A stretch of DNA of 64,000 nt from Candidatus Gastranaerophilales bacterium (lineage in GTDB: Bacteria > Cyanobacteriota > Vampirovibrionia > Gastranaerophilales > Gastranaerophilaceae): assembly GCA_017560095.1 (NCBI GenBank), contig JAFYOU010000006.1:26476-90475 (forward strand), given 5' to 3'. The notes under the pieces were generated by a model, which was not told where the DNA came from, did not search any database, and saw only the letters and a program-made list of their open reading frames with translations. Made by a program: the position numbers and the translations under genes. Positions 1 to 64,000 of this stretch are shown here, in pieces. Position 1 is the first letter of the stretch. Every line of letters begins with the position of its first letter.

Positions 1-43
1 ACTAAAAAAAATTGCCTATTTTTTTAAAATCATATTTAACTTA

Positions 44-64
44 ATCTCCAAATTTTTTAATTAA
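44..64. repeat. Direct repeat, left copy (flanks Abi gene)
   Basis: The 21-nt sequence starting ATCTCC and ending AATTAA recurs at 1320-1339 with a single T fewer in the T run. The two copies bracket a ~1.25-kb segment that contains the HEPN/Abi gene. The repeat is A+T-rich, so chance is possible, but the ATCTCCAAA head is not simple sequence. Confidence 0.4.
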
Positions 65-82
65 GAAAAAAGGAGAAATATT

Positions 83-205
83 ATGCTAAAAACTATTGGT
101 TTTGGTAAGTTGAGTAATGAGATTTTAATATTGCATAAAGAAGAAAAATGTCTTAATTCTAAGAGCAAGTGTCATAGCAAAGTAATTTATAGTGCTTTTA
201 ATTAA
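83..205 (+). CDS. Small ORF, 40 aa, with strong ribosome binding site
   Basis: A 40-residue reading frame starts at ATG 83, preceded by AAGGAG with 8 nt spacing, one of the best Shine-Dalgarno matches in the left end of the window. The product starts MLKTIGFGKLSNEI, has two cysteines and several lysines, and shows no membrane segment or recognisable family. It lies just right of the left direct repeat. It may be a real small protein or the intact start of a decayed gene. I do not recognise it. Confidence 0.35.
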   Translation: MLKTIGFGKLSNEILILHKEEKCLNSKSKCHSKVIYSAFN

Positions 206-549
206 ACCAAAAGATGATGCTTTAAGTACGTTCTTTTGATTAATTATATTGAAAATAAAATTAATCAAATAAATACAAAACAAGTATGGTAACTCATATA
301 ACTTGGATAATTTCATTAGATTATCAAGCAAAGTTATACACCAAATTAAAATAGTACAAAATTAACTGAAATATTAATACAAAATAACCAACTAATTCTT
401 CAATCCTAACGCCGAATTTTTAATTAAAATGTAAAATATCTGATTTATTTCTAAATCTAAACTAATCACAATCTAATTTTCAACTAACCCACATCTTGAA
501 AAGTGAAAAAAGTATGTTATAATATTATTGCATAACCTAGAGTTTCTTC
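206..549. other. Non-coding stretch left of the Abi gene
   Basis: No convincing gene is seen. The only longer reading frame (minus strand 125-331) is a low-complexity Phe/Ile/Leu translation of A+T-rich DNA. The stretch does contain a strong plus-strand promoter (496-523) and a hairpin (534-579), listed separately. Confidence 0.5.
496..523 (+). promoter_or_regulatory. Sigma70-like promoter reading into the 3' end of the Abi gene
   Basis: TTGAAA at 496-501 and TATAAT at 518-523 are separated by 16 bp. A transcript would start near 530, enter the hairpin at 534-579 and run antisense to the Abi coding sequence. No plus-strand gene follows, so a non-coding or antisense RNA is the simplest reading if the promoter is active. 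Confidence 0.5.
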
Positions 550-579
550 CTACGATTTTATCGTATAGTGCTCTAGGTT
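534..579. repeat. Inverted repeat spanning the Abi stop codon
   Basis: AACCTAGAG (534-542) pairs perfectly with CTCTAGGTT (571-579), and a second small palindrome (TACGAT/ATCGTA, 551-565) sits inside. It covers the minus-strand stop codon (550-552). It could be the Abi gene's terminator or the 5' hairpin of an RNA started at the 496-523 promoter. Confidence 0.5.
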
Positions 580-1248
580 TCTAGCTATTTTGGCATATGT
601 TTCTAGAAAATTAGATGTTTTATCTAAAATCATTTTATTGTCTTCCAAGTAAGATAATATCTCCAATATTTCATTGTATTTAGATAGGATTTTTTCAGGT
701 TCTTTCAAGATAGGTTCATAATGGAAAATTCTATTACGCAATCTTCTTATGGAATCTAGTTTTTTAGAAATTTCATGTATTTGTTGTTGCTTATCACTTG
801 GATAATTAACAAAGACTGTTTTAAAACAACCCTTTTTTGTCCAAATAATTGAATTGTATTTTTTGGAACAAAGATTTGTCCAGAAGCCAAAATTAATATT
901 GCTAATTACTTTACCTATAGAGTATTTTTCTAAATATTTTTCTTTTGTATCGCTATAGGCTTTTTTGAGCGTATCATAATCATATGAAGTTAAAAATTTA
1001 TTGTGTCTAACTTCATCTTCAAGCCAATTTTCACCAAACAAATTCTTTAACATAAAATTAATAGAATTTCTTAAAGTTATCTCTAGAGTAGATAATTCAG
1101 GATATAGTGCTTGTGAAATAATAATGTTATTTGCATATCTAGCTAAAACTATATCTAGGTTATCATTATTATCGATAGCAAACGATTCTATCCTTTCAAC
1201 GCTTGTTGTTTTGCTAAATTTTACTAATTGTTCTCTGGTTAAAGTCAT
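550..1248 (-). CDS. HEPN-domain Abi_2/AbiF-like protein
   Basis: A 232-aa protein of the Abi-like (Abi_2, AbiD/AbiF) type, a phage abortive-infection family. The N-terminal half carries the family pattern LSTLEITLRNSINF (about residues 52-65), the middle has NFGFWTNLCS (119-128), and the C-terminal half has RNRIFHYEPI (171-180). This gives the HEPN ribonuclease motif R171-x4-H176 followed by the usual E-P. HEPN proteins of this type are RNA-cleaving toxins, and AbiF-like proteins have been described as relatives of Cas13 that work with an adjacent non-coding RNA. The start at 1248 has AAGGAAT 6 nt upstream. It stands alone, with a convergent promoter and hairpin at its 3' end and a direct repeat on each side. 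The family call is firm; the RNA partner is inference. Confidence 0.85.
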   Translation of the reverse strand: MTLTREQLVKFSKTTSVERIESFAIDNNDNLDIVLARYANNIIISQALYPELSTLEITLRNSINFMLKNLFGENWLEDEVRHNKFLTSYDYDTLKKAYSDTKEKYLEKYSIGKVISNINFGFWTNLCSKKYNSIIWTKKGCFKTVFVNYPSDKQQQIHEISKKLDSIRRLRNRIFHYEPILKEPEKILSKYNEILEILSYLEDNKMILDKTSNFLETYAKIARNLEHYTIKS

Positions 1249-1319
1249 GGCTATTCCTTTAGTTTATAAACTCATTATATAACATTATTTTTAGTATGGG
1301 TACAGCAAATTCAAATTCT

Positions 1320-1339
1320 ATCTCCAAATTTTTAATTAA
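1320..1339. repeat. Direct repeat, right copy (flanks Abi gene)
   Basis: Second copy of the 44-64 repeat, differing by one T. It lies upstream of the Abi start. Between here and 1528 I see only A+T-rich DNA with a 9-bp inverted repeat, AAGATTTTA (1414-1422) against TAAAATCTT (1438-1446), possibly a terminator of the unknown gene that ends at 1529. Confidence 0.4.
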
Positions 1340-1528
1340 AAAATAAATTACGATAAGATTAAATTATGCATAAATTATTTTTATACATATTTCTATTGAC
1401 TAATTTAAGCAGAAAGATTTTATAAAAAAAATAATTTTAAAATCTTAAATCGTATCAAAAAATAAAACCAATAAATAAAAACTAAAAACATAATTATACT
1501 GTTTTTAATTTAATTACAATGTATTCTT

Positions 1529-2488
1529 TTAAGCTTCAAGTTTAAACTTTTGAACAATCTTCTTTAAATAAACTTCTTTGCAAAAGGCTTTGTTTTCTCT
1601 AATTTTAGCCTTTAATTGCTCTGTATCTATTTCATCGATTGCATTTAAAGCTAAATCAAAGCATTTTTCATACAAGGGAGAAACAAATAAAATACTAGTT
1701 AATAATTCAACTTTATCGAATTTATTAATATCAACCAATTTTAAAACTTCTTTTAAATATTCGTATCTATTATGATTAACCAAATATTCAATTATAGTGA
1801 AATTATTTGATTCTAAATACAAATCAGCACCTGAATTAGCTAATCTTATGAAGTCATTATAGTTAAATAAATTTTCTTCTCTCATTACCGTGTTTTTACC
1901 AAATTCAAACTTGAGCAACAACGAAAATAGTGTGATTTTAAAACAAAACCAAGGATAACCTATGTAATTTTTATTTGGCACAATATCAAGCTGCAAATCA
2001 AAGCTTTTAATTGGGTCAAAACCATATCTAAATTTAAAATACAAAGGAATCTTATAAAAAGCTAAATCAATAGTTCTTCCATAAATATCATTCAAGAAGT
2101 TATGATTATAAATTTTTAAATGCTTGGTGTTTAAAAACCATTTTGTTTTTTCCACTCTATACTTATATTTTGGCTTGCCTGTATAATTTTTATACATTTC
2201 ATTGTATTCATGGTAGCTAACATCAATCGGTTTATCAGCATATTCATCCCATAATCTATAATCTATTAAGCCAACAGAAAGCAAGAACAATGAATTTTCA
2301 AATTCAAAAGCACACTTCCAATCATCAGACGGTCTTTTTACAATAAAGCACTTAAGCTCGCAATTAAAATCAAATTCTTTTTTAAAACAAAGCTCTATTT
2401 CAAAACCTTTGTATTTTGATAGCCTAAAAAATAATAAAATCTTTTCAAAAGAAGCTTCTAGTCTGAATTTTTTCTTTCTTATTTTCAC
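1529..2488 (-). CDS. Uncharacterised protein, 319 aa, GTG start
   Basis: I do not recognise the family. The protein is rich in Phe, Tyr and Lys. The first ~190 residues look like a beta-rich globular domain, and the last ~110 (from about NYNDFIRLANSGADLYL) are helical and read like ankyrin-type or TPR-like repeats (ANSGADLYLESNNFTIIEYL). There is no signal peptide or clear membrane segment. The start is GTG at 2488 with AGGA 9 nt upstream; the overlapping ATG is out of frame. Its promoter has the island motif (2510-2538). Part of an accessory block; function unknown. Confidence 0.6.
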   Translation of the reverse strand: MKIRKKKFRLEASFEKILLFFRLSKYKGFEIELCFKKEFDFNCELKCFIVKRPSDDWKCAFEFENSLFLLSVGLIDYRLWDEYADKPIDVSYHEYNEMYKNYTGKPKYKYRVEKTKWFLNTKHLKIYNHNFLNDIYGRTIDLAFYKIPLYFKFRYGFDPIKSFDLQLDIVPNKNYIGYPWFCFKITLFSLLLKFEFGKNTVMREENLFNYNDFIRLANSGADLYLESNNFTIIEYLVNHNRYEYLKEVLKLVDINKFDKVELLTSILFVSPLYEKCFDLALNAIDEIDTEQLKAKIRENKAFCKEVYLKKIVQKFKLEA

Positions 2489-2509
2489 ATCTTCTGTCCT
2501 TTTGATTTT

Positions 2510-2538
2510 AATTTAGCATTCAAATACGACAGAAATGG
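2510..2538 (-). promoter_or_regulatory. Island promoter motif, site 1
   Basis: On the minus strand this reads CC-ATTTC-TG, then 14 nt that include CGTATT, then TAAATT. It lies directly upstream of the 319-aa gene. It is one of seven copies of CC-N5-TG-N14-TAAAAT-like in this block. Confidence 0.55.
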
Positions 2539-2554
2539 TATGATAATTCCAAAT

Positions 2555-3139
2555 TTAATTTATTTTATGCAATTTAGCATATTTAAATCCGCCATACCAA
2601 CGGTTCCAGCTCCTATTGCTTGGATGATAATTTTTTATTTTTTTTCCATTTTTAGGCACAATGTAATAATAATTCTTACCTGCTACCATTTTTAATTTAG
2701 GAAATTTTTCTTTGTATTTTTTTTCATTAGCTTCACCCCAAGCTAAAACTATATCAGTATTTTTACCTATACGCTTATTAATATACTCAATACAGTTGCA
2801 ACTCATATTAATTTCATCAATAGACGGATTTCTCTCGGGAAAAATATTAACAACGCAAAAAGACGAAGCTTTTTCATCTTTTGCCAATTTTCTACAATTT
2901 GCAATAGTTGGGTCATCTTCATGTTCATCTGCTTTACTTGGATTAAACAAAATAAATAATAGGTTCTTACCATTTCCGCTTTCTAAACTTTCTTTGTAAA
3001 AATATCTGTATTTTGCTTTGTTTTTACTAATCCTATTATATACGGCACTAGTTTTATCATATTCTTCTTTTGAAAAAACTGCATATCCATTTGCAAAATC
3101 TAATTCTTTTTTTACGGAATCTTGTATCAAAATATCCAT
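2555..3139 (-). CDS. DUF1643-family protein
   Basis: A 194-aa protein with the DUF1643 signature: LLFILFNPSKADE at about residues 59-71, DDPTIANCRKLA (75-86), VVNIFPERNPS (95-105) and VLAWGEANEKK (133-143). The C-terminal HPSNRSWNRWYGGF is the family's usual end. The biochemical role of DUF1643 is unknown; it is often found on mobile DNA. The ATG at 3139 has AAGGAG 6 nt upstream. A second, more diverged DUF1643 protein lies at 13840-14532, on the other side of the accessory block. Family assignment is good; function is open. Confidence 0.8.
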   Translation of the reverse strand: MDILIQDSVKKELDFANGYAVFSKEEYDKTSAVYNRISKNKAKYRYFYKESLESGNGKNLLFILFNPSKADEHEDDPTIANCRKLAKDEKASSFCVVNIFPERNPSIDEINMSCNCIEYINKRIGKNTDIVLAWGEANEKKYKEKFPKLKMVAGKNYYYIVPKNGKKIKNYHPSNRSWNRWYGGFKYAKLHKIN

Positions 3140-3191
3140 TCTTTACTCCTTAAATAACAACAAATATATATTACCCACTTCCCAAACCTGT

Positions 3192-3647
3192 TTAACAGTA
3201 ATTTAATACCTTTAAAAACTCTTTTAATAGCATTTCCCCATCTAAAACAACATCACATTCAATTTTATAATCGTTCAAAGAATAATCATTAATATCATCT
3301 CTAAGGAATAAATCATAATCATGAGCAAAAAGAAACCTAATTTTGCTATCTGAACGAGGCTTTAAATATATCAAAGGATAGCTTCCCTCATAATCCAAGA
3401 AGATTGCAATTTCTTCGTCTCTATAAGTAACCTCGTTAAAGCATTTAATCAAAATCGAAACATCAAACATTAAACTGCTAAATTTAATAAAAAACACTTT
3501 TTCGTTATTTTGAACTTTAATATATGCCCAGCCGTGCTTTTCTTCTACACTTATCACTTTGAAGTTTGATTCAACAACACTTGTTGAAGTTGCAACAAAA
3601 GTAAGGATTTCTTTTTCACTATAATATTCATCAATTATTTTCATCAT
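3192..3647 (-). CDS. Uncharacterised protein, 151 aa
   Basis: I do not recognise it. It is an acidic soluble protein with alternating hydrophobic strands (HGWAYIKVQNNEKVFFIKFS) and a Cys near each end; no signal peptide. The start could be ATG 3647 or the adjacent ATG 3644; AGGA lies just upstream. Its promoter carries the island motif (3670-3698), and its leader resembles that of the 1529-2488 gene (ATTAAAATCAAAAGGA in both), so the two are probably co-regulated. Confidence 0.55.
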   Translation of the reverse strand: MMKIIDEYYSEKEILTFVATSTSVVESNFKVISVEEKHGWAYIKVQNNEKVFFIKFSSLMFDVSILIKCFNEVTYRDEEIAIFLDYEGSYPLIYLKPRSDSKIRFLFAHDYDLFLRDDINDYSLNDYKIECDVVLDGEMLLKEFLKVLNYC

Positions 3648-3669
3648 TATTCCTTTTGATTTTAATTAA

Positions 3670-3698
3670 ATCTTAGCTTATAAATCTGACAACAATGG
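3670..3698 (-). promoter_or_regulatory. Island promoter motif, site 2
   Basis: On the minus strand: CC-ATTGT-TG, 14 nt, TAAGAT. Upstream of the 151-aa gene. It sits back to back with site 3 (3724-3752), so the 3647-3780 gap is a divergent promoter region. Confidence 0.55.
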
Positions 3699-3723
3699 AC
3701 GTAGATAATTTTTAATTATGCCA

Positions 3724-3752
3724 CCGAATTTGACACGTATGAATTTTAAAAT
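3724..3752 (+). promoter_or_regulatory. Island promoter motif, site 3
   Basis: CC-GAATT-TG, 14 nt including ACACGTAT, then TAAAAT (3747-3752), 28 nt before the ATG of the 203-aa gene. TTGACACGTAT is shared with site 7 in front of the mini-FtsZ gene. Confidence 0.55.
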
Positions 3753-3779
3753 GGATTTATAACTTAAAGGAGATTAAAA

Positions 3780-4391
3780 ATGGACGATTTTCAAAAAAGT
3801 GTTTTTATAGAATATTATTTCAATTCTATTGATTTTATAGTAAGTGAAACAAGAGTTGATTTGATTATAGATATGTTTGATTCAATAGTTCAAGAGTTCG
3901 ATTTAGAAAAAGAAACAAAAGAATTTAAAGAAACAAATTTCAATCCTTACAAAAATATTGAAGATAGGAAAATTGAATTAACAAAAGAGTTTTTTAAACA
4001 AGAATTAACTAAAATCAAAAAGACTTTAAAACCAAAACAAGCACAAAGCTATAAAGCATTATCAAAAATCAAAAAAGAAAATTGGCTTAATAATGACCAA
4101 TTCAAAGTTTTGACTTATTTTGATTTTGCCGCTAAAAACTACGCATTTTTAAAATTAATTCAAGCAATAGATAACCCTATAAGGCAAGAGTTTTGTTTTA
4201 TGCCAATGTTATTAAAAATGAAGAGTGAAAAAGTAATTAAAAGCTTTGATAAAATTTTTAGAAAAAAATTAATTCAAATAAAACCCCATGGTTCATCAAA
4301 CTATATCGCATATTTTACTCCATTTGATAAATCAACAAAAGCTTATGAGGGTTTTGAAAATATTGCATATAAGTATAAGCAGGCAGTATAA
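3780..4391 (+). CDS. Uncharacterised protein, 203 aa, upstream of WYL regulator
   Basis: I do not recognise the family. The protein is helical and strongly charged, with a lysine/glutamate-rich central stretch (about residues 45-100) that could be coiled coil, and a more hydrophobic C-terminal third. There are no membrane segments. AAAGGAG lies 7 nt before the ATG. It ends 13 nt before the WYL regulator start and is surely co-transcribed with it. The promoter has the island motif. The pairing suggests a regulator-plus-effector cassette, but the sequence shows no enzymatic motif. Confidence 0.6.
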   Translation: MDDFQKSVFIEYYFNSIDFIVSETRVDLIIDMFDSIVQEFDLEKETKEFKETNFNPYKNIEDRKIELTKEFFKQELTKIKKTLKPKQAQSYKALSKIKKENWLNNDQFKVLTYFDFAAKNYAFLKLIQAIDNPIRQEFCFMPMLLKMKSEKVIKSFDKIFRKKLIQIKPHGSSNYIAYFTPFDKSTKAYEGFENIAYKYKQAV

Positions 4392-4404
4392 TAATGGAGG
4401 AGTT

Positions 4405-5385
4405 ATGGAGCAAAATATGGAAGAAAAACCTCGCTATTCAAGAATAACAGATATTATTGATTTAATTATTCTTATGCAATCAAGATTTAATGGAATAACT
4501 TTGGCTGATATTCAAGAAAAATTCAATGTTTCAAGAAGAACAGCAGAGCGAATGAGAGATAGCTTGATGAATATTCTACCTTCTGTTCAAGAACTAGAAA
4601 CGGACGGCAGAATTAAGCGTTGGGGTTTTGTTAACTACTCAATGTGCGAAGTTATTAATTTTGCAAATAATGAAATCGCAATTTTAGAAAAAATTAAAAA
4701 TAAAGCAGATGTTGTAACCCAAGCTGATTTAGCCAAAATAATTGATAAAATTAAGGCTTTACAAACAAGAAAAAATAATATTGATATTGAAAAAGAGGTT
4801 GAATATTTAATGCATTTTGAAGGAAGTGCTGTTAAACAATCTCCAAAGTATAAGCTAAATCTTGATAATGTTCAAAAAATTAGAAGTGCAATTAAAGAAC
4901 ATTTGAAATTAAAAGCAAAATACAACGATAAAGAAAAACTGCTTTTACCATTAGGATTAATTTTTTCAAACAAAGTTTATCTAGTAGCAATTGAGGAAAA
5001 CAAAGGCGATAGTCCATATCATTATTTACTTCATAAATTCAGTGATGTTGAAGTTATATCTGAAAAATTTGAAAAAGAAGATTTTGATTTGCAAAATTTT
5101 GCTAATCAATCTTTTGGAATTTATCAAGGTGAAAGCTATAGTGTTAAGCTTGAATTTGATAAATCTTGCGCTCATGATGTTTTGAATTTTAACTTCCACC
5201 CAACTCAAAAAATTAAAGAACAAAAAAATGGTAATGTTTTAGTTGAATTTAAAGCAAGTGGCGAAAGAGAGATTTTATGGCATATTTTCACTTGGGGAGA
5301 TAAAGTTAAAATTCTTGAACCTAAAGCTTTGAAGCTAAAGTATGTTGAGATGATGGAAAATTGCATTAAAGTACAAAATTCTTAA
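4405..5385 (+). CDS. WYL-domain transcriptional regulator
   Basis: A 326-aa regulator. The N-terminal winged helix (about residues 10-75) contains GITLADIQEKFNVSRRTAER, typical of HTH domains in DeoR/WYL regulators. The central and C-terminal parts match a WYL domain with its C-terminal extension (KYNDKEKLLLPLGLIF, then YLVAIEEN). WYL proteins bind nucleic-acid or nucleotide ligands and often control defence genes. An in-frame ATG exists at 4288 inside the upstream gene, but ATG 4405 has GGAGG at 6 nt and the family-like start MEQNMEEKPRYSR. The HTH is closely related to the HTH-only protein at 7835-8098. It lies between an unknown gene and the AAA ATPase gene, which it may regulate. Confidence 0.88.
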   Translation: MEQNMEEKPRYSRITDIIDLIILMQSRFNGITLADIQEKFNVSRRTAERMRDSLMNILPSVQELETDGRIKRWGFVNYSMCEVINFANNEIAILEKIKNKADVVTQADLAKIIDKIKALQTRKNNIDIEKEVEYLMHFEGSAVKQSPKYKLNLDNVQKIRSAIKEHLKLKAKYNDKEKLLLPLGLIFSNKVYLVAIEENKGDSPYHYLLHKFSDVEVISEKFEKEDFDLQNFANQSFGIYQGESYSVKLEFDKSCAHDVLNFNFHPTQKIKEQKNGNVLVEFKASGEREILWHIFTWGDKVKILEPKALKLKYVEMMENCIKVQNS

Positions 5386-5402
5386 TATTTTTTCTTATGT
5401 CA

Positions 5403-5431
5403 CCTTGTCTGGCGTATTAAATTATTAAAAT
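5403..5431 (+). promoter_or_regulatory. Island promoter motif, site 4
   Basis: CC-TTGTC-TG, 14 nt including GCGTATT, then TAAAAT (5426-5431), 24 nt before the AAA-ATPase start. The AAA gene therefore has its own promoter, separate from the WYL gene. Confidence 0.55.
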
Positions 5432-5455
5432 AAATTTAAGACGAAAGGGAAGGTT

Positions 5456-6226
5456 ATGAAAAGTTTTGAAAAAAGAATGCTAGTTGAATATCTAGATAAA
5501 CATATTGAAAATATTGATTTTGATTCTAATAACATTGATGACTTAATTTCAAGTATTATTTCAGATTTAAAAATTAAAAAAACAAAATTTAAGTTAAGTG
5601 AAAAAGGAGACTTATTACTCAATACCTCAAGCGAATGCCATGATTTTAGAGTGCAACTCCATTGTGAAATTACAAAATTAAAGAAAAAATCTAAAAATAA
5701 GATAACTCCTTTTGAAGAAAAACTTAATGTAATCAAAAAAATTTATGCCCTAGAAGAACAAGATTATTTAATATTAATTTTTTATGTTTTAAAAGAATTA
5801 AGCACAACAATTCATCTTCTTTCAGAATGTTTATCTAGAGATTTTTTATCGTTTTATTTTAATTGCAGATATGGTTATAGAAGCCGTGATTTTGAACGCA
5901 ACTTACAAAATTATGGAATTTTATTTTATGAAGGCTGTGAATACCAGCTCAATAAAAACATTTTAGACATTTTAACTTCATCAAGTTTTAATAATGAAGA
6001 TAAAATTATAACAAAATTATTAGGCAAAAAAATAAAAAGTAAACTTAAACCTAAGGATTTCACTCATTTATCTCAAGAATTAAATAAAGCCACCAAGCTT
6101 TTAGAATCAGCTACTAAGTCAAAACAAAAAGGGGTAAATATATTTCTTTATGGAGATGTTGGTTGCGGCAAAACTGAATTTGCAAAATTAATTGCAAATA
6201 GCGCAAAACAAATATGCACGAAGTAA
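5456..6226 (+). CDS. Tandem AAA ATPase, N-terminal part (frameshifted)
   Basis: 256 residues. The first ~215 form an unrecognised helical N-terminal region. The end is the start of an AAA module with Walker A GDVGCGKTEFAK (about residues 233-244), after which the frame stops at 6224-6226. The missing Walker B and sensor parts continue in the -1 frame (6214-7437). One extra A in the AAAACAAAT run near 6206-6212 would restore a single frame reading AKQNMHEVITE and give a protein of about 660 aa. The start ATG 5456 follows GGGAAGG. This is probably one gene disabled by a one-base deletion or a sequencing error; no canonical slippery heptamer is present in frame. Confidence 0.7.
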   Translation: MKSFEKRMLVEYLDKHIENIDFDSNNIDDLISSIISDLKIKKTKFKLSEKGDLLLNTSSECHDFRVQLHCEITKLKKKSKNKITPFEEKLNVIKKIYALEEQDYLILIFYVLKELSTTIHLLSECLSRDFLSFYFNCRYGYRSRDFERNLQNYGILFYEGCEYQLNKNILDILTSSSFNNEDKIITKLLGKKIKSKLKPKDFTHLSQELNKATKLLESATKSKQKGVNIFLYGDVGCGKTEFAKLIANSAKQICTK

Positions 6227-7437
6227 TTACAGAAACAAAAGATTTTTGTGAAGCCAAAAGAAAAGATAGATTAAATAGCTTGCGCTCATTACAAAAAATC
6301 TTATCTAACACAAGCAATTCCTGTATATTATTTGATGAAGCACAAGATGTTATGAATACTGGTTTTTCAATATTTGGTGATGCATCAAAAAGCTTTTTAA
6401 ATAAAACTTTAGAAGAAAGCCCCGTTCCAATCATTTGGACAACAAATGATATTTATGAAGTTGACCCTGCATTTTTAAGAAGAATGACTTATGCAATTGA
6501 ATTTAAAAAGCCAAACGATAAGATAAGATTAAATATTTGGAAGCAAATCTTAAAAGAAAACAAATTTGAAATAAGCGATAAGAAATTAATCAAGCTAAGT
6601 CAGGATTATGAAATAGCTCCCGCATTAATTGAAAATGCCATTAAGTCAACTAAGATAATCAACGGAACAGAAGATGATTTTGAAGATTTTATTAAAAATG
6701 TTGAAAAAATTGTCTCTAAGAAAAAAAGAGTCAAAAAAGAAAACCCCCAAAAATTAGATAGCTACGATATTAATTGCGTTAACGCTGATATAGATATTTT
6801 GGATTTAACAGAAAAAATCAAAGAGTCAGGTAATTTAAATTTTTCTCTATGCCTTTATGGCGAACCAGGGACAGGTAAAAGCCAATACGCAAGATATCTA
6901 GCAGATTATCTTGGAATTGATGTTGTATTCAAAAGAGCTAGTGATATAAAAAGCAAGTGGGTTGGTGAAACCGAAAGAAATATAGCGAGTGCTTTTGAAG
7001 AAGCAAGAGATAAAAAAGCAATGCTAATTTTTGATGAAGCAGATAGCTTTTTGCAAAACCGAAATAATGCAAGAGCAAGTTGGGAAGTTTCGCAAGTGAA
7101 TGAGATGTTAACTTGGATGGAATCGCATCCGTATCCTTTTATTTGCACAACAAACTTGATGAATTCAATAGACGAAGCAAGCTTAAGACGCTTCACTTTT
7201 AAAATTAGATTTGACTTTTTAAATAAAGAGCAAGCAAATTTAATGATGGAAAACTTTTTTGATATTGAAACAGACTTTGACCTTCAAGGCTTGACCCCAG
7301 GGGATTTTGCAACTGTTAAAAAGAAAGTTGATTTTTTAAAGATTAATTCCGAAAAAGAAATCATAAAAATGTTGCAAGATGAAGTTAAGGTTAAAAAATC
7401 AGATGCACTAAAAAAAGTTGTTGGCTTTAATAACTAA
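6214..7437 (+). CDS. Tandem AAA ATPase, C-terminal part (two AAA modules)
   Basis: 407 residues in the -1 frame relative to the preceding ORF. It begins inside the first AAA module: Walker B CILFDEAQD (about residues 37-45), sensor-1 IIWTTND, then FLRRMTYAIEF. A second, complete AAA module follows: Walker A GEPGTGKS (about 215-222), the pore-loop-like KSKWVGETERN, Walker B MLIFDEADS, sensor CTTNL and SLRRFTFKIRF. The overall type is a CDC48/SpoVK-like tandem AAA protein. The ATG at 6214 has no Shine-Dalgarno and starts in mid-domain, so independent translation is unlikely. Substrate unknown. The neighbouring WYL regulator suggests an inducible, possibly defensive, role. Confidence 0.75.
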   Translation: MHEVITETKDFCEAKRKDRLNSLRSLQKILSNTSNSCILFDEAQDVMNTGFSIFGDASKSFLNKTLEESPVPIIWTTNDIYEVDPAFLRRMTYAIEFKKPNDKIRLNIWKQILKENKFEISDKKLIKLSQDYEIAPALIENAIKSTKIINGTEDDFEDFIKNVEKIVSKKKRVKKENPQKLDSYDINCVNADIDILDLTEKIKESGNLNFSLCLYGEPGTGKSQYARYLADYLGIDVVFKRASDIKSKWVGETERNIASAFEEARDKKAMLIFDEADSFLQNRNNARASWEVSQVNEMLTWMESHPYPFICTTNLMNSIDEASLRRFTFKIRFDFLNKEQANLMMENFFDIETDFDLQGLTPGDFATVKKKVDFLKINSEKEIIKMLQDEVKVKKSDALKKVVGFNN

Positions 7438-7475
7438 AAAAGCAAACATGCCAGATAAAACATTAAATAGACTTA

Positions 7476-7700
7476 CTATTTTGAAATAAATTGAATATCA
7501 AAGTCTAAAACTTCAGCTATTCTTTTAACCTCAAAAAAGCGCAAAAAACCACGAGATAGCTTATTGGAAAGATTATTTTTGCTTTCTTTAGCATCAAATT
7601 TTTCGTTTAGTTCTTGTGCTAATTTTTCTAATGTATAGCCACGTTTTGCCATAAGAGATTTAATATCTCTTTTCAACTCCATAATTTCATCATTTTTCAT
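7476..7700 (-). CDS. Small HTH protein (DUF6471/XRE-like)
   Basis: 74 aa. GYTLEKLAQELNEKFDAKES followed by NLSNKLSRGFLRFFEVKRIAEVL is a helix-turn-helix of the small DUF6471/XRE-like type, with the family's NKLSRG turn. It probably binds DNA as a dimer. It is divergent from the 87-aa HTH protein at 7835; the shared gap carries two palindromes (7737-7750, 7809-7824) that are good candidates for its operators. DNA-binding fold likely; target is inference. Confidence 0.7.
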   Translation of the reverse strand: MKNDEIMELKRDIKSLMAKRGYTLEKLAQELNEKFDAKESKNNLSNKLSRGFLRFFEVKRIAEVLDFDIQFISK

Positions 7701-7736
7701 AAGATTATTTTTGCATATTTTTCATCAATACACAAT

Positions 7737-7750
7737 ACACTATAAAGTGT
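7737..7750. promoter_or_regulatory. Palindromic operator candidate O1
   Basis: ACACT-N4-AGTGT, a perfect 5-bp inverted repeat, 37 nt upstream of the minus-strand HTH start. Same half-sites and same spacer as O2. A lone half-site TACACT follows near 7788. Confidence 0.55.
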
Positions 7751-7808
7751 GCAAAACATATAAAATAATGAACAAATGTAAAAAATATACACTATTTTTG
7801 ATATTAAG

Positions 7809-7824
7809 TACACTATTTAGTGTA
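7809..7824. promoter_or_regulatory. Palindromic operator candidate O2
   Basis: TACACT-N4-AGTGTA, a perfect 6-bp inverted repeat, which overlaps the TATAAA -10-like box (7823-7828) of the 87-aa HTH gene. A protein bound here would block that promoter, so repression of 7835-8098 is the natural reading. Confidence 0.6.
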
Positions 7825-7834
7825 TAAATAAAAT

Positions 7835-8098
7835 ATGAATAAATTTGCCGATAAACCCCGCTATTCCAGAGTTAGTGACGCAATTGAATTAATGATTTGG
7901 ATGTTGGAAACTCCTCAAGGAATTACATTAAAACAAATTCAAGAAAGATTTAATGTTTCAAGAAGAACTGCCGAACGCTTAAGAAATAGCCTATTAAATG
8001 CCTTGCCACAGATAGATGAGCTAAATTATTTTCAATCTAATGAAAAACATTGGGGCTTTGTTGATTATTCCATTCCTCAATTAGTTGTGAATAAATAA
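7835..8098 (+). CDS. HTH-only paralogue of the WYL regulator
   Basis: 87 aa, matching the N-terminal winged helix of the WYL regulator at 4405 almost from end to end (KPRYSR, GITLKQIQERFNVSRRTAER, HWGFVDYS), but it stops where the WYL domain should begin. The ending is a clean TAA without visible WYL remnants downstream, since the integrase gene occupies the opposite strand. It may act as a competitor for the WYL regulator's sites or as a dimer partner. TATAAA lies exactly 6 nt before the ATG and there is no Shine-Dalgarno, so a leaderless mRNA is likely. It is probably repressed through O2. Confidence 0.7.
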   Translation: MNKFADKPRYSRVSDAIELMIWMLETPQGITLKQIQERFNVSRRTAERLRNSLLNALPQIDELNYFQSNEKHWGFVDYSIPQLVVNK

Positions 8099-8647
8099 TC
8101 AAAGTTCAAAATTAGAATAAGATAGCTCGATTTCTTCTTGCGAAATACCAATATATCGCAAAGTAATGCTTGGACTGGAATGATTTAAAATATTTTGCAA
8201 AAGAGCTACATCATTAAACTTTTTATAATGATGATAGCCAAAAGTTTTTCTCATTGTATGCGTTCCAATTGCCCCAACATTAATCTTTGTTTTTTTAATT
8301 GCATCATTAATAAAGCGATAGACAATACTTCTATGCAATCTTGAACCTTTATCCCCTAAAAACAATGGGCGATTTAATTCTTTAGCTTCTTTTAAATACT
8401 CTTCAATTAATTGCTTAAGCTTATTGTTTAATGGAAATTTTTTGTATTTTTTAGTCTTCTTTTCTCTAATCACAACATGGGTTTTATTTTTAACATCACC
8501 CACATTTAAACCCAAAATATCAGAAACTCGAAGCCCAGTGTTAATTCCAAAAGCAAAAATCAACCTATCCCTTTTAGATGTGTTCTCAAGATATTTTTCA
8601 ACAAGCTCAATATCTTCCTTTTTTCGTATCGGTTCAACATAGTTCAT
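8099..8647 (-). CDS. Minimal tyrosine recombinase/integrase
   Basis: 182 aa, the catalytic domain of the phage-integrase family. Arg I is in GINTGLRVSDI (about residues 32-42), a lysine-rich beta hairpin follows (REKKTKKYKKFPL), the box II pattern is HTMRKTFGYHH, the next conserved His is in LNHSS, and the nucleophile is Tyr in LRYIGIS. The N-terminal core-binding (SAM-like) domain of ordinary integrases is almost absent: only ~25 residues precede the catalytic domain. It could be a small invertase/integrase or a truncated but complete-looking catalytic remnant. AAGGAG precedes the ATG. It sits in mid-block, not next to a tRNA. Confidence 0.85.
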   Translation of the reverse strand: MNYVEPIRKKEDIELVEKYLENTSKRDRLIFAFGINTGLRVSDILGLNVGDVKNKTHVVIREKKTKKYKKFPLNNKLKQLIEEYLKEAKELNRPLFLGDKGSRLHRSIVYRFINDAIKKTKINVGAIGTHTMRKTFGYHHYKKFNDVALLQNILNHSSPSITLRYIGISQEEIELSYSNFEL

Positions 8648-8788
8648 AATTTTCTCCTTTTTATTTAATTAAAAAAGGTTGAAAATTTCTGAAACACAAT
8701 AAATATAAAGGCGCTAGCCTTGTTGTGCTATTCTTTTGACACAATTTTATCAAATTTAAAAAGCTTTCAAATCCACTATTCATTTGAA

Positions 8789-8816
8789 CAACTCCATATT
8801 ATTTAATATAGAGTTG
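8789..8816. promoter_or_regulatory. Inverted repeat just before the methylase start
   Basis: CAACTC-C-ATAT then TATTTA then ATAT-A-GAGTTG gives an 11-bp stem with one mismatch, ending 3 nt before ATG 8820. As DNA it could be an operator; as RNA it would occlude the start codon. Either would fit delayed or autoregulated methylase expression in a restriction-modification system. Confidence 0.5.
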
Positions 8817-8819
8817 AAA

Positions 8820-10124
8820 ATGGGTAATAAAAATTTAAAAGAAGCAAAAGAGGCAAAAAATGATGAATTTTATACAGAACTTTCTGAAATTCAAGCAGAA
8901 ATGAATAATTATACTGATAAATTTAAAAATAAAGTTGTTTATTGCAATTGTGATGACCCTTTTGAAAGCAATTTTGTAAAATATTTTCTTATGAACTTCA
9001 ATAGATTAGGGTTAAAAGAGCTTATCGCAACAGGATATAAAACAAGCCCATTTAGAGGAACAGAACTCAATATCATGGATGCAGCATATTCTATTCGTAT
9101 TACTAACACAAAAAAATATCTCGTTGGAACTCAATCAGACCTTGATATAAAAGGTGTAATGTATTTTTTAACGACTGAAAAAGATAAAATTACATCAAAA
9201 CTTATTGGAAATTACGCACTAGATGAAAACAAGAATAAAATTCAAATAGCTGTAAAAGAAACATATACTAATAATGGTAAAGAAAAAAAACGAACAGTTA
9301 AACAAGATTTGTATTATGAAGCAGGAGACTTTAGAAGCGATATGAGTATTGCACTCTTAAAGCAATCCGATATTGTTGTAACAAATCCGCCTTTTTCTTT
9401 ATTTAGAGAATATTTTAACCAACTAATGTCATATAAAAAACAATTTATTATATTAGGCAATATAAGTGTTGTTACAAATATAGAGTTTTTCCCTTTTATT
9501 AAGAATAATATGGTATGGGCAGGATGCGTTAGTGGTAGCAAAAAATATAGAGTGCCGGAAAATTATGCAGCTGAAAATCCTAATAAAGTTTATGTTGAAA
9601 ATGGCAAAAAATATGCAAAATTTGGAAATACAATGTGGTTTACAAATATAGACCATGCCAAAAGGCATCAATTTTTGCCATTAAATCTTGGGTATAAGTA
9701 TCATGGCCATGAGAAAATGTATCCAAAATATGATAATTATGATGCCATAGAAGTTGAAGAAATATCAAAAATACCTTATGATTACACAGGTGTAATGGGT
9801 GTTCCAAATTCATTTATTCACAAATACTGCCCTGAGCAATTTGATATTATTGGCATACCAACAGCAGCGTCAAATGAAGGCTCTTTGAATCTTAACAAGG
9901 ACTATAAAACTTACATAGGATATAAGCAAGATGGTACTAGGACAGGTCGTACAGGAAGCACTTTCGGTGCCTGCCCTGTATTTGAACGAAACGACCACAA
10001 AAACATATATTATACAAATGGCAAAAGAACGGTGCAAGCAGGAAAATGTATGCGCATTTTTATAAAATTTAAAAAAGCATATATTTCGCAACATCCTGAA
10101 TTATTTGGAAATACGGAGGAATAA
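8820..10124 (+). CDS. EcoRI-type adenine-specific DNA methyltransferase
   Basis: 434 aa of the EcoRI methylase family (N6-adenine). Seen here: DDPFESNFVKYFLMNFNRLG near the N-terminus, the catalytic motif NPPF in SDIVVTNPPFSLF (about residue 190), the SAM-family strand FIILGNISVVTNIEF, and MWFTNIDHAKRH. The length is near the family norm. The ORF can be extended to a TTG at 8784, but ATG 8820 is preferred because the TTG lies inside the inverted repeat. The gene ends 2 nt before the DUF262/HNH nuclease, which makes a tight restriction-modification operon. Recognition sequence cannot be read from the sequence. Confidence 0.9.
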   Translation: MGNKNLKEAKEAKNDEFYTELSEIQAEMNNYTDKFKNKVVYCNCDDPFESNFVKYFLMNFNRLGLKELIATGYKTSPFRGTELNIMDAAYSIRITNTKKYLVGTQSDLDIKGVMYFLTTEKDKITSKLIGNYALDENKNKIQIAVKETYTNNGKEKKRTVKQDLYYEAGDFRSDMSIALLKQSDIVVTNPPFSLFREYFNQLMSYKKQFIILGNISVVTNIEFFPFIKNNMVWAGCVSGSKKYRVPENYAAENPNKVYVENGKKYAKFGNTMWFTNIDHAKRHQFLPLNLGYKYHGHEKMYPKYDNYDAIEVEEISKIPYDYTGVMGVPNSFIHKYCPEQFDIIGIPTAASNEGSLNLNKDYKTYIGYKQDGTRTGRTGSTFGACPVFERNDHKNIYYTNGKRTVQAGKCMRIFIKFKKAYISQHPELFGNTEE

Positions 10125-10126
10125 AT

Positions 10127-11464
10127 ATGATTAAGATAGTTGACTATGGAAAAATAAAAGTAAGTGATTTAATTGAAGGCTTTATGGAAGATAACACAAC
10201 AGGAGAAGTGACTTCCATGAATGGCAGACTTAATATCAGACCTGCATATCAAAGAGAATTTGTTTGGGATAAAGGTGCAGACAATGGCGGCAAAAAGCAA
10301 ATTGATTTAATTGATTCTATCTTGAATGGTTTTCCAATAAATGTAATGTATTTTGTTAAAACAGGTGTAAATCAAGACGGTGAAGACATGTACGAGGTTC
10401 TCGATGGGCAACAACGTATTATAACAATGTGCCATTTTAGAGAAAACCGATTTGGGTTATCCGATGGAACTCAATATGATGGACTTACCGATAATGCCAA
10501 ATTTAACAATTTCAATACTTTTACTGTTTATATATGTGAGGCAGATACTCTTGATGAAAAATTAGATTGGTTCCAACGAGTAAATACAGCAGGCGAACCT
10601 CTGTCAAAGCAAGAAATGCGTTCAGCTATTGCTTGCGGAGAAGGCACTACTCGTGCTAAAAAATATTTTGTTAACACAAGAGAAACTAATGGGACAAATG
10701 CTTATTCATACGATATTCAATCAGGCAGACCAGCAAAAGATTATATAAAAAAAGCATGGGACAGACAGGATGCATATGAACAAGTGATAACCTGGTTCAT
10801 TAACAGCAAAAAAGATGATGACATCCTTTCATTTATGAAAAACAATCGTAATAATGTGACAAAAGCAGATGAAATGTTTGAATATTATAAAAATGTTATA
10901 AAATGGATAAAGAGATTATTTCCTACTTATAACTCTGACATGAAAGGAGTTGATTGGGGATTTCTCTATAATAAATACCATAACAATATGACAATGACTT
11001 CAAAAATTCTCGAAGAACAGATTAAATATCTTCGTCAAGATGTTGGTAATGGGGATAATGACCACTTAAAAACAACTAAAGGTATATATGAATACGTGCT
11101 TGCAATTGCAAACGGTGAAAATCCAAATGATGCCATCAAATATCTTGAACCACGGGTTTTTAGCGATAAAGACAAAAAGGCTCAATATGAACGACAACGA
11201 CATGTTTGTCCACATTGCATGAAAAGATTTGAAGATGTTTCTTGGATGGTAGGAGACCATATCATACCGTATAATCCAATCCCTTCTGCTGGTCAAGAAA
11301 ATGGCAAAACTACACCTGAAAATCTTCAAATGCTCTGTTATAGTTGCAATTTAAATAAAAGCAATCATCCATTTGATAAAAAAGCAGAAGAAAAACGACT
11401 TCAAGATTTATACAATATGTCAGATGAAGAAATTGCCAACTTGCCAGAAGGTAATGTTTCATAA
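10127..11464 (+). CDS. DUF262/HNH restriction endonuclease
   Basis: 445 aa. The N-terminal DUF262 (GmrS/ParB-like NTPase-nuclease) domain shows RPAYQREFVWD (about residues 38-48) and the signature LDGQQRI (about 92-98). The C-terminus is an HNH nuclease with zinc cysteines CPHC and CYSC and the active-site region VGDHIIPYNP...PENLQMLCYSCN...H. DUF262-HNH proteins are known restriction enzymes of modification-linked and modification-dependent types. The gene starts 2 nt after the methylase with GGAGG, so it is likely the cognate nuclease. Both Zn pairs and the HNH His are intact, so it appears functional. Confidence 0.88.
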   Translation: MIKIVDYGKIKVSDLIEGFMEDNTTGEVTSMNGRLNIRPAYQREFVWDKGADNGGKKQIDLIDSILNGFPINVMYFVKTGVNQDGEDMYEVLDGQQRIITMCHFRENRFGLSDGTQYDGLTDNAKFNNFNTFTVYICEADTLDEKLDWFQRVNTAGEPLSKQEMRSAIACGEGTTRAKKYFVNTRETNGTNAYSYDIQSGRPAKDYIKKAWDRQDAYEQVITWFINSKKDDDILSFMKNNRNNVTKADEMFEYYKNVIKWIKRLFPTYNSDMKGVDWGFLYNKYHNNMTMTSKILEEQIKYLRQDVGNGDNDHLKTTKGIYEYVLAIANGENPNDAIKYLEPRVFSDKDKKAQYERQRHVCPHCMKRFEDVSWMVGDHIIPYNPIPSAGQENGKTTPENLQMLCYSCNLNKSNHPFDKKAEEKRLQDLYNMSDEEIANLPEGNVS

Positions 11465-11466
11465 AG

Positions 11467-11490
11467 ACTTTTTAGTTTATTCTAAAAAGT
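11467..11490 (+). terminator. Hairpin after the restriction gene
   Basis: ACTTTTTAG (11467-11475), TTTATT loop, CTAAAAAGT (11482-11490): a 9-bp perfect stem 3 nt after the stop codon. No long T tract follows, so it may be a weak or bidirectional terminator. Confidence 0.5.
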
Positions 11491-11564
11491 TGAGTAAATA
11501 TTATAATATTTAAAGCAATATTTTTCAAATTTTACCCAAACAAATCCAATCTTCATCAAGACAC

Positions 11565-11591
11565 CCCCTACTTATTTGCGGAGGGGTTTTT
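11565..11591 (+). terminator. Weak rho-independent terminator
   Basis: CCCCT (11565-11569) pairs with AGGGG (11582-11586), followed by TTTTT. This is the only G+C-rich stem in the gap. Confidence 0.4.
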
Positions 11592-11670
11592 GATTAATGA
11601 AGGCGAAATTTATTCAAGAATTTAAAAAAGGTAATTTTTTGTTGCAATTTTTTGAAATACCCTCTGTTCA

Positions 11671-11694
11671 TTTGCGATAGCACAAAATCGCAAA
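11671..11694. repeat. 8-bp inverted repeat
   Basis: TTTGCGAT (11671-11678) and ATCGCAAA (11687-11694) flank an 8-nt spacer. It lies in the non-coding gap between the restriction gene and the first FtsZ-like gene, next to the direct repeats at 11736-11877, and could be a protein-binding site. Confidence 0.45.
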
Positions 11695-11735
11695 CTGGCA
11701 CCATGTTTTTTCTTATATAGTATATCTATACCTAA

Positions 11736-11877
11736 CTGTTAAAATATGTATATTTTAAGGTATATTTTTCATATAAATATGCTTAAAATTTAAGGCAATT
11801 TTACTATCTGTTAAAATGTGGAATAAAAATAACATACCCTTTGTTAAAATGCGATTTTAATTTCTGCTAAAATGCGG
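11736..11877 (+). repeat. Four iteron-like direct repeats upstream of FtsZ-like cluster
   Basis: The core CTGTTAAAATGTGGA-like recurs at 11736-11748, 11808-11822, 11841-11854 and 11864-11877 (the last as CTGCTAAAATGCGGA). All are in the same orientation with uneven spacing of about 72, 32 and 24 nt. They end ~60 nt before the first FtsZ-like gene. They could be operator copies or a partition/replication-type iteron array. Confidence 0.5.
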
Positions 11878-11899
11878 AAAATAATTTTTCAATATACGT

Positions 11900-11928
11900 C
11901 CAAGATTGGTGTATTAATAATTTAAACT
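11900..11928 (+). promoter_or_regulatory. Island promoter motif, site 5
   Basis: CC-AAGAT-TG, 14 nt including GTGTATT, then TAAACT (11923-11928), exactly 6 nt before ATG 11935. This combines the island promoter with a predicted leaderless start. Confidence 0.6.
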
Positions 11929-11934
11929 AAAAAT

Positions 11935-12426
11935 ATGAATAATTTAAAACCATTTTGTATAATTTCAATTGATGGAAGACTTAACAAATTTAGCAAAAAT
12001 TTTCCTAAGCTAAATTCTTGTGTTTGTTTTTCAATTGATTCACATGAAAATTTTAATGAAACAGAATTAAAAGAAAAAACAAAAGATTACCACAACATTA
12101 TTATTGTTTGTGGACTAGCAGGAGAAAGCGCAGGTAGAATTCTTTTGAATATCCTTGATATTTTAAAAGATAAAAATTGCCTTGTTGTTGCAAATACTCC
12201 TTTTGATTTTGAAGGTAAAAAGAGAAGAAAAATAGCAAATGAGATATTAGAAATCCTTGAAATTAAAAACATAAACAAGCTTATCTTCTATTCAAGAAGC
12301 TTTTTTAAAAAATGGAAAGAAGAAGATTTGGATGGCTTTAAAAATATCTATAGCTTTGTTGATGTGCAACTTGTTGAAACGATTAACAAGGTAATTGAGG
12401 CGAATAGTTATAAATACCGAAAATAG
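11935..12426 (+). CDS. Degenerate mini-FtsZ-like protein A
   Basis: 163 aa. The stretch IIIVCGLAGESAGRILLNIL then LVVANTPFDFEGKKRRKIAN (about residues 86-105) aligns with FtsZ from the end of strand S4 through the T5/H6 region, where FtsZ has GGGTGTG...VTKPFxFEGxxR. The tubulin signature loop is replaced by GLAGESAG, so GTP binding is doubtful. The N-terminal third lacks the first phosphate loop, and the C-terminal FtsZ domain and T7 loop are missing. The fold relationship is inferred from the well-kept PFDFEGKKRRK block. Promoter: island site 5, no Shine-Dalgarno. Convergent with protein B. Confidence 0.65.
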   Translation: MNNLKPFCIISIDGRLNKFSKNFPKLNSCVCFSIDSHENFNETELKEKTKDYHNIIIVCGLAGESAGRILLNILDILKDKNCLVVANTPFDFEGKKRRKIANEILEILEIKNINKLIFYSRSFFKKWKEEDLDGFKNIYSFVDVQLVETINKVIEANSYKYRK

Positions 12427-12496
12427 TTATTCTCAAATATTTGAAACAGAGGGCGATATTGCAAAAGCAAGATTTCAAGAGATATTTAAGGGGGTG

Positions 12497-12515
12497 GTTT
12501 AAAAATATTTTAAAC
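12497..12515. terminator. Hairpin between convergent FtsZ-like genes
   Basis: GTTTAAAA (12497-12504), ATA, TTTTAAAC (12508-12515): a perfect 8-bp stem in the gap between the ends of the 11935 (+) and 12534 (-) genes. It may serve both directions but has low G+C and modest strength. Confidence 0.4.
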
Positions 12516-12533
12516 AAATTAAAATCCGACATA

Positions 12534-13001
12534 TTACATTTTAGTCGTTTCATTAATTATATACATAAATTCGTCCCTACAAGCTTCAACAGCTTGTGCA
12601 AAAATAGCTCCTTTACCAAGCTTATTTACAATGGCATCATTTTTTATAATTTCAACATTAGCTCGTTCGGTTAATAAATACTCCAATGTTTCAAGTGCAT
12701 TATTTCTCTTTCTTTGTCCTTCAAATTTAAAAGGAATATTTGTTACGATAACGCACTCTTTATTAATCAAATGCAAAGCATACTTTAAAAAAATAGATGC
12801 TTTTCTTGAACCCGCTTCTAAAGCAAAAACGATTTTTTCATACGTATTTGTTTTTATCAAAAATTCATCATCTGAAATGCTAGAACTTACATCTATTTCT
12901 ATACAATCATAGTCCTTATTGTCAGAAATATTAAGTTTAATGCTGTCTTCAAAATCTTTAATTAATACAACACAATAAGTTTTTTGTGCTAATTTTGTCA
13001 T
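12534..13001 (-). CDS. Degenerate mini-FtsZ-like protein B
   Basis: 155 aa. KIVFALEAGSRKASIFLKYA then VIVTNIPFKFEGQRKRNNAL (about residues 85-104) corresponds to the same S4-to-H6 part of FtsZ as in protein A; the PF-x-FEG-x-R block is kept. The GTP signature is gone (LEAGSRKAS in its place). Like A, it lacks the FtsZ C-terminal half. GAGGT precedes the ATG. Its promoter (13045-13073) is back to back with that of the GTPase-like protein C, so B and C are expressed from one divergent region. Function unknown; a regulator or binding partner of an FtsZ is plausible. Confidence 0.65.
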   Translation of the reverse strand: MTKLAQKTYCVVLIKDFEDSIKLNISDNKDYDCIEIDVSSSISDDEFLIKTNTYEKIVFALEAGSRKASIFLKYALHLINKECVIVTNIPFKFEGQRKRNNALETLEYLLTERANVEIIKNDAIVNKLGKGAIFAQAVEACRDEFMYIINETTKM

Positions 13002-13044
13002 AATTTTACCTCTCTAACTAGTTTTTGCGAATTTGCATATTTTC

Positions 13045-13073
13045 ATTTTATTTCATTAATACGCCAAAAACGG
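13045..13073 (-). promoter_or_regulatory. Island promoter motif, site 6
   Basis: On the minus strand: CC-GTTTT-TG, 14 nt including GCGTATT, then TAAAAT. Drives protein B. Together with site 7 it makes a large inverted arrangement with CCCGTTT boxes at both ends (13068-13074 and 13100-13106). Confidence 0.6.
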
Positions 13074-13100
13074 GCGAATAAAAAATATTTAATAATGCAC

Positions 13101-13129
13101 CCGTTTCTGACACGTATAAAGCTTATGAT
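13101..13129 (+). promoter_or_regulatory. Island promoter motif, site 7
   Basis: CC-GTTTC-TG, 14 nt including ACACGTAT, then TATGAT (13124-13129). Drives protein C. Confidence 0.55.
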
Positions 13130-13160
13130 AAAAATATCGAGATTATATTAAAGGTGAACT

Positions 13161-13784
13161 ATGATAAAAAAGAAATTAAATTTCCAAGATAAATACACGC
13201 TTGTTAAAATTACAGTTGCAGGTATTGGTGTTGGCGCTCAAAATGTTGTTGATTACTTATCATTAAATAATCAATCTGAAAACATAAGTTTCGCTGTTAT
13301 TAACTCAGATAAAAATATTTTAGAAACTGCAAAAACCAAAAATAAATTGTTAATACATGGCAAAGAAAAAACTTTTTACGGCTTAGGTTGTGGCGGAAAT
13401 GTTCCTGTTGGAAAACAATATGCAGAGTTTTGCATTAATGAAATTGAAAATTTATTCAATGATACTGATGTTGCAATTCTTGTTTCTTGCTTTGGTGGAG
13501 GTTGTGGAACTGGCGCAACACCTGTTATTGCGCAAATGCTAAAAAATAAAGGCATTAAAACAATTGCAATAGTTTCTAAACCTTTTGATTATGAAGGCGA
13601 GCGCAGAAAAGAATGTACGGCATTGGGAATAGAAAAAATAAAAAATTTTGTAGATAAATTAATTCTTGTTGATAACCAAGATTTCATGACTACTCTTCCA
13701 GAAGACATAACATTAAAAGAAGGTTGGAATTATGCAAATAAAAAAATAGCAGAACTTTTTGAGAAAGAAATTGCTGAATTCTAA
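13161..13784 (+). CDS. Mini-FtsZ-like GTPase-domain protein C
   Basis: 207 aa, clearly homologous to the N-terminal GTPase domain of FtsZ. VKITVAGIGVGAQNVVDYL matches the first nucleotide loop, FAVINSDKNIL the T3 region, FGGGCGTGATPVIA (about residues 114-127) the tubulin signature GGGTGTG with one Cys, and SKPFDYEGERRKE the T5/H6 block. The protein ends within or just after helix H7 (WNYANKKIAELFEKEI). It therefore lacks the T7 loop that triggers GTP hydrolysis in the next subunit, and the whole C-terminal domain (normal FtsZ is about 350-400 aa). It could bind GTP and cap a host FtsZ filament but not propagate it. AAGGTGA precedes the ATG. Confidence 0.85.
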   Translation: MIKKKLNFQDKYTLVKITVAGIGVGAQNVVDYLSLNNQSENISFAVINSDKNILETAKTKNKLLIHGKEKTFYGLGCGGNVPVGKQYAEFCINEIENLFNDTDVAILVSCFGGGCGTGATPVIAQMLKNKGIKTIAIVSKPFDYEGERRKECTALGIEKIKNFVDKLILVDNQDFMTTLPEDITLKEGWNYANKKIAELFEKEIAEF

Positions 13785-13839
13785 ATATCAAAAATTGTGA
13801 TGTTGAAGATATTAAATAGAAATGACAAAACTCATCAAC

Positions 13840-14532
13840 CTATAATTTTTCAAATGAAACGTTTTCCAATTTTGGGTTTTTACAAAATTCATTAACATAT
13901 TTTGCACACCTAGGGCTTGGATGAGTTGGTTGGCCTGTTTTTTTATTTATTCTATATGCAAAAAATTTAATATCTTTATTTTTTTTATCATCAATTGCGG
14001 TTTTAATTGCATTAAAATATTCTTCTTCAAGTTTATTCTTAGGGTCATTACCCCAAGCAATTATAACTTTTGAGATATTTTTTTTCGATAACTCATCAGC
14101 TAACTTAAAAATTGGATTACTAAGTTTTTCATATTCGAGTTTAATCAACTTAATAGCTTCTTGAATTTTAGGATGTCTTGTTGTAAATGTGTTATATATA
14201 ACCATTCCGCCGATTTTTTCTTCTTGCTCTTTATTTAACGCATAGCAAATTTTTACACAATTTTTTAAAGTACCATCCAATTCCTTAGAATTTGCATGGC
14301 TTGGATTAAAAAGAATAAAAGCTATTTTTTCCTTTTCCTTATCCCAAATTACTTCATAACTCAATCTATTTTTTGGGCATCTTTCTTTGTTATTTTCTGA
14401 TACACACAATTTGTCATAATATTGAAAATTTTCAAATTCATAGTCATCATCACCAAATATAGGGGTTTTTATTGCATTTTCATTAACATGTTTTACAAAA
14501 TCTTCAGTGCTTAAATTATATAATTCCTTCAT
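13840..14532 (-). CDS. DUF1643-family protein, second copy
   Basis: 230 aa. IAFILFNPSHANSKELDGTL (about residues 72-91), NTFTTRHPK, VIIAWGNDPKNKLEEEYF and the C-terminal THPSPRCAKYV are the conserved DUF1643 landmarks, in the same order as in the 2555-3139 protein but with an N-terminal extension of ~70 residues carrying cysteines. It is a diverged relative, not a recent duplicate. It converges on mini-FtsZ C with a 55-nt gap. Role unknown. Confidence 0.75.
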   Translation of the reverse strand: MKELYNLSTEDFVKHVNENAIKTPIFGDDDYEFENFQYYDKLCVSENNKERCPKNRLSYEVIWDKEKEKIAFILFNPSHANSKELDGTLKNCVKICYALNKEQEEKIGGMVIYNTFTTRHPKIQEAIKLIKLEYEKLSNPIFKLADELSKKNISKVIIAWGNDPKNKLEEEYFNAIKTAIDDKKNKDIKFFAYRINKKTGQPTHPSPRCAKYVNEFCKNPKLENVSFEKL

Positions 14533-15273
14533 GACAAAATTAACCTTTCAAAACCTATCTAAATTAACACATAATTAGCTCCCAAATTTCAACTTATCTA
14601 TCAAAAATTTATCGTATATAGGCATAAACCTGCATTTATCTTGTTAAAAACTCAACTGAAACATCATCAAAAAAACTGTGCACTTTTGTAGAGAATCTGG
14701 CAATTCAATAGCGAATGTAATTGAAAGTCAATTGGCGAGAATGTTTGATTTGTTTGGATTTGAGGCTAACTTCCGTCAGTACCATAGCAACTTTTTTAGA
14801 TTTGCCACTTTTGCCGAATTTTTGCCAAAATTTTTGCCGTTTTTTCACTTATCCTTGTTGTGTTTTAGTGATTTTTGGTGTGTGTTTTGAATTTTCAAGA
14901 TTGCAAAAATATGCAAAAAATGTAATCCAAATGTAATTCAAATGTAATTGAAGAAAATTTACTTCCACAAGTCGGAAATGCTTTTAAAGCAATACTTTTA
15001 GCTTTTAAAAACATAATTTTTCAATTACATTCCTACATTCTTTTTATGTAATCGAAGCACAATGTAATTGAAGATTGTTCAATTATATAAATGGGGGGGA
15101 TTAAAACATTGCTATTATTTACTTTAAGATAGTTTTTAATAATTACATAAAGTTTTGACAATTCAACAAAATACATAAAAATGTATTTTTCAATTGTAAA
15201 ATTTATGTAACATTGCAAAAATAAACATCAAAAAAACAATTTTTAATGTTTTATTATAATGCAAGGAGTCAGC
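14533..15273. other. 740-nt non-coding gap with AATGTAATTGAA-type repeats
   Basis: I see no convincing gene. Short plus-strand frames at 14678-14936 are Phe/Cys-rich translations without start signals. The gap is instead rich in copies of AATGTAATTGAA in both orientations (near 14703, 14929, 14940, 15022 reversed, 15060) and a variant near 15046. The stretch 14700-14890 is less A+T-rich than its surroundings and may be remains of a lost gene. Confidence 0.5.
14918..14950 (+). repeat. Three tandem 11-bp repeats
   Basis: AAATGTAATCC, AAATGTAATTC and AAATGTAATTG follow one another without gaps (14918-14928, 14929-14939, 14940-14950). The 11-bp period places the sites close to one face of the helix, as for cooperative binding of a protein. 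Confidence 0.6.
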
Positions 15274-16695
15274 ATGGATATTACAAAATTATCATCAGCA
15301 AATCAAACTATATTAACAAATAAACAAAAAACCGAAGAAAACATTCAAGCCTCGCCGGAACAAAAGAAAAACGGCAAAAAGTTATTAGCGCTTAGTGTTG
15401 CTACAATTGCAACGGTTGTTGTTGCAACTCTTGCAATTAAGAAAAAAAGCACAAAAACCCTTAGCGATATCGATTTTAACAAAGGTATTGCAACTTTAAA
15501 GAAAAATGGCAAAAATTTCTCAGGCAAAATCAAAACAAAACTTCCAAATGGCGATAAAGTAACAATGAATTATGCTGATGGTATTCTGCAAAGTTCAATA
15601 AGAATAGGTTCAGAAAACACATCAAAAACTTTTTCAACTAACGAAAAAGGTGAAAAAATTGTTGAAATAATTAAAAACAGAAAAAGTGAAACAAAAAACA
15701 TTTCAGTTATCAGTGAACTTGTTAAAAAAGAACAAAACGAATTAAAAGAATTGCTAAGCAACAATAAAAAATTATCTTTTGAAGAATTTAAAAACAAAAC
15801 AGAACAATTTAAATACGTTAACAAAAACCAAAAAAATGAAATTGCAAATATTTTAAAACAAAAGCTAGATTATGAAGCTTCAATTAAAGCAGAGGCTTTA
15901 AAAAGAATCAGTGACGAAAAAAACACGCAAAAAATTGCAAATTATAATCAGCTTTTAATTAGTAAATCAATTAATAATAATCTATCTAATAAATCAGCGC
16001 AAGAAAGTGCTTCAATTATTGAAGAATTAAAACAACAAGAATTTAAGGCTGAAATTTCCGCAGAAGCACAACAAAGAATTGCACAACAAAATGCAATCAA
16101 ACTTGCGCAAGAAAAAGAAAATAAATATTTTGAATCATTAAAAACTCCATCAAAATTCGCACAGGAATCAGCTTTGACTATCGATGAATTAAAAAAACAA
16201 GAAGCACAATCATTATACAATAAACCCTTTAAAGAAATGCTCTCGAATAAAAACGCGCAAGAAAGTGCTCAAGTTTTTATTGTAGAAGAATTTAAAAACA
16301 AAGGACATATTTCAATTTCGGAACTAGAAAAAATTAAACATATACTTGAAGATGACGATGACATAGAAGAAATACAAGATTTTGCACTTCAAATAGCAAA
16401 TTCAAGAAGACTAAATGCGTTTAACCCTGCATACTACGGCTTTAGCACAGAAGGTAAGTTGCATGAGTTTCCGGACGGAACAAGTGCAATAGTACACGAA
16501 GGCCCAGGACTACTTGACGTAACATCAGATGGTAGATTATTAATAAAAGTATATGCCGATTGGTATCTTGAGTTGATAACAAAAGAGCAACCTGAGTCTA
16601 AAGATATAAAAAACGCGTGTAATATTGCAACAAATTATGGATATAACCAACATAGAACCGCTCAAAGTCAGGGCATACAAATGGTATATGCATAA
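15274..16695 (+). CDS. Orphan membrane-anchored repeat protein
   Basis: 473 aa, family not recognised. After ~40 polar residues there is one membrane helix (KLLALSVATIATVVVATLAI) followed by lysines. Residues ~75-150 form a beta-rich domain with KLPNGDKVTMNYADGILQ, resembling MORN/toxin-type repeat strands. The central part is a charged helical region with three related segments, SNKSAQESASIIEELKQQE, FAQESALTIDELKKQE and SNKNAQESAQVFIVEEFKN. The C-terminus is a small folded region (DGTSAIVHEGPGLLDV). ATG 15274 has AAGGAG at 7 nt; the in-frame ATG 15259 lies before it. It probably faces the periplasm or cell surface. It may be the first gene outside the accessory block. Confidence 0.6.
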   Translation: MDITKLSSANQTILTNKQKTEENIQASPEQKKNGKKLLALSVATIATVVVATLAIKKKSTKTLSDIDFNKGIATLKKNGKNFSGKIKTKLPNGDKVTMNYADGILQSSIRIGSENTSKTFSTNEKGEKIVEIIKNRKSETKNISVISELVKKEQNELKELLSNNKKLSFEEFKNKTEQFKYVNKNQKNEIANILKQKLDYEASIKAEALKRISDEKNTQKIANYNQLLISKSINNNLSNKSAQESASIIEELKQQEFKAEISAEAQQRIAQQNAIKLAQEKENKYFESLKTPSKFAQESALTIDELKKQEAQSLYNKPFKEMLSNKNAQESAQVFIVEEFKNKGHISISELEKIKHILEDDDDIEEIQDFALQIANSRRLNAFNPAYYGFSTEGKLHEFPDGTSAIVHEGPGLLDVTSDGRLLIKVYADWYLELITKEQPESKDIKNACNIATNYGYNQHRTAQSQGIQMVYA

Positions 16696-17059
16696 AGTTT
16701 TATATCTCTTTAAAATTAATTCTTACTAAATATGTCGCAATAAAATCATAATCTAAATCAATTTCAATTGTTTTATAAGCACTATTTTTGAATAACTTTC
16801 TGCCGCTATATAATAAATTCCGTTTGTCATTTAATACAAACAGGCAATAAGAATGAGTAAAGCGGAACAGGATAATGAGAAATTTTCAAACCATGTAAAA
16901 TTAAGTCTAACGAATTTTGATTCTGTAAGATAAAAATTATTAAACCTTCTTATATAATATATAAATTCTTAACCATATTTTGTTAAGTTTTATACAGACT
17001 TAAACCCTTGCTATGAAACCATTTGAAACATTTTATCAAACTGCAAGTGCAGTTGTAAC
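16696..17059. other. Non-coding gap before tRNA-Ser
   Basis: Nothing well supported. A 26-codon frame (16853-16933, MSKAEQDNEKFSNHV...) has only a weak ribosome binding site. A possible promoter (TTGAAT 16788-16793, TATAAT 16809-16814, 15-bp spacer) lies before it. Confidence 0.3.
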
Positions 17060-17080
17060 TTTTGTGCACTTCGCACAAAA
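17060..17080. terminator. Terminator-like hairpin
   Basis: TTTTGTGC (17060-17067), ACTTC, GCACAAAA (17073-17080), then TTTT. A perfect 8-bp stem, usable in either direction. Confidence 0.5.
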
Positions 17081-17094
17081 TTTTGACATAAAAT

Positions 17095-17123
17095 AAGGGC
17101 TTCAAGAAAACCTTGAAACCCTT
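17095..17123 (-). terminator. tRNA-Ser terminator
   Basis: On the minus strand AAGGGTTTCAAG pairs with CTTGAAGCCCTT around a GTTTT loop: 12 bp with one G-U. It starts 11 nt past the tRNA 3' end and is followed by ATTTTAT. Confidence 0.65.
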
Positions 17124-17133
17124 GATAAACTTC

Positions 17134-17221
17134 GGAAAAAGAGGGATTCGAACCCTCGAGGCAGATTACTCCACCTAACACCTTAGCAGGGTGCCGCCTT
17201 CAGCCACTCGGCCATTTTTCC
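17134..17221 (-). tRNA. tRNA-Ser (anticodon GCU)
   Basis: 88 nt on the minus strand with a long variable arm typical of tRNA-Ser. The acceptor stem is GGAAAAA/TTTTTCC, the anticodon loop reads CTGCTAA with anticodon GCT, and the T arm contains GGTTCGAATCC. CCA is not encoded. Its 3' end faces the accessory block to the left, a common arrangement when an element integrates into a tRNA gene. Confidence 0.95.
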
Positions 17222-17236
17222 ATTCGCTATTTCTAA

Positions 17237-17266
17237 ATTCTAACACAAGAACAAGTTATTTAGCAA
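17237..17266 (-). promoter_or_regulatory. Promoter of tRNA-Ser
   Basis: On the minus strand TTGCTA (17266-17261) and TAGAAT (17242-17237) are 18 bp apart, ending 15 nt before the tRNA. Confidence 0.5.
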
Positions 17267-17357
17267 GTTAATCTATAAATATAGAATTATACTATACTTG
17301 TAACACTTTAAAATACTTGTGCTATCTGGTTTTCAGGATTCATTCCCATGTAAAGAG

Positions 17358-17386
17358 TTGCAAAATTAATCTTTCTGTGCTATAGT
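17358..17386 (+). promoter_or_regulatory. Promoter of the transglycosylase gene
   Basis: TTGCAA (17358-17363), 17-bp spacer, TATAGT (17381-17386). This predicts a leader of ~70 nt that contains a hairpin: GGGAT (17400-17404) with ATCCC (17429-17433), and AATCTT/AAGATT inside. Confidence 0.6.
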
Positions 17387-17461
17387 AACAATCGAACTTG
17401 GGATTTGTAATCTTTAATAAGATTTTTTATCCCCGTCCAATACAAAAATGAGGATTATTTT

Positions 17462-17965
17462 ATGACGAAAAAGCTAGTCAAAACTATGTTAGTAGCTCTT
17501 TGCGTTGTCTTAATGGCTTCTAACACAGCGTTTGCTTCCCAATCGCCACAAGAAAATGCTAAAAAACTTATTGTTAAAACAGCTCAAAGATTAGGGGTTG
17601 ATCCCCATATAGCATTGAGCATAGCAAAGATTGAATCTAACTTTAATGCAAGCGCAAAAAGTCCAAGAGGTGCTATCGGTCTATTTCAATTAACACCTTC
17701 AACAGCTAAAAAACTTGGTGTTAACCCATACATCGTTAGTGAAAATATCGAAGGCGGACTTAAATACTACAAAATGCTATACAAAAAATATGGCTCAATT
17801 GATTTAGCCTTGGCTGCATACAACGCGGGCCCTGGTAATGTTGCAAAATACAATGGAATTCCTCCATTTGGTGCAACAAAATGTTTCATTAAAAATGTCA
17901 AAAAAGGCGCCAATGACTTTAGAGCGGATGAAACAACTCAAGCAATTATATCAGAAACTTTATAG
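17462..17965 (+). CDS. Secreted lytic transglycosylase (SLT domain)
   Basis: 167 aa. An N-terminal signal peptide of ~26 residues ends at AFA (MTKKLVKTMLVALCVVLM...). It is followed directly by an SLT-type lysozyme-like domain: SIAKIESNFNASAKSPRGAIG with the catalytic Glu in KIESNF (about residue 59), LFQLTP, then LALAAYNAGPGNVAKY. It cleaves the peptidoglycan glycan strand in the periplasm. It is small, a single-domain enzyme like those linked to pilus or secretion assembly or to septum remodelling. AGGATT precedes the ATG. It has its own promoter and terminator. Confidence 0.9.
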   Translation: MTKKLVKTMLVALCVVLMASNTAFASQSPQENAKKLIVKTAQRLGVDPHIALSIAKIESNFNASAKSPRGAIGLFQLTPSTAKKLGVNPYIVSENIEGGLKYYKMLYKKYGSIDLALAAYNAGPGNVAKYNGIPPFGATKCFIKNVKKGANDFRADETTQAIISETL

Positions 17966-17970
17966 CCAAA

Positions 17971-17999
17971 AATCCCCAGAAAAATCTGGGGATTTTTTA
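17971..17999 (+). terminator. Rho-independent terminator
   Basis: AATCCCCAGA (17971-17980), AAAA, TCTGGGGATT (17985-17994), TTTT. A 10-bp perfect stem just after the transglycosylase. The dprA -10-like box lies immediately downstream. Confidence 0.85.
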
Positions 18000-18014
18000 T
18001 GATAAACTGATTTT

Positions 18015-19136
18015 ATGAATCAAGCAAATTTAAACTCATTAAATATTGAAAAAATCAAATACTATGCAGCCTTTAGCTTTTTAACAATTAGACCTTTGTT
18101 AAAAACAAAACTCTTAGAATACTATAATTTTGATATTAAAAAAGCCTGGCTAGCAGATAAAAACGATTTATTGGCCTTTTGCAAACAAGAAGAAATGCCG
18201 TACCCTCGAGCCTTTGTCTCTCAAAGAGCAAAGCTTAATGTTGAAGAATGTTACAAGTTAGCTTTTGAAGATAAAGACGTTAAAATTTTAACAATTGAAG
18301 ATAAAAAATACCCGCCTCTTCTAAAAGAAATTCCAGATTATCCAATTTCTTTATATTATAAAGGCGACTTGGACAGTATTTCATATGACTGCAATTTGGC
18401 AATTGTTGGCTCAAGAAATGCGTCAGTTGAAGCAAAACTCGCACTCGACAAAATCCTTTCCGAATTCAAAGGAACAAATTTAACGGTTGTTTCTGGTCTT
18501 GCATATGGGATAGATGCACAAGCTCACAAATCTGCAATAAAAAACAATTTAAAAACAATAGGCGTTATTGGCTGCGGATTAGATACAACCTATCCAATTC
18601 AAAATAAATCTATATATGAAGACATAATTAATGGTGCAGGAGTTATTTTTAGCGAATATCCACTGAAAACTCCTCCAATGAGTCATAATTTCCCCCAAAG
18701 AAATAGAATTGTAGTAGGAATTTCAAAAGGCACTCTTGTTGGCGAAGCCCAAATGAAATCAGGAGCAATGATTAGTGCAAATTTAACTCTTGATTATAAC
18801 AGAGAACTTATGTGTATGCCTGGGAGCATCATAAATCCAAACACACAAGGGATATATCATTTAATTAAACAAGGCGCAGGAATTGCAATAAATGCACAAG
18901 ATATTTTAAATCACATGAATTGGGATATAATTTCTAAAGAAAAAGAAGAAATAAAATTAAATTTAAGTACTTCTCAAAAAAAAGTTTTAGATATAATATC
19001 TCTTGAAGCAAAATCTTTTGATGAGATAATTAACCATACTAATATAGATACATCAGAATTAATGATAACTCTTACGGAACTTGAGATCAAAGGGTTGATA
19101 CTTCAAGAAAATAGCAAATACTATAAATGCAGATAG
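18015..19136 (+). CDS. dprA: DNA processing protein DprA
   Basis: 373 aa. It has an N-terminal SAM-like region, a Rossmann-like DprA core with LAIVGSRNAS (about residues 130-139), VVSGLAYGIDAQAH (160-173), GVIGCGLDTTYP and FSEYPLKTPPMSHNFPQRNRI, and a C-terminal winged helix (TSQKKVLDIISLEAKSFDEI). DprA loads RecA on incoming single-stranded DNA during natural transformation. It is the first gene of dprA-topA-aroE. TAAACT ends exactly 6 nt before the ATG with no Shine-Dalgarno, so the mRNA is likely leaderless. Confidence 0.95.
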   Translation: MNQANLNSLNIEKIKYYAAFSFLTIRPLLKTKLLEYYNFDIKKAWLADKNDLLAFCKQEEMPYPRAFVSQRAKLNVEECYKLAFEDKDVKILTIEDKKYPPLLKEIPDYPISLYYKGDLDSISYDCNLAIVGSRNASVEAKLALDKILSEFKGTNLTVVSGLAYGIDAQAHKSAIKNNLKTIGVIGCGLDTTYPIQNKSIYEDIINGAGVIFSEYPLKTPPMSHNFPQRNRIVVGISKGTLVGEAQMKSGAMISANLTLDYNRELMCMPGSIINPNTQGIYHLIKQGAGIAINAQDILNHMNWDIISKEKEEIKLNLSTSQKKVLDIISLEAKSFDEIINHTNIDTSELMITLTELEIKGLILQENSKYYKCR

Positions 19137-19143
19137 GTTAATA

Positions 19144-21396
19144 ATGGCAAATAAAGAAGAAAAAACATTAGTTATAGTAGAGTCTCCTGCAAAATCTAAA
19201 ACCATAGGTAAAATTTTAGGGAGCAATTATCTAATTAAAGCTTCAATGGGACATGTTAGAGATTTAGCTTCCAAAGGACTTGGTTTTGATATAGAAAACA
19301 ATTTCAAACCAACTTTTGAAGTTATTCCTGAAAAGAAAAAAGTTATTACTGAATTAAATAAAATAGCAAAAACTGTTGACAGAATCTATCTGGCATCCGA
19401 CCCTGACCGCGAAGGAGAAGCTATTGCATGGCATGTTAAAGAATGCCTTAAATTCCCTGAAGATAAAATTTTTAGAATTGTTTTTAATGAAATCACACCA
19501 AATGCAATTAAAGAGGCAGTAGCAAATTATCATCAAATTGACATGTTAAAAGTTGAAGCACAAAAAACACGTCAAATTTTGGATAAACTTGTTGGTTTTA
19601 AAATATCTCCAATTCTTTGGGATACAATGAAAAACTATAAACTTTCAGCAGGCCGTGTTCAATCTGTAGCGTTAAAAATGATTTGCGAAAGAGAAGATGA
19701 AATTGAAGCATTCGTTCCGCAAGAATATTGGTCATTAGATGCAATTTTGACTAAGTTAAAAGCTGAATTTAAAGCCGAATTATCTCGTGTAATCAAAAAC
19801 GAAAAAGATGAAAAACTTGAAATTCATAACGAAGATGAAATAAAAGAAATCTTAAAAAATCTTGAAAATGCAAAATATGTTGTTTCAAAAATTACCCCAA
19901 GAGATACTCAAAGAAAACCTCAGCCTCCTTTTATAACTTCAACTTTACAGCGTGAAGCAAGTTCAAAATTGGGTTATGGTGTATCAAAAACCATGCAAAT
20001 AGCACAAAAGCTGTATGAAGGTATAGATTTAGGAGATGGTTCTGTTGGTTTAATTACATATATGAGAACAGATTCAACTCGTATATCGGATGATGCAACT
20101 GCAGCTGCAAAAGAATACATTACTTCTAATTTTGGTGCTAATTATTATCCTGAAAAACCAAATGTGTATGCTAAGAAAAAACAAAATACTCAAGATGCGC
20201 ATGAAGCAATTCGCCCATCATATATTGAAAAAACCCCTGAAAGCATCAAAAAATATTTAACTGCCGAGCAATACAAGTTATATAAATTAATTTGGGATAG
20301 ATTTGTTGCTTCTCAAATGACTAATGCTAAAGTTAAAAATTTAACTGTTGATATTACAGCCAATAAATATATTTTTAAAATGGGTTCATCAAAAGTTGTT
20401 TTTGATGGTTTTTCAAAGATTTATAACGACGAAGAAGATGTTGAAGTTAAAAAATTCCCAGATTTAAAAGTTGGAGATGAACTAGATTTAAAAGAATTAT
20501 TACCAGAGCAACACTTTACTCAACCTCCTGCAAGATTCTCTGAAGCAAGTCTTGTTAAACAACTTGAAGAATATGGGATTGGTCGCCCATCAACATATGC
20601 ACCAATTATTACAAAAATTCAGCAAAGAAATTACGTTGAAAAAATTGATAATAAATCCCTAAAACCAACTCCGCTAGGAAGAGCTGTTTGTAAACAATTA
20701 AATGAAAATTTTGTTGACATTATGGACTATAAATTTACTGCTAAAATGGAAGCAAGTCTCGATGATATCGCAGAAGACAAACAAGATAGCATTAAATTTT
20801 TAAATAACTTTTGGAAACCATTTTCAATTACACTAGATGCCGCTTCAAAAAACATGAAAAGAGTTGATATTGAATCAGATAAAACTTGTCCAAATTGCGG
20901 AAAACCGATGGTTGTAAAATTATCTAGATACGGCAAACAGTTTTTAGCATGTTCTGGATACCCAGAATGCAAAACCGCACTTCCAATGGAAGGTTCTGCT
21001 CCAGTTGAAGTTCCAGCAGACGAACCAACAGATAAAAAATGTGAAAAATGCAATGGCGATATGGTAATAAAAACAGGCCCATATGGGAAATATTACCAAT
21101 GCTTAAATGAAAAATGCAAAAAAAGATTCTCTATAGTAGAGTCATCTGGCGTTTCTTGCCCTGAATGCGAAAAAGCAGGAAGAATTGGCGAGCTTGTAAA
21201 AAGAAAATCGCGCTATGGAACATTTTTCTGGGGATGCTCCAAATATCCAGATTGCTCTTTTGCTCTTTGGGCAGAACCAAACGGAGAAAAGTGTCCGGAT
21301 TGCGGAAGTTTATTAGTTAAAAAATATTTAAAAAGAGGAAATAAAATCCAATGTTCATCTAAAACTTGCAAATATTCAAAAGATATGGAGGAGTAA
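19144..21396 (+). CDS. topA: DNA topoisomerase I
   Basis: 750 aa, bacterial type IA topoisomerase. The TOPRIM domain opens with LVIVESPAKSKTIGKIL and has ASDPDREGEAIAWH (about residues 80-93). The active-site Tyr is in SVGLITYMRTDSTR (about residue 305). GIGRPSTYAPI is conserved, and the C-terminus carries four Cys4 zinc ribbons (CPNCGKPM, CEKCNGDM, CPECEKAGRI, CPDCGSLL). It relaxes negative supercoils. It starts 7 nt after dprA, a common pairing, and its TAA overlaps the aroE ATG by one base. Confidence 0.97.
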   Translation: MANKEEKTLVIVESPAKSKTIGKILGSNYLIKASMGHVRDLASKGLGFDIENNFKPTFEVIPEKKKVITELNKIAKTVDRIYLASDPDREGEAIAWHVKECLKFPEDKIFRIVFNEITPNAIKEAVANYHQIDMLKVEAQKTRQILDKLVGFKISPILWDTMKNYKLSAGRVQSVALKMICEREDEIEAFVPQEYWSLDAILTKLKAEFKAELSRVIKNEKDEKLEIHNEDEIKEILKNLENAKYVVSKITPRDTQRKPQPPFITSTLQREASSKLGYGVSKTMQIAQKLYEGIDLGDGSVGLITYMRTDSTRISDDATAAAKEYITSNFGANYYPEKPNVYAKKKQNTQDAHEAIRPSYIEKTPESIKKYLTAEQYKLYKLIWDRFVASQMTNAKVKNLTVDITANKYIFKMGSSKVVFDGFSKIYNDEEDVEVKKFPDLKVGDELDLKELLPEQHFTQPPARFSEASLVKQLEEYGIGRPSTYAPIITKIQQRNYVEKIDNKSLKPTPLGRAVCKQLNENFVDIMDYKFTAKMEASLDDIAEDKQDSIKFLNNFWKPFSITLDAASKNMKRVDIESDKTCPNCGKPMVVKLSRYGKQFLACSGYPECKTALPMEGSAPVEVPADEPTDKKCEKCNGDMVIKTGPYGKYYQCLNEKCKKRFSIVESSGVSCPECEKAGRIGELVKRKSRYGTFFWGCSKYPDCSFALWAEPNGEKCPDCGSLLVKKYLKRGNKIQCSSKTCKYSKDMEE

Positions 21397-22244
21397 TGAA
21401 ATTAGCTTTAATTGGTTATCCTTTAGGTCATTCTTTAAGTCCAATTTTATACAAAGCAGCCTTTGAAGATTTGGGTATTGATGGAACATATGAAGTTCTT
21501 CCAACTGAAAGTGAAGATTTAATTTCAAGAATTAAATACTTACGCTCAAATAAATATTTTGGGTTCAATGTAACAATTCCACACAAAGTCCCACTAACAT
21601 TGTTTTTATCCAAATTTGATGAATATGTTAATATGACAGGTGCGGTTAATTGCGTAAAAATCAAAGAAGATTCAAGTTTATCAGGATACAACACGGATGT
21701 CTGGGGCTTTACACAAGCAATTGACGATGTTGATTTACAAGGTAAACATGCTGCCGTACTTGGAACAGGAGGAGCAGCAAGAGCAATCTGCGCAGGACTT
21801 TACACTAAAGGTATTGGTAAAATTGATATCTACACAAGAAATGTAATTGATTCAAAAGAAACAATAGACACACTAAGAAGCAGATTTGATAAAATTGAAA
21901 TTAATGCAATTCAATTAAGCTTAATGGAAACAATGGAAGATGTTGACATTTTGGTCAACACAACACCACTAGGGATGAAAAACTTTCAAGAAAATTCATC
22001 ACCCGTTGACGATAAACAAATTGAAAGCTTAAAAGAAGATGCTATCGTGTATGATATTGTCTACAATCCTTTAAGAACTCCATTGATTTCAAAAGCAATA
22101 AAGTACAACAAAAGACATGTTTGCGGAATAGATATGCTTGTTTTTCAAGCGCAAAGAGCAATGGAAATATGGTGCGGGAAAAAACCTGATGCAAAATTGA
22201 TGAAAATTAAAGCTCTTGAGGAATATATTATAAAAGAACGTTAA
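21396..22244 (+). CDS. aroE: Shikimate dehydrogenase
   Basis: 282 aa. The shikimate-binding N-terminal domain has IGYPLGHSLSP and FNVTIPHK with the catalytic Lys. The NADP domain has VLGTGGAARAICAGL (about residues 123-137), and the C-terminus DMLVFQAQRAMEIW is typical. It reduces 3-dehydroshikimate in aromatic amino-acid synthesis. ATG 21396 with GGAGG at 6 nt is used; an in-frame ATG at 21366 lies inside topA. Translationally coupled to topA (TAATG). aroA lies elsewhere in the window (51835). Confidence 0.95.
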   Translation: MKLALIGYPLGHSLSPILYKAAFEDLGIDGTYEVLPTESEDLISRIKYLRSNKYFGFNVTIPHKVPLTLFLSKFDEYVNMTGAVNCVKIKEDSSLSGYNTDVWGFTQAIDDVDLQGKHAAVLGTGGAARAICAGLYTKGIGKIDIYTRNVIDSKETIDTLRSRFDKIEINAIQLSLMETMEDVDILVNTTPLGMKNFQENSSPVDDKQIESLKEDAIVYDIVYNPLRTPLISKAIKYNKRHVCGIDMLVFQAQRAMEIWCGKKPDAKLMKIKALEEYIIKER

Positions 22245-22358
22245 TTTTTGTAATTTAAATATATGATTTTTTGTAACATTATTGCCTTGAATTAAATTTT
22301 ATAGTTTAATTAACTAGGATATACATATTAATAGTACGTACGGATTTATAGAGTAAAA

Positions 22359-23027
22359 ATGATTAGTGAATCAATAAAACAACAAAAGAAAAAAGGTTTT
22401 ACCCTTGCGGAAGCACTGGTAACCCTAGTAATTATCGGGGTTATTGCAGCACTTACAATTCCTGCAATTTTGGTTAACACAGAGCAACATGAATACAAAT
22501 CAGCTCTTAAAAAAGCATTATCTGCGCTCAACCAAGTTATTGAGCTAAACGTAGCACTTGAAGGTTATGGGCCACTGGAAGCTGGCTATATGAATAAACC
22601 AACAGTAGAAGATAGCTTATTTGAAATGTTTAGAAACCGTATGAACGTAATCTCAACCTCTCCAAGATACAATTGGGGAAACACAACGAATTATGCTTTC
22701 TTTACAGCTGATGGTATGAGATATGAGTTCCCAACAAGTCCAAACCAAGGTATGAATGGTACATTTTCTATTACAAATGGGAAATGTGCAACACCAGATG
22801 GAAAAATTCAAGACGACCTTGGTGTTACATACAATAAACCTTGTTTGATTATTGTTGATGTAAATGGTCAAAGAAGACCAAATCCACGTAAAACAAGAGG
22901 TTCGTATAAAGTGCCTGGTGCAGGCGGTAGATCTAAAATTCTAGATGTATTCCCAATTATTGTTACCGATAAAAACGCATATCCTTTTGGTGTCGTAGGT
23001 CAACGTGCAATGTTCCAACACGACTAA
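22359..23027 (+). CDS. Type IV pilin-like protein (prepilin N-terminus)
   Basis: 222 aa. The class III signal KKKGFTLAEALVTLVIIGVI (residues ~8-27) has the prepilin peptidase G-F cut site, the conserved Glu at +5 and a ~20-residue hydrophobic helix. The rest is a globular domain with two cysteines (KCATPDG, KPCLIIVDVNG), a likely disulfide, and no other family I can name. It probably assembles as a major or minor pilin or pseudopilin; pilT lies at 37691. A weak -10-like TATAGA sits 6 nt before the ATG, with no clear ribosome binding site. Confidence 0.85.
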   Translation: MISESIKQQKKKGFTLAEALVTLVIIGVIAALTIPAILVNTEQHEYKSALKKALSALNQVIELNVALEGYGPLEAGYMNKPTVEDSLFEMFRNRMNVISTSPRYNWGNTTNYAFFTADGMRYEFPTSPNQGMNGTFSITNGKCATPDGKIQDDLGVTYNKPCLIIVDVNGQRRPNPRKTRGSYKVPGAGGRSKILDVFPIIVTDKNAYPFGVVGQRAMFQHD

Positions 23028-23042
23028 CATAAAGATTATATT

Positions 23043-23073
23043 AAAAAAGCTCTGCTAACCGCAGAGCTTTTTT
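23043..23073 (+). terminator. Strong rho-independent terminator
   Basis: AAAAAAGCTCTGC (23043-23055), TAACC, GCAGAGCTTTTTT (23061-23073): 13 bp perfect, with T tract on plus and A tract on minus, so it probably serves both the pilin gene and the convergent hisS. Confidence 0.9.
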
Positions 23074-23107
23074 AATATGTATTAATACATAACCATAACA
23101 AAATTCA

Positions 23108-24340
23108 CTACAATTCTTCAATAGAATCAAGCTTTATTTGCTCGCCTGACTCGAGATTTTTAACGCTATAAAAACCTTGATTAATTTCATCTTCACCCAA
23201 AATAATTGCGCATTTTGCAATTTTAGAAGCTTTTTCAAGTTGTTTTGCAAATTTTCTACCTTGCATATCAAAATCAACAACTTTGCCTTTTTCTCTTAAT
23301 TTTTGTGTTAATTTCATTGCTTCTAAAGAATCTGTTGAAACAACAAAATAATCTATTTTTTTTGACTGAATTTTATTAACAAGGGTAAATAACCTTTCAA
23401 CCCCCATTGCAAAACCAACAGCAGGAGTTGGTTGACCTCCTAGCATTTCAACTAAGCCATCATATCTTCCACCACCGCAAACGGCACTTTGAGAACCTAG
23501 GGCTGATGATTTAATTTCAAAAACTGTACGATTATAATAATCTAAACCTCTAACTAAAAGTTTATTTCTTGAATATTTAATATTTAAATTATCAAGATAT
23601 TTAGTTAATTGATTAAAATGAGTGGAGCAATCTTCGCAAATATAATCTGCCATAATAACCTTTTTAACGTCAGGAAGTTCAAAGATTTTTTGACAATCTT
23701 CATTTTTACAATCCAAAATACGAAGTGGATTTTTATTGTATCTCATTTTGCAATCGTCACACATATTTTCCAAATATGGTTTTAAAATCTCTTTAATTGA
23801 TTCTTTATAATCATTTTTACATTTTGTACAACCCAAAGAATTTAATTCAACTTCTAAATCACCTAAACCAATTGATTTAAGAAAATTAACCGCTGCCAAA
23901 ATCACCTCAGCATCCGCAGCAGCTTCTTTAATACCGAACATCTCAACGCCAATTTGATGAAATTGTCTTTGTCTTCCTGCTTGTGGGCGCTCATATCTAA
24001 ACATTGGGCCAAAATACCAAAATTTTTGAGGTGGACTTTGGCGAACAATATTGTGCTCAATAAAAGCTCGAACAACTCCCGCAGTATTTTCTGGGCGAAG
24101 CGTAATTGAAGCTGAATCTTTATCAGCTCCGCCAACTGAAAAAGTGTACATTTCTTTATTTACAATATCAGTTGAGTCTCCAACGCCACGAGCAAAAAGT
24201 TCAGTTGCTTCAAAAATTGGTGTTTTAATTTCCTGAAAGCAAGCATTTTGAAAAACATCTTGTGCGTTTTTTAAAATCCATTGCCAAGTTAAACTTTCAT
24301 CACCAAATATATCTTTTGTTCCACGTTGAGCTTTAATCAT
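23108..24340 (-). CDS. hisS: Histidyl-tRNA synthetase
   Basis: 410 aa, class II synthetase. Motif 1 lies around [15 protein letters not shown], motif 2 is [30 protein letters not shown], the histidine motifs are [14 protein letters not shown] and [12 protein letters not shown], and motif 3 is [11 protein letters not shown]. The C-terminal anticodon-binding domain is present and the length is normal. The ATG overlaps the end of prfB by 8 nt, so the two are co-transcribed. Confidence 0.97.
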
Positions 24341-25446
24341 TACCTTTCCTTTCGCCTCTTAAAAAGCTTTCAATAAAGCTGTCAATTTCGCCATTCATTA
24401 TAGCATCAACATTAGCTGTTTCAAAACCAGTTCTATGGTCTTTAACCATTTTGTATGGATGAAAAACGTATGAACGAATTTGAGAGCCAAAATTAACATC
24501 CATAACTTCACCTTTTAACAAACCCATTTTAGCTTCATATTCAGCCTGTCTTATAGCTAAAAGCTTTGAAGCTAGCATTTGCATAGCAGTTTCTTTGTTT
24601 TGCAATTGAGAACGTTGTTGCTGACATTTAACTACAATTCCTGATGGTTTATGTTTTATTCGAACCGCTGTTTCAACTTTATTTACGTTTTGTCCACCAG
24701 CACCACCTGAGCGCATAGTGTCAACTTCAATTTCATCGGGTTTTATTTCAATTTTTGATTCAAAATCTTCTATAACAGGAGAAACTTCTAAAGATGCAAA
24801 ACTTGTTTGTCTTTTTCCATTTGCATTAAATGGAGAAATTCGAACCAGCCTATGAACTCCTTTTTCGGCTTTTGAATAGCCATAAGCATACAAGCCAGAT
24901 ATTTTAAATGTGGCTGATTTAATTCCAGCTTCATCACCATCTGATTTATCTAATAATTCCGTAGTGTAATTTTTAAGTTGAGCCCATCTAAGATACATTC
25001 TAAATAACATATCTGCCCAATCTTGAGCGTCAGTTCCACCAGCTCCAGAATTAACCGTTAAAATAGCGTCACACTTGTCATATTCGCCATTTAACATATT
25101 TTCTAAATCAAATTTATCAAAATCAGATTCAAGTTTTGATAAATTTATTGATGTTTCATTAATTAAAGATTCGTCTTCTAATTCTATTGCCACCATAGAA
25201 TCTTCTAATATACTTTTCCAAGAATTGAAATTTTCAAGCTTTAATTTAATTTCTTTTTGCTCCTTTAAAAGTTTTGAAGATAATTCTTGATTAGACCAAA
25301 TATTTTCAGCTTTCAATTCTTCTTCAATTTCTTTATTTCTTTTGGATAAATTATCTAAGTCAAAGACACCTTTCTATTGAATTTAGGCGTTCATTAAGTA
25401 AATTAATTTTTTGTTTTAATTCATCAATTAATAAATTATTTTCCAT
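24333..25446 (-). CDS. prfB: Peptide chain release factor 2, programmed +1 frameshift
   Basis: 370 aa after frameshifting. It begins at ATG 25446, reads 28 codons and meets an in-frame TGA (25362-25360) in the context AGG-TGT-CTT-TGA-C, the classical RF2 autoregulatory site. A +1 slip at CTT continues at GAC 25361. Downstream landmarks: the stop-recognition tripeptide SPF in [13 protein letters not shown], and GGQ in [15 protein letters not shown], the peptidyl-tRNA hydrolysis loop. RF2 reads UGA and UAA. TAAAAT lies exactly 6 nt before the ATG (25453-25458) without a Shine-Dalgarno: likely leaderless. Operon with hisS. Confidence 0.95.
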
Positions 25447-25678
25447 AAAATAATTTTACAATAAAAAATATTTAAACAAAAAAGCTAAAATATAAAATCT
25501 TATTTATTTAAAGAAGATTTCATCAATATTTTTGTATTATATCGTGTATTTATCCCCATGAATTTCAAAATTCAACACTAGCGTCTTCTAACCATATTAA
25601 TTCACTTTTTATTGTTTTAGCAATTTTTTGTTTTCTCATGCTTTGTATATGTATTATTAGCAATACAAGGAATTATAT

Positions 25679-27226
25679 ATGCAAATTAAATTCTCCCCAA
25701 TTCGTTATCAAAAAGTTTCAAAGATGCAAGCACAAACTAGTCCAATAAAATACAAAAAAGAATTATGTAAAGATACAATATCTTTTACTGCCGCAAATAA
25801 TGGTGTTTACAGTACTTGCGATGCAGCAAAAATTCTTGAATCAATGAAGACTTCTCCCAATATTGCAATACGACATCTTAATTCTTTATCAACAGAAGAA
25901 TTTTTAGATTGTGTATTAAACAGAGGTCAGGAATTTGAAGGAACAACATTCAGGTTAGCTAACGATGAACAACGTAAAACATTTATTGAAATTGCAAAAG
26001 AAAAAGGCTGCCTAGGAGATATAATATTTTTTAAAACAGATAAAATAGCACTTTTAGGCTATGGGAATCAGCATCAAGGATGGCGGACCGCTGAAAAAGG
26101 TGAATCTTATGGAACATTAAAATATTTAATTCCTGCTTGCTTTGAATCAAAAAAAGTTCAAGGGATTTTTAATATGGTAGACGACCCTTTAAAAGAACAA
26201 ATGCTAAAAACGAAAGAATTTGCAGAAGCTCTAGGCAGCACATGGAATGATGGGTGCGAAAACAAATACCTTACTTTCCCTGGAATAGCCCATATAACTG
26301 AACCCCAAATTGGAAGCAGTGAATCATTCTTTGATAATTACCCAGATATTGCTCACGATATTTTAGTTGAAAAATTACAGCAAGCACAACAAGCTTTAAA
26401 AAGCGAAGATTCAAATGAAGCAGATAAAGCGAGAGCATTAATAGCAGAAATAAGTTCTTTTGCAAAGCAAAAATTGCTTGAAAAATCATCTTTTGATGAA
26501 GAGCTCCACTCAAAAGAAGCACATTTACATAGAACACTTCGCGGCTATAACGATGGGCTTAAAGATGAGAATGAATCAGAAGACAGTGCAAAATCTTTTA
26601 TAGGGTTAATACAACCACATGACATAGAAGAAATTATTAAATCAGGAGATTTAAGGAATATTTCTTCTTCTTATTTATGTGTTTCATTATATAACAGAAT
26701 AGAAGATGAAAATTTACGAGAACAATTTTTAGATAAACAAACAGCATTCGGTATTCCTGTCAGAAAAAGAATTTGGCAAGAAAAATATAAAGCTGAAATA
26801 ATTAGACTTATTAGACCAGAAGGAGAAAGTGGTACTAATTCTCTTATTTATGATCAAGATTTTGAAACAACTATGCGTGATTTAAGAGAATTATTTTATG
26901 GTGAGCACATACCAGAATTGAAAGATTTTTTACTAAATATGGAAGCTCAACAACATGCAAGAGAAATTGATATGTGGCATGAATGGGATGCAATTGACAG
27001 CCTAAGATACGAAGGCGAAAAATATCCTTTAAACGAATTGTTTAAAGGAAAAATTGGAGACAACAAAACAAAACAACAACAATTTGAAGCAATGCTTGAA
27101 GAAATAATTACCAATGAAAGAATAGCAGCTCATGAAGCGAGTGCTTTGTTAGAAAAATATCAATGTTGCATAAGTCCTGAAGCTTTAGAAGAATTCAGCG
27201 ATTTTGTATATAATCAAAAACAATAA
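25679..27226 (+). CDS. Orphan protein with N-terminal ISFTA motif, 515 aa
   Basis: Family not recognised. There is no signal peptide or membrane helix. The first ~40 residues are basic and disordered-looking (MQIKFSPIRYQKVSKMQ) and end in KDTISFTAANN, a short motif also seen in two other orphans of this window. The body is mixed: a domain with FKTDKIALLGYGNQHQGWRT, then YLTFPGIAHITEP (about 200-212), an acidic helical middle, and several His-rich helices (EAQQHAREIDMWHEWDAID). AAGGAATT precedes the ATG. It stands alone between prfB and an aldolase gene and has its own terminator. It could be a secreted or effector-type protein; that is inference from the N-terminus only. Confidence 0.55.
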   Translation: MQIKFSPIRYQKVSKMQAQTSPIKYKKELCKDTISFTAANNGVYSTCDAAKILESMKTSPNIAIRHLNSLSTEEFLDCVLNRGQEFEGTTFRLANDEQRKTFIEIAKEKGCLGDIIFFKTDKIALLGYGNQHQGWRTAEKGESYGTLKYLIPACFESKKVQGIFNMVDDPLKEQMLKTKEFAEALGSTWNDGCENKYLTFPGIAHITEPQIGSSESFFDNYPDIAHDILVEKLQQAQQALKSEDSNEADKARALIAEISSFAKQKLLEKSSFDEELHSKEAHLHRTLRGYNDGLKDENESEDSAKSFIGLIQPHDIEEIIKSGDLRNISSSYLCVSLYNRIEDENLREQFLDKQTAFGIPVRKRIWQEKYKAEIIRLIRPEGESGTNSLIYDQDFETTMRDLRELFYGEHIPELKDFLLNMEAQQHAREIDMWHEWDAIDSLRYEGEKYPLNELFKGKIGDNKTKQQQFEAMLEEIITNERIAAHEASALLEKYQCCISPEALEEFSDFVYNQKQ

Positions 27227-27247
27227 AAAGTGCCAATTGGCACTTTT
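27224..27247 (+). terminator. Rho-independent terminator
   Basis: AAAAAGTGCC (27224-27233), AATT, GGCACTTTTT (27238-27247), directly at the stop of the 515-aa gene. Confidence 0.85.
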
Positions 27248-27272
27248 TATTTAACAAAATTTTATTTATTAC

Positions 27273-27298
27273 AAAAAAATAAGCGGGCAAAATGCCCG
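27273..27298 (-). terminator. Terminator of the aldolase operon
   Basis: On the minus strand GCGGGCA (27298-27292), TTT, TGCCCGC (27288-27282), then TTATTTTTTT. A strong G+C-rich stem 9 nt after the aldolase stop. Confidence 0.85.
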
Positions 27299-27306
27299 CG
27301 CTTGAC

Positions 27307-27906
27307 CTAAATTTGTCTAACCATATCCACTACATTTTTTGCAGTTTCAATTATTTCTTTTGAGTCTTCTTTGGCATATAATTCTCTGCCAATTCCGACT
27401 GCTTTTGCACCAGCTTTTAAATATCCTTCAACTTCTGAAATTTTTACAAATCCACAAGGCAATAAATTTAAAAATGGCATTGGCTTAACCATTTCTCGAA
27501 TGTATTCAACTCCACCCATTTCGGCAACTGGATAAATTTTTATCATTGGCATTCTAGCTTGCCAAGCATTATAAGCCTCATTTGGTGTTGTAACAGATGG
27601 AATTAAAAAAGTCGAATAACAAGAAGCAAAACGAGTTAAATTAGTTTGAAAAATTGGGCTTGAAATTATTTTAGCGCCAACACCCAATGCCTCGTGTGCT
27701 TGCTGAGTTGTGATTACACCACCTTGAGCCACTATTACATTATCTGTTTTCGATATTTTTTCACAAACTTCCAACGGGCAATTAAGCTCTAAAACTTTTA
27801 TTCCGCCTTCAATGTAACAACGAGCAAGTTCATAAGCACGCTTGGGATCATCTTCTCTTATGATTCCGTAAATTTTTTCTTGTTTAATAATATCTAAAAT
27901 TTTCAT
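27307..27906 (-). CDS. eda: KDPG/KHG-type aldolase (Eda family)
   Basis: 199 aa, class I aldolase of the 2-keto-3-deoxy-6-phosphogluconate/4-hydroxy-2-oxoglutarate family. It keeps IKVLELNCPLEVCEKI with the family's Glu, VIVAQGGVIT in place of GAGTV, SPIFQTNLTRFA, FLIPSVTTPNEA, and the Schiff-base Lys in MIKIYPVAEMGGVEYI, then LLPCGFVKISEVEGYLKAGAKAVGIG. It cleaves a 2-keto-3-deoxy acid to pyruvate plus aldehyde. The exact substrate is uncertain because no Entner-Doudoroff neighbour is present. The ATG overlaps the upstream gene's stop (ATGA). Confidence 0.85.
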   Translation of the reverse strand: MKILDIIKQEKIYGIIREDDPKRAYELARCYIEGGIKVLELNCPLEVCEKISKTDNVIVAQGGVITTQQAHEALGVGAKIISSPIFQTNLTRFASCYSTFLIPSVTTPNEAYNAWQARMPMIKIYPVAEMGGVEYIREMVKPMPFLNLLPCGFVKISEVEGYLKAGAKAVGIGRELYAKEDSKEIIETAKNVVDMVRQI

Positions 27907-28217
27907 GATACAAGAACTGTTCTTTTCGTTTGAATTTGCTCTTTTATTTGTTGCTCAACATTTCTTAAGCGTAAAATTGAAATTGCACGTTTTGTTTCTT
28001 CGTCTTTAACAAGCCAACAAAGTCTTTTTTTGAAATTTTTAATAAAACAAAAAGTCGAACAAAAAATTGCAGTTTTTGTGGCACTAATTAAATTCATATC
28101 GCTAATATCAATAAGATATTTGTCTTCTTGTTCTTTACAATCTAAATTTAATGAGGTTTTTTCCATTTCAACAACAAATTTGTCATTGGAGAATTTAATA
28201 TTTTTAATTGTATTCAT
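27903..28217 (-). CDS. Uncharacterised 104-aa protein upstream of aldolase
   Basis: Not firmly recognised. The pattern YLIDISDMNLISATKTAIFCST faintly resembles a STAS-type strand-helix (DLS...IDSSG), but the key Ser motif is absent. It has three cysteines and a basic C-terminus with two predicted helices. Overlaps the aldolase start by 4 nt and is co-transcribed with it. No clear ribosome binding site. Confidence 0.55.
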   Translation of the reverse strand: MNTIKNIKFSNDKFVVEMEKTSLNLDCKEQEDKYLIDISDMNLISATKTAIFCSTFCFIKNFKKRLCWLVKDEETKRAISILRLRNVEQQIKEQIQTKRTVLVS

Positions 28218-28343
28218 TGCTTTTCTTATTTGTCGGTACTATTTAGTTATCGGCTTATTTGGGCAATTTTTAACTTATATTTTTAAAAACTAGTCTTTTT
28301 GATGTAGAATAAAAATTAAATAAGAAATAAAAGATGGTGAAAA

Positions 28344-28880
28344 ATGAACAATAATCTCGAATTAAAAGAAATTGCTTCTAAAATTAAACTTGTAGCTTTT
28401 GATGTTGATGGAGTTTTAACAGATGGCTCTTTAACTTTTTTAGAAGACGGAAGAGAAATTAAAACATATAATGCAAAAGATGGACTTGGCGTTGTAATGT
28501 TGGGAAAAGCAGGAATTATTACCTCAATTATTACCGCTCGAGACAACAATGTTGTTAAATTAAGAGCAAATCAAATTGATATAAAAGAACTTTACATGGG
28601 TCAAAAAAACAAAATTTTAGCTCTTAAAGAATTGTGCAAAAAATACGGTTTAAAAACAGAAGAAATAGCATATATGGGAGATGATTTACCCGATATATGT
28701 GTGCTTAATGAAGTTGGTCTTGCTTGTTGTCCTGCCGATGCCGTTAAAGAAGTTAAGACAACATGTAACTTTATTTCATCTAAAAAGGGTGGGAAAGGCG
28801 CCGTTCGAGAACTTTGTGATTTTATTTTAGACTCTCAAAATATAACTTATGAAATGCTTTTAAACCCAAGCAAACAATAG
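28344..28880 (+). CDS. kdsC: KDO-8-phosphate phosphatase, HAD family
   Basis: 178 aa, C0-type HAD phosphatase of the KdsC group. Motif I is FDVDGVLTDGSLTF (residues ~20-33), motif II is in SIITARDNN, the conserved Lys is in YMGQKNKILAL, and motif III is AYMGDDLPDICVL. The C-terminus SSKKGGKGAVRELCDFIL carries the GG-x-GAVRE loop that completes the tetramer's active site. It makes KDO for lipopolysaccharide, which supports a Gram-negative envelope. GGTGA is the ribosome binding site. Confidence 0.93.
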   Translation: MNNNLELKEIASKIKLVAFDVDGVLTDGSLTFLEDGREIKTYNAKDGLGVVMLGKAGIITSIITARDNNVVKLRANQIDIKELYMGQKNKILALKELCKKYGLKTEEIAYMGDDLPDICVLNEVGLACCPADAVKEVKTTCNFISSKKGGKGAVRELCDFILDSQNITYEMLLNPSKQ

Positions 28881-30125
28881 TTATTTTGCTTTATCTACAA
28901 TCTTAAATCCAAAATAAACTTGAATTAAACTCAAAACAAAAAATAAACCAAAAACCAATAAATAAGAGTTATTTTGATAAATCAAAACATTGTCTTGTTT
29001 TATTGGTTCAAAAATATTCATTAACATGCCTGTAATCATTCCCAAGAGCCCAACCATCATAAAAAAGCTAAAATTCTGAATTGAAACAGCCGTTGCAGAT
29101 ACCTCATGACGATTAATCATATGAAGCGCCATAATTAAAATAGGTGAAATTGAACCAATATATGATGGAATACACAAAATTAATGCAATTATCTTTGAAT
29201 GGACATCAAAACTTAACATCAAAAGCACACTAAACATTGAAAACATTGACAAAAGCCCAAAAATTCTAAAAATAATTGCCCTTTTGTTATTTAAACATTT
29301 TGAAACAAAAGCAGTGATTGTACCTGCAAACGATGAAATTATAGCCATTAAAGATAAAATTAGAGCAGCTCTATTTACTTCAAAATTACAAAAATCCTCT
29401 AAAAATTTCTTACCTATAACTGTTTGCAATACATAATAAATTCCATAATTTGTTGCACCAAAAAGATATAAATAACGATTATCTTTAATTGATAAAACTT
29501 CTCTAAATGGCTCAAGTGAAAATGGAATCTTTTTCTCAATATGAATAGGCTTGAAAATTACAAACAAAATGAGATAAATAATAGTCAAAATCAAAGTTAT
29601 AAAACCAAGCCCATATAAAGTATTCCTCCAACCAATTTGATTTGCTACAGATACGAAAGGAGCATTTGCAAATATCCCGCCACTATAGCCAACAAAAAGA
29701 ATATATGAAACCGCAAGAGAAAAATTCTTATCTTTTGCATATTTTTTAACTTCTCTAATTGTACTTAAATAAAATGTTGCAGCCCCAAAACCCAATAATG
29801 CACGAGATAAATACAAACCTAATAAATGTTCACTATGAGGAAAAATCAGCGAGCCAACCGCAAAAATTATTCCACCCAAAGCCATCACCCTAAAACCGCC
29901 AAATTTATCAACAAGTGGCCCAACAACAAGCTGGGTTAGCGCATAAATATAACAAAATATTGCTCCCAAAAAAGTAATTTTAGAAGCATCTGCACTAAAA
30001 TCTCCTTGCAATAAATCAAAAATTGCTCCAGGAATTGCAACGCGCTGAATATTTGCAATAAAAAATAATGTTGTAGCAATTATTATTAAAGCTAATCTTA
30101 AACCATGTTTTTGATGAAGCGTCAT
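28881..30125 (-). CDS. Major facilitator superfamily transporter
   Basis: 414 aa with about 12 hydrophobic segments, an MFS permease of the inner membrane. The loop 2-3 motif is GPLVDKFGGFRVMALGG (about residues 68-84), and YLSRALLGFGAATFYLS follows. The general look is that of sugar-phosphate or organic-anion permeases (GlpT/NNP-like), but the substrate cannot be read. It ends one base from kdsC, convergent. It lies 8 nt downstream of the DUF486 gene and probably shares its transcript. Confidence 0.85.
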   Translation of the reverse strand: MTLHQKHGLRLALIIIATTLFFIANIQRVAIPGAIFDLLQGDFSADASKITFLGAIFCYIYALTQLVVGPLVDKFGGFRVMALGGIIFAVGSLIFPHSEHLLGLYLSRALLGFGAATFYLSTIREVKKYAKDKNFSLAVSYILFVGYSGGIFANAPFVSVANQIGWRNTLYGLGFITLILTIIYLILFVIFKPIHIEKKIPFSLEPFREVLSIKDNRYLYLFGATNYGIYYVLQTVIGKKFLEDFCNFEVNRAALILSLMAIISSFAGTITAFVSKCLNNKRAIIFRIFGLLSMFSMFSVLLMLSFDVHSKIIALILCIPSYIGSISPILIMALHMINRHEVSATAVSIQNFSFFMMVGLLGMITGMLMNIFEPIKQDNVLIYQNNSYLLVFGLFFVLSLIQVYFGFKIVDKAK

Positions 30126-30133
30126 TTTAACCT

Positions 30134-30472
30134 CTATTTTTTAAATATAAAAAATACTGCTAAAATTATAAAAATAAAGCCAATTAAATAGTTCCATTTA
30201 AATTGCTCTTTTAAATACAAAATACTAAACAAGCTAAATACAATTAAAGTTATTACTTCTTGAATAGTTTTCAACTGAACAACATTATACACCTCATGTC
30301 CCATGCGATTTGCGGGTACTTGAAAGCAATATTCTAAAAATGCTATCCCCCAAGACACAAGAATCACAATCCATAAAGCTGAATTTTTATGTTTTAGATG
30401 TCCATACCAAGCAAACGTCATAAAGACATTAGAAATAATTAAAAGAACAATTGGATTTATGTATTTAAACAT
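30134..30472 (-). CDS. DMT-type small membrane protein (DUF486)
   Basis: 112 aa with four membrane helices. FMTFAWYGHLKHKNSALWIVILVSWGIAFLEYCFQVPANRMG is the DUF486 hallmark (positions ~18-59), with VQLKTIQEVITLIVF following. Its role is unknown; the family resembles half of a DMT transporter. TAAAAT (30479-30484) ends exactly 6 nt before the ATG with no Shine-Dalgarno: predicted leaderless. Confidence 0.85.
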   Translation of the reverse strand: MFKYINPIVLLIISNVFMTFAWYGHLKHKNSALWIVILVSWGIAFLEYCFQVPANRMGHEVYNVVQLKTIQEVITLIVFSLFSILYLKEQFKWNYLIGFIFIILAVFFIFKK

Positions 30473-30496
30473 ATCTATATTTTAATACAAAATTAT

Positions 30497-31471
30497 TTAT
30501 TCAAAATACATTTCATAATTTATATCCGCTTTTTGCAACGGAGTAATTGGTTTATTTTTCCATAGCTTAAACTTCAGTACAGCATTTTTAGAAACAATTT
30601 TAAACACCATTTCACTTTCTAAAGGAGAATAGTTATTGCACCCATTTTCTAATCCGCAAGCATAACCGCGGTGATACAATCCTTTCATTTTATATGGAAC
30701 TTTTGCAATATTATTTATTGCGCTAAATACTGCGCCTTTCTTTTCTTTACAATAAATCCAATCAAATCCTAAATCTCTTGCATTTGTATTATCTGTGTAC
30801 ACTGTAAGATTTGAAAAATTATATTTTTGCATAAAAATTCTATAGTCAAAATAAATTTTTAATGTATTGGTCTTTTCATTCCAAATTAACTTTTTTGGGA
30901 AAAAATAATCAACTTCATCAGGTTCATTTTTTTTATCCCTAAAACCATAATCTGGGATCAAATAACCTAATAAGATTTCAGGATTTTTAATCATTATTGA
31001 ATGGCGAGATGGGCCAACTGCAATATTAAGATTATTATCTGTTCCATTTTTAACTATTTCATACGCACTTATCCAAGGCAAATTATCTTGAATATTATAT
31101 ACTCTTGGGTTCGGGGTATAATTTTCAATATTTGAGAAAACAAAAGAGTTTCTAATAGCCCTTCTTCTTATATCTAAGATTTCAGCTTTAGACAAGCCAG
31201 ATAAATCGATCATTGAGCTTAAATGAATCTCTTTTGTTGAGCTAATATCTTCTTTTTGATTTAATTTTAAATTATTTTTTTCATAAATTTTACCCAAAAA
31301 GTCTGCTTCACTTAACATTTGATAAAAAAATGTTAAAAATACAACTATTACAACAAGAATAATTGCCAACAAATTGCTTATATTTAAAGGTTCTTTATAC
31401 ATGCAATTAGGACATTCTCTATAAAATGCTAAGTATACTGTATCGCATATCGGGCAACGTTTTGCTTTCAT
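30497..31471 (-). CDS. Zinc-ribbon membrane-anchored orphan, 324 aa
   Basis: Starts with a CxxC...CxxC zinc ribbon (CPICDTVYLAFYRECPNC, residues 6-23), then one membrane helix (NLLAIILVVIVVFLTFFYQM), then a ~270-aa beta-rich domain I cannot name, with five Cys late (CKEKK, CGLENGCNNYSP). Zinc ribbon inside and large domain outside is the likely topology. TAAAAT ends 6 nt before the ATG (31478-31483), without a ribosome binding site. Confidence 0.6.
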   Translation of the reverse strand: MKAKRCPICDTVYLAFYRECPNCMYKEPLNISNLLAIILVVIVVFLTFFYQMLSEADFLGKIYEKNNLKLNQKEDISSTKEIHLSSMIDLSGLSKAEILDIRRRAIRNSFVFSNIENYTPNPRVYNIQDNLPWISAYEIVKNGTDNNLNIAVGPSRHSIMIKNPEILLGYLIPDYGFRDKKNEPDEVDYFFPKKLIWNEKTNTLKIYFDYRIFMQKYNFSNLTVYTDNTNARDLGFDWIYCKEKKGAVFSAINNIAKVPYKMKGLYHRGYACGLENGCNNYSPLESEMVFKIVSKNAVLKFKLWKNKPITPLQKADINYEMYFE

Positions 31472-31585
31472 TTTTTAATTTTATTTTATTTTCTTTATTT
31501 TTTTAACATCTTTTTGTTTTATTTTAATTTGTTCTTAATAAAAAAATATGCATATAATATTATTAATTAGATTATCAAGGAAAAT

Positions 31586-32209
31586 ATGAAAAAATTAATA
31601 TTCTTATTTTTATCAATTATTTTCTATAGCGCAAATGTTTTTGCGCTCGAAGAAATTAGTGAAGAATTGTACAAAAAATACAAAAAGGTAACACAAGAAG
31701 CTAATTTAATTCAAGCACTGGAAATTTTAGACAATACAACTGGAAAATATTCAAAAGATGCAATATTAGGGAAAAATTTAACAAATCAACCTATTGAAAT
31801 TAAGTTTATGAATCTTGCCTCAATTAACCCTATCTATATGAATTTTGATGCTCTAGGTTGGAAAGAGAAAAAAAACCTTTATATTTATATAAACGAAAAA
31901 CACAAAGATGCGCCTCCTGAGGCATTAAGCGCAATTTTAGCACACGAAGCAATCCATCAAGACGAACACAATTCACTTAACGAAGAAACATACGCATGGA
32001 CACTTGAAGCTGCCGTTTGGACGCAACTTTCTGATGACAACCCAGAGCTTGAAAAAATCTCTCATCCGTTAGTTGAACGCGAAAATGTCATCAAAAAACT
32101 TTTTGTGCGCGGAGATTATACAAGCAAATATATTCGAAAATTTGTCGTAACAAATAAAGGATATCAAAATTTGCCCGAACGTTCATATGGGTTTGAAGAA
32201 TCTTTATAA
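31586..32209 (+). CDS. Secreted putative zinc metallopeptidase
   Basis: 207 aa with a signal peptide ending near VFA (MKKLIFLFLSIIFYSANVFA). The motif HEAIHQDEHNSLNEETYAW (about residues 111-129) gives HExxH with a downstream E-E that could be the third ligand (gluzincin-like). It probably acts in the periplasm on proteins. CAAGGAAAAT precedes the ATG. The peptidase call rests on HExxH in the right context; the family is not named. Confidence 0.7.
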   Translation: MKKLIFLFLSIIFYSANVFALEEISEELYKKYKKVTQEANLIQALEILDNTTGKYSKDAILGKNLTNQPIEIKFMNLASINPIYMNFDALGWKEKKNLYIYINEKHKDAPPEALSAILAHEAIHQDEHNSLNEETYAWTLEAAVWTQLSDDNPELEKISHPLVERENVIKKLFVRGDYTSKYIRKFVVTNKGYQNLPERSYGFEESL

Positions 32210-32365
32210 TTAACGACCGTAAGAGTTTAAATATTTCGAAGCTAAATGAGAATAATAAGCTCTTTTGAATTCATCTGTAGATAAATGCTCAACAACTGTT
32301 GGCATAATAACTAAAAATGTATAAACAATCATTCCAAAAAATACAAGACTAAACAATTCTAACAT
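32210..32365 (-). CDS. Small membrane protein, 51 aa
   Basis: Starts ATG 32365 with AGAGG 8 nt upstream. MLELFSLVFFGMIVYTFLVI forms one membrane helix, followed by a polar tail with EHLSTDEFKRAYYSHLASKY. The stop abuts the convergent peptidase gene. The good ribosome binding site and the amphipathic tail support a real gene. Function unknown. Confidence 0.6.
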   Translation of the reverse strand: MLELFSLVFFGMIVYTFLVIMPTVVEHLSTDEFKRAYYSHLASKYLNSYGR

Positions 32366-32493
32366 TACATAACCTCTTTAATGTATCCTTATTAACAAAG
32401 ACGGTTGTATTTGTATAAATCTTTAATTATTTTATCTATATTTTAATAAAAATTAACATATTTTTTCATATTACATTGTTTTATAATGGCAAT

Positions 32494-33141
32494 ATGAAAA
32501 AAGTTATTGTTATTTTATTGTTATTATCAAGCTTTGCTTTTGCAAATGATTACGAACTTTTTTGCTCTGCAAATCAGCCATCTAAAACCATAGGTGGCAA
32601 TCTTGCAAGCCTATTAGGATTTAATTTGCTTTCGAAAAACATAATTGAAAGCATTCTCCAGAAAGAAATTAAAAAAGAAACGGGATCAAAATTTAAAATA
32701 AAAATAAAAAATTTTTATGGAACAAACATAACAAACGGAGAGTTTAAATCACTTCAAGCAAATTCTGAAAAATATGAGCACGACGGAATTTATTTAAAAA
32801 ATATAAGCATCAATACAATTTGCCCTTATAATCATATTTCTTTTAAAAACGAAATTTTATACTTTGAAGAAAATATGGTTTTAAATTTCAGTGCAAATCT
32901 GAACAACGAAGATTTAGTTAAAACCTTAAAAGCAGGAAATTTAAATAAGAACTTAACTAAAATTCTGAAAAAAGCATCAAAATACAGTGGATTTTATTCT
33001 ATAATCAATACTTTTTTACCTATCGAATTCCCTATTAAAATTGACGAACATAATAAAGCTACCTTAAAAATTCAAAACATTCAAAAAAACAATGAAATAA
33101 TTTATTTTGATGGATTTATTTTAATAAAAAAGAATAAATAG
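32494..33141 (+). CDS. Secreted DUF2993 (LmeA-like) protein
   Basis: 215 aa. Signal peptide MKKVIVILLLLSSFAFA. The body has FKIKIKNFYGTNITNGEFKSLQ and HDGIYLKNISINTICPYN (about residues 64-110), the pattern of DUF2993/LmeA lipid-binding proteins, which are frequent in Cyanobacteria. It probably sits in the periplasm and binds lipid. The ORF can begin at a TTG 32476, but ATG 32494 opens the signal peptide. TATAAT (32482-32487) is 6 nt before this ATG: leaderless candidate. Confidence 0.7.
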   Translation: MKKVIVILLLLSSFAFANDYELFCSANQPSKTIGGNLASLLGFNLLSKNIIESILQKEIKKETGSKFKIKIKNFYGTNITNGEFKSLQANSEKYEHDGIYLKNISINTICPYNHISFKNEILYFEENMVLNFSANLNNEDLVKTLKAGNLNKNLTKILKKASKYSGFYSIINTFLPIEFPIKIDEHNKATLKIQNIQKNNEIIYFDGFILIKKNK

Positions 33142-33762
33142 TTATTTAATAGAACAATTCACACAAGGAAATTTATAAACTTTTGAATATTTTGCTATCT
33201 TTTTAAAATTTCTTTTTTCTGCCCTATTATATCTTCTGAAATCGCTTTTTTGCTTTTTGCACAAATACTCTTCTATTTCTCCTTTAAAATCTTTGCATTT
33301 TTCTTTTATTTCTTTTTTTGTTTCATTTAAACATTTTTTATACGCTTTGCAATTGGATTTGTTGCATTCATATTCTCTTAAAAAATTATCTCTAGCTTCC
33401 CTATAGCGAGAATGCAAAGCTTCCATATCGGTTTTAAAGTTACTATACACCATATCAATACATTCTTCTTGCCTTTTTGTTAAGCATAAATTCTTTTTCA
33501 TATTTCGATATTTTTTATCAAAAAAACATTGATTATAAGTGAAATATTCATCGTCATCTATTTTATACTCAGCATATTTGTTTTGACTTTCTTTGCAAAT
33601 GTTTTTCTTGTTACACGAATTTTCCTGTAATTTTTTTTGGCATTCTGTTTTACATTCTTCATTAAAAGAACCAAAAAAATTTTCATTACCTTTAAAACTA
33701 CTTGCAAAACTGACAGAGCAAAAAAGCATTGTTATCCCAAATAAAAATAATTTTTTCTTCAT
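33142..33762 (-). CDS. Secreted Cys/Lys-rich protein, 206 aa
   Basis: Family unknown. Signal peptide MKKKLFLFGITMLFCSVSFA; the frame is open to 33840 but ATG 33762 has AAGGAT and starts the signal. The mature part has about 15 cysteines and many lysines in charged helices (CKTECQKKLQENSC, CKAYKKCLNETKKEIKEKC, ending PCVNCSIK), suggesting a disulfide-stabilised helical periplasmic or extracellular protein. Abuts the convergent DUF2993 gene. Confidence 0.6.
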   Translation of the reverse strand: MKKKLFLFGITMLFCSVSFASSFKGNENFFGSFNEECKTECQKKLQENSCNKKNICKESQNKYAEYKIDDDEYFTYNQCFFDKKYRNMKKNLCLTKRQEECIDMVYSNFKTDMEALHSRYREARDNFLREYECNKSNCKAYKKCLNETKKEIKEKCKDFKGEIEEYLCKKQKSDFRRYNRAEKRNFKKIAKYSKVYKFPCVNCSIK

Positions 33763-33943
33763 TTTAATCCTTTTAAAATCTATAAAAATATTTAGCAATA
33801 AAAATAATTTTTCAAAAATAATCCAATAGGCAATAGGCAAATTGGCAATGTTTAAAATTTGTAAAAAAATGTTTGACGAAAAAAAATGTTCTTGTTATAT
33901 TAAATAAGCAGTCGGAAATGACTGTTGATAATTAAATAGATTT

Positions 33944-34016
33944 GCGTCTGTAGCTCAGCAGGTAGAGCACTCCCCTTTTAAGGGATAGGTCGCGCGTTCG
34001 AATCGCGCCAGACGCA
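33944..34016 (+). tRNA. tRNA-Lys (anticodon UUU)
   Basis: 73 nt. Acceptor GCGTCTG/CAGACGC, D arm GCTC...GAGC, anticodon loop CTTTTAA with anticodon TTT, T arm GCGCG-TTCGAAT-CGCGC. CCA not encoded. A degraded copy of its 3' half follows at 34127-34177. Confidence 0.95.
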
Positions 34017-34126
34017 AATTTTTTGTTTTTTTGACCTTCCAAGAGTAAGTAGAGCTTCCTCCAAAATACGGCAACAAAATTGCCTACAAATAGCAAGACT
34101 CGTTCTTTGCCTGCCCATTGCATACA

Positions 34127-34177
34127 TTTAAGGAATAAGGTCGCGCGCATCGCAATCGCGCAGTAATGCAAATTTTT
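34127..34177 (+). pseudogene. Decayed 3' half of tRNA-Lys
   Basis: TTTAAGGAATAAGGTCGCGCG, then CATCGCAATCGCGC and AGTAATGCAAATTTTTT, align with the anticodon-to-3'-end part of the intact tRNA-Lys just upstream, including the following AAATTTTTT, with a few indels that spoil the T arm. It has no 5' half. A tandem duplication in decay, or the scar of an element that integrated at this tRNA. Confidence 0.6.
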
Positions 34178-34275
34178 TACTTAAATTATGCTTTAATTAT
34201 CAATATGTATTGCAATGCAATTTTATAACATTCCAAAAACTAGACTTGGCTTTTAAAAATGTTATAATTATCTTG

Positions 34276-35622
34276 ATGAACGAAGAATTAGAATATAAGA
34301 TAAATACTCTGAAACAAAAAACGTATTCAACCTTGGAAAATGCCAATCTGTATAAATACAAAGGCGTTGTTTCAAAGCTTTTGGGTTTAACTGTTGAAGT
34401 TAAATTGCCTGGGTTAAAAATTGGCGATTTGTGTTATATTCAAACTCATACAGGAGAGCGAAAAGCGGCAGAAGTTCAAGCCTTTAAAGGTGATGTTGCT
34501 CAACTTTTACTTTTATATGATGGCGAAGGCATTGGTCAAGGTTCATTAGTTGAAACAACAGGAGCTCCAATTCTTTTTCCAGTTGGCGATTTCTTGCTTG
34601 GTCGTTTGGTAAACCCTTTAGGTGAACCAATGGATTCAAAACCAATGGATATATCAAATGCGAAATATATGAACATAAATGGTACAATTCCAGATGCTTT
34701 CCATAGACCAATTATCACAGAGCAAATGTCAACAGGAGTTCGAGTTATTGATGGGCTGTTAACCATGGGAACAGGCCAACGTATGGGGCTTTTTGCGGGT
34801 TCCGGAGTTGGTAAGTCAACCCTGCTTGGTATGATAGCAAGAAACTCTGATGCTGATGTTAATGTCGTTGCACTAATTGGTGAACGTGGTCGTGAAGTTA
34901 AAGAATTTATCGTTGATGCTCTTAAAGAAGAGGGCATGAAAAAATCTGTTTTAGTTTGTGCAACAGGAGACCAACCTCCGCTAATCAGAATGAAATGTTT
35001 ACTTGCAGCAACAACGGTTTGTGAATATTTTCGTGACCAAGGAAAAAAAGTATTTTTAATGACAGACACAATTACTCGTTGCGCTATGGCGGGGCGTGAA
35101 GTTGGCTTATCATTAGGCGAACCCCCAACAATGAAAGGTTATCCGCCTTCAATTTTCTCTTGGCTTCAAAGAGCACTTGAACGTACAGGAAATTCTGAAA
35201 AAGGTTCAATTACAGCACTATACACTGTTTTAATGGAAGGTGATGATATTACTGACCCTATTGTAGATATTGTTCGCGGTATTGTTGATGGCCACATTTT
35301 CTTATCAAGAAAAGTTGCAGAACAAAACCATTATCCAGCAATTGACTCTCTTGGTTCAATCTCTCGTTTATTTAGCGCTATTTGTGATGATGAACATAAA
35401 TCTGCTGCTGGCAAAATGAGAAATTTATTAGCGTTATATCGAGAAAACAAGGATTTAATCGACGTTGGTATGTATCAAATGGGTTCCAACCCAAAACTTG
35501 ATATTGCAATTGAATTAATGCCTCAAATTAATGCGTTTTTACAACAAAGAACAACAGACATTGTTTCTATGGATACAACAATCGGAGCACTTAAAGATAT
35601 GATGAGAAGCGTTAATCTTTGA
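34276..35622 (+). CDS. fliI: Flagellar/type III secretion ATPase (FliI/SctN family)
   Basis: 448 aa, F1-ATPase-beta-like export ATPase. A short N-terminal helical part (the FliH/stalk contact) is followed by the beta-barrel. Walker A is GLFAGSGVGKSTL (about residues 173-185), then LIGERGREVKEF, the FliI/SctN signature TMKGYPPSIFSWLQRALERTG, and SISRLF. It drives export through a flagellar or injectisome gate. No other export genes adjoin it; a FliN-like gene lies at 56923. ATG 34276 is preferred over upstream frames; TATAAT is 7 nt before it. Confidence 0.85.
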   Translation: MNEELEYKINTLKQKTYSTLENANLYKYKGVVSKLLGLTVEVKLPGLKIGDLCYIQTHTGERKAAEVQAFKGDVAQLLLLYDGEGIGQGSLVETTGAPILFPVGDFLLGRLVNPLGEPMDSKPMDISNAKYMNINGTIPDAFHRPIITEQMSTGVRVIDGLLTMGTGQRMGLFAGSGVGKSTLLGMIARNSDADVNVVALIGERGREVKEFIVDALKEEGMKKSVLVCATGDQPPLIRMKCLLAATTVCEYFRDQGKKVFLMTDTITRCAMAGREVGLSLGEPPTMKGYPPSIFSWLQRALERTGNSEKGSITALYTVLMEGDDITDPIVDIVRGIVDGHIFLSRKVAEQNHYPAIDSLGSISRLFSAICDDEHKSAAGKMRNLLALYRENKDLIDVGMYQMGSNPKLDIAIELMPQINAFLQQRTTDIVSMDTTIGALKDMMRSVNL

Positions 35623-35631
35623 TTTAATTAA

Positions 35632-37548
35632 TTATATTTTTTTAAACTCTTCAATTGCATACACAAACGCATTAACAAGCTCTGGAGAATATTTTTTATT
35701 TGAATTTGTTTTAATTTCTTCTATAGCTTCATCTATTGTATATGCTTTTCGATAAGGTCTATATGAAATCATCGCAAAATAACTATCTACAATTAAAATT
35801 ATTTGGGAAGTTATTGGAATTTCATTTCCTTTTTTATTATTCGGATATCCGCTTCCATCCCAATTCTCATGATGATGTTCAATAATTGGAATAATATTTG
35901 AAACCGAATCAATCGGAGCCAAAATTTCTTGTGCCCCAACGACAGGATGTTTTTTTATAGCTTCTTTTTCTTGGCTATTTAAAGGCGCAGCTTTTTTCAT
36001 AATATCTTTTGGCATCATAGTATTACCGATATCATATAAAAGCATTGCGATTTTTAATTTATCAACCTCTGTTTTTGAAAGGTTCATACGTTTTGCAATT
36101 ATAGTTGCAAGAGCAACTTTATTTTTAGTACTTCCATCAGGATGCAACGGGAAATATGACTTAGAAATAGAATCAACTATGCTAAACAACATTTCTTGAG
36201 TTGAAGAACCAGATGAATCTTGCTGTTTAATTTGTAATTTTTCAATTAAATCCGTTGCTAGATTTCTATTAAATGGAATTCGATGCTGAGTTAAAATATC
36301 CACAAATGCATCAATAGCTACATCTTGCCAAGATATCATATTTTCAGTATCCGCAAGGGTTACTTGATTTCTACCTTTTTGCTTGGATGAATACATTGCT
36401 TTATCGCACATTTCAAACAATTCATCTATATTGACTGTTTGTTCAATAAAACTCGCAACACCCAAAGAAGCAGTTATACCTTCTTCAAGTCCTTCAACAG
36501 GAGTTTCTTGAATTTTCGCTCTTAAACGCTCGGCAGCAATTAAACCACCTTTTGCATCAATTCCTGGTAAAATTATAAAAAATTCTTCACCACCAAAACG
36601 CGAAGGGATATCTATGCTTCTAGAAGTTTTGGTAATCACACTTGCAATAGCTGCAATTGCTTTGTCGCCCATTGAATGACCATAGGTATCATTAATTCTT
36701 TTTAAGTGATCTAAATCAAGTCCAATTAAACAGAATGGTTGTTTAGAGCGGAGTGAACGAGTAGCTTCCCGATGAAGAGCATCTTCAAAAAACCTTCTAT
36801 TGAATAAGTTAGTTAAATGATCTGTAACTGCTTGTTTTTTAACAGTTTCAAAAAGATTTGCAATTGTAATTGCTAATTCAATTTGCCTTGTAAATAAATT
36901 TAAAAAACTCAACTCATCTTCTTTCAACTCTTTTCTTGGAGAAAAAACCGATAAAAAGCCTTTAAATTGATCTTGTACAGTTATAGGCAAAATAATTATA
37001 GTTTTAATATTGTGTTCGTCACTAAACAATTTTATTTTTTCTTCATCAATATTAGGAACATTATCTTCAATTAAGTCTTTGACGCTTAGATAATAACCAA
37101 CTTCTTTATTATTTATGGCATTTTCGATAACACCATCCTTTTTAGGATAAAGCTTAAAATCATATATTGTAGAATCAACCAAATCTGCTAATTTTAACGA
37201 AAAATCATTTTCTAAATATGTTTGCAAAGCATAAAACGTGCCATTTTCATCGTATTGCTTTTGCGCGATAAAACTATAAATATATCCAAACTCTCCATAC
37301 AAACTTGAAACAATTGTTTCTAAAACGCTTGACAAAGGACGAGAAGAATTCATCATGTCCCAAACTTGTTCTAACGTCAAAAGAGTTTGATTAGCAAGGC
37401 GCAACTCTTCTGTTCTTTGAGCAATTTCTCGCTCTAAAGCAACATTTCTTTGATATACCTCATAAACATCACTGGTGTCGTTATCTATCTGACTTTCTAC
37501 GTCTTTCAGTTTTTTAGCAGACTGTGATATCCAATCTAATATTCCCAT
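35632..37548 (-). CDS. GAF-GGDEF-HD-GYP signalling protein
   Basis: 638 aa. A coiled-coil start (VALEREIAQRTEELRLANQTL) is followed by a GAF domain (about 60-230), a GGDEF domain with RFGGEEFFIILPG (about residue 318), and a C-terminal HD-GYP domain with EHHHENWDGSGYP. The GGEEF motif is intact, so c-di-GMP synthesis is possible. In the HD domain the metal-binding His-Asp reads Tyr-Asp (LLYDIGN), so phosphodiesterase activity is doubtful although HHE and GYP are kept. TATAAT lies exactly 6 nt before ATG 37548, the likely start; a TTG at 37584 is less likely. Divergent from pilT. Confidence 0.85.
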   Translation of the reverse strand: MGILDWISQSAKKLKDVESQIDNDTSDVYEVYQRNVALEREIAQRTEELRLANQTLLTLEQVWDMMNSSRPLSSVLETIVSSLYGEFGYIYSFIAQKQYDENGTFYALQTYLENDFSLKLADLVDSTIYDFKLYPKKDGVIENAINNKEVGYYLSVKDLIEDNVPNIDEEKIKLFSDEHNIKTIIILPITVQDQFKGFLSVFSPRKELKEDELSFLNLFTRQIELAITIANLFETVKKQAVTDHLTNLFNRRFFEDALHREATRSLRSKQPFCLIGLDLDHLKRINDTYGHSMGDKAIAAIASVITKTSRSIDIPSRFGGEEFFIILPGIDAKGGLIAAERLRAKIQETPVEGLEEGITASLGVASFIEQTVNIDELFEMCDKAMYSSKQKGRNQVTLADTENMISWQDVAIDAFVDILTQHRIPFNRNLATDLIEKLQIKQQDSSGSSTQEMLFSIVDSISKSYFPLHPDGSTKNKVALATIIAKRMNLSKTEVDKLKIAMLLYDIGNTMMPKDIMKKAAPLNSQEKEAIKKHPVVGAQEILAPIDSVSNIIPIIEHHHENWDGSGYPNNKKGNEIPITSQIILIVDSYFAMISYRPYRKAYTIDEAIEEIKTNSNKKYSPELVNAFVYAIEEFKKI

Positions 37549-37690
37549 ATAGGTATTATACCCTAATAGTAAATTTATGTACAATATTTTATTTTAACAT
37601 AAGCAAAATAGTTTAAATTGCCGATTATCAAACGATTGTCTCATAGTATATTTAGATTGTAATATTGTAGATTTGTAATGGAGTATCCAA

Positions 37691-38773
37691 ATGATAATCG
37701 AAGAAGTTTTAGAATTAGCAGTATCAAAAAAAGCGAGCGATATTCATATATCTGCCAATTTACCGCCAGTTTTGCGTATAGACGGTAAATTGTTCAGAAC
37801 AAACTTACCTGTATTATCTCCAGACGATGTTGAAACAATTATTTTTCCAATTCTTTCAAACGACCAAAGAAGAGAATTGGAGCAAAACTGGGAATTAGAC
37901 TTTGGCTATGGTCTTCATGGTGTTGGACGTTTCAGGGTAAACGTATACAGAGACAAGGGTTCATACGCAGCGGCGTTCAGAACAATCAACTCTACTCCTC
38001 CTAAATTTGAGGACTTAGGACTTCCAGAAGTTGTTAAAACAATTGCAGACAGACCTCGTGGTTTGATTTTAGTAACAGGGCCAACTGGTTCAGGTAAATC
38101 AACAACATTGGCCGCTATGATAGACTATATCAACCAAACAAGAGTAGATCACATTCTGACAATTGAAGACCCAATTGAATTTATTCACCAAAGCAAAAAA
38201 TGTGTTATTCACCAACGTGAAATCGGACAAGATACAAAATCTGTTGCAAATGCGCTAAAATCCGCACTTCGTGAAGATCCTGACGTTATTCTTGTTGGTG
38301 AAATGCGTGATCTAGAAACTACCCGACTAGCACTTACTGCAGCAGAAACAGGCCACTTGGTTTTAGGTACATTACATACTTCATCTGCTTCTCAAACGAT
38401 TGATCGTATTGTAGACATTTTCCCTGAAGCTCAGCAACAACAAATTCGTTTGCAACTCTCTATTTCTCTAGTTGCAGTATTTACACAATGTTTATTGCCT
38501 AAATTGCAACCAAACGGTACCAAAAAAGGTCGTGTGATGGCGCAAGAAATAATGCTTGTAAATCCGGCGATTGCAAACTTGATTCGCGAACAAAAAACGG
38601 CACAAATATACTCAGCAATTCAAACAGGTGTAGGTCAAGGTATGCAAACTCTTGATATGTGTTTACAAGATTTAGTTAAGAAGAAACTTGTTGACCCATT
38701 AGATGCATTATCCAAATCACAAAGACCTGAAGAATTCAAAAGATCAATCGGGCTTATGGGTAATAATTTATAA
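37691..38773 (+). CDS. pilT: Type IV pilus retraction ATPase PilT
   Basis: 360 aa. Walker A GPTGSGKSTTL (about residues 130-140), Asp box TIEDPIEF, Walker B LREDPDVILVGEMRDLET, and His box TGHLVLGTLHTSSASQTIDRIVDIFP, all intact. It powers pilus retraction (twitching, DNA uptake), consistent with dprA and the pilin-like protein. The C-terminal AIRE-like motif is reduced to NLIREQK. TGGAGT precedes the ATG. Confidence 0.95.
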   Translation: MIIEEVLELAVSKKASDIHISANLPPVLRIDGKLFRTNLPVLSPDDVETIIFPILSNDQRRELEQNWELDFGYGLHGVGRFRVNVYRDKGSYAAAFRTINSTPPKFEDLGLPEVVKTIADRPRGLILVTGPTGSGKSTTLAAMIDYINQTRVDHILTIEDPIEFIHQSKKCVIHQREIGQDTKSVANALKSALREDPDVILVGEMRDLETTRLALTAAETGHLVLGTLHTSSASQTIDRIVDIFPEAQQQQIRLQLSISLVAVFTQCLLPKLQPNGTKKGRVMAQEIMLVNPAIANLIREQKTAQIYSAIQTGVGQGMQTLDMCLQDLVKKKLVDPLDALSKSQRPEEFKRSIGLMGNNL

Positions 38774-38867
38774 ACAAAATTACAATTTGTTAAGAAACTA
38801 TACATAACAAAAATAAATATTTGTAAAAATTTTTATTCTTGTTACAATAATTACATAAGATAAAATT

Positions 38868-38897
38868 AAAAGAATGTCCGTTTATCGGCATTCTTTT
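38868..38897 (+). terminator. Terminator after pilT
   Basis: AAAAGAATG (38868-38876) pairs with CATTCTTTT (38889-38897), with CG/CG inside the loop end. A strong stem ending in T. Confidence 0.75.
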
Positions 38898-38980
38898 AGT
38901 AAGAAAGAGTAAGCCTTGTATAAAACAAGCTTATAAAAGCAATTACTGTTAGATATGCAGACCCCAAGAAAGGTAAGAAA

Positions 38981-39148
38981 ATGGGAATCAAAGGAAAAAA
39001 CGATAAAATGGTTGTTCTTGCTTGCGAAGACTGCAAAGAAAGAAATTACACAACAACTAAAAACAAAAAAACCAACAAAGAAAGAATGGAACTAAAAAAA
39101 TATTGTCCAACATGTAAAAAACACACAGCTCACAAAGAGACTAAGTAG
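38981..39148 (+). CDS. rpmG: Ribosomal protein L33
   Basis: 55 aa, [18 protein letters not shown] at the start and [14 protein letters not shown] at the end, giving the zinc-binding C+ form of L33 (CEDC...CPTC). AAAGGTAAG precedes the ATG. It leads the conserved set rpmG-tRNA-Trp-secE-nusG-rplK-rplA. A hairpin in its leader (TAAGC-TTGT / ACAAGCTTA, about 38910-38933) may be regulatory. Confidence 0.95.
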
Positions 39149-39176
39149 TTTTTACTATCAAATAAGAATTAATTTT

Positions 39177-39249
39177 GCGTCCTTAGTTCAGTCGGTAGAA
39201 CGTCGGTCTCCAAAACCGGATGTCGAGGGTTCGAGTCCTTCAGGGCGCG
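39177..39249 (+). tRNA. tRNA-Trp (anticodon CCA)
   Basis: 73 nt between rpmG and secE. Acceptor GCGTCCT/AGGGCGC, anticodon loop CTCCAAA with anticodon CCA, T arm GAGGGTTCGAGTCCTTC. Location before secE is conserved in many bacteria. Confirms that TGG, not TGA, is the Trp codon here. Confidence 0.95.
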
Positions 39250-39272
39250 AATTAAACAAAAAGGCGAAAGCC

Positions 39273-39313
39273 GGTGTTAAATCGGTAACCTATCAAAGGT
39301 TAATGTTAGCACC
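39273..39313 (+). ncRNA. Structured leader before secE
   Basis: GGTGTTAA (39273-39280) pairs with TTAGCACC (39306-39313) with one G-U, and AACC (39287-39290) pairs with GGTT (39298-39301) inside. It lies in the 169-nt space between tRNA-Trp and secE. It could be a processing site or a regulatory leader; no known class recognised. Confidence 0.4.
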
Positions 39314-39418
39314 ATAAATAACGCAAGAGCTTCTGAAAAATTCCACATAAACAAAAAGTTTTCTTTCCGAAAGCAAAAATCATTAATTTTACAGAAGCCA
39401 ATACAGGAAAAGTAAAAA

Positions 39419-39622
39419 ATGTCAAGCGATAATCAAAATTTTAAAGAAAAAATAACGACATATTTCAAAGGCGTTAAAGCCGAATGGTCTAAGGTTTCTT
39501 GGCCAACAAAAAAACAAATTGGCGTTGAAACGGTTATTGTTTTAATAGTAGTTACCTTTTTTACTTTAGTTGTATATTTTATGGATATAATTTTTAAAGC
39601 TCTTTTGGGTCTAATTAAGTAA
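39419..39622 (+). CDS. secE: Preprotein translocase subunit SecE
   Basis: 67 aa with the family core FKGVKAEWSKVSWPTKKQI (about residues 16-34) and a single membrane helix (TVIVLIVVTFFTLVVYFM). It clamps SecY in the Sec translocon. ACAGGAAA precedes the ATG. nusG follows after 10 nt. Confidence 0.95.
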   Translation: MSSDNQNFKEKITTYFKGVKAEWSKVSWPTKKQIGVETVIVLIVVTFFTLVVYFMDIIFKALLGLIK

Positions 39623-39632
39623 GGGTTGAACG

Positions 39633-40259
39633 ATGTCAGAAAAAGAAAATGAAATTCTAGAAAATTTAGAAGAACAAACAGAACAAGAAAACATTTATAT
39701 CAGCAAAGAGCCAACTCACAACATTGAAAAAGCTCCTAAAAAAAGATGGTATGTTGTTCATACTTATTCAGGATACGAAAATAAAGTTAAAGTTAACCTT
39801 GAAAAACGTATCGAATATATGAATATGGGTGAAAAAATCTTTAGAATTGAAGTTCCTCAAAAAACAATTACACAAGTTCGCTCTGGCAAAAAGACTAAAA
39901 AAGAAGAAAAAATTTTCCCAGGTTATGTTTTAGTTGAAATGATTATGGATGATGACTCTTGGTATGTAGTTAGACATACTGCAGGAGTTACAAAATTTGT
40001 TGGAACAGCTAAAAAACCAATTCCAGCCAAGGATTCTGAAATCAAAAAAATCATCCACAGAGGTCAACAAACTACAGCTAAAATTGAACTTGACGTTAAA
40101 GTTGGTGATAAAGTTCGCATTGTTTCCGGTCCATTTGCAGAATTTATTGGAGACATTACAGAAGTTTACCCAGATAAATCAAAACTTAGAGCTATGGTGT
40201 CTATATTTGGTCGTGAGACACCCGTTGAGCTTGAATACAAACAAATACAAAAAGTATAA
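39633..40259 (+). CDS. nusG: Transcription antitermination factor NusG
   Basis: 208 aa. An acidic, poorly conserved N-terminal extension of ~37 residues precedes the NGN domain (RWYVVHTYSGYENKVKVNLE, then IFPGYVLVEMIMDDDSWYVV). The C-terminal KOW domain is KVGDKVRIVSGPFAEFIGDI. It couples RNA polymerase to ribosome or Rho. Co-transcribed with secE. Confidence 0.95.
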   Translation: MSEKENEILENLEEQTEQENIYISKEPTHNIEKAPKKRWYVVHTYSGYENKVKVNLEKRIEYMNMGEKIFRIEVPQKTITQVRSGKKTKKEEKIFPGYVLVEMIMDDDSWYVVRHTAGVTKFVGTAKKPIPAKDSEIKKIIHRGQQTTAKIELDVKVGDKVRIVSGPFAEFIGDITEVYPDKSKLRAMVSIFGRETPVELEYKQIQKV

Positions 40260-40449
40260 GAGTGTGTGGAGCCGTTAAGAAAACGGCAGATCGATGAGAT
40301 TTGACGTTTTTAGGCGAAACCGTTCTATGGCGACGCAGAAATCTTTGATTTCGCAGGAGCCAAAAGGTGTAAGCTAAAAATAAATACAAACAATGAGTGC
40401 AAAATGTGGAAGGGTTTTAAACCCGTAATTACCACGAAAGGAGAATAAA
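40260..40449 (+). ncRNA. Structured leader before rplK
   Basis: The 190-nt gap holds hairpins GCCGTT-AAGAA-AACGGC (40271-40287) and GAAATC-TTT-GATTTC (40338-40352) and a GGGTTT/AAACCC pair near 40412-40424. rplK-rplA operons are often autoregulated by L1 binding their leader, so an L1 site here is plausible but I cannot place it exactly. Confidence 0.4.
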
Positions 40450-40887
40450 ATGGCACCAAAATCAAACAAAAAAATTACCGGTAAAATTAAACTTCAAATT
40501 GAAGCTGGTAAAGCTAATCCATCTCCACCAGTTGGTCCAGCATTGGGTCAAAAAGGTGTTAACATCATGGATTTTTGCAAACAGTTTAATGAAAGAACTG
40601 CTTCTCAAGCAGGTTACATCATTCCTGTTGTAATTGATGTATACGAAGACAGAAGTTTTGACTTCGTAACAAAATCACCTCCAGCCGCTGTTTTAATTAA
40701 AAAAGAACTTAACCTTCCAAAAGGTTCTGCAGTTCCTAATAAAAACAAAGTTGGCGAAATCACAAGAGAACAACTTGAAAAAATTGCAAAAATCAAAATG
40801 GACGACTTAAACGCTACAACATTAGAAGCTGCTGTTGAAATGATTAAAGGTTCAGCAAGAGCTATGGGTGTTAAAGTTGTAGAATAG
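40450..40887 (+). CDS. rplK: Ribosomal protein L11
   Basis: 145 aa, typical length. [30 protein letters not shown] (residues 12-41) is the N-terminal domain; the rRNA-binding C-terminal domain has [19 protein letters not shown]. GTPase-centre protein of the 50S subunit. AAAGGAG is the ribosome binding site. Confidence 0.97.
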
Positions 40888-40937
40888 TGATGGGAGGTAG
40901 CTAAAACTACCGCTAAATACCACAAAGGAGAAAAGAA

Positions 40938-41663
40938 ATGGCTAAATTAACCAAAAGACAAAAGAAAATAAATGAAATGTTGGCTGATTTTACCCAACCA
41001 ACAACAGCTCTTGAAGCAATTAAAAAACTTCAAGAGATTGCAGCAGCAACTTCTAAATTCGATGAAACTTTAGAAGTTCATATGCGCTTAGGTATCGATG
41101 TTAAACATGCTGACCAACAAATTAGATCAACAACTGTACTTCCAGCTGGTCTTGGTAAAGAAGTTAGAGTTTGCGTTATCGCAAAAGCTGATCTAGTTGC
41201 AGCAGCAAAAGCAGCAGGAGCTGAAGTTGCTGGTAGCGAAGAAATTATTGATAAAATTTCAGACGGTTGGTTTGAATTTGATACATTAATTGCAACACCT
41301 GATATGATGCCTAAATTAGGTAAGTTGGGTAGGGTGCTTGGTCCAAAAGGCTTAATGCCAAACCCAAAAACAGGCACAGTTACAGTTGATGTAGCAAGAG
41401 CTGTTAAAGAAGCTAAAGCTGGTAAAGTTGAATTCAGAGCTGACAAACAAGGTATGATTCACGTACCTCTTGGAAAAATGAAATTCAGCACTGATGATTT
41501 AATGAAAAACTTTGCTACATTAGCAGATGCAGTTATCAAAGCTAAACCATCTGCAGCAAAAGGAACATATTTAAAATCAGTATATTTAACAACTACAATG
41601 GGCCCTGGTATCAAATTAGATGCTAAAAACACACCTGCTGAAGTTAAAGAATATGTTGGCTAA
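40938..41663 (+). CDS. rplA: Ribosomal protein L1
   Basis: 241 aa with [23 protein letters not shown] and the C-terminal [10 protein letters not shown]-like ending ([11 protein letters not shown]). L1-stalk protein and usual autoregulator of rplK-rplA. AAAGGAG at the start. A GGTAG/CTACC hairpin lies in the 50-nt spacer after rplK. The customary rplJ-rplL do not follow; a GtrA-like gene does. Confidence 0.97.
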
Positions 41664-42141
41664 TTTAAATAATAAATTTATGAATAGCGTAGCTTTTAAG
41701 AAATTAAGAGCTACGCTTTCATTTTGTTTTCATTATCTACATAAAAAATTCTTATTTGGCATATTCAAAAAAATTGACGAGAAATTTTTTAAATTTCTAT
41801 TTGTAGGCTTCTTAAACACCGTTTTTAGTTATTTTTTGTATGCACTATTTATCACAATTGGTCTAATTCCAAATATAGCACTTTTATTACAATATATTTT
41901 TGGAGTTTTATGGAACTTTAAAACAACGGGGACAATTGTCTTTCAAAACAAAGATAATAAACTAATTTTCAAATTTATAGCAAGCTATATCTTCACTTTT
42001 ATAATAAATAGCATACTTTTAAAGGTTTTGATTAAACATATAAATGAATATCTTGCACAAGCAATTTTAATTCTTCCTATAGCATTTTTATCATTTATAA
42101 TTTTAAAATATTGGGTTTTCAAAACTAAACGACAAAATTAA
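41653..42141 (+). CDS. GtrA-like membrane protein
   Basis: 162 aa from ATG 41653 (overlapping rplA by 11 nt) or 153 aa from ATG 41680; neither start has a ribosome binding site. Four membrane helices in a GtrA pattern: [22 protein letters not shown], then the hallmark [17 protein letters not shown]. GtrA proteins help flip or transfer lipid-linked sugars in cell-surface glycan synthesis. It takes the position where rplJ would be expected. Confidence 0.8.
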
Positions 42142-42376
42142 TCTTTGAATCATCTGTTTGCTCATCTTGAGGCTGAAGATTTTCTATACCTGCATTGCTT
42201 AGCTCAAAACCTAAATCAACCATATCTGGATTTGAAAATTTTCGAAAACAAGCAGGGTCTAAATCAGCACTCTTTCTTGCTGTTTTTAAGATTATCTTGG
42301 AATCTACTATATATGGTCCTGTTCCGTTTTTAAAATCAGAAAAGACCCTTAATATCTTACTTGTTGTTAGTGCCAT
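42125..42376 (-). CDS. Uncharacterised 83-aa protein
   Basis: From ATG 42376 with AGGA 4-7 nt upstream; the frame is open to 42418 but the added residues are hydrophobic noise. MALTTSKILRVFSDFKNG then many charged residues, acidic C-terminus ([16 protein letters not shown]). Not recognised. Overlaps the 3' end of the GtrA-like gene by 17 nt on the other strand. Confidence 0.5.
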   Translation of the reverse strand: MALTTSKILRVFSDFKNGTGPYIVDSKIILKTARKSADLDPACFRKFSNPDMVDLGFELSNAGIENLQPQDEQTDDSKINFVV

Positions 42377-42509
42377 AATCCTATACACAAAGTATACCAT
42401 AAGATTTTTTTTTCTCAATGTTATGTTAAGTAAAGATTAACTTTACTACTCTTTACTAGTCTTATTTAGCCCGTACAATAATTATAGTCGGAGTTATTAA
42501 GGTATACCC

Positions 42510-43907
42510 ATGATTAAATTAGATTTCAGCAACACAACTAGTCAAATTATAGGCAACGAAGGACTTGATTTAACTCAATCTTTCAATGAATATGCTCCAA
42601 AAATACAAGAAATAATTACTAATTTAAACATGAGAAAAGATAAACCTGGCTCTTGGCTTCAATGGATGAATCTTGGTTACAACGAAGAAACTGTTTGGTA
42701 TGTTAAAGAATTTGCTGCAATGGTTGATGGCAGATTTGATAACATTTTAGTTTTAGGTATTGGTGGTTCTGCTCTTGGTGCTCAAGCATTATCAGAAGCA
42801 CTTTTAAAACCGTATTGGAATTTATTAGATAAAGAACAAAGAGACAATCTTCCAAAAATCTTTTTTCTAGATAATATTGACCCAGACCAAATTACAGCTT
42901 TATTAGAAATTTTAGATTTAAAGAAAACTTTAGTCAATGTAATAACAAAATCAGGCTCAACCGCAGAGACAATGAGTCAATTTATGATAATCAAAGACAA
43001 AATGCATGAACTTTTAGGAGATGATTATCGCAAAAACATTGTTGCAACAACGGATAAACAAATTGGAATTTTAAGGCAACTAGCAAACGAAGAAGGTTAT
43101 AAAACTTTCGTGGTTCCAGATGATGTAGGCGGTAGATTCAGCGTATTTTCAGCTGTTGGATTAGTTCCTTTAGCATTAGTTGGAATTGATATCGATGAAA
43201 TTATCAGAGGCATCAAAATAATGGATTTAACTCTAAAAAATACAGATATCAACAAAAATATTGCAGCTCAAAATGCCCTAATTCATTATTTAATGGATAC
43301 ACAAAAAAGCAAATACTTGAGCGTAATGATGCCTTATTCTTCTCGTTTAAAATACGTTTCCGATTGGTATGTTCAACTTTGGGCAGAATCCTTAGGAAAA
43401 GAATTCGATAGAGATGGAAATAAAATTAATAATGGCCCAACTCCAATAAAAGCTTTAGGCGCAACTGATCAACACAGCCAAATCCAACTTTATAATGAAG
43501 GCAAGAATGATAAAGTAATTACTTTTATTCGAGTTGATGAATTTGATAATGAATTATCAATTCCCAATATTTTTGAATATACAGGCTTAAATTACCTTGG
43601 CGGAAAAACCATTAATCGTTTAATTAATGCCGAAGCAGATTCAACTGCCGTTGCTTTGGCTGATTATAAACGTCCAAATCTGACTATTCACTTGCCTAAA
43701 ATTAATGAATATTATCTAGCTCAATTATTCTATATGTTTGAAATGCAAACAGCGATTATTGGCGAATTATACAATATTGATGCATTCAACCAACCAGGAG
43801 TTGAACAAGCCAAGAACTATACTTATGCACTAATGGGACGCTTAGGTTATGAAGACACAGCAGCAGAACTAAACGAAAAGATCAACAGAGGTAATATTAA
43901 TGCTTAA
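42510..43907 (+). CDS. pgi: Glucose-6-phosphate isomerase
   Basis: 465 aa of the shorter (Firmicutes/Cyanobacteria-type) PGI. NILVLGIGGSALGAQAL (about residues 80-96) is the first sugar-phosphate site, NVITKSGSTAETMSQF the second (about 149-164), then DDVGGRFSVFSAVGLVPL and the family's DQHSQIQLYNEG. It interconverts glucose-6-P and fructose-6-P. The end overlaps speB by 8 nt. Confidence 0.95.
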   Translation: MIKLDFSNTTSQIIGNEGLDLTQSFNEYAPKIQEIITNLNMRKDKPGSWLQWMNLGYNEETVWYVKEFAAMVDGRFDNILVLGIGGSALGAQALSEALLKPYWNLLDKEQRDNLPKIFFLDNIDPDQITALLEILDLKKTLVNVITKSGSTAETMSQFMIIKDKMHELLGDDYRKNIVATTDKQIGILRQLANEEGYKTFVVPDDVGGRFSVFSAVGLVPLALVGIDIDEIIRGIKIMDLTLKNTDINKNIAAQNALIHYLMDTQKSKYLSVMMPYSSRLKYVSDWYVQLWAESLGKEFDRDGNKINNGPTPIKALGATDQHSQIQLYNEGKNDKVITFIRVDEFDNELSIPNIFEYTGLNYLGGKTINRLINAEADSTAVALADYKRPNLTIHLPKINEYYLAQLFYMFEMQTAIIGELYNIDAFNQPGVEQAKNYTYALMGRLGYEDTAAELNEKINRGNINA

Positions 43908-44736
43908 AGGGCCTTTTTTATCAAAAGATTTTATTGGAGCAAACTCAAACTATGATGAATCTAAGATTGTAATGCTTGGTATGCCTTATGATTGCACTTG
44001 TTCAAACCGTGCCGGCACTCGTTTTGGCCCACAAGCTGCAAGACTTGAAAGCATTGGTATTGAAACATATTCTGTTTATTTTGATACAGAAATGGAAGAT
44101 TTAAACTTCTATGACGCAGGTGATTTAGAATATCCTTTTGGAAACGCAAAAAAAGCACTTGATATTACAGAAGATAATGTCGATTGCATTTATAATGACG
44201 GCAAAAAACTTCTTGGTATTGGCGGAGAACATTTAATCACTTTAGCTTCTGTTAAATCTGTTTTAAAAAAATATGATAATGTTGCAGTTATTCAATTTGA
44301 TGCCCATACAGATTTAAGAAAACAATATTTAGGCGAAGAATTAACCCATAGCGGAGTTATGTATAAAATAGCCGAACTTATAGGCTATGAAAATATTGCT
44401 CAAATTGGTCTAAGAAGTGGTGAAAAAGAAGAATTTGATATAGTTAAAAAATATTCTACTTTAAAAACAAAAAAAGAACAGCTAGACAAATTCAAAGATA
44501 AAAATATCTTTTTAACAATAGATTTAGATGTTTTAGATCCAAGCTTAATGAGCGGTGTTGGAACTCCAGAAGCTGGCGGTTTAACCTATTTAGAATTAAT
44601 GGAATGGATAACTTATCTTAAAAACTTTAATATTGTTGGAGCAGACGTAATGGAACTTGCTCCCGATGTTGATATTACAAAAACATCAACCGCTACAACA
44701 TGTAAGTTAATAAGAGAAGTATTAAATCTCTTATAA
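43900..44736 (+). CDS. speB: Agmatinase/ureohydrolase (SpeB family)
   Basis: 278 aa. The manganese-binding motifs are intact: GIGGEHLITLA, VIQFDAHTDLRKQY, and FLTIDLDVLDPSLMSGVGTPEAGGL. It probably hydrolyses agmatine to putrescine plus urea, which feeds the spermidine synthase encoded at 50991. The ATG overlaps pgi; no separate promoter is visible. Confidence 0.9.
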   Translation: MLKGPFLSKDFIGANSNYDESKIVMLGMPYDCTCSNRAGTRFGPQAARLESIGIETYSVYFDTEMEDLNFYDAGDLEYPFGNAKKALDITEDNVDCIYNDGKKLLGIGGEHLITLASVKSVLKKYDNVAVIQFDAHTDLRKQYLGEELTHSGVMYKIAELIGYENIAQIGLRSGEKEEFDIVKKYSTLKTKKEQLDKFKDKNIFLTIDLDVLDPSLMSGVGTPEAGGLTYLELMEWITYLKNFNIVGADVMELAPDVDITKTSTATTCKLIREVLNLL

Positions 44737-44844
44737 ACAAGCCATTAAACCGTATAAAGATAAAACACCCACACTCGAAATAATAATCCAAAAGTGTGCC
44801 ATAGGGTGTAAATTGTTCCAAGTTTCGACAATCATTGATTTCAT
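44731..44844 (-). CDS. Small membrane protein, 37 aa
   Basis: ATG 44844, with TATAAT (44856-44851) exactly 6 nt upstream on the minus strand and no Shine-Dalgarno. MKSMIVETWNNLHPMAHFWI then a hydrophobic helix (IISSVGVLSLYGLMACL). The stop lies in the end of speB on the other strand. The small-membrane-protein pattern with a perfect -10 box supports it; function unknown. Confidence 0.5.
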   Translation of the reverse strand: MKSMIVETWNNLHPMAHFWIIISSVGVLSLYGLMACL

Positions 44845-44975
44845 AGCTGAATTATATTATCATTTTTAGCCTTTTCAATCATCCAACAAGACTAATTTGT
44901 TTTAAGTTTTTTGTTGGCAATTTTTTTAAGGAATTATTTTTATAATTATATGCAAGCACTATTGGAGCAATTAAA

Positions 44976-46964
44976 TTGATTAAAAAAATTAATTTTAATA
45001 TATTTGCCAAACAAAATGCACAAAAAGAAAACAAAGTGTATAATCAAAGCTTGCCGCGCAATTTTACTTTTACTTCAAATGTAAAAATGAACACCTACAA
45101 AAGTTATTATATTACACATCCTACATTAAAAAAATCAACTACTTCAAGCTCAATAATTTCATTTGGCAATATTGACAAATGCTTTTCCAACGGAGATAAA
45201 ACAGATCATCCCAAAATTACACAACATCAAGAAAGATCCAAAACAACAATTCATACTATTTCTACTACCAAAGAAGAAACCAATCAATTGATGAAGGGGT
45301 TTTTCGCAAACAATAATCCTGAAATAGAAAAAACCCTATCCAATGTCGATTTTTCTCAATATGGCAAACTTGGTTTACCATTAACTTATTCAAGGAAAGA
45401 ATTTTTATCTGATTTATCTAGTATTCTTGATAATATTTCCAAACAAAAAAAAGCTGATATATTAACAAAATTAAGCATAACGTTAATTGATGATAATGGC
45501 GCATTAGAATATAATGGAATAATTGATTTATCTCAATTGGATTCTGATGGCGCTGAAGGCGAGGTATTATCTTTAGCAACAAGATTTATTAAAGAAAATT
45601 CAATTTCAACAGATGATAAAAAATTAAATGAAATTCTTAATTCTTTAATTCGAGGCATACCTGAATTTATTAATATTATTGGCAAACAACAGCAAGAAAA
45701 ACAAGAACTTTCTATCGATATTCATACACTTACTACCCTAAAAGAAACAATAAATAATCCCGAATATCAAAATTTATCGAATCGAGATAAATTTTGTTTA
45801 AAATTTGCAATCATTCTTCAAGATATCGCCAAAGCTGAAGCTATTAAAGATGAAGAACACTCTTTAATAAGTGCATTATATGCAAAAGATATTTTAAATA
45901 AATTCAATTTACCATATGAAATTAAAGATAGAATTTACGAATTAATTAAAAATCACCATTGGTTTGAAAACTGTAGTAAAAAACCTCCTTTATGCTTAAA
46001 CACTGCTGGAGCTTTTAGAAGAGCAAATGATTTTAAAATAGCTCAAATTATAACCGAATCAAATTTAAGAAGCACAAGCACTAATGGTGATTTACGCAAA
46101 GAAGATAAAGCGATGCTAGATGATTTAAAAGAACATATTGAAAATACAATTGCAATTATAAATGCTTCTGGGGTGTTTTTTTTAACAAGCAAAGTTATTA
46201 ATCCAAAAAAACTCCCAACAATCAAACACAATGGAACAGAATACAAAGTTATTAATTTTACTCAGCTACCAGAAGATTTCGATTTATTTCAATTTGGTTT
46301 CGAGCCAGGAACAAGTGTTGAAAATTTTAGAATTTGGATGCATATGTTTCACAATAATAAATTAAATAACCCAGAAACACTATATGAATTGCAAGATGTA
46401 AATAATGAAAAACTTTTATGTGCCACATATGGTTCAGTTAAAAATTCCAAAACTTATGATTATAGGAAATATGGGGTTAGCTTAGAAGTCGAGCAAGTTA
46501 ACATAGCAAATGCAACTAACTGCGATCAAAACTCTGATGAATATAGAATAAAAAAAGATTTTAAAAGATTCAAAGATATTATACTGGGTATGGATGATGT
46601 AAGTGAATATAGAGATTTTATAGCTGAATCAATAAAAGCCACATTAAATTTAACATTTGAAGAATATCGCGATTTATATCCGCAAATTCAAAAATACAAA
46701 TATGCTTCTCAACTTGATAATACTAGCGAAATAAAAATTGGAAACAAAATATTTACAGGAAAACAAATTAAAGAAGCAATTTTAAAAGCAAATGATTCAA
46801 TGATCATAGAAAATCCAAGACCTTTAGACTGTAACGAGGCAATCTTATATACCCCAAAAATTAATGCGATTATAGCTAAAACAAATACTCTTAATGATAT
46901 ACCTCAGACACTACTAGATTTCGCAGAAAAATACGCATTACCTATTTATTTATTAGGCGAATAA
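44976..46964 (+). CDS. Orphan protein with degenerate HD domain, 662 aa
   Basis: Starts at TTG 44976 with GGAG 9 nt upstream; no in-frame ATG is nearby. N-terminus MIKKINFNIFAKQNAQ and then NFTFTSN, a motif shared with two other orphans here. Residues ~245-335 resemble an HD phosphohydrolase (FCLKFAIILQDIAKAE, DEEHSLISALYAKDIL, YELIKNHHWF), but the leading His-Asp is Gln-Asp. The rest is mixed alpha/beta with no name. No signal peptide. Function unknown; nucleotide-hydrolase ancestry with impaired metal site is inference. Confidence 0.55.
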   Translation: MIKKINFNIFAKQNAQKENKVYNQSLPRNFTFTSNVKMNTYKSYYITHPTLKKSTTSSSIISFGNIDKCFSNGDKTDHPKITQHQERSKTTIHTISTTKEETNQLMKGFFANNNPEIEKTLSNVDFSQYGKLGLPLTYSRKEFLSDLSSILDNISKQKKADILTKLSITLIDDNGALEYNGIIDLSQLDSDGAEGEVLSLATRFIKENSISTDDKKLNEILNSLIRGIPEFINIIGKQQQEKQELSIDIHTLTTLKETINNPEYQNLSNRDKFCLKFAIILQDIAKAEAIKDEEHSLISALYAKDILNKFNLPYEIKDRIYELIKNHHWFENCSKKPPLCLNTAGAFRRANDFKIAQIITESNLRSTSTNGDLRKEDKAMLDDLKEHIENTIAIINASGVFFLTSKVINPKKLPTIKHNGTEYKVINFTQLPEDFDLFQFGFEPGTSVENFRIWMHMFHNNKLNNPETLYELQDVNNEKLLCATYGSVKNSKTYDYRKYGVSLEVEQVNIANATNCDQNSDEYRIKKDFKRFKDIILGMDDVSEYRDFIAESIKATLNLTFEEYRDLYPQIQKYKYASQLDNTSEIKIGNKIFTGKQIKEAILKANDSMIIENPRPLDCNEAILYTPKINAIIAKTNTLNDIPQTLLDFAEKYALPIYLLGE

Positions 46965-46965
46965 A

Positions 46966-47514
46966 CTATTTCCCTCTTCGCAATTTTAATATTTTTGGAT
47001 TTTTATTATCTTTACTTAACGCAATATCATCTATCCAATGTGCAATTAATTTGCCATTTTCATCATAAACAAATTGTTCATTTTTATCTACTTCAAAAGA
47101 AATACTAATTAAATTCCCATACCTTGAATATCCTAAAACCTTTCTTGGATAGTCGCTTCCCTTAATGATATCAAATTTAATCAAACTTCCTAAAATATTA
47201 TAATAAAAGGCATATTGGGGAGTCTCAAAATAAGTTATAGAATATGAAGCTAAAGTATTTTTTAAATAAAAAGGACATAATACTCTTCCAAGATTAGTTT
47301 GCATAATTCCTTGTTCAATAAAACCCAAATTTTCTTTTCTATTTGGATCTTTTAAATATTTTTTATAAAATTCTTTTTCAATTTTTTGTTCAACATCCGT
47401 AAATGCCTCAATTCGAGCACTAGCCTCGTTATAAGTTGTTCCAATTTGAATAACTTCTTGAGCGTGTGAAGTTAAAAACATTGCCAAAAACAAAACTAAA
47501 AATATTTTAAACAT
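46966..47514 (-). CDS. Secreted uncharacterised protein, 182 aa
   Basis: Signal peptide MFKIFLVLFLAMFLTSHA, then a helical part (ARIEAFTDVEQKIEKEFYKKYL) and a beta-rich end with RKVLGYSRYGNLISISFEVD and QFVYDENGKLIAHWID, YD-repeat-like strands. Family unknown. Overlaps the end of miaA by 8 nt and follows it in the same transcript. Confidence 0.55.
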   Translation of the reverse strand: MFKIFLVLFLAMFLTSHAQEVIQIGTTYNEASARIEAFTDVEQKIEKEFYKKYLKDPNRKENLGFIEQGIMQTNLGRVLCPFYLKNTLASYSITYFETPQYAFYYNILGSLIKFDIIKGSDYPRKVLGYSRYGNLISISFEVDKNEQFVYDENGKLIAHWIDDIALSKDNKNPKILKLRRGK

Positions 47515-48373
47515 TTAAATCCTCTAAAATATCATTTTCACTATTTATGAGTTTAATTTCGGAATTACTTCTAAAATATGTTAATTGTCGCTTTGCAAAA
47601 TTTCTTGTATATTGCTTTATTTTATCAATTGCAAAATCCACATCTTCAAATTCAAAAAACTCACTATATCCTATAGTATTTCTGATTATTTTTGAATCAG
47701 GATAAAGTTCTTTATTTCTTTGCCATTCTTCATAAAGACCCATTTTTATCATCTCATCAACTCGAAAATTAATTCTTTCATATAAAATTTCTCTATCCCA
47801 ATTGGGCATATACCATTTTGCATTATAGCACCGATTTTTAGGTCTTTTATAACTGCTTATGGGTTGGCCCAAAGCCAAACATATTTCAATTGAGCGTATT
47901 ACTTTATCTTTATTATTTGGATGAATCATTGATGCACGAATTGAATCTAGCTTATTTAACTTCTCCCAAAGCTCATTATTAGATATTTTAGACAATTCTT
48001 CTCTTAATTCAGGATTAATTTGACATTCTGGTAATGCATTTTCATCTAATAAACTTTTTATATAAAACCAAGTTCCACCGCAAATTATTACATTTTTATT
48101 GCGCAATTGAATTTCTTTGATCTTTTCTTTAGCTAAAGATACAAAATCTCCAGCGGAAAATTCATTTATTGGCTCTAATATATCAATCAAATGATGAACA
48201 ATGCCATTTTGTTCTTCTAATGTTGGTTTTGCACTAACTATATCTAGATTTTTATAAACTATTCGAGAATCTGCACAAATAATTTCAGCGTTAATTTTCT
48301 TGGCTAGATTTATCGATATCTTGGTCTTCCCTGATGCAGTAGCACCTGTCAACACAATTATTTCTTTGTTCAT
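47507..48373 (-). CDS. miaA: tRNA dimethylallyltransferase MiaA
   Basis: 288 aa. P-loop LTGATASGKTKISINLAKK (residues 8-26), ADSRIVYKNLDIVSAKPT, HHLIDILEP, VIICGGTWFYIKSLLD and the tRNA-contacting IEICLALGQPISSYK. It isopentenylates A37 of UNN-decoding tRNAs. The start lies 83 nt inside the preceding membrane-protein gene in another frame. Confidence 0.95.
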   Translation of the reverse strand: MNKEIIVLTGATASGKTKISINLAKKINAEIICADSRIVYKNLDIVSAKPTLEEQNGIVHHLIDILEPINEFSAGDFVSLAKEKIKEIQLRNKNVIICGGTWFYIKSLLDENALPECQINPELREELSKISNNELWEKLNKLDSIRASMIHPNNKDKVIRSIEICLALGQPISSYKRPKNRCYNAKWYMPNWDREILYERINFRVDEMIKMGLYEEWQRNKELYPDSKIIRNTIGYSEFFEFEDVDFAIDKIKQYTRNFAKRQLTYFRSNSEIKLINSENDILEDLNV

Positions 48374-49166
48374 AATAATTAAATATTAGCATAATCGCAG
48401 CGCTAATAAAATAAATATGGCAAAATATGAGTAAAGCTGAAACAATTACATTTGCGCCAAACTTCATACTTATATAATTTAATAAAAAATAAACAACAAA
48501 AATACTAACATGGATCATTAACGCTCCAAAAAAGTTTTTAAATAAAAAACAAAATGCATTTTTAAGAGCAACTATCGGCCTTATAAAGATGTTTGTTTTT
48601 TCGTCAAAAACAATAGCTGGATAATAAAATAACATCAAAAATGCGAATGTTAATGTTGAAAAAATATAAACCAACTGCCAAACACTTAAAATATATTTTT
48701 GATTATCAGGTAAAGAATTAAAATACTCCATTAAGGCTTGATTATTTTGAATATTAGATATTACTTCTTTTGAAATAAAATCCACATTCCCAACAAAATA
48801 CTGAGAAATTTTAGCAGACAAAGTAATTGCAAAAATAAAAAGTGCCAAATAAATAAAAAATCCTATTCCAAGAGAAACAATATTTTTCCCTATTCCTTCA
48901 AGAAAAACCCCCCAATGACTTTTATCTTCTCTAAATTGAGGCGTCTTTGCGCTTTCTTTGATTATTTCAAGCCAACCAGAAATAAAACAAAGCGCGAATA
49001 CAAAAAAACAAAAAACCATAACTAACGCATTAAATGACGTTTTTGTACTTAACGCAACACCCCCAAGAAAACTTGAAGAAATGATATACAACATAAAAAA
49101 CATTGCAATTGCTGGTTCAGAAAAAATTGTAGCAATTGTTTTTTTATATATATTTAACAAATTCAT
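48291..49166 (-). CDS. Polytopic membrane protein, 291 aa
   Basis: About six membrane helices, beginning with an N-terminal half (EPAIAMFFMLYIISSSFLGGV, LVMVFCFFVFALCFISGWLEI) and a periplasmic loop around NIQNNQALMEYFNSLPDNQ. No named family. GAGGAG precedes the ATG. Its last 27 codons overlap miaA in a different frame; the tail after the final helix (NYYEQRNNCVDRCYCIREDQ) is the translated overlap. Confidence 0.65.
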   Translation of the reverse strand: MNLLNIYKKTIATIFSEPAIAMFFMLYIISSSFLGGVALSTKTSFNALVMVFCFFVFALCFISGWLEIIKESAKTPQFREDKSHWGVFLEGIGKNIVSLGIGFFIYLALFIFAITLSAKISQYFVGNVDFISKEVISNIQNNQALMEYFNSLPDNQKYILSVWQLVYIFSTLTFAFLMLFYYPAIVFDEKTNIFIRPIVALKNAFCFLFKNFFGALMIHVSIFVVYFLLNYISMKFGANVIVSALLIFCHIYFISAAIMLIFNYYEQRNNCVDRCYCIREDQDIDKSSQEN

Positions 49167-49253
49167 TTTTATAAACTCCTCGAGATTTACAATTTATACC
49201 AAATAATCTATTATTAATATATTACACGCATAGTTAAAAATACAAGGTAAGAA

Positions 49254-49934
49254 ATGTTAAAATTTTCCAAAAAACATGATTACAAGGGTTTGCTAATTTG
49301 TGTTGAAGGTATTGATGGTTCAGGAAAAACCACGCAACTAGAACTATTATATTCCTGGCTCAAATCTAAAAAGTTAGATGTTCTTTTAACCGAATGGAAT
49401 TCATCTGAATTAATTGCAAACACAACAAAAAAAGCCAAAAAGAAAAACCTGCTATCAGGAAGAACTTTTTCCTTATTGCACGCAGTTGATTTTGCAGATA
49501 GACTAGAAAGAACTATTAAACCAGCACTTAAGGCAGGCTTTATAGTTTTAGCTGATAGATATTTTTACACAGCATTTGCCCGAGATGTTGCAAGAAATGT
49601 TGAAGCAACTTGGGTTAGAAATATGTACTCTTTTGCGCTTGAGCCAGATTTAACCTTCTATTTTGATATTTCTCCAAAAGATAGTTTGGAACGTATCTGC
49701 GCCAATCGCCAACCAAAATTTTACGAAGCCGGTATGGATATGAAGCTTTCTAATAACCCTTATAAAAGCTATATCATGTTTCAAAATAGAATAGTTGAGC
49801 AATACCAAGAAATGGTTGAAGAGTTTGATTTAATCAAGATTGATGCACTAGACAGCATTCATGATAAGCAAAAAATCATGCGAGAAAAAGTAACCGAACT
49901 TTTAGCTAAAAATAAAATCTCAATAGAAAAATAG
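49254..49934 (+). CDS. Thymidylate kinase-like protein 1
   Basis: 226 aa. P-loop VEGIDGSGKTTQLELL (residues ~18-33), base-recognition helix around TFSLLHAVDFADRLERTIKPAL, DRY-type motif LADRYFYTAFARDVAR and a LID-like stretch. TMP kinase family, but DRYxxS is DRYFYT and the overall length is slightly above typical Tmk. AAGGTAAG precedes the ATG. Followed after 8 nt by a paralogue. One may be the true Tmk; which one is open. Confidence 0.8.
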   Translation: MLKFSKKHDYKGLLICVEGIDGSGKTTQLELLYSWLKSKKLDVLLTEWNSSELIANTTKKAKKKNLLSGRTFSLLHAVDFADRLERTIKPALKAGFIVLADRYFYTAFARDVARNVEATWVRNMYSFALEPDLTFYFDISPKDSLERICANRQPKFYEAGMDMKLSNNPYKSYIMFQNRIVEQYQEMVEEFDLIKIDALDSIHDKQKIMREKVTELLAKNKISIEK

Positions 49935-49942
49935 GTTAAATT

Positions 49943-50614
49943 ATGCACATAAACAAAAATCACGGCTACGATGGCCTATTAATAGTAATTGAAGGAACAG
50001 ATGGTTCTGGAAAATCTACACAGGTTAATATGCTATCAAAATACATTAAAGAAAAATGCTACGGATGTACTGTTTCGCAATGGAAAACATCAAGACTTAT
50101 CTCAGGCGTAATTAATGAAGCAAAAGAAAGAAATATGCTTAACACTACAACCTTTTCTCTTCTTTATGCTGCAGATTATACAGACAGACTTGAAAATGAA
50201 ATAATTCCCGCTTTAAAAGCTGGTTTTGTAGTATTAATGGACAGATATATCTACACAGCATATGTGCGTGATTCTGTTAGAGGCCATGATATCAATTGGG
50301 TCAAAAACTTATATAGCTATGCACCAAAACCTGATTTAGTATTTTATTTAAATGTCCCAGAATCCGAACTAATCAAACGCTTAATAGCCAAAAATGGCGT
50401 TTTAGATTATTTTGAATCAGGAAGAGACATTGGCCTTTCAACAGACATTTATAATAGTTTTGAAATATATCAAAAAAGATGCCTGGACGAATATAAAAAA
50501 TTATCCAAAGAATATAGTTTTATTGAACTTGATGGCACAAAAGACAAAAATGAAATCCATAAATCAATAAAAGCAAAAGTGCTTGAATTACTTGATTCAT
50601 GCGAGGCTCAATAA
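49943..50614 (+). CDS. Thymidylate kinase-like protein 2
   Basis: 223 aa, clear paralogue of the preceding gene along its whole length: IEGTDGSGKSTQVNMLSKYI, WKTSRLISGVINEAKERNML, TFSLLYAADYTDRLENEIIPAL, LMDRYIYTAYVRDSVRG. Both keep the P-loop Lys and the DRY Arg. The pair may form a heterodimer or act on different nucleotides. AGGTTAAATT before the ATG is a weak ribosome binding site, so translation may be coupled. Confidence 0.8.
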   Translation: MHINKNHGYDGLLIVIEGTDGSGKSTQVNMLSKYIKEKCYGCTVSQWKTSRLISGVINEAKERNMLNTTTFSLLYAADYTDRLENEIIPALKAGFVVLMDRYIYTAYVRDSVRGHDINWVKNLYSYAPKPDLVFYLNVPESELIKRLIAKNGVLDYFESGRDIGLSTDIYNSFEIYQKRCLDEYKKLSKEYSFIELDGTKDKNEIHKSIKAKVLELLDSCEAQ

Positions 50615-50618
50615 AAAT

Positions 50619-50915
50619 CTATCTATGAGTAACAACAGGCAACACCGAATTATCTTTTTGCTCATTTTGTTGCTTTAACAGAGCTTTTCTTCTTTGTTCT
50701 CTTTTATAAATTACACTACTTAAAAGATTATAAGCGCTTTCGCTATTTACGCAATTTATTCTAACCGTATTATCATCTAGTTCTACATCAATCGATTTTG
50801 TTTCAATAAAATCTGATTTAAAGCCCGTAATCTGAATAATTCTATTTTTTAAAATAGATAAAGGTAGGGCAATAAATTCTTCAAATGAATCCATGATTTT
50901 ATTTTTGCTTTTCAT
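50619..50915 (-). CDS. Uncharacterised 98-aa protein
   Basis: MKSKNKIMDSFEEFIALPLS, then a strand-rich core (KSIDVELDDNTVRINCVNSE) and a basic/Gln-rich tail. Not recognised. TATAAT (minus strand, 50928-50923) is 7 nt before the ATG, no Shine-Dalgarno. Convergent with the kinase pair and divergent from speE. Confidence 0.5.
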   Translation of the reverse strand: MKSKNKIMDSFEEFIALPLSILKNRIIQITGFKSDFIETKSIDVELDDNTVRINCVNSESAYNLLSSVIYKREQRRKALLKQQNEQKDNSVLPVVTHR

Positions 50916-50990
50916 TAAAATTATTATATCAAAATAGTAATTTTTTTTGTATAATTAAAGAAAGTTTAATCTTAATAAAGGAAAAAAATA

Positions 50991-51842
50991 ATGTCTGAAA
51001 ATCTTTACCACGAAATTACACCCGAAGGTTTTGGAATTGCAATTGAAAAAGATAAAGATTTATTTTCAATAAAATCACCTTATCAACAAATAGATTTCTT
51101 TCATTCTAGAGCATTTGGAAATGTTATGACTCTAGATGGCCTAATGATGACAACAGAAAGAGATGAATTTTTCTATCATGAAATGATTGCTCATATCCCA
51201 ATGTTGACTCATCCAAATCCTGAATACGTTTTAGTTATAGGTGGCGGTGATGGTGGTACTGTTAGAGAAATTCTTAAACATCCATCAGTAAAAAGAGTTG
51301 ATATGGTTGAAATTGATGGCGATGTCGTTGAAGGTTGCAAAAAATATCAACCAACAATTTCTTGTGCTTTAGATGACCCAAGAGTAAATGTTTTAATTCA
51401 AGACGCTGTTGAATTTATTAAAGATAAAGTTGATGAATATGATGTTGTTTTATCAGATTCAACAGACCCAATTGGCCCTGGCGAAGGTTTGTTTAACGAT
51501 AATTTTTATAACAATGTTAAACGCGCACTGAAAAAAGGTGGAATTGTTGTTCCTCAAACAGAAGGCCCATTTGCGCAAAGCGAAAATATGAAAAAAACAT
51601 ATCAAATGCTAAGAAGAGTATTTAAAAATGTTGCTCCATATTGTGGCCCAATGCCAACATATCCTGGCGGATATTGGTCTTGGGGCTTTTGCAGTGATGA
51701 TGTTGAAATTCCAAGAGATTATACAAAAATTGATGAAAAGCGCGCTCTTGCAATTCAAAAAACATGCAAAATTTATAATAGAGAACTTCACTCTGCAGTA
51801 TTCTGCGTTCCAAATTTCGTTAAAGAACTAGCTAATGGATAA
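50991..51842 (+). CDS. speE: Spermidine synthase
   Basis: 283 aa. VLVIGGGDGGTVREILKHPSV (about 82-102) is the aminopropyl-donor site; YDVVLSDSTDPIGPGEGLF holds the catalytic Asp; the N-terminal sheet and YHEMIAHIPMLTHPNP are typical. It adds an aminopropyl group to putrescine, the product expected from SpeB. AAAGGAAA precedes the ATG. Overlaps aroA by 8 nt. Confidence 0.95.
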   Translation: MSENLYHEITPEGFGIAIEKDKDLFSIKSPYQQIDFFHSRAFGNVMTLDGLMMTTERDEFFYHEMIAHIPMLTHPNPEYVLVIGGGDGGTVREILKHPSVKRVDMVEIDGDVVEGCKKYQPTISCALDDPRVNVLIQDAVEFIKDKVDEYDVVLSDSTDPIGPGEGLFNDNFYNNVKRALKKGGIVVPQTEGPFAQSENMKKTYQMLRRVFKNVAPYCGPMPTYPGGYWSWGFCSDDVEIPRDYTKIDEKRALAIQKTCKIYNRELHSAVFCVPNFVKELANG

Positions 51843-53127
51843 CTTTAAAACAAAACAAAATATAGGTGGTTTATCGGGTGAGATAATTATTCCACCCGAT
51901 AAATCTATATCTCATAGAGCAATTATTTTTGGTGCTTTAACAGGTGGAAAAGTTAAAATTAAAAATCTTTCACTTGGTGAAGACTGCCTAAACACATTAA
52001 AAATATTTGAAAAATTAGGCGCAAAACACAAATTCACCTCAAAAAGAGATTTAATTTTAGATAGCTCAAATAGCTTTAATGCACCAAAAGAAGCATTATA
52101 TTGCGGAAATTCAGGCACAACAACAAGGCTATTATCAGGTTTTTTTGCAGGTCAAAATTTTGACGTAGAACTAACTGGAGATGAAAGCCTATCTAAACGC
52201 CCAATGAAGCGCATAATTGAACCATTAAGCAAAATGGGCGCTCAAATAATTTCAAATGAAAATAAGTTGCCGCTAAAAATCAAAGGTAGCAAACTTGAAG
52301 GAATAACTTATCATTCTCCTATAGCTTCTGCTCAGGTAAAAAGTTGTTTGCTATTGGCTGGTTTAAATGCAGATAACAAAACAAAAATCTATGAACCAAG
52401 CTTATCAAGAAATCATAGTGAAATCATGCTTGAATATTTAGGTGCATCAATCACTACCGGCGAAGATAAAAACGGATATTTTGTTGAAATTGAAAAATCT
52501 AATTTAACCCCAAAAAACCTTGAAGTAGTTGGAGATATTTCAAGCGCCGCCTTTTTTATGGTAGCAGCCGCAATTATACCTAATTCATCAATTATAATTA
52601 AAAATGTTGGAATTAATCCAACAAGAACTGGCATAATTGATGTTTTCAAACAAGCTAAAATAGATTTTGAATTATTAAATCAAAAAACAATCTGCAATGA
52701 ATTGGTTGCAGATATTAAAGTCAACTATACTTTAAATATTGAGCCTTTCGAAATAAAGGGCAACTTAATTCCAAGATTGATTGATGAAATCCCAATTTTG
52801 GCAGTTTTGGCAAGCCAAGCACAAGGTAAATCTATCATAAAAGATGCTAAAGATTTAAGAAACAAAGAATCGGATAGAATCAAAACCGTTGTTGAGGCTT
52901 TTAAAGCCCTCGAAATTGAAACCCAAGAATTTGATGATGGCTTTTCTATCACAGGCAAAAAAGAAATAAATACCAATGTAACTCTTGAAACACACCTAGA
53001 TCACAGGCTTGCAATGAGTTATTATGTTTTATCTTTAATAAACAAAAAAGAAATGACAATCAATGGTTTTAATTGCATTAATACATCTTTTCCTGAGTTT
53101 TTAGATTTAATGAAAAAATTAAATTAA
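51835..53127 (+). CDS. aroA: EPSP synthase (3-phosphoshikimate 1-carboxyvinyltransferase)
   Basis: 430 aa. PPDKSISHRAIIFGAL (about residues 20-35), the NSGTTTRLLSGFFAG loop (NSGTT in place of NAGT, a class II-like trait), SLSKRPMKRIIEPL, and DLRNKESDRIK with the catalytic DxxxKES-D-R. It makes EPSP in the aromatic pathway, as does aroE here. Translationally coupled to speE; the end overlaps the convergent coaE by 9 nt. Confidence 0.95.
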   Translation: MDNFKTKQNIGGLSGEIIIPPDKSISHRAIIFGALTGGKVKIKNLSLGEDCLNTLKIFEKLGAKHKFTSKRDLILDSSNSFNAPKEALYCGNSGTTTRLLSGFFAGQNFDVELTGDESLSKRPMKRIIEPLSKMGAQIISNENKLPLKIKGSKLEGITYHSPIASAQVKSCLLLAGLNADNKTKIYEPSLSRNHSEIMLEYLGASITTGEDKNGYFVEIEKSNLTPKNLEVVGDISSAAFFMVAAAIIPNSSIIIKNVGINPTRTGIIDVFKQAKIDFELLNQKTICNELVADIKVNYTLNIEPFEIKGNLIPRLIDEIPILAVLASQAQGKSIIKDAKDLRNKESDRIKTVVEAFKALEIETQEFDDGFSITGKKEINTNVTLETHLDHRLAMSYYVLSLINKKEMTINGFNCINTSFPEFLDLMKKLN

Positions 53128-53661
53128 TTCTAAAATTTCCAAAACCTGTTTTTTTAAATTATCAATATCTGAATTATTTTGAATTATAAAATCGGCAAAA
53201 TTTCCATCATCTTGTAAATTTAAGCGCTCAAGCGCTATGTTTTTATCTAAATTATTTCTTTTCATTAATCTTTCAAGACGTATATTTTCAGGTGCATCAA
53301 CAAAAATCGTTTTATCAAAAAAGTTATAAAAGCCTGATTTAAATAAAAGCGCTCCAGAAATAAAAATATATTTTTCGTTTTTATTTTCTTCAAATAATTC
53401 AAAAATTATTTTTTGAAGCTCGGGATATAAAATATTTTCCAATTTTTCTTTTTTTTCTAAATCATTGAAGACAACGTTTCCGATTTCTTTTCTATCAAGA
53501 GTTTTAAATTCATTCAGCAAAGCGTTTTTTATGCTTTCGTTTTCGAATAAATTATGCGAAATTATATCTAAATCAAAAACTTTATAGTTTAATCTGCAAA
53601 GTATTTTTTCAACTTCACTTTTGCCCGATGCGATTTTACCTGATATTCCTACTTTTATCAT
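53119..53661 (-). CDS. coaE: Dephospho-CoA kinase
   Basis: 180 aa. P-loop VGISGKIASGKSEVEKIL (residues 3-20), DLDIISHNLFE, and the LID LERLMKRNNLDKNIALERL. Last step of CoA synthesis. TAAAAT (53673-53668) ends exactly 6 nt before the ATG, with no Shine-Dalgarno: predicted leaderless. Confidence 0.93.
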   Translation of the reverse strand: MIKVGISGKIASGKSEVEKILCRLNYKVFDLDIISHNLFENESIKNALLNEFKTLDRKEIGNVVFNDLEKKEKLENILYPELQKIIFELFEENKNEKYIFISGALLFKSGFYNFFDKTIFVDAPENIRLERLMKRNNLDKNIALERLNLQDDGNFADFIIQNNSDIDNLKKQVLEILELI

Positions 53662-53720
53662 AACTTTATTTTAACTTAAAATTGATGTATAATTCAATTA
53701 TTACTTTAGGAGGAGAATAT

Positions 53721-54449
53721 ATGTCTAGTAATCCTTTAACAAAAATAAAAGTGGACGAAAATATTATTTTAGAAGGCCGTCCAATGACAATAACTGGCGC
53801 AATAAATAAAACCGCAATCTTATTAGGAATTGTTATTCTTGTTGCGTATTATGCTTGGAATTTATGCGCAAGCGGATATTCCGACAAAGCAAATTTATTT
53901 TTAATTGGAGGCTTGATTGCTGGTTTAATTTTAGCTATAGTTGCTTCTTTTAACCCAAAATCTACTCCAATTACCGCTCCAGCATATGCCGTTTGCGAAG
54001 GTTTTATTGTCGGTGTGATTAGCTATGCTTATGGTACAGCTTTCAATGGAATTGTACAAAATGCCATAGGAATAACTATTATTGCATTATTATCAATGCT
54101 ATTTTTATACAGAACAAAAATGATTCAAGCAACACCTACTTTTAGAAAAGTTATTTTTACTTCAACTGTTGCAATCGCAATATTTTATTTAGCTGGGTTT
54201 ATTGGTGCACTCTTGGGGCACCCAATGACTGTATTTAATGGTGGAATGACTGGAATTATAATTAGTCTTGTAATATGTACTATTGCTGCATTTAATTTTA
54301 TAATGGATTTTGATTTTATTGAGCAAAGCGAAAAAAGAATGCTTCCAAGTTATTTTGAATGGTATGGAGGATTTGCACTATTAGTTACCTTGGTTTGGTT
54401 GTATTTAGAAGTTTTAAGACTACTAGCTCAATTAAATAGCAGAGATTAG
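53721..54449 (+). CDS. Bax inhibitor-1/YccA-family membrane protein
   Basis: 242 aa with seven membrane helices. GRPMTITGAINKTAILLGIV near the start, AYAVCEGFIVGVISYAYG in the middle and ESYFEWYGGF-like SYFEWYGGFALLVTLVWLYLEVLRLL at the end are the YccA hallmarks. Related proteins are pH-sensitive Ca2+ leak channels. ATG 53721 with AGGAGGAG; the frame reaches back to 53682. Confidence 0.88.
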   Translation: MSSNPLTKIKVDENIILEGRPMTITGAINKTAILLGIVILVAYYAWNLCASGYSDKANLFLIGGLIAGLILAIVASFNPKSTPITAPAYAVCEGFIVGVISYAYGTAFNGIVQNAIGITIIALLSMLFLYRTKMIQATPTFRKVIFTSTVAIAIFYLAGFIGALLGHPMTVFNGGMTGIIISLVICTIAAFNFIMDFDFIEQSEKRMLPSYFEWYGGFALLVTLVWLYLEVLRLLAQLNSRD

Positions 54450-54457
54450 ATGATTTG

Positions 54458-54476
54458 GGGCTTTAAAGCCCCTTTA
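54458..54476 (+). terminator. Terminator after the YccA-like gene
   Basis: GGGGC-TTTAAA-GCCCC (54458-54473) then TTT. The following A+T-rich box ending at 54480 doubles as the -10-like element of recJ. Confidence 0.65.
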
Positions 54477-54486
54477 AAATAAGAGT

Positions 54487-56850
54487 ATGAAATATAGAAA
54501 AATAACAGTTAGAAAAAAAGAAAATGATATAATTCGAGCAACAAAAGATTCTTTTTTAAATGAACTTTTGTCACTACGAAATTTAAGTAACGAAAAAGAA
54601 ATTGAAAAATTTTTAAATCCTACAAAAAATGATTTAATTTCGCCTTACGCTTTTTGTGACATGAAAAAGGCAATTGAACGAATTTTTGATGCAATTAAAA
54701 AAGAGCAAAAAATTCTCATTTGGGGTGATTTTGATTGCGATGGTGTAACTTCAAGTGCTATTTTATATAAAGCCTTAACAGAATTAAATGCAAATGTTAT
54801 TTCATTTATTCCAGACAGATTACTTCACGGCCACGGTTTAAATTCAAAAGAACTAATCAAATTAATTTCAAAAGAAAAAATTAAACTCGTAATAACCGTC
54901 GATTGCGCTATTTCGAATATTGCCGAAGTTAATTTATTAAAAGGATTAGGTGTAGATACAATTATAACCGATCATCATACAACAGATACCAAACTTCCGC
55001 CCGCATATGCAATTATTAATCCACAAGTAAATAGCGCATTAAATGAAAATTTAAACGTAGATGAAATTACTTCATTAACATACAATTCAGGTTCAATAGT
55101 TGCTTATAAGCTTGCTATGGCATTATTAGAAAAAGTTGATAATCAAGATTTAAAAGACGAATTATTAGTTATCGCCGGTTGTGGCGCAATTGCAGATGTT
55201 GTCCCTTTGCTGGGTGAAAACAGAGCAATTGTTTCATTAACCCTTGAATTTTTAAACACAAAAAAAGAAAAATCATCGCCTGCAATTTATGAATTATTAG
55301 CCAGAAATATTCAAGATAGAGCAATAACAAGTTACGATATAGCTTTTGTATTAGCCCCAAGGATAAATGCCGTTGGCAGATTAGCTAATGCAAAATTATC
55401 TTTTGAATTTTTAACAACAAATGAGCCTATAAAGTATCAAATGATAATTGAACAATTAGATAATTACAATAAAATTCGTCAAGCAAAATGCACTGAAGTA
55501 TATGATGAAGTTATTGACTATATCAAAAAACATAAAGAAGAGAAAAACAACCCTGCCATTATTTTAAAAAATCCCTCTTGGCATATCGGCATAATTGGAA
55601 TAGTGGCATCAAAAATCGTAGAAGAATTCGATAAGCCTTGTTTTTTAATGACTGAAGATGAAAACAATAATGCCAGATGTTCAATTCGTTCCAATGACAC
55701 AATTAATGTTTATAATATTTTAAAAGAAAATGAAGAATTGTTTTCTGGTTTTGGCGGACATAAACTAGCTGGTGGTTGTTCATTTAATTTATCTGAAATG
55801 CCTTTTGAAAAAGTTAAATCTGTCCTATTAAATTCAATTAAACTAGCATCATCTAATAGCAAAAAAGAAAATATACTATATGCTGATATCGAAATAACCC
55901 CAAATGAACTAGAACTAAACATTTTAGAAACTCTAGATAAATTAGAACCATTCGGACAAAACAACGAACCACCAATAATGGCTATGTTTAACGTAAATCT
56001 TGACGAGTTTAAATTAATCGGAAAAGAATCAAATCATCTAAGAATGATTTTTTCTTCAGAAGGTAAAAAAATGCAAGCTGTCAAATGGAATGAAGGCGAA
56101 CTTCAAATTCCATACGGGGCAAAATGCGACATTGCTTTTTATCCAAGATTAAATGAATTTAATGGAATACAAAATATTCAATTAGAAATAATCGATATTT
56201 ATAGCAACGAAATATCAAAACAATTTAAAAATGAATTCAAAATTTATGATCATAGAAAAAAAGTTGGAATTTTAGATCAAATTGCAAATTATTTTGAAAA
56301 AGATAACATTGATGTTGCAGTATGGGCAAAAACTCCAGCCACCAAAGAATCGCTTTCTAAATACCAAAAAATTAAAGACAATTTTCTAATTGAATTAGAA
56401 AATCATGATAGTTTAATGCTTTTTGATTATCCATCAAATACAGAAGAATTTGAAAATATAATTTCATCAATTCAACCTAAAAAAATTCATTTTATGAATT
56501 GCAAAATTGATGAAAATATAGAAAACTATATAAAGCAAATTAATGGAATGATTAAATATTGTGCTAATAAAATGGATGGAAATATTGATTTAGCTAGATT
56601 TTCTTCTGCATTAGGAGTAAGTGAAAATTTTGTTCAAATTACTCTTGAAATATTAGAAAATATAGGCTCAATTCAAATTTTAGACATTGATAAAATGAAC
56701 TATATTCAGCCATTCAACTATGAAGATTTCAAAAAAGATTCAATGTTTGAAGTTTTGCAAGAAGAATTTAACAGTATAATTAACTACAAAAAAAGTCTTT
56801 TAAGTTATGACATTAAAGAAATCGAAAAACTTATTTGCAATTTTATTTAA
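54487..56850 (+). CDS. recJ: Single-strand DNA exonuclease RecJ
   Basis: 787 aa. DHH phosphoesterase motifs ILIWGDFDCDGVTSSAIL (about residues 76-93), TVDCAIS, TDHHTT; the DHHA1 domain with FGGHKLAGGCSFNL; then an OB-like part. It has ~200 extra C-terminal residues with a winged-helix-like end, as in long RecJ forms of Cyanobacteria and Firmicutes. 5'-3' ssDNA exonuclease in repair. A -10-like A+T box ends exactly 6 nt before the ATG. Confidence 0.92.
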   Translation: MKYRKITVRKKENDIIRATKDSFLNELLSLRNLSNEKEIEKFLNPTKNDLISPYAFCDMKKAIERIFDAIKKEQKILIWGDFDCDGVTSSAILYKALTELNANVISFIPDRLLHGHGLNSKELIKLISKEKIKLVITVDCAISNIAEVNLLKGLGVDTIITDHHTTDTKLPPAYAIINPQVNSALNENLNVDEITSLTYNSGSIVAYKLAMALLEKVDNQDLKDELLVIAGCGAIADVVPLLGENRAIVSLTLEFLNTKKEKSSPAIYELLARNIQDRAITSYDIAFVLAPRINAVGRLANAKLSFEFLTTNEPIKYQMIIEQLDNYNKIRQAKCTEVYDEVIDYIKKHKEEKNNPAIILKNPSWHIGIIGIVASKIVEEFDKPCFLMTEDENNNARCSIRSNDTINVYNILKENEELFSGFGGHKLAGGCSFNLSEMPFEKVKSVLLNSIKLASSNSKKENILYADIEITPNELELNILETLDKLEPFGQNNEPPIMAMFNVNLDEFKLIGKESNHLRMIFSSEGKKMQAVKWNEGELQIPYGAKCDIAFYPRLNEFNGIQNIQLEIIDIYSNEISKQFKNEFKIYDHRKKVGILDQIANYFEKDNIDVAVWAKTPATKESLSKYQKIKDNFLIELENHDSLMLFDYPSNTEEFENIISSIQPKKIHFMNCKIDENIENYIKQINGMIKYCANKMDGNIDLARFSSALGVSENFVQITLEILENIGSIQILDIDKMNYIQPFNYEDFKKDSMFEVLQEEFNSIINYKKSLLSYDIKEIEKLICNFI

Positions 56851-56922
56851 TGTTAAAAATTGTAATAATTAAGTCAAAAAATAATTATATGCTATAAATA
56901 AATATATATATAGGGGAGTAAT

Positions 56923-57231
56923 ATGACTCAAAATTCAGCACAAGAAAATATTTTAAATTCCAAAAATATTGCAAAAGTTGCCAATGTTGAAGTAACAATG
57001 TGCGCAGAATTAGGTAGAGCAAAAATCCAATTAAAAGATGCAATTGAATACGACACAGGTTCAATTATTACTCTTGATAAAACAAATAATGACCCAATTG
57101 ATATTTTTGTAGATGATATTTTAATCGCAAAAGGCAAAATAGTAGCAATTGAAGATTCATACGGAATTAAAATAGTCGAAATAATCGAAAACAATAAAAA
57201 TCTAGAAAAACAAACAAATGAGCAAATTTGA
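56923..57231 (+). CDS. FliN/SctQ-like SpoA-domain protein
   Basis: 102 aa. NVEVTMCAELGRAKIQLKDAIEYDTGSIITLDKTNNDPIDIFVDDILIAKGKIVAIEDSYGIKIVEI spans residues ~21-87 (segments NVEVTMCAELGRAKIQL and FVDDILIAKGKIV) and is the SpoA fold of FliN and SctQ C-terminal domains. FliN forms the flagellar C-ring and docks the FliH-FliI export complex. No other flagellar genes adjoin it. GGGGAG precedes the ATG. The next gene overlaps it by 14 nt. Confidence 0.85.
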   Translation: MTQNSAQENILNSKNIAKVANVEVTMCAELGRAKIQLKDAIEYDTGSIITLDKTNNDPIDIFVDDILIAKGKIVAIEDSYGIKIVEIIENNKNLEKQTNEQI

Positions 57232-57958
57232 CAGATATGAAAGAAATTTAGCCATCGGCGGAATATCTCAAGAGCAACAAGAAAAACTTATTACTTCAAA
57301 AGTTCTTGTAATGGGTGTAGGTGGACTTGGATCAGGCGTTATCATGAATCTTGCCGCTATGGGTGTAGGGCAAATCAAAGTTGTTGATAATGAATTAATT
57401 GAAGAAAGCAATTTTAATCGCCAATTAATACACAAATATAAAAATTTAGGCAGAGCAAAAGTAATGTCCGCCAAAGAATGGGTTCAAGAATTTAATCCTG
57501 ATATTAAAGTTGAAATAGAAAAAGTCAAAATAAACGAGTTAAATTATTTCAACATTATTGAAGGCTACGATATTATCGTAGATTGTTTTGATACTTATGA
57601 AGCAAAATATATGCTTAATGAAATCGCACTAAGACACAAAATGATTCTTGTTCATGGTGGGATTCAAGGTTACTGTGGACAGCTTACAACTATTATCCCA
57701 GGAAAAACTGGATGTTTATCTTGCGTAATTCAAAAACCAAAAGTATTTAGCGAGCAGCCAAATTGTTCTTTGTCTCCAGTTGTAAACGTTATTTCATCAC
57801 TACAATCACAAGAAATTTTAAAAATAATAACAGGTTCAGGTGAACTTTTAATGAATAAACTTTTAGTTTTTGATGGATATAAAGGTGAATTTAAAACCTT
57901 GAATTTTTCAAAAAATATTGCATGCGATGCTTGCAGTATTGAAGAACCTATATTTTAA
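57218..57958 (+). CDS. ThiF/MoeB/HesA-family E1-like adenylyltransferase
   Basis: 246 aa. Nucleotide loop VLVMGVGGLGSGVIMNLAAMG, acidic end DNELIEESNFNRQLIH (the R-Q-x-x-H motif), adenylation Asp in VDCFDTYEAKYMLNEIALRH, and zinc cysteines CLSC and CDAC. It probably activates the C-terminus of a ThiS/MoaD-like protein; that partner is not in the window. Overlaps the FliN-like gene by 14 nt, an odd pairing. Confidence 0.85.
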   Translation: MSKFDRYERNLAIGGISQEQQEKLITSKVLVMGVGGLGSGVIMNLAAMGVGQIKVVDNELIEESNFNRQLIHKYKNLGRAKVMSAKEWVQEFNPDIKVEIEKVKINELNYFNIIEGYDIIVDCFDTYEAKYMLNEIALRHKMILVHGGIQGYCGQLTTIIPGKTGCLSCVIQKPKVFSEQPNCSLSPVVNVISSLQSQEILKIITGSGELLMNKLLVFDGYKGEFKTLNFSKNIACDACSIEEPIF

Positions 57959-58335
57959 TTTTCAAAATAGCAAAAACATTTCTTGACATGCATTTTATGA
58001 ATATCTTTTACAAAAAAATTATTCATGATTTTAGCTGTCTCGCCTATTAAAATAAATGCATCACAATAAGACAAAATTTCCAAAAAACGGGTTATGAGAT
58101 ATACTACTGGCATTGAAAAAGAAATAAGAGAAGGATTTAAAACCATAAATAAACATGTCCATGGACTTTATATTAATAGATTAGGAGCACTTATTGGAAA
58201 TCATCTTTATGCACCAAATAGCGCGCCTAACTATAATGGCTGGATCCCCTCTATCTTTTTCAATAAAGTCAACCAAATCATTCATAGTGCAGACTAGTTT
58301 TCCAGAAAAAACCATATTACAAAGGTGTAATTTAA
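57959..58335. other. Gap with possible decayed coding sequence
   Basis: No intact gene. Minus-strand frames keep a plausible protein look in places (EILSYCDAFILIGE near 58030-58090), broken by stops and frame changes up to about 58290. This may be an old gene remnant. No family assigned. Confidence 0.3.
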
Positions 58336-58863
58336 ATGAAAATAAATCCAATAACTTCATATTCTTTTAAAAATTTAACAAAAAACAAACCTGCTTCTAA
58401 TAATGTTACACCAGTCACCATTGGGGGCTATAAAGTTGAGTTTTATAATCCAGATGGCTCATTTAAAGAATCAGTTGAGCTAAAAAATACAAAAGAAGGC
58501 AATTTTTTCGTTTTAAATGAAGACAAACAAGGCAAAAATTTTTATTCAATTAGCATTCCATATGATCTTTATCCGGTTGAATCTTTTAAAGGTGCAGTTA
58601 TAGCAACAAAATTTTGCTATTTAACTAAAATTAAAGACGGAAAAGAAGAATTAAGGATTTTGATTGGCAATGATAAAGCATTGCCATTGTATTGCGATGA
58701 TAACGGCTCAATTAAAGAATCAAAAATAAGCCATGAAGATTTAGCAAAATATAGGCACTTAGCAGAAGTAGCAAGAAGTTTACCAAACGTTCCTTATGAT
58801 TATTTTAACACAGCAAGAATTTCACTAAATATATTGGAAGAGAACTTGCCTATTGAAGATTAA
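58336..58863 (+). CDS. Orphan protein with MKINPITSYSF start, 175 aa
   Basis: Family unknown. MKINPITSYSFKNLTKN resembles the N-termini of the 25679 and 44976 orphans. The body is beta-rich (VTIGGYKVEFYNPDGSFKES, YSISIPYDLYPVESFKG, KIKDGKEELRILIGND), then a helix. No signal peptide. AAAGGTG precedes the ATG. Overlaps wecB by 14 nt, convergent. Confidence 0.6.
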   Translation: MKINPITSYSFKNLTKNKPASNNVTPVTIGGYKVEFYNPDGSFKESVELKNTKEGNFFVLNEDKQGKNFYSISIPYDLYPVESFKGAVIATKFCYLTKIKDGKEELRILIGNDKALPLYCDDNGSIKESKISHEDLAKYRHLAEVARSLPNVPYDYFNTARISLNILEENLPIED

Positions 58864-59965
58864 AATATTCTTCTATAATTTTTTCAATATAACAACAAGC
58901 TTTACCATCTCCATATGGATTTACAGCTTTTGACATTTTTTCATATTCTTCTTTTCTATCAAGCAACTCTTGAACAGTTGAAACAATTTTCTCTTTATTG
59001 GCTCCAACAAGTTTAACTCCTCCATAAGCAATTGCTTCGGGGCGTTCCGTTTCATCTCTCAAAACTAAAACAGGAACTCCTAAAGTTGGAGCTTCCTCTT
59101 GGACTCCGCCAGAATCAGTTAGAATTATATGAGATTTTTTCATTAAATTGCAAAAAGGAACATAATCTAATGGCTCTATTAATTTAACCCTATCAATATC
59201 ATCCAATATTGGTTTAACGGTATTTCGAACGTTTGGATTTAAATGTAGGGGATAAACCACTTGAATATCCTTATTCTTTTCAACAAGCTCTTTTATAGCA
59301 TAACAAATATTTTCCAATGGTTTTCCAAAATTCTCTCTTCTGTGCGAAGTTAAAAGAATTGTTTTTAAATCTGGATTCAATTTAATAAAATCTAAATCAG
59401 CATCCTTGTTTTCAACAACATACAAAAGAGCGTCAATTACGGTGTTTCCTGTTTTATAAATTCCTTTTTTAATACCTGAATTTTCAATATTTTTAACCGC
59501 TTTATCAGTCGGGCAAAACATTAAATCAGAAACAGAATCAACAATTACTCGATTAATTTCTTCAGGGAAAGGATAATCTTTATCAAAAGTTCTCAATCCC
59601 GCTTCAATATGGCCTATTTTAATTCTTGAATAAAACGCACTTAATGCTGTGATTCCAGCTGTTGTTGTATCACCATGCACAAGAACCAAATCAGGTTTAA
59701 TCTCATCAAAAACTTTCTTCGTTTCTAATAAAATATCACTTGTCAAATTCCAAAGATTTTGATTCTCTTTCATCAAATTTAAATCATAATCAGGAATAAT
59801 ATCAAAAAGCTCCAAAACACTATCAAGCATTTGTCTATGTTGAGCAGTAACAACTGTTACAACTTCAAATTTAGAGTTTTGTTTTAATTTTTTAACCAAA
59901 GGACACATTTTAATTGCTTCTGGACGAGTTCCAAAAACCAAAGCTATTTTAATTTTATCCATCAT
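58850..59965 (-). CDS. wecB: UDP-N-acetylglucosamine 2-epimerase
   Basis: 371 aa. VFGTRPEAIKMCPLVKKL at the start, VHGDTTTAGITALSAFY, HIEAGLRTFDKDYPFPEE, TSHRRENFGKPLENI, and TDSGGVQEEAPTLGVPVLVLRDETERPEA. Non-hydrolysing epimerase that makes UDP-ManNAc for surface polysaccharide. AAGGAG before the ATG. Overlaps the methyltransferase by 11 nt. Confidence 0.95.
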   Translation of the reverse strand: MMDKIKIALVFGTRPEAIKMCPLVKKLKQNSKFEVVTVVTAQHRQMLDSVLELFDIIPDYDLNLMKENQNLWNLTSDILLETKKVFDEIKPDLVLVHGDTTTAGITALSAFYSRIKIGHIEAGLRTFDKDYPFPEEINRVIVDSVSDLMFCPTDKAVKNIENSGIKKGIYKTGNTVIDALLYVVENKDADLDFIKLNPDLKTILLTSHRRENFGKPLENICYAIKELVEKNKDIQVVYPLHLNPNVRNTVKPILDDIDRVKLIEPLDYVPFCNLMKKSHIILTDSGGVQEEAPTLGVPVLVLRDETERPEAIAYGGVKLVGANKEKIVSTVQELLDRKEEYEKMSKAVNPYGDGKACCYIEKIIEEYFNLQ

Positions 59966-60566
59966 TTCTCCTTGAGAGCATCATGCCTGTGCCTAATTCT
60001 AAAATTTGAGATTGATAATTTTTATTATTAAAAAGATTACTAACATAATCTTCAACTTTTTCATAATGAGATAAAATATTATCTGCTAAAATTATACCAT
60101 TTGGAGTCATCATTTTATCGATTAATTTGAAATAACTAATATATTCTTTTTTGTTTGCATCAATAAAAACAAAATCAAATTTTTCTCGTTTGCCAACATT
60201 AATTTCATCAAGTAAATCTTCTAAAATTACAATAGCAGAACCAATTTTTGGCTCAACTTCGACATCAGGACAGCAAGTTTTAAAATTATTTCTTGCTACC
60301 GATTGTCTTTTTTCCCAAAATTCAATTGTTGTTAGCTTCCCTTTTGTTTCTAATAATGCTTTTAAAATCCAAATTCCGCTATAACCATTTGAAGTCCCAA
60401 TTTCTAAAACATTTTTCGAATTATTTATTTTGATTAATGTGTTTAAAAAATTTGCGCTTTGTCTATCTAAATTCCAAAAATCAGTTCTTGTTTTTTCGAG
60501 TTCTTTTAATATTTTTTCAGTTGTTTCATCAAAACAAAATTCATTCACTTTTTTAATTTCAGACAT
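59955..60566 (-). CDS. SAM-dependent O-methyltransferase (class I)
   Basis: 203 aa. VLEIGTSNGYSGIWILKAL (SAM motif I, about residues 54-72), TTIEFWEKRQ, FDFVFIDANKKEYISYF and GIILADNILSHY are those of caffeoyl-CoA O-methyltransferase-like small enzymes (metal-dependent). Substrate unknown; its place between wecB and a secreted propeller does not settle it. Only 1 nt separates it from the propeller gene. Confidence 0.85.
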   Translation of the reverse strand: MSEIKKVNEFCFDETTEKILKELEKTRTDFWNLDRQSANFLNTLIKINNSKNVLEIGTSNGYSGIWILKALLETKGKLTTIEFWEKRQSVARNNFKTCCPDVEVEPKIGSAIVILEDLLDEINVGKREKFDFVFIDANKKEYISYFKLIDKMMTPNGIILADNILSHYEKVEDYVSNLFNNKNYQSQILELGTGMMLSRRNDG

Positions 60567-60567
60567 T

Positions 60568-62034
60568 TTATAACCTTTGAGACTTATCTAAAATAATTAT
60601 GTTTGCTACATCAATATATGAATCTTGACTTCTTGCAAGCTTCATTGTTTCAAGGTTATAAATCAAATATTTTTTAGAGTTGATCCCTGTAATCATTATA
60701 TTGTTTTCATTAGGAATCAATGTCATATTTGAATAAAAACCTTCTTGGGCTATACGTTCTCTTGAAATTATTTTATTTTGCGCAATATCATAAACATTCA
60801 TATAGCCTTCTTTTGCGCATAGTATAAATATTTTTCCTTGATATAAAATTGCATCTGTTGGTTTAACATCTAAATCTACTGTTATAACTGACTTTAATTG
60901 AATTTTATCAAAAACCAATAATTGATTTTGCATTCTCGAAACCGCATAAACATTTGCTTCGTCGATTAAGATTTTAGATACATTGTTTGCTTCTCCTAAT
61001 GCTTTTACGGAATAACCACCATTTTCATTTTTCATATAAAAAACTTTAGAAGAATATTCATCGAGAAAAGCAATTGTATCATCAATTTCACTATATGCTA
61101 TTTTTGCAGGCTTTTGATCAAGTTTAATCACTCGATCTAATTGCATAGAACTTAAATTAATCAAATAAATTGCATTGGCGTTCTGAGAAGCAACATAAGC
61201 CACATTTTCTTTTTTATTCAACACAACATCCGAAGCATTTGCATCAAGCTCAATTGTGCCAATTATCCTCTCGTCTTTTAAATCAATTATTTCAACTTTT
61301 TTTCCACTCCAATACAAAACCAAAGCCACTTTTGATTTTTCGCTTGTTATTATTTTTAGAGGCATCGAAGTCAACTTAAGTTCATACAAAGGAGTTTGCG
61401 AAGCTGAATCATACACTTCTAAAAATTTTGAATTTCTTGGATTGATAAAAGTTTTTTTATTTTTAAAATCCACAGTTGGAATAAATTCATTTCTTTTAAC
61501 AGCAGGAGCATATGCATTTGTTTGTTTACCTTTATTTTCAGCGTCTTTTAAAGCTAAAGAACCTTCTTCCTTGGATGGTATCAATAAATCCCCCAAAGTT
61601 AATTTTAAGCTTTCTGGCATTTTTAACCCAATCGGAGTCAACATATCTTGAGGCATCAAGCCAAGACGAACCTTGATGGGCAAATCATCCTTTTGGGTTA
61701 AAGTATAATTTCCTTTTTCATCTTTGAAAACTTTCAATAAAGAATAACCGTTATTTAACAAAACAACTTCTGGTAATTCTTTCAAGCTTTTATTTTCAGG
61801 ATAAACATATTCAACCTCTATTTCATCCACCATCATAGTACTCGGAGGAGAAAGAGGTATATACATAACATCATCATCCAAGGTCAACACGCTATCAAAC
61901 CTTTGATTTGCTTGAGGTAATTGCTTCTTCACAAAGCTCCAAACGTCATTTGGTAATTTTGATGCAGATGCAAATGGGGCAAGCATTAAAAATGCACCAA
62001 GCGATAATGAAAGTATATTTTTTTTGATATCCAT
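60568..62034 (-). CDS. Secreted YncE-like beta-propeller protein
   Basis: 488 aa. Signal peptide MDIKKNILSLSLGAFLMLAPFASA. Residues ~30-185 form an uncharacterised N-terminal domain, followed by a Pro/Ala linker and a seven-bladed propeller of the YncE/NHL type with repeated strands such as ENVAYVASQNANAIYLINL and DEANVYAVSRMQNQLLVF. It is probably periplasmic or surface-bound and may bind protein or nucleic acid. AAGGGG precedes the ATG. It follows dnaJ after 9 nt. Confidence 0.75.
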   Translation of the reverse strand: MDIKKNILSLSLGAFLMLAPFASASKLPNDVWSFVKKQLPQANQRFDSVLTLDDDVMYIPLSPPSTMMVDEIEVEYVYPENKSLKELPEVVLLNNGYSLLKVFKDEKGNYTLTQKDDLPIKVRLGLMPQDMLTPIGLKMPESLKLTLGDLLIPSKEEGSLALKDAENKGKQTNAYAPAVKRNEFIPTVDFKNKKTFINPRNSKFLEVYDSASQTPLYELKLTSMPLKIITSEKSKVALVLYWSGKKVEIIDLKDERIIGTIELDANASDVVLNKKENVAYVASQNANAIYLINLSSMQLDRVIKLDQKPAKIAYSEIDDTIAFLDEYSSKVFYMKNENGGYSVKALGEANNVSKILIDEANVYAVSRMQNQLLVFDKIQLKSVITVDLDVKPTDAILYQGKIFILCAKEGYMNVYDIAQNKIISRERIAQEGFYSNMTLIPNENNIMITGINSKKYLIYNLETMKLARSQDSYIDVANIIILDKSQRL

Positions 62035-62043
62035 AAAACCCCT

Positions 62044-63168
62044 TTATCTATGAAGAGCTTGTTTCATCTTATTTATAATATTATCCTTTTCTTGCTGTTT
62101 GGACAACACAAAAAGTTCTCTATATAATTTTTCTTCTTGTTGAGATAATTTTTTTGGAATTACAACTTTAACCGTAATATAGTGGTTTCCTTTTTGAGAA
62201 TCACTTCCTAAATATGGAACACCTTGCCCTTTTAAAGTAATTTTTTCTTCATTTTGAATTCCCGATGGAATTGTCGCAATGGTTTCACCATGGATTGTTT
62301 TAACTTTAATTTCATCTCCAATAACGGCTTGAGGAGTAGTTAATTCAAGCTCTGTATATATATCAAATCCATGACGAGCAAATTCTTTTGATGCTTTAAC
62401 ATGAATTACAACATATAAATCACCGCATCTTCCACCGTTTCTTCCACAATTTCCTTCGTTTGCCACTCGCATTTTTGAACCATGTTCTACGCCATGTGGA
62501 ATTTTAATTGTGATTTTCTTTTCGCGTTCAATTGCACCTAAACCATTACAAGCTTTGCAAAATGCTTTTGGATTTTTACCAGTTCCATGGCAACTTGGAC
62601 ACGTGGTAACAGAAGTAAATGAACCCAAAATAGTTCTTGTTGATTGCTGAACCCTTCCAGCACCTCCACAAGTAGGGCAAACTGTATCTTTCGCATCTTT
62701 TTGCATTCCAGTTGAGTTACACTCTTCGCAAGGCTCAAGATGTCTTACCTTAATTTCTTTTTCAAGACCAAAGCAAGCTTCAAGAAAATCTATTTCAATA
62801 TCCAATCTTAAGTCATCGCCACGCTCTGGCGCATTTGGGTTTCTTTCAAAACCAGATGAAAAGCCACCACCAAAACCACCGCCAAAGAATGATGAAAAAA
62901 TATCAGATAAATCAATATCGCCCATATTGAATGAATTAGGATTGAAACCAGCATTAGAAAGGCCATCTTCGCCATATCTATCATAGATTTCACGCTTATT
63001 ATCATCCGATAATGTTTCGTAGGCTTTACCAATTTCTTTAAATTTATCTGCAGCATCTGGGGCTTTATTAACATCTGGGTGATATTGCCTTGCTTTTTGC
63101 CTAAATGCTTTTTTTATTTCATCTTTAGATGCATTTTTTTCTACACCTAATATTTCATAATAATCCAT
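62044..63168 (-). CDS. dnaJ: Chaperone protein DnaJ
   Basis: 374 aa from [19 protein letters not shown] domain with HPD in [12 protein letters not shown]-rich linker ([13 protein letters not shown]), four CxxCxGxG zinc repeats ([32 protein letters not shown]), then the two client-binding domains. DnaK cochaperone. The frame is open to 63201; ATG 63180 overlaps the grpE stop and lies close to GGAAG, so it is an alternative start. Confidence 0.97.
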
Positions 63169-63172
63169 TATT

Positions 63173-63739
63173 TTATTCATCTTCCTTTTTTGCAACTCCA
63201 ACTAACGCTGGTCTTATGATTCTATCGCCCATTTTATAACCTTTTTGGGCAACAAAAGCAACAGTATCCGGTTCAAATTCGCTTGTTGGAACTTGTGTTA
63301 TTGCCTCGTGTTCATTTGGGTTAAAAACTTTACCCAATGCAACAATTTCTTCCATTCCACATTTTTTTAAAGTATCAATCAATTGCTTAACAGCTACTTC
63401 ATAACTTTCCTTAACTGTTTGACAATTGTCGACTTCCTTTAAATGTTCAGCTGCTCTATCAAAAGTGTCTAAAACGCTTGTTAATTTTTTAAGAACTTCA
63501 GAAGCTGCATATTTAGATAAATCTTCTTTTTCTTGAAGGGTTCTTTTTCTAAAATTATCAAAATCAGCAGCAAGTCTTAAATATTTATTATTTAAGTCTT
63601 CATATTTAGCTTCGAAATCATCTTTTATTTCTTCTTGAATTTCTTCTTGAACTTCGCTAACTTCTTCAGATGGGATTTCTTCTATATTTTCATTTTCTTT
63701 AATTTCTTCTTCTTGAAAAGGATTTTTATTGTCTTCCAT
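63173..63739 (-). CDS. grpE: Nucleotide exchange factor GrpE
   Basis: 188 aa. An acidic disordered start rich in Glu precedes the long dimerisation helix ([33 protein letters not shown]) and the beta domain with [23 protein letters not shown]. Releases ADP from DnaK. AAAGGGG before the ATG. Heads the operon grpE-dnaJ-propeller; dnaK is not in the window. Confidence 0.95.
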
Positions 63740-63895
63740 ATTTTCCCCTTTAAAATTCGTTTAATAACATTATAGAATATCAAAAGATAATGTCGAGTGC
63801 CTAAAAGATTAGATAGGCTTAAGATTGAATAAAATATATCATTTTATTCAAAACATTATTTGGAGCTAGAGCTCCAGTTCGTTTTCTTTTCAATA

Positions 63896-63911
63896 AAAGC
63901 CTAAAGGCTTT
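63896..63911 (+). terminator. Small hairpin, possible terminator
   Basis: AAAGCC-TAAA-GGCTTT (63896-63911) followed after a few bases by T-rich DNA. A GGAGCT-AG-AGCTCC palindrome (63862-63875) lies just before. Confidence 0.35.
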
Positions 63912-63916
63912 GTTCA

Positions 63917-63963
63917 TTTTTTCTTCTTTTGTGCTCAAACGCCGCAATCAAAAGAAGAAAAAA
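63917..63963. repeat. 15-bp perfect inverted repeat at the window end
   Basis: TTTTTTCTTCTTTTG (63917-63931) and CAAAAGAAGAAAAAA (63949-63963) around a 17-nt loop. Low-complexity arms but perfect. Upstream of grpE on its strand; could be a terminator for a gene outside the window. Confidence 0.5.
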
Positions 63964-64000
63964 TAGAACCAAAAAAGAAGAAAATAACGGCTTACTTTAA

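Follow-up and report, generated by a model that had tools for sequence, protein, structure and literature searches.

The window, meaning the whole 64-kb stretch of DNA that was analysed, carries three short proteins, A, B and C, one of them a clear FtsZ GTPase domain and the other two weaker FtsZ relatives judged by sequence comparison, lying among restriction-modification, regulatory and recombination genes on a variable segment that ends at a tRNA gene. The features are as follows.

1..17130, no strand: the stretch of the variable segment that falls in the window (21.9 kb in full, C57:21741-43605, by comparison with G012)
2555..3139, minus strand: second protein of the DUF1643 cluster (blast cluster)
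4288..5385, plus strand: HTH-WYL-WCX regulator, 365-aa ORF (Pfam/PADLOC run on 4405-5382)
5456..7437, plus strand: double AAA+ ATPase in two overlapping frames (5456-6226 and 6214-7437), the second part with IetA as best PADLOC match
7835-8098: N-terminal fragment of a second WYL regulator, 87 aa
8099..8647, minus strand: tyrosine integrase catalytic domain, 182 aa (PF00589, E 2.6e-27)
8784..10124, plus strand: EcoRI-type adenine methyltransferase (PF13651, E 9.1e-107; PADLOC MTase_II)
10127..11464, plus strand: GmrSD-N/HNH restriction enzyme upstream of A (PF03235, PF01844; PADLOC REase_II, E 4.9e-68)
11736..11876, plus strand: four direct repeats YTGYTAAAATRYG upstream of A, at 11736, 11808, 11841 and 11864 (span 141 bp)
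11935..12426, plus strand: protein A, 163 aa, degenerate single-domain FtsZ relative, T1/T3 gone, no T7 or C-terminal domain
12199..12216, plus strand: PFDFEG block of A, residues 89-94 (sequence and position counts)
12534..13001, minus strand: protein B, 155 aa, degenerate single-domain FtsZ relative
12717..12734, minus strand: PFKFEG block of B, residues 90-95 (sequence and position counts)
13161..13784, plus strand: protein C, 207 aa, FtsZ GTPase domain followed by H7, with an intact GTP signature and neither T7 nor C-terminal domain
13491..13517, plus strand: T4 tubulin signature FGGGCGTGA of C, residues 111-119 (sequence, motif test)
13581..13598, plus strand: PFDYEG block of C, residues 141-146, Y144 aligning with S. 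aureus F138
13840..14532, minus strand: DUF1643 protein adjoining C, of a recurrent neighbour family
17132..17222, minus strand: tRNA-Ser(gct), right border of the variable segment, conserved in G012

Homology with the sister genome G012 stops at C57:21740 and is restored from C57:43606 (window position 17131), at the end of tRNA-Ser(gct). Between these borders the window's genome holds 21.9 kb and G012 holds 4.3 kb, the full comparison being with this one sister, and the trio sits on this variable segment, which agrees with the accessory block proposed in the initial annotation. The 4.3 kb of G012 encode an HSDR_N/N6-methylase protein, along with one whose TaqI_C specificity match falls under the threshold, and the G012 orthologue of A lies about 4.7 kb before the left border. 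The stated contamination of the window's genome is 7.07%, yet the contig matches the sister on both flanks of the segment.

In the regulator at 4288..5385, WCX and HTH_11 score over the Pfam cut-off and the WYL domain under it. Five relatives of the double AAA+ protein are single ORFs of 658-684 aa, and that of G399 is also split. The four copies of YTGYTAAAATRYG, possibly regulator sites, are the sole ones in the window, and the repeat is absent from L037, the locus of the G012 orthologue of A. An Rfam scan of window positions 1-20000 returned nothing besides the tRNA, and a promoter scan yielded nothing usable (26 sites observed versus 20.2 expected). The ORF positions first reported for A, B and C hold, 12534 being the low end of B, and since B, read from the minus strand, converges on A and diverges from C, the three genes probably form three transcription units.

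Protein C is a clear FtsZ GTPase domain, matching Pfam PF00091 at E 9.3e-28, over the cut-off, and NCBIfam ftsZ (TIGR00065) at E 3.7e-48 with 164.6 bits, a score under the whole-protein cut-off of 295.2 because C spans positions 12-197 of the 353 in that profile. The same genome also encodes a full-length FtsZ, at L041:3568-4779, which scores 429.6 bits, has GLINVDFADV as its T7 loop and is 34% identical to C over 178 residues. Both FGGGCGTGATPV and PFDYEGERRKE are present in C as the initial annotation gave them, and the signature FGGGCGTG, which differs by one letter from the textbook GGGTG(S/T)G, places C among proteins with the GTPase domain. In the predicted model of C, T6 is present and H7 forms a helix from 185 to 206, after which the chain ends, residue 207 pairing with FtsZ residue 201 in the B. 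subtilis and S. aureus entries; the description of C as a truncated GTPase domain ending at H7 is therefore upheld.

Proteins A and B are weaker but, on sequence comparison, real FtsZ relatives. The Pfam search gave no tubulin match for A, and NCBIfam ftsZ matches it at E 2.6e-7 (30.3 bits; A 42-155 on profile 92-204), while B reaches E 0.0047 with PF00091, under the cut-off, and E 3.1e-4 with NCBIfam ftsZ (20.2 bits). In profile-profile comparison with ten full-length FtsZs, A, its G012 orthologue and B together gave a probability of 95.4 and E 1.7e-8 (A 55-147), and B alone gave 91.1 and E 1.1e-6; the N-terminal part of the profile built from degenerate members also picks up KtrA/KtrC chains (E 7e-7, 7e-4) and so is not FtsZ-specific. 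Aligned with FtsZ, both proteins lack T1 and T3, have a corrupted T4 and keep PF(D/K)FEG, as had been claimed for the PF-x-FEG block and the lost GTP signature; GGGTG(S/T)G is found neither in A, where T4 reads LAGESAG, nor in B. Of the profile searches suggested at the outset, that with FtsZ matches all three proteins, and TubZ and PhuZ gave weak or partial matches.

No T7 synergy loop was found in A, B or C, and neither their ORFs nor the sequence downstream, read in three forward frames, gives a match to the C-terminal domain. The possibility, named in the initial annotation, that a frameshift or contig error disguises C as the start of a full-length FtsZ is accordingly rejected, as a profile of 40 host C-terminal domains matches nothing for the three proteins.

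A, B and C almost certainly belong to a family of single-domain FtsZ relatives, consisting of the GTPase domain and H7, with a patchy distribution across the taxonomic family from which the window comes. Thirty-nine distinct short sequences, from 28 genomes or more, came out of a search of 384 genomes of that taxonomic family together with fetched loci, 28 of 384 being a lower bound. C-terminal-domain sequence is present in three of the 39: the 278-aa protein of G040, the 310-aa protein of G334, which at 303 bits passes the TIGR00065 cut-off, and the 251-aa ORF of G239, genuinely frameshifted, with C-terminal-domain sequence running on in another frame. A profile scan of ORF and downstream sequence did not find this domain in the other 36, the downstream stretch being short for a few (least 218 nt, in G287). 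Stops inside the matches of G401, G363 and G223 (ORFs of 186, 182 and 190 aa) are probably the ORF ends. ORFs in L040, L057 and L071, cut by contig ends, were dropped, as was a G047 match that by eye is an acetyltransferase-like ORF.

A search of other Melainabacteria had been suggested, and among four named records with relatives of one short FtsZ, three are Candidatus Gastranaerophilales, which belongs to Melainabacteria, and one is an uncultured bacterium. Outside the family, the class-wide search used a strict cut-off of 1e-38, which may miss members of the A/B type, and among 22 genomes from the rest of the order, G071 had a second match at 1e-7. A literature search, mostly without subscription papers, found no paper on such a family.

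The trio does not recur as a unit, contrary to what had been suggested, for all three members occur together in no other locus among the matches listed; the recurring arrangement is instead a GTP-competent and a GTP-degenerate member in one locus. The one clear orthologue of A, in G012 (71% identical; dN/dS 0.119, dS 1.44), is alone in its locus, and B has no orthologue as close as that of A, both among the matches listed. Values of dN/dS between 0.12 and 0.35 in all 12 pairs tested show purifying selection on those pairs, the test covering members with a close pair, to which B and C do not belong.

Two loci depart from the simple form. The tandem pair of G040 (L036:5319-6744), overlapping by 8 nt, encodes a 198-aa protein with a GTP site and no T7, followed by the 278-aa protein with a degenerate GTP site, T7 and C-terminal domain, so that the pair resembles a split FtsZ. 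The G287 ORF (L130:216-1064) continues in frame after PYDFEG into WG repeats, matching Pfam tubulin at E 7.2e-11 and the WG repeat (WG_beta_rep) at E 2e-18, both over the cut-off, and is either a natural fusion or a deletion.

The reading of the short proteins as truncated copies of the local host FtsZ is not supported by phylogeny. One branch, with support 98/99, splits the 38 short sequences from the 29 full-length host ones and recurs in 98% of the 200 bootstrap replicates, in an unrooted tree with very long branches and an unsettled bootstrap, whose hosts come from this class only, 11 near-identical ones being omitted. Its inner order is uncertain owing to the long branches, and the members closest to the hosts are those with C-terminal-domain sequence plus a 219-aa protein of G291. 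G394, with an ambiguous N-terminus, was omitted from the tree and from the position counts.

Across the 38 short sequences, in own-host numbering, P146 and E150 are kept in all 38, F147 in 35, an aromatic residue at 149 in 34, G151 in 34 and R154 in 32. T4 is often altered, and the T7 columns are gaps in 35; in the three sequences that have them, the catalytic Asp at host 221 is replaced by Glu. Under a strict motif test the GTP signature is kept in 14 of 39 ORFs, a set that leaves out G394 and counts the G213 copy identical to that of G056. The 39 ORFs fall into 30 loci, 22 with a single member and eight with several. A competent and a degenerate member occur together in seven of the eight (permutation P 0.03), a hint only, because G056, G213 and G340 are closely related; the G239 locus has two competent members, and in two of the paired loci, G040 and G116, the genes overlap by 8 nt.

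The neighbourhoods were compared in 26 loci from 23 genomes (34 short ORFs) with 20 controls of 15 kb each, taken from nine of those genomes. WYL regulators are present in 16 loci and no control, DUF1643 in 11 and none, WG-repeat proteins in ten and one, UvrD-PD-(D/E)XK proteins in ten and none, double AAA+ proteins in nine and one, and RtcB and serine recombinases each in seven and none. The contrasts for WG and AAA+ proteins are among the weaker ones, as are those for HD proteins (2 versus 0, P 0.31) and tyrosine integrases (4 versus 0, P 0.09). These counts are to be read with the design in mind: control positions were picked by hand rather than at random, the loci underwent single-linkage clustering at E 1e-4 against matching at 1e-5 for the controls, a difference that slightly favours the loci, the regions spanned 20 kb for the window, 3.7 to 20 kb for other loci and 15 kb for controls, and the loci are non-independent. 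The commonest same-strand neighbours within 150 nt are WYL (6) and DUF2924 (6); in the window, no WYL gene adjoins A, B or C.

The UvrD-PD-(D/E)XK gene is patchily present in 190 of 384 family genomes, and short FtsZs in at least 28 of the 384, so the link is one-sided, pointing to a more widespread system accompanied in some cases by a short FtsZ. This fusion of a UvrD helicase and a PD-(D/E)XK nuclease, of about 1010-1030 aa (L116:13214-16300 on C57, L083:741-3770 and relatives), often lies near WYL, AAA+ and DUF1643 genes in the loci compared, has GajB helicases as its best PADLOC matches and may be a separate defence system.

The retained top, or nucleotide, face is the one with which an FtsZ subunit meets its neighbour's bottom face, that of T7 and the C-terminal domain. 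The top face carries the PFxFEG strip, Y144 of C pairing with F138 of chain 5mn5 if numbering starts at 12. The strip also contacts the nucleotide, so its conservation supports filament docking without necessarily meaning it. F138 of S. aureus FtsZ is described as part of the longitudinal interface, and with F138A filaments are reported as undetected unless a stabilising drug is present (PMC5414002).

From these elements a tentative proposal, to which we give somewhat less than even weight, is that GTP-competent short FtsZs cap or sequester host FtsZ and stall division, degenerate ones modulate them, and WYL regulators switch the set. A competent member such as C could dock where host FtsZ exposes its bottom face, because the top face retained by C is the normal partner of that face; once docked, it would neither accept the next subunit nor complete its own GTPase site. 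By capping or sequestering FtsZ, C would stall division as MciZ or phage Gp0.4 does, and on this geometry the blocking of filament ends by C is plausible; abortive infection, the other role raised in the initial annotation, is speculative. Degenerate members such as A and B, retaining the PFxFEG strip, may act as nucleotide-insensitive partners, competitors or regulators, and the docking argument is weak for them because T1 and T3, much of the top face, are gone. WYL regulators would induce the set in response to DNA damage or invasion. The more specific form, in which an island-borne, WYL-switched brake uses detached FtsZ GTPase halves as natural dominant-negatives tied to DNA-end-processing defence genes, a competent half capping the bottom face and GTP-dead halves tuning it, is doubtful.

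Several known systems bear on this division brake. SulA acts at the bottom face of FtsZ, CbtA binds near H6-H7, and truncations of FtsZ have reportedly been worked on by Osawa and Erickson. DriD is known to drive didA. The WYL regulators DriD and PafBC are described as responding to single-stranded DNA, and the SOS-independent checkpoint of Caulobacter as working through the division inhibitor DidA, which together provide a precedent for a WYL switch. The MciZ site comprises H10 and strand 9 of the FtsZ C-terminal domain, and that of Gp0.4 is given as T7 and the C-terminal domain (PMC13423816). Against the brake stand the neighbours, most of the recurrent ones being DNA-processing, regulatory or unknown genes rather than division genes, and the GTP signature, present in only 14 of 39 ORFs.

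Chief among the rivals is a GTP switch independent of division, in which competent and degenerate short FtsZs pair as a sensor or scaffold within a WYL/UvrD-PD-(D/E)XK/AAA defence-like module and host FtsZ is uninvolved. It draws on the recurrence of defence-type neighbours, on the pairing in seven of eight multi-copy loci, with overlapping genes in G040 and G116, and on the in-frame fusion of the G287 short FtsZ to WG repeats; that pairing test is nevertheless weak, for the reasons of kinship and the G239 exception given above, 22 of 30 loci hold a single member, and the neighbours are highly variable. This explanation is unlikely, though worth serious attention. Somewhat further down the scale, and improbable, is a role as decoys or sensors, in which a short FtsZ binds a phage or toxin inhibitor of FtsZ in place of the host protein, or reports it. 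The position of the window trio beside restriction-modification genes on a variable segment would suit such a role, as would the description of FtsZ inhibition as common in phages and of CapRel as sensing an FtsZ-Gp0.4 complex (PMC13423816). Gp0.4 and MciZ, however, target T7 and/or the C-terminal domain, which are absent here, so that decoys would be confined to inhibitors of the N-terminal domain.

Two further explanations are very unlikely. The short subunits might build a private mini-cytoskeleton of a mobile element, resembling TubZ or PhuZ, an idea favoured by the 14 of 39 ORFs in which the GTP signature is intact and by the several members in eight of 30 loci; yet 35 of 38 lack T7 columns and 36 of 39 lack the C-terminal domain, which rules out the canonical head-to-tail contact for those members, and the three that have T7 columns carry Glu for the Asp at host 221. 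Equally hard to credit are functionless, decaying truncations of FtsZ: wide sequence spread, long branches, patchy occurrence and the frameshifted G239 case are what decay would leave, whereas dN/dS of 0.12-0.35 in 12 of 12 pairs (B and C having no close pair), P146 and E150 in 38 of 38 and the branch separating short from host FtsZs argue for maintained proteins.

We rate these FtsZ relatives reduced to the nucleotide-binding half as a variant of the known FtsZ kind. With FtsZ (TIGR00065), C-type members share the fold, the T1/T3/T4/T5/T6 loops and H7; the short family differs in lacking T7, the C-terminal domain, the linker and the C-terminal peptide, in the loss of the GTP signature from many members and in its patchy occurrence. 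TubZ/RepX and PhuZ, full-length filament formers, likewise place a tubulin fold on mobile DNA and give weak profile matches (4xcq, 3v3t, 4ei7, 3zbp); C matches phrog_17961 at E 4.9e-6 and phrog_4733 at E 0.002 in PHROG, the PhuZ match there (E 0.002) being partial. At 207, 163 and 155 aa the window proteins are not full-length and lack the polymerising half, which bears out the distinction from TubZ/PhuZ drawn initially. SulA, MciZ, Gp0.4 and DriD-induced DidA resemble the proposed brake in blocking FtsZ or septation on demand, DriD/DidA also in the WYL switch; none is known to be homologous to the short FtsZs, and these unrelated proteins differ from a short FtsZ, which is a piece of the target itself. 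FtsZl1 is described by Makarova and Koonin (2010) as a superfamily member without a recognisable canonical C-terminal domain, found alongside ordinary FtsZ, with a C-terminal region of its own, an unrecognisable T6-H7 and mostly VWA genes nearby (PMC2875224). That description sets C apart, as C has T6 and H7 and stops there.

In 2010 the describers of FtsZl1 stated that every characterised FtsZ-tubulin protein had proved to form filaments (PMC2875224); a selected family cut down to its nucleotide half would break this rule. Such a family would offer natural, evolved truncated FtsZs for the study of filament-end control. Should the short FtsZs stall division when called for, variable defence-type islands would be tied to the cell cycle in a gut lineage that is known chiefly through assembled genomes.

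In genus g8 (e.g. G035, G111, G183), many genomes have two full-length-size FtsZ open-frame matches. A phage origin was considered and set aside: scans of viral contigs, sensitive to close relatives, found no relative. Matches were obtained in 115 plasmid records, all below 60% (20 of the 115 among the matches listed), and in 20 of 50,697 phage records, at no more than 35.5% identity, 13 of these being unannotated 'Bacteriophage sp.' from human faeces.
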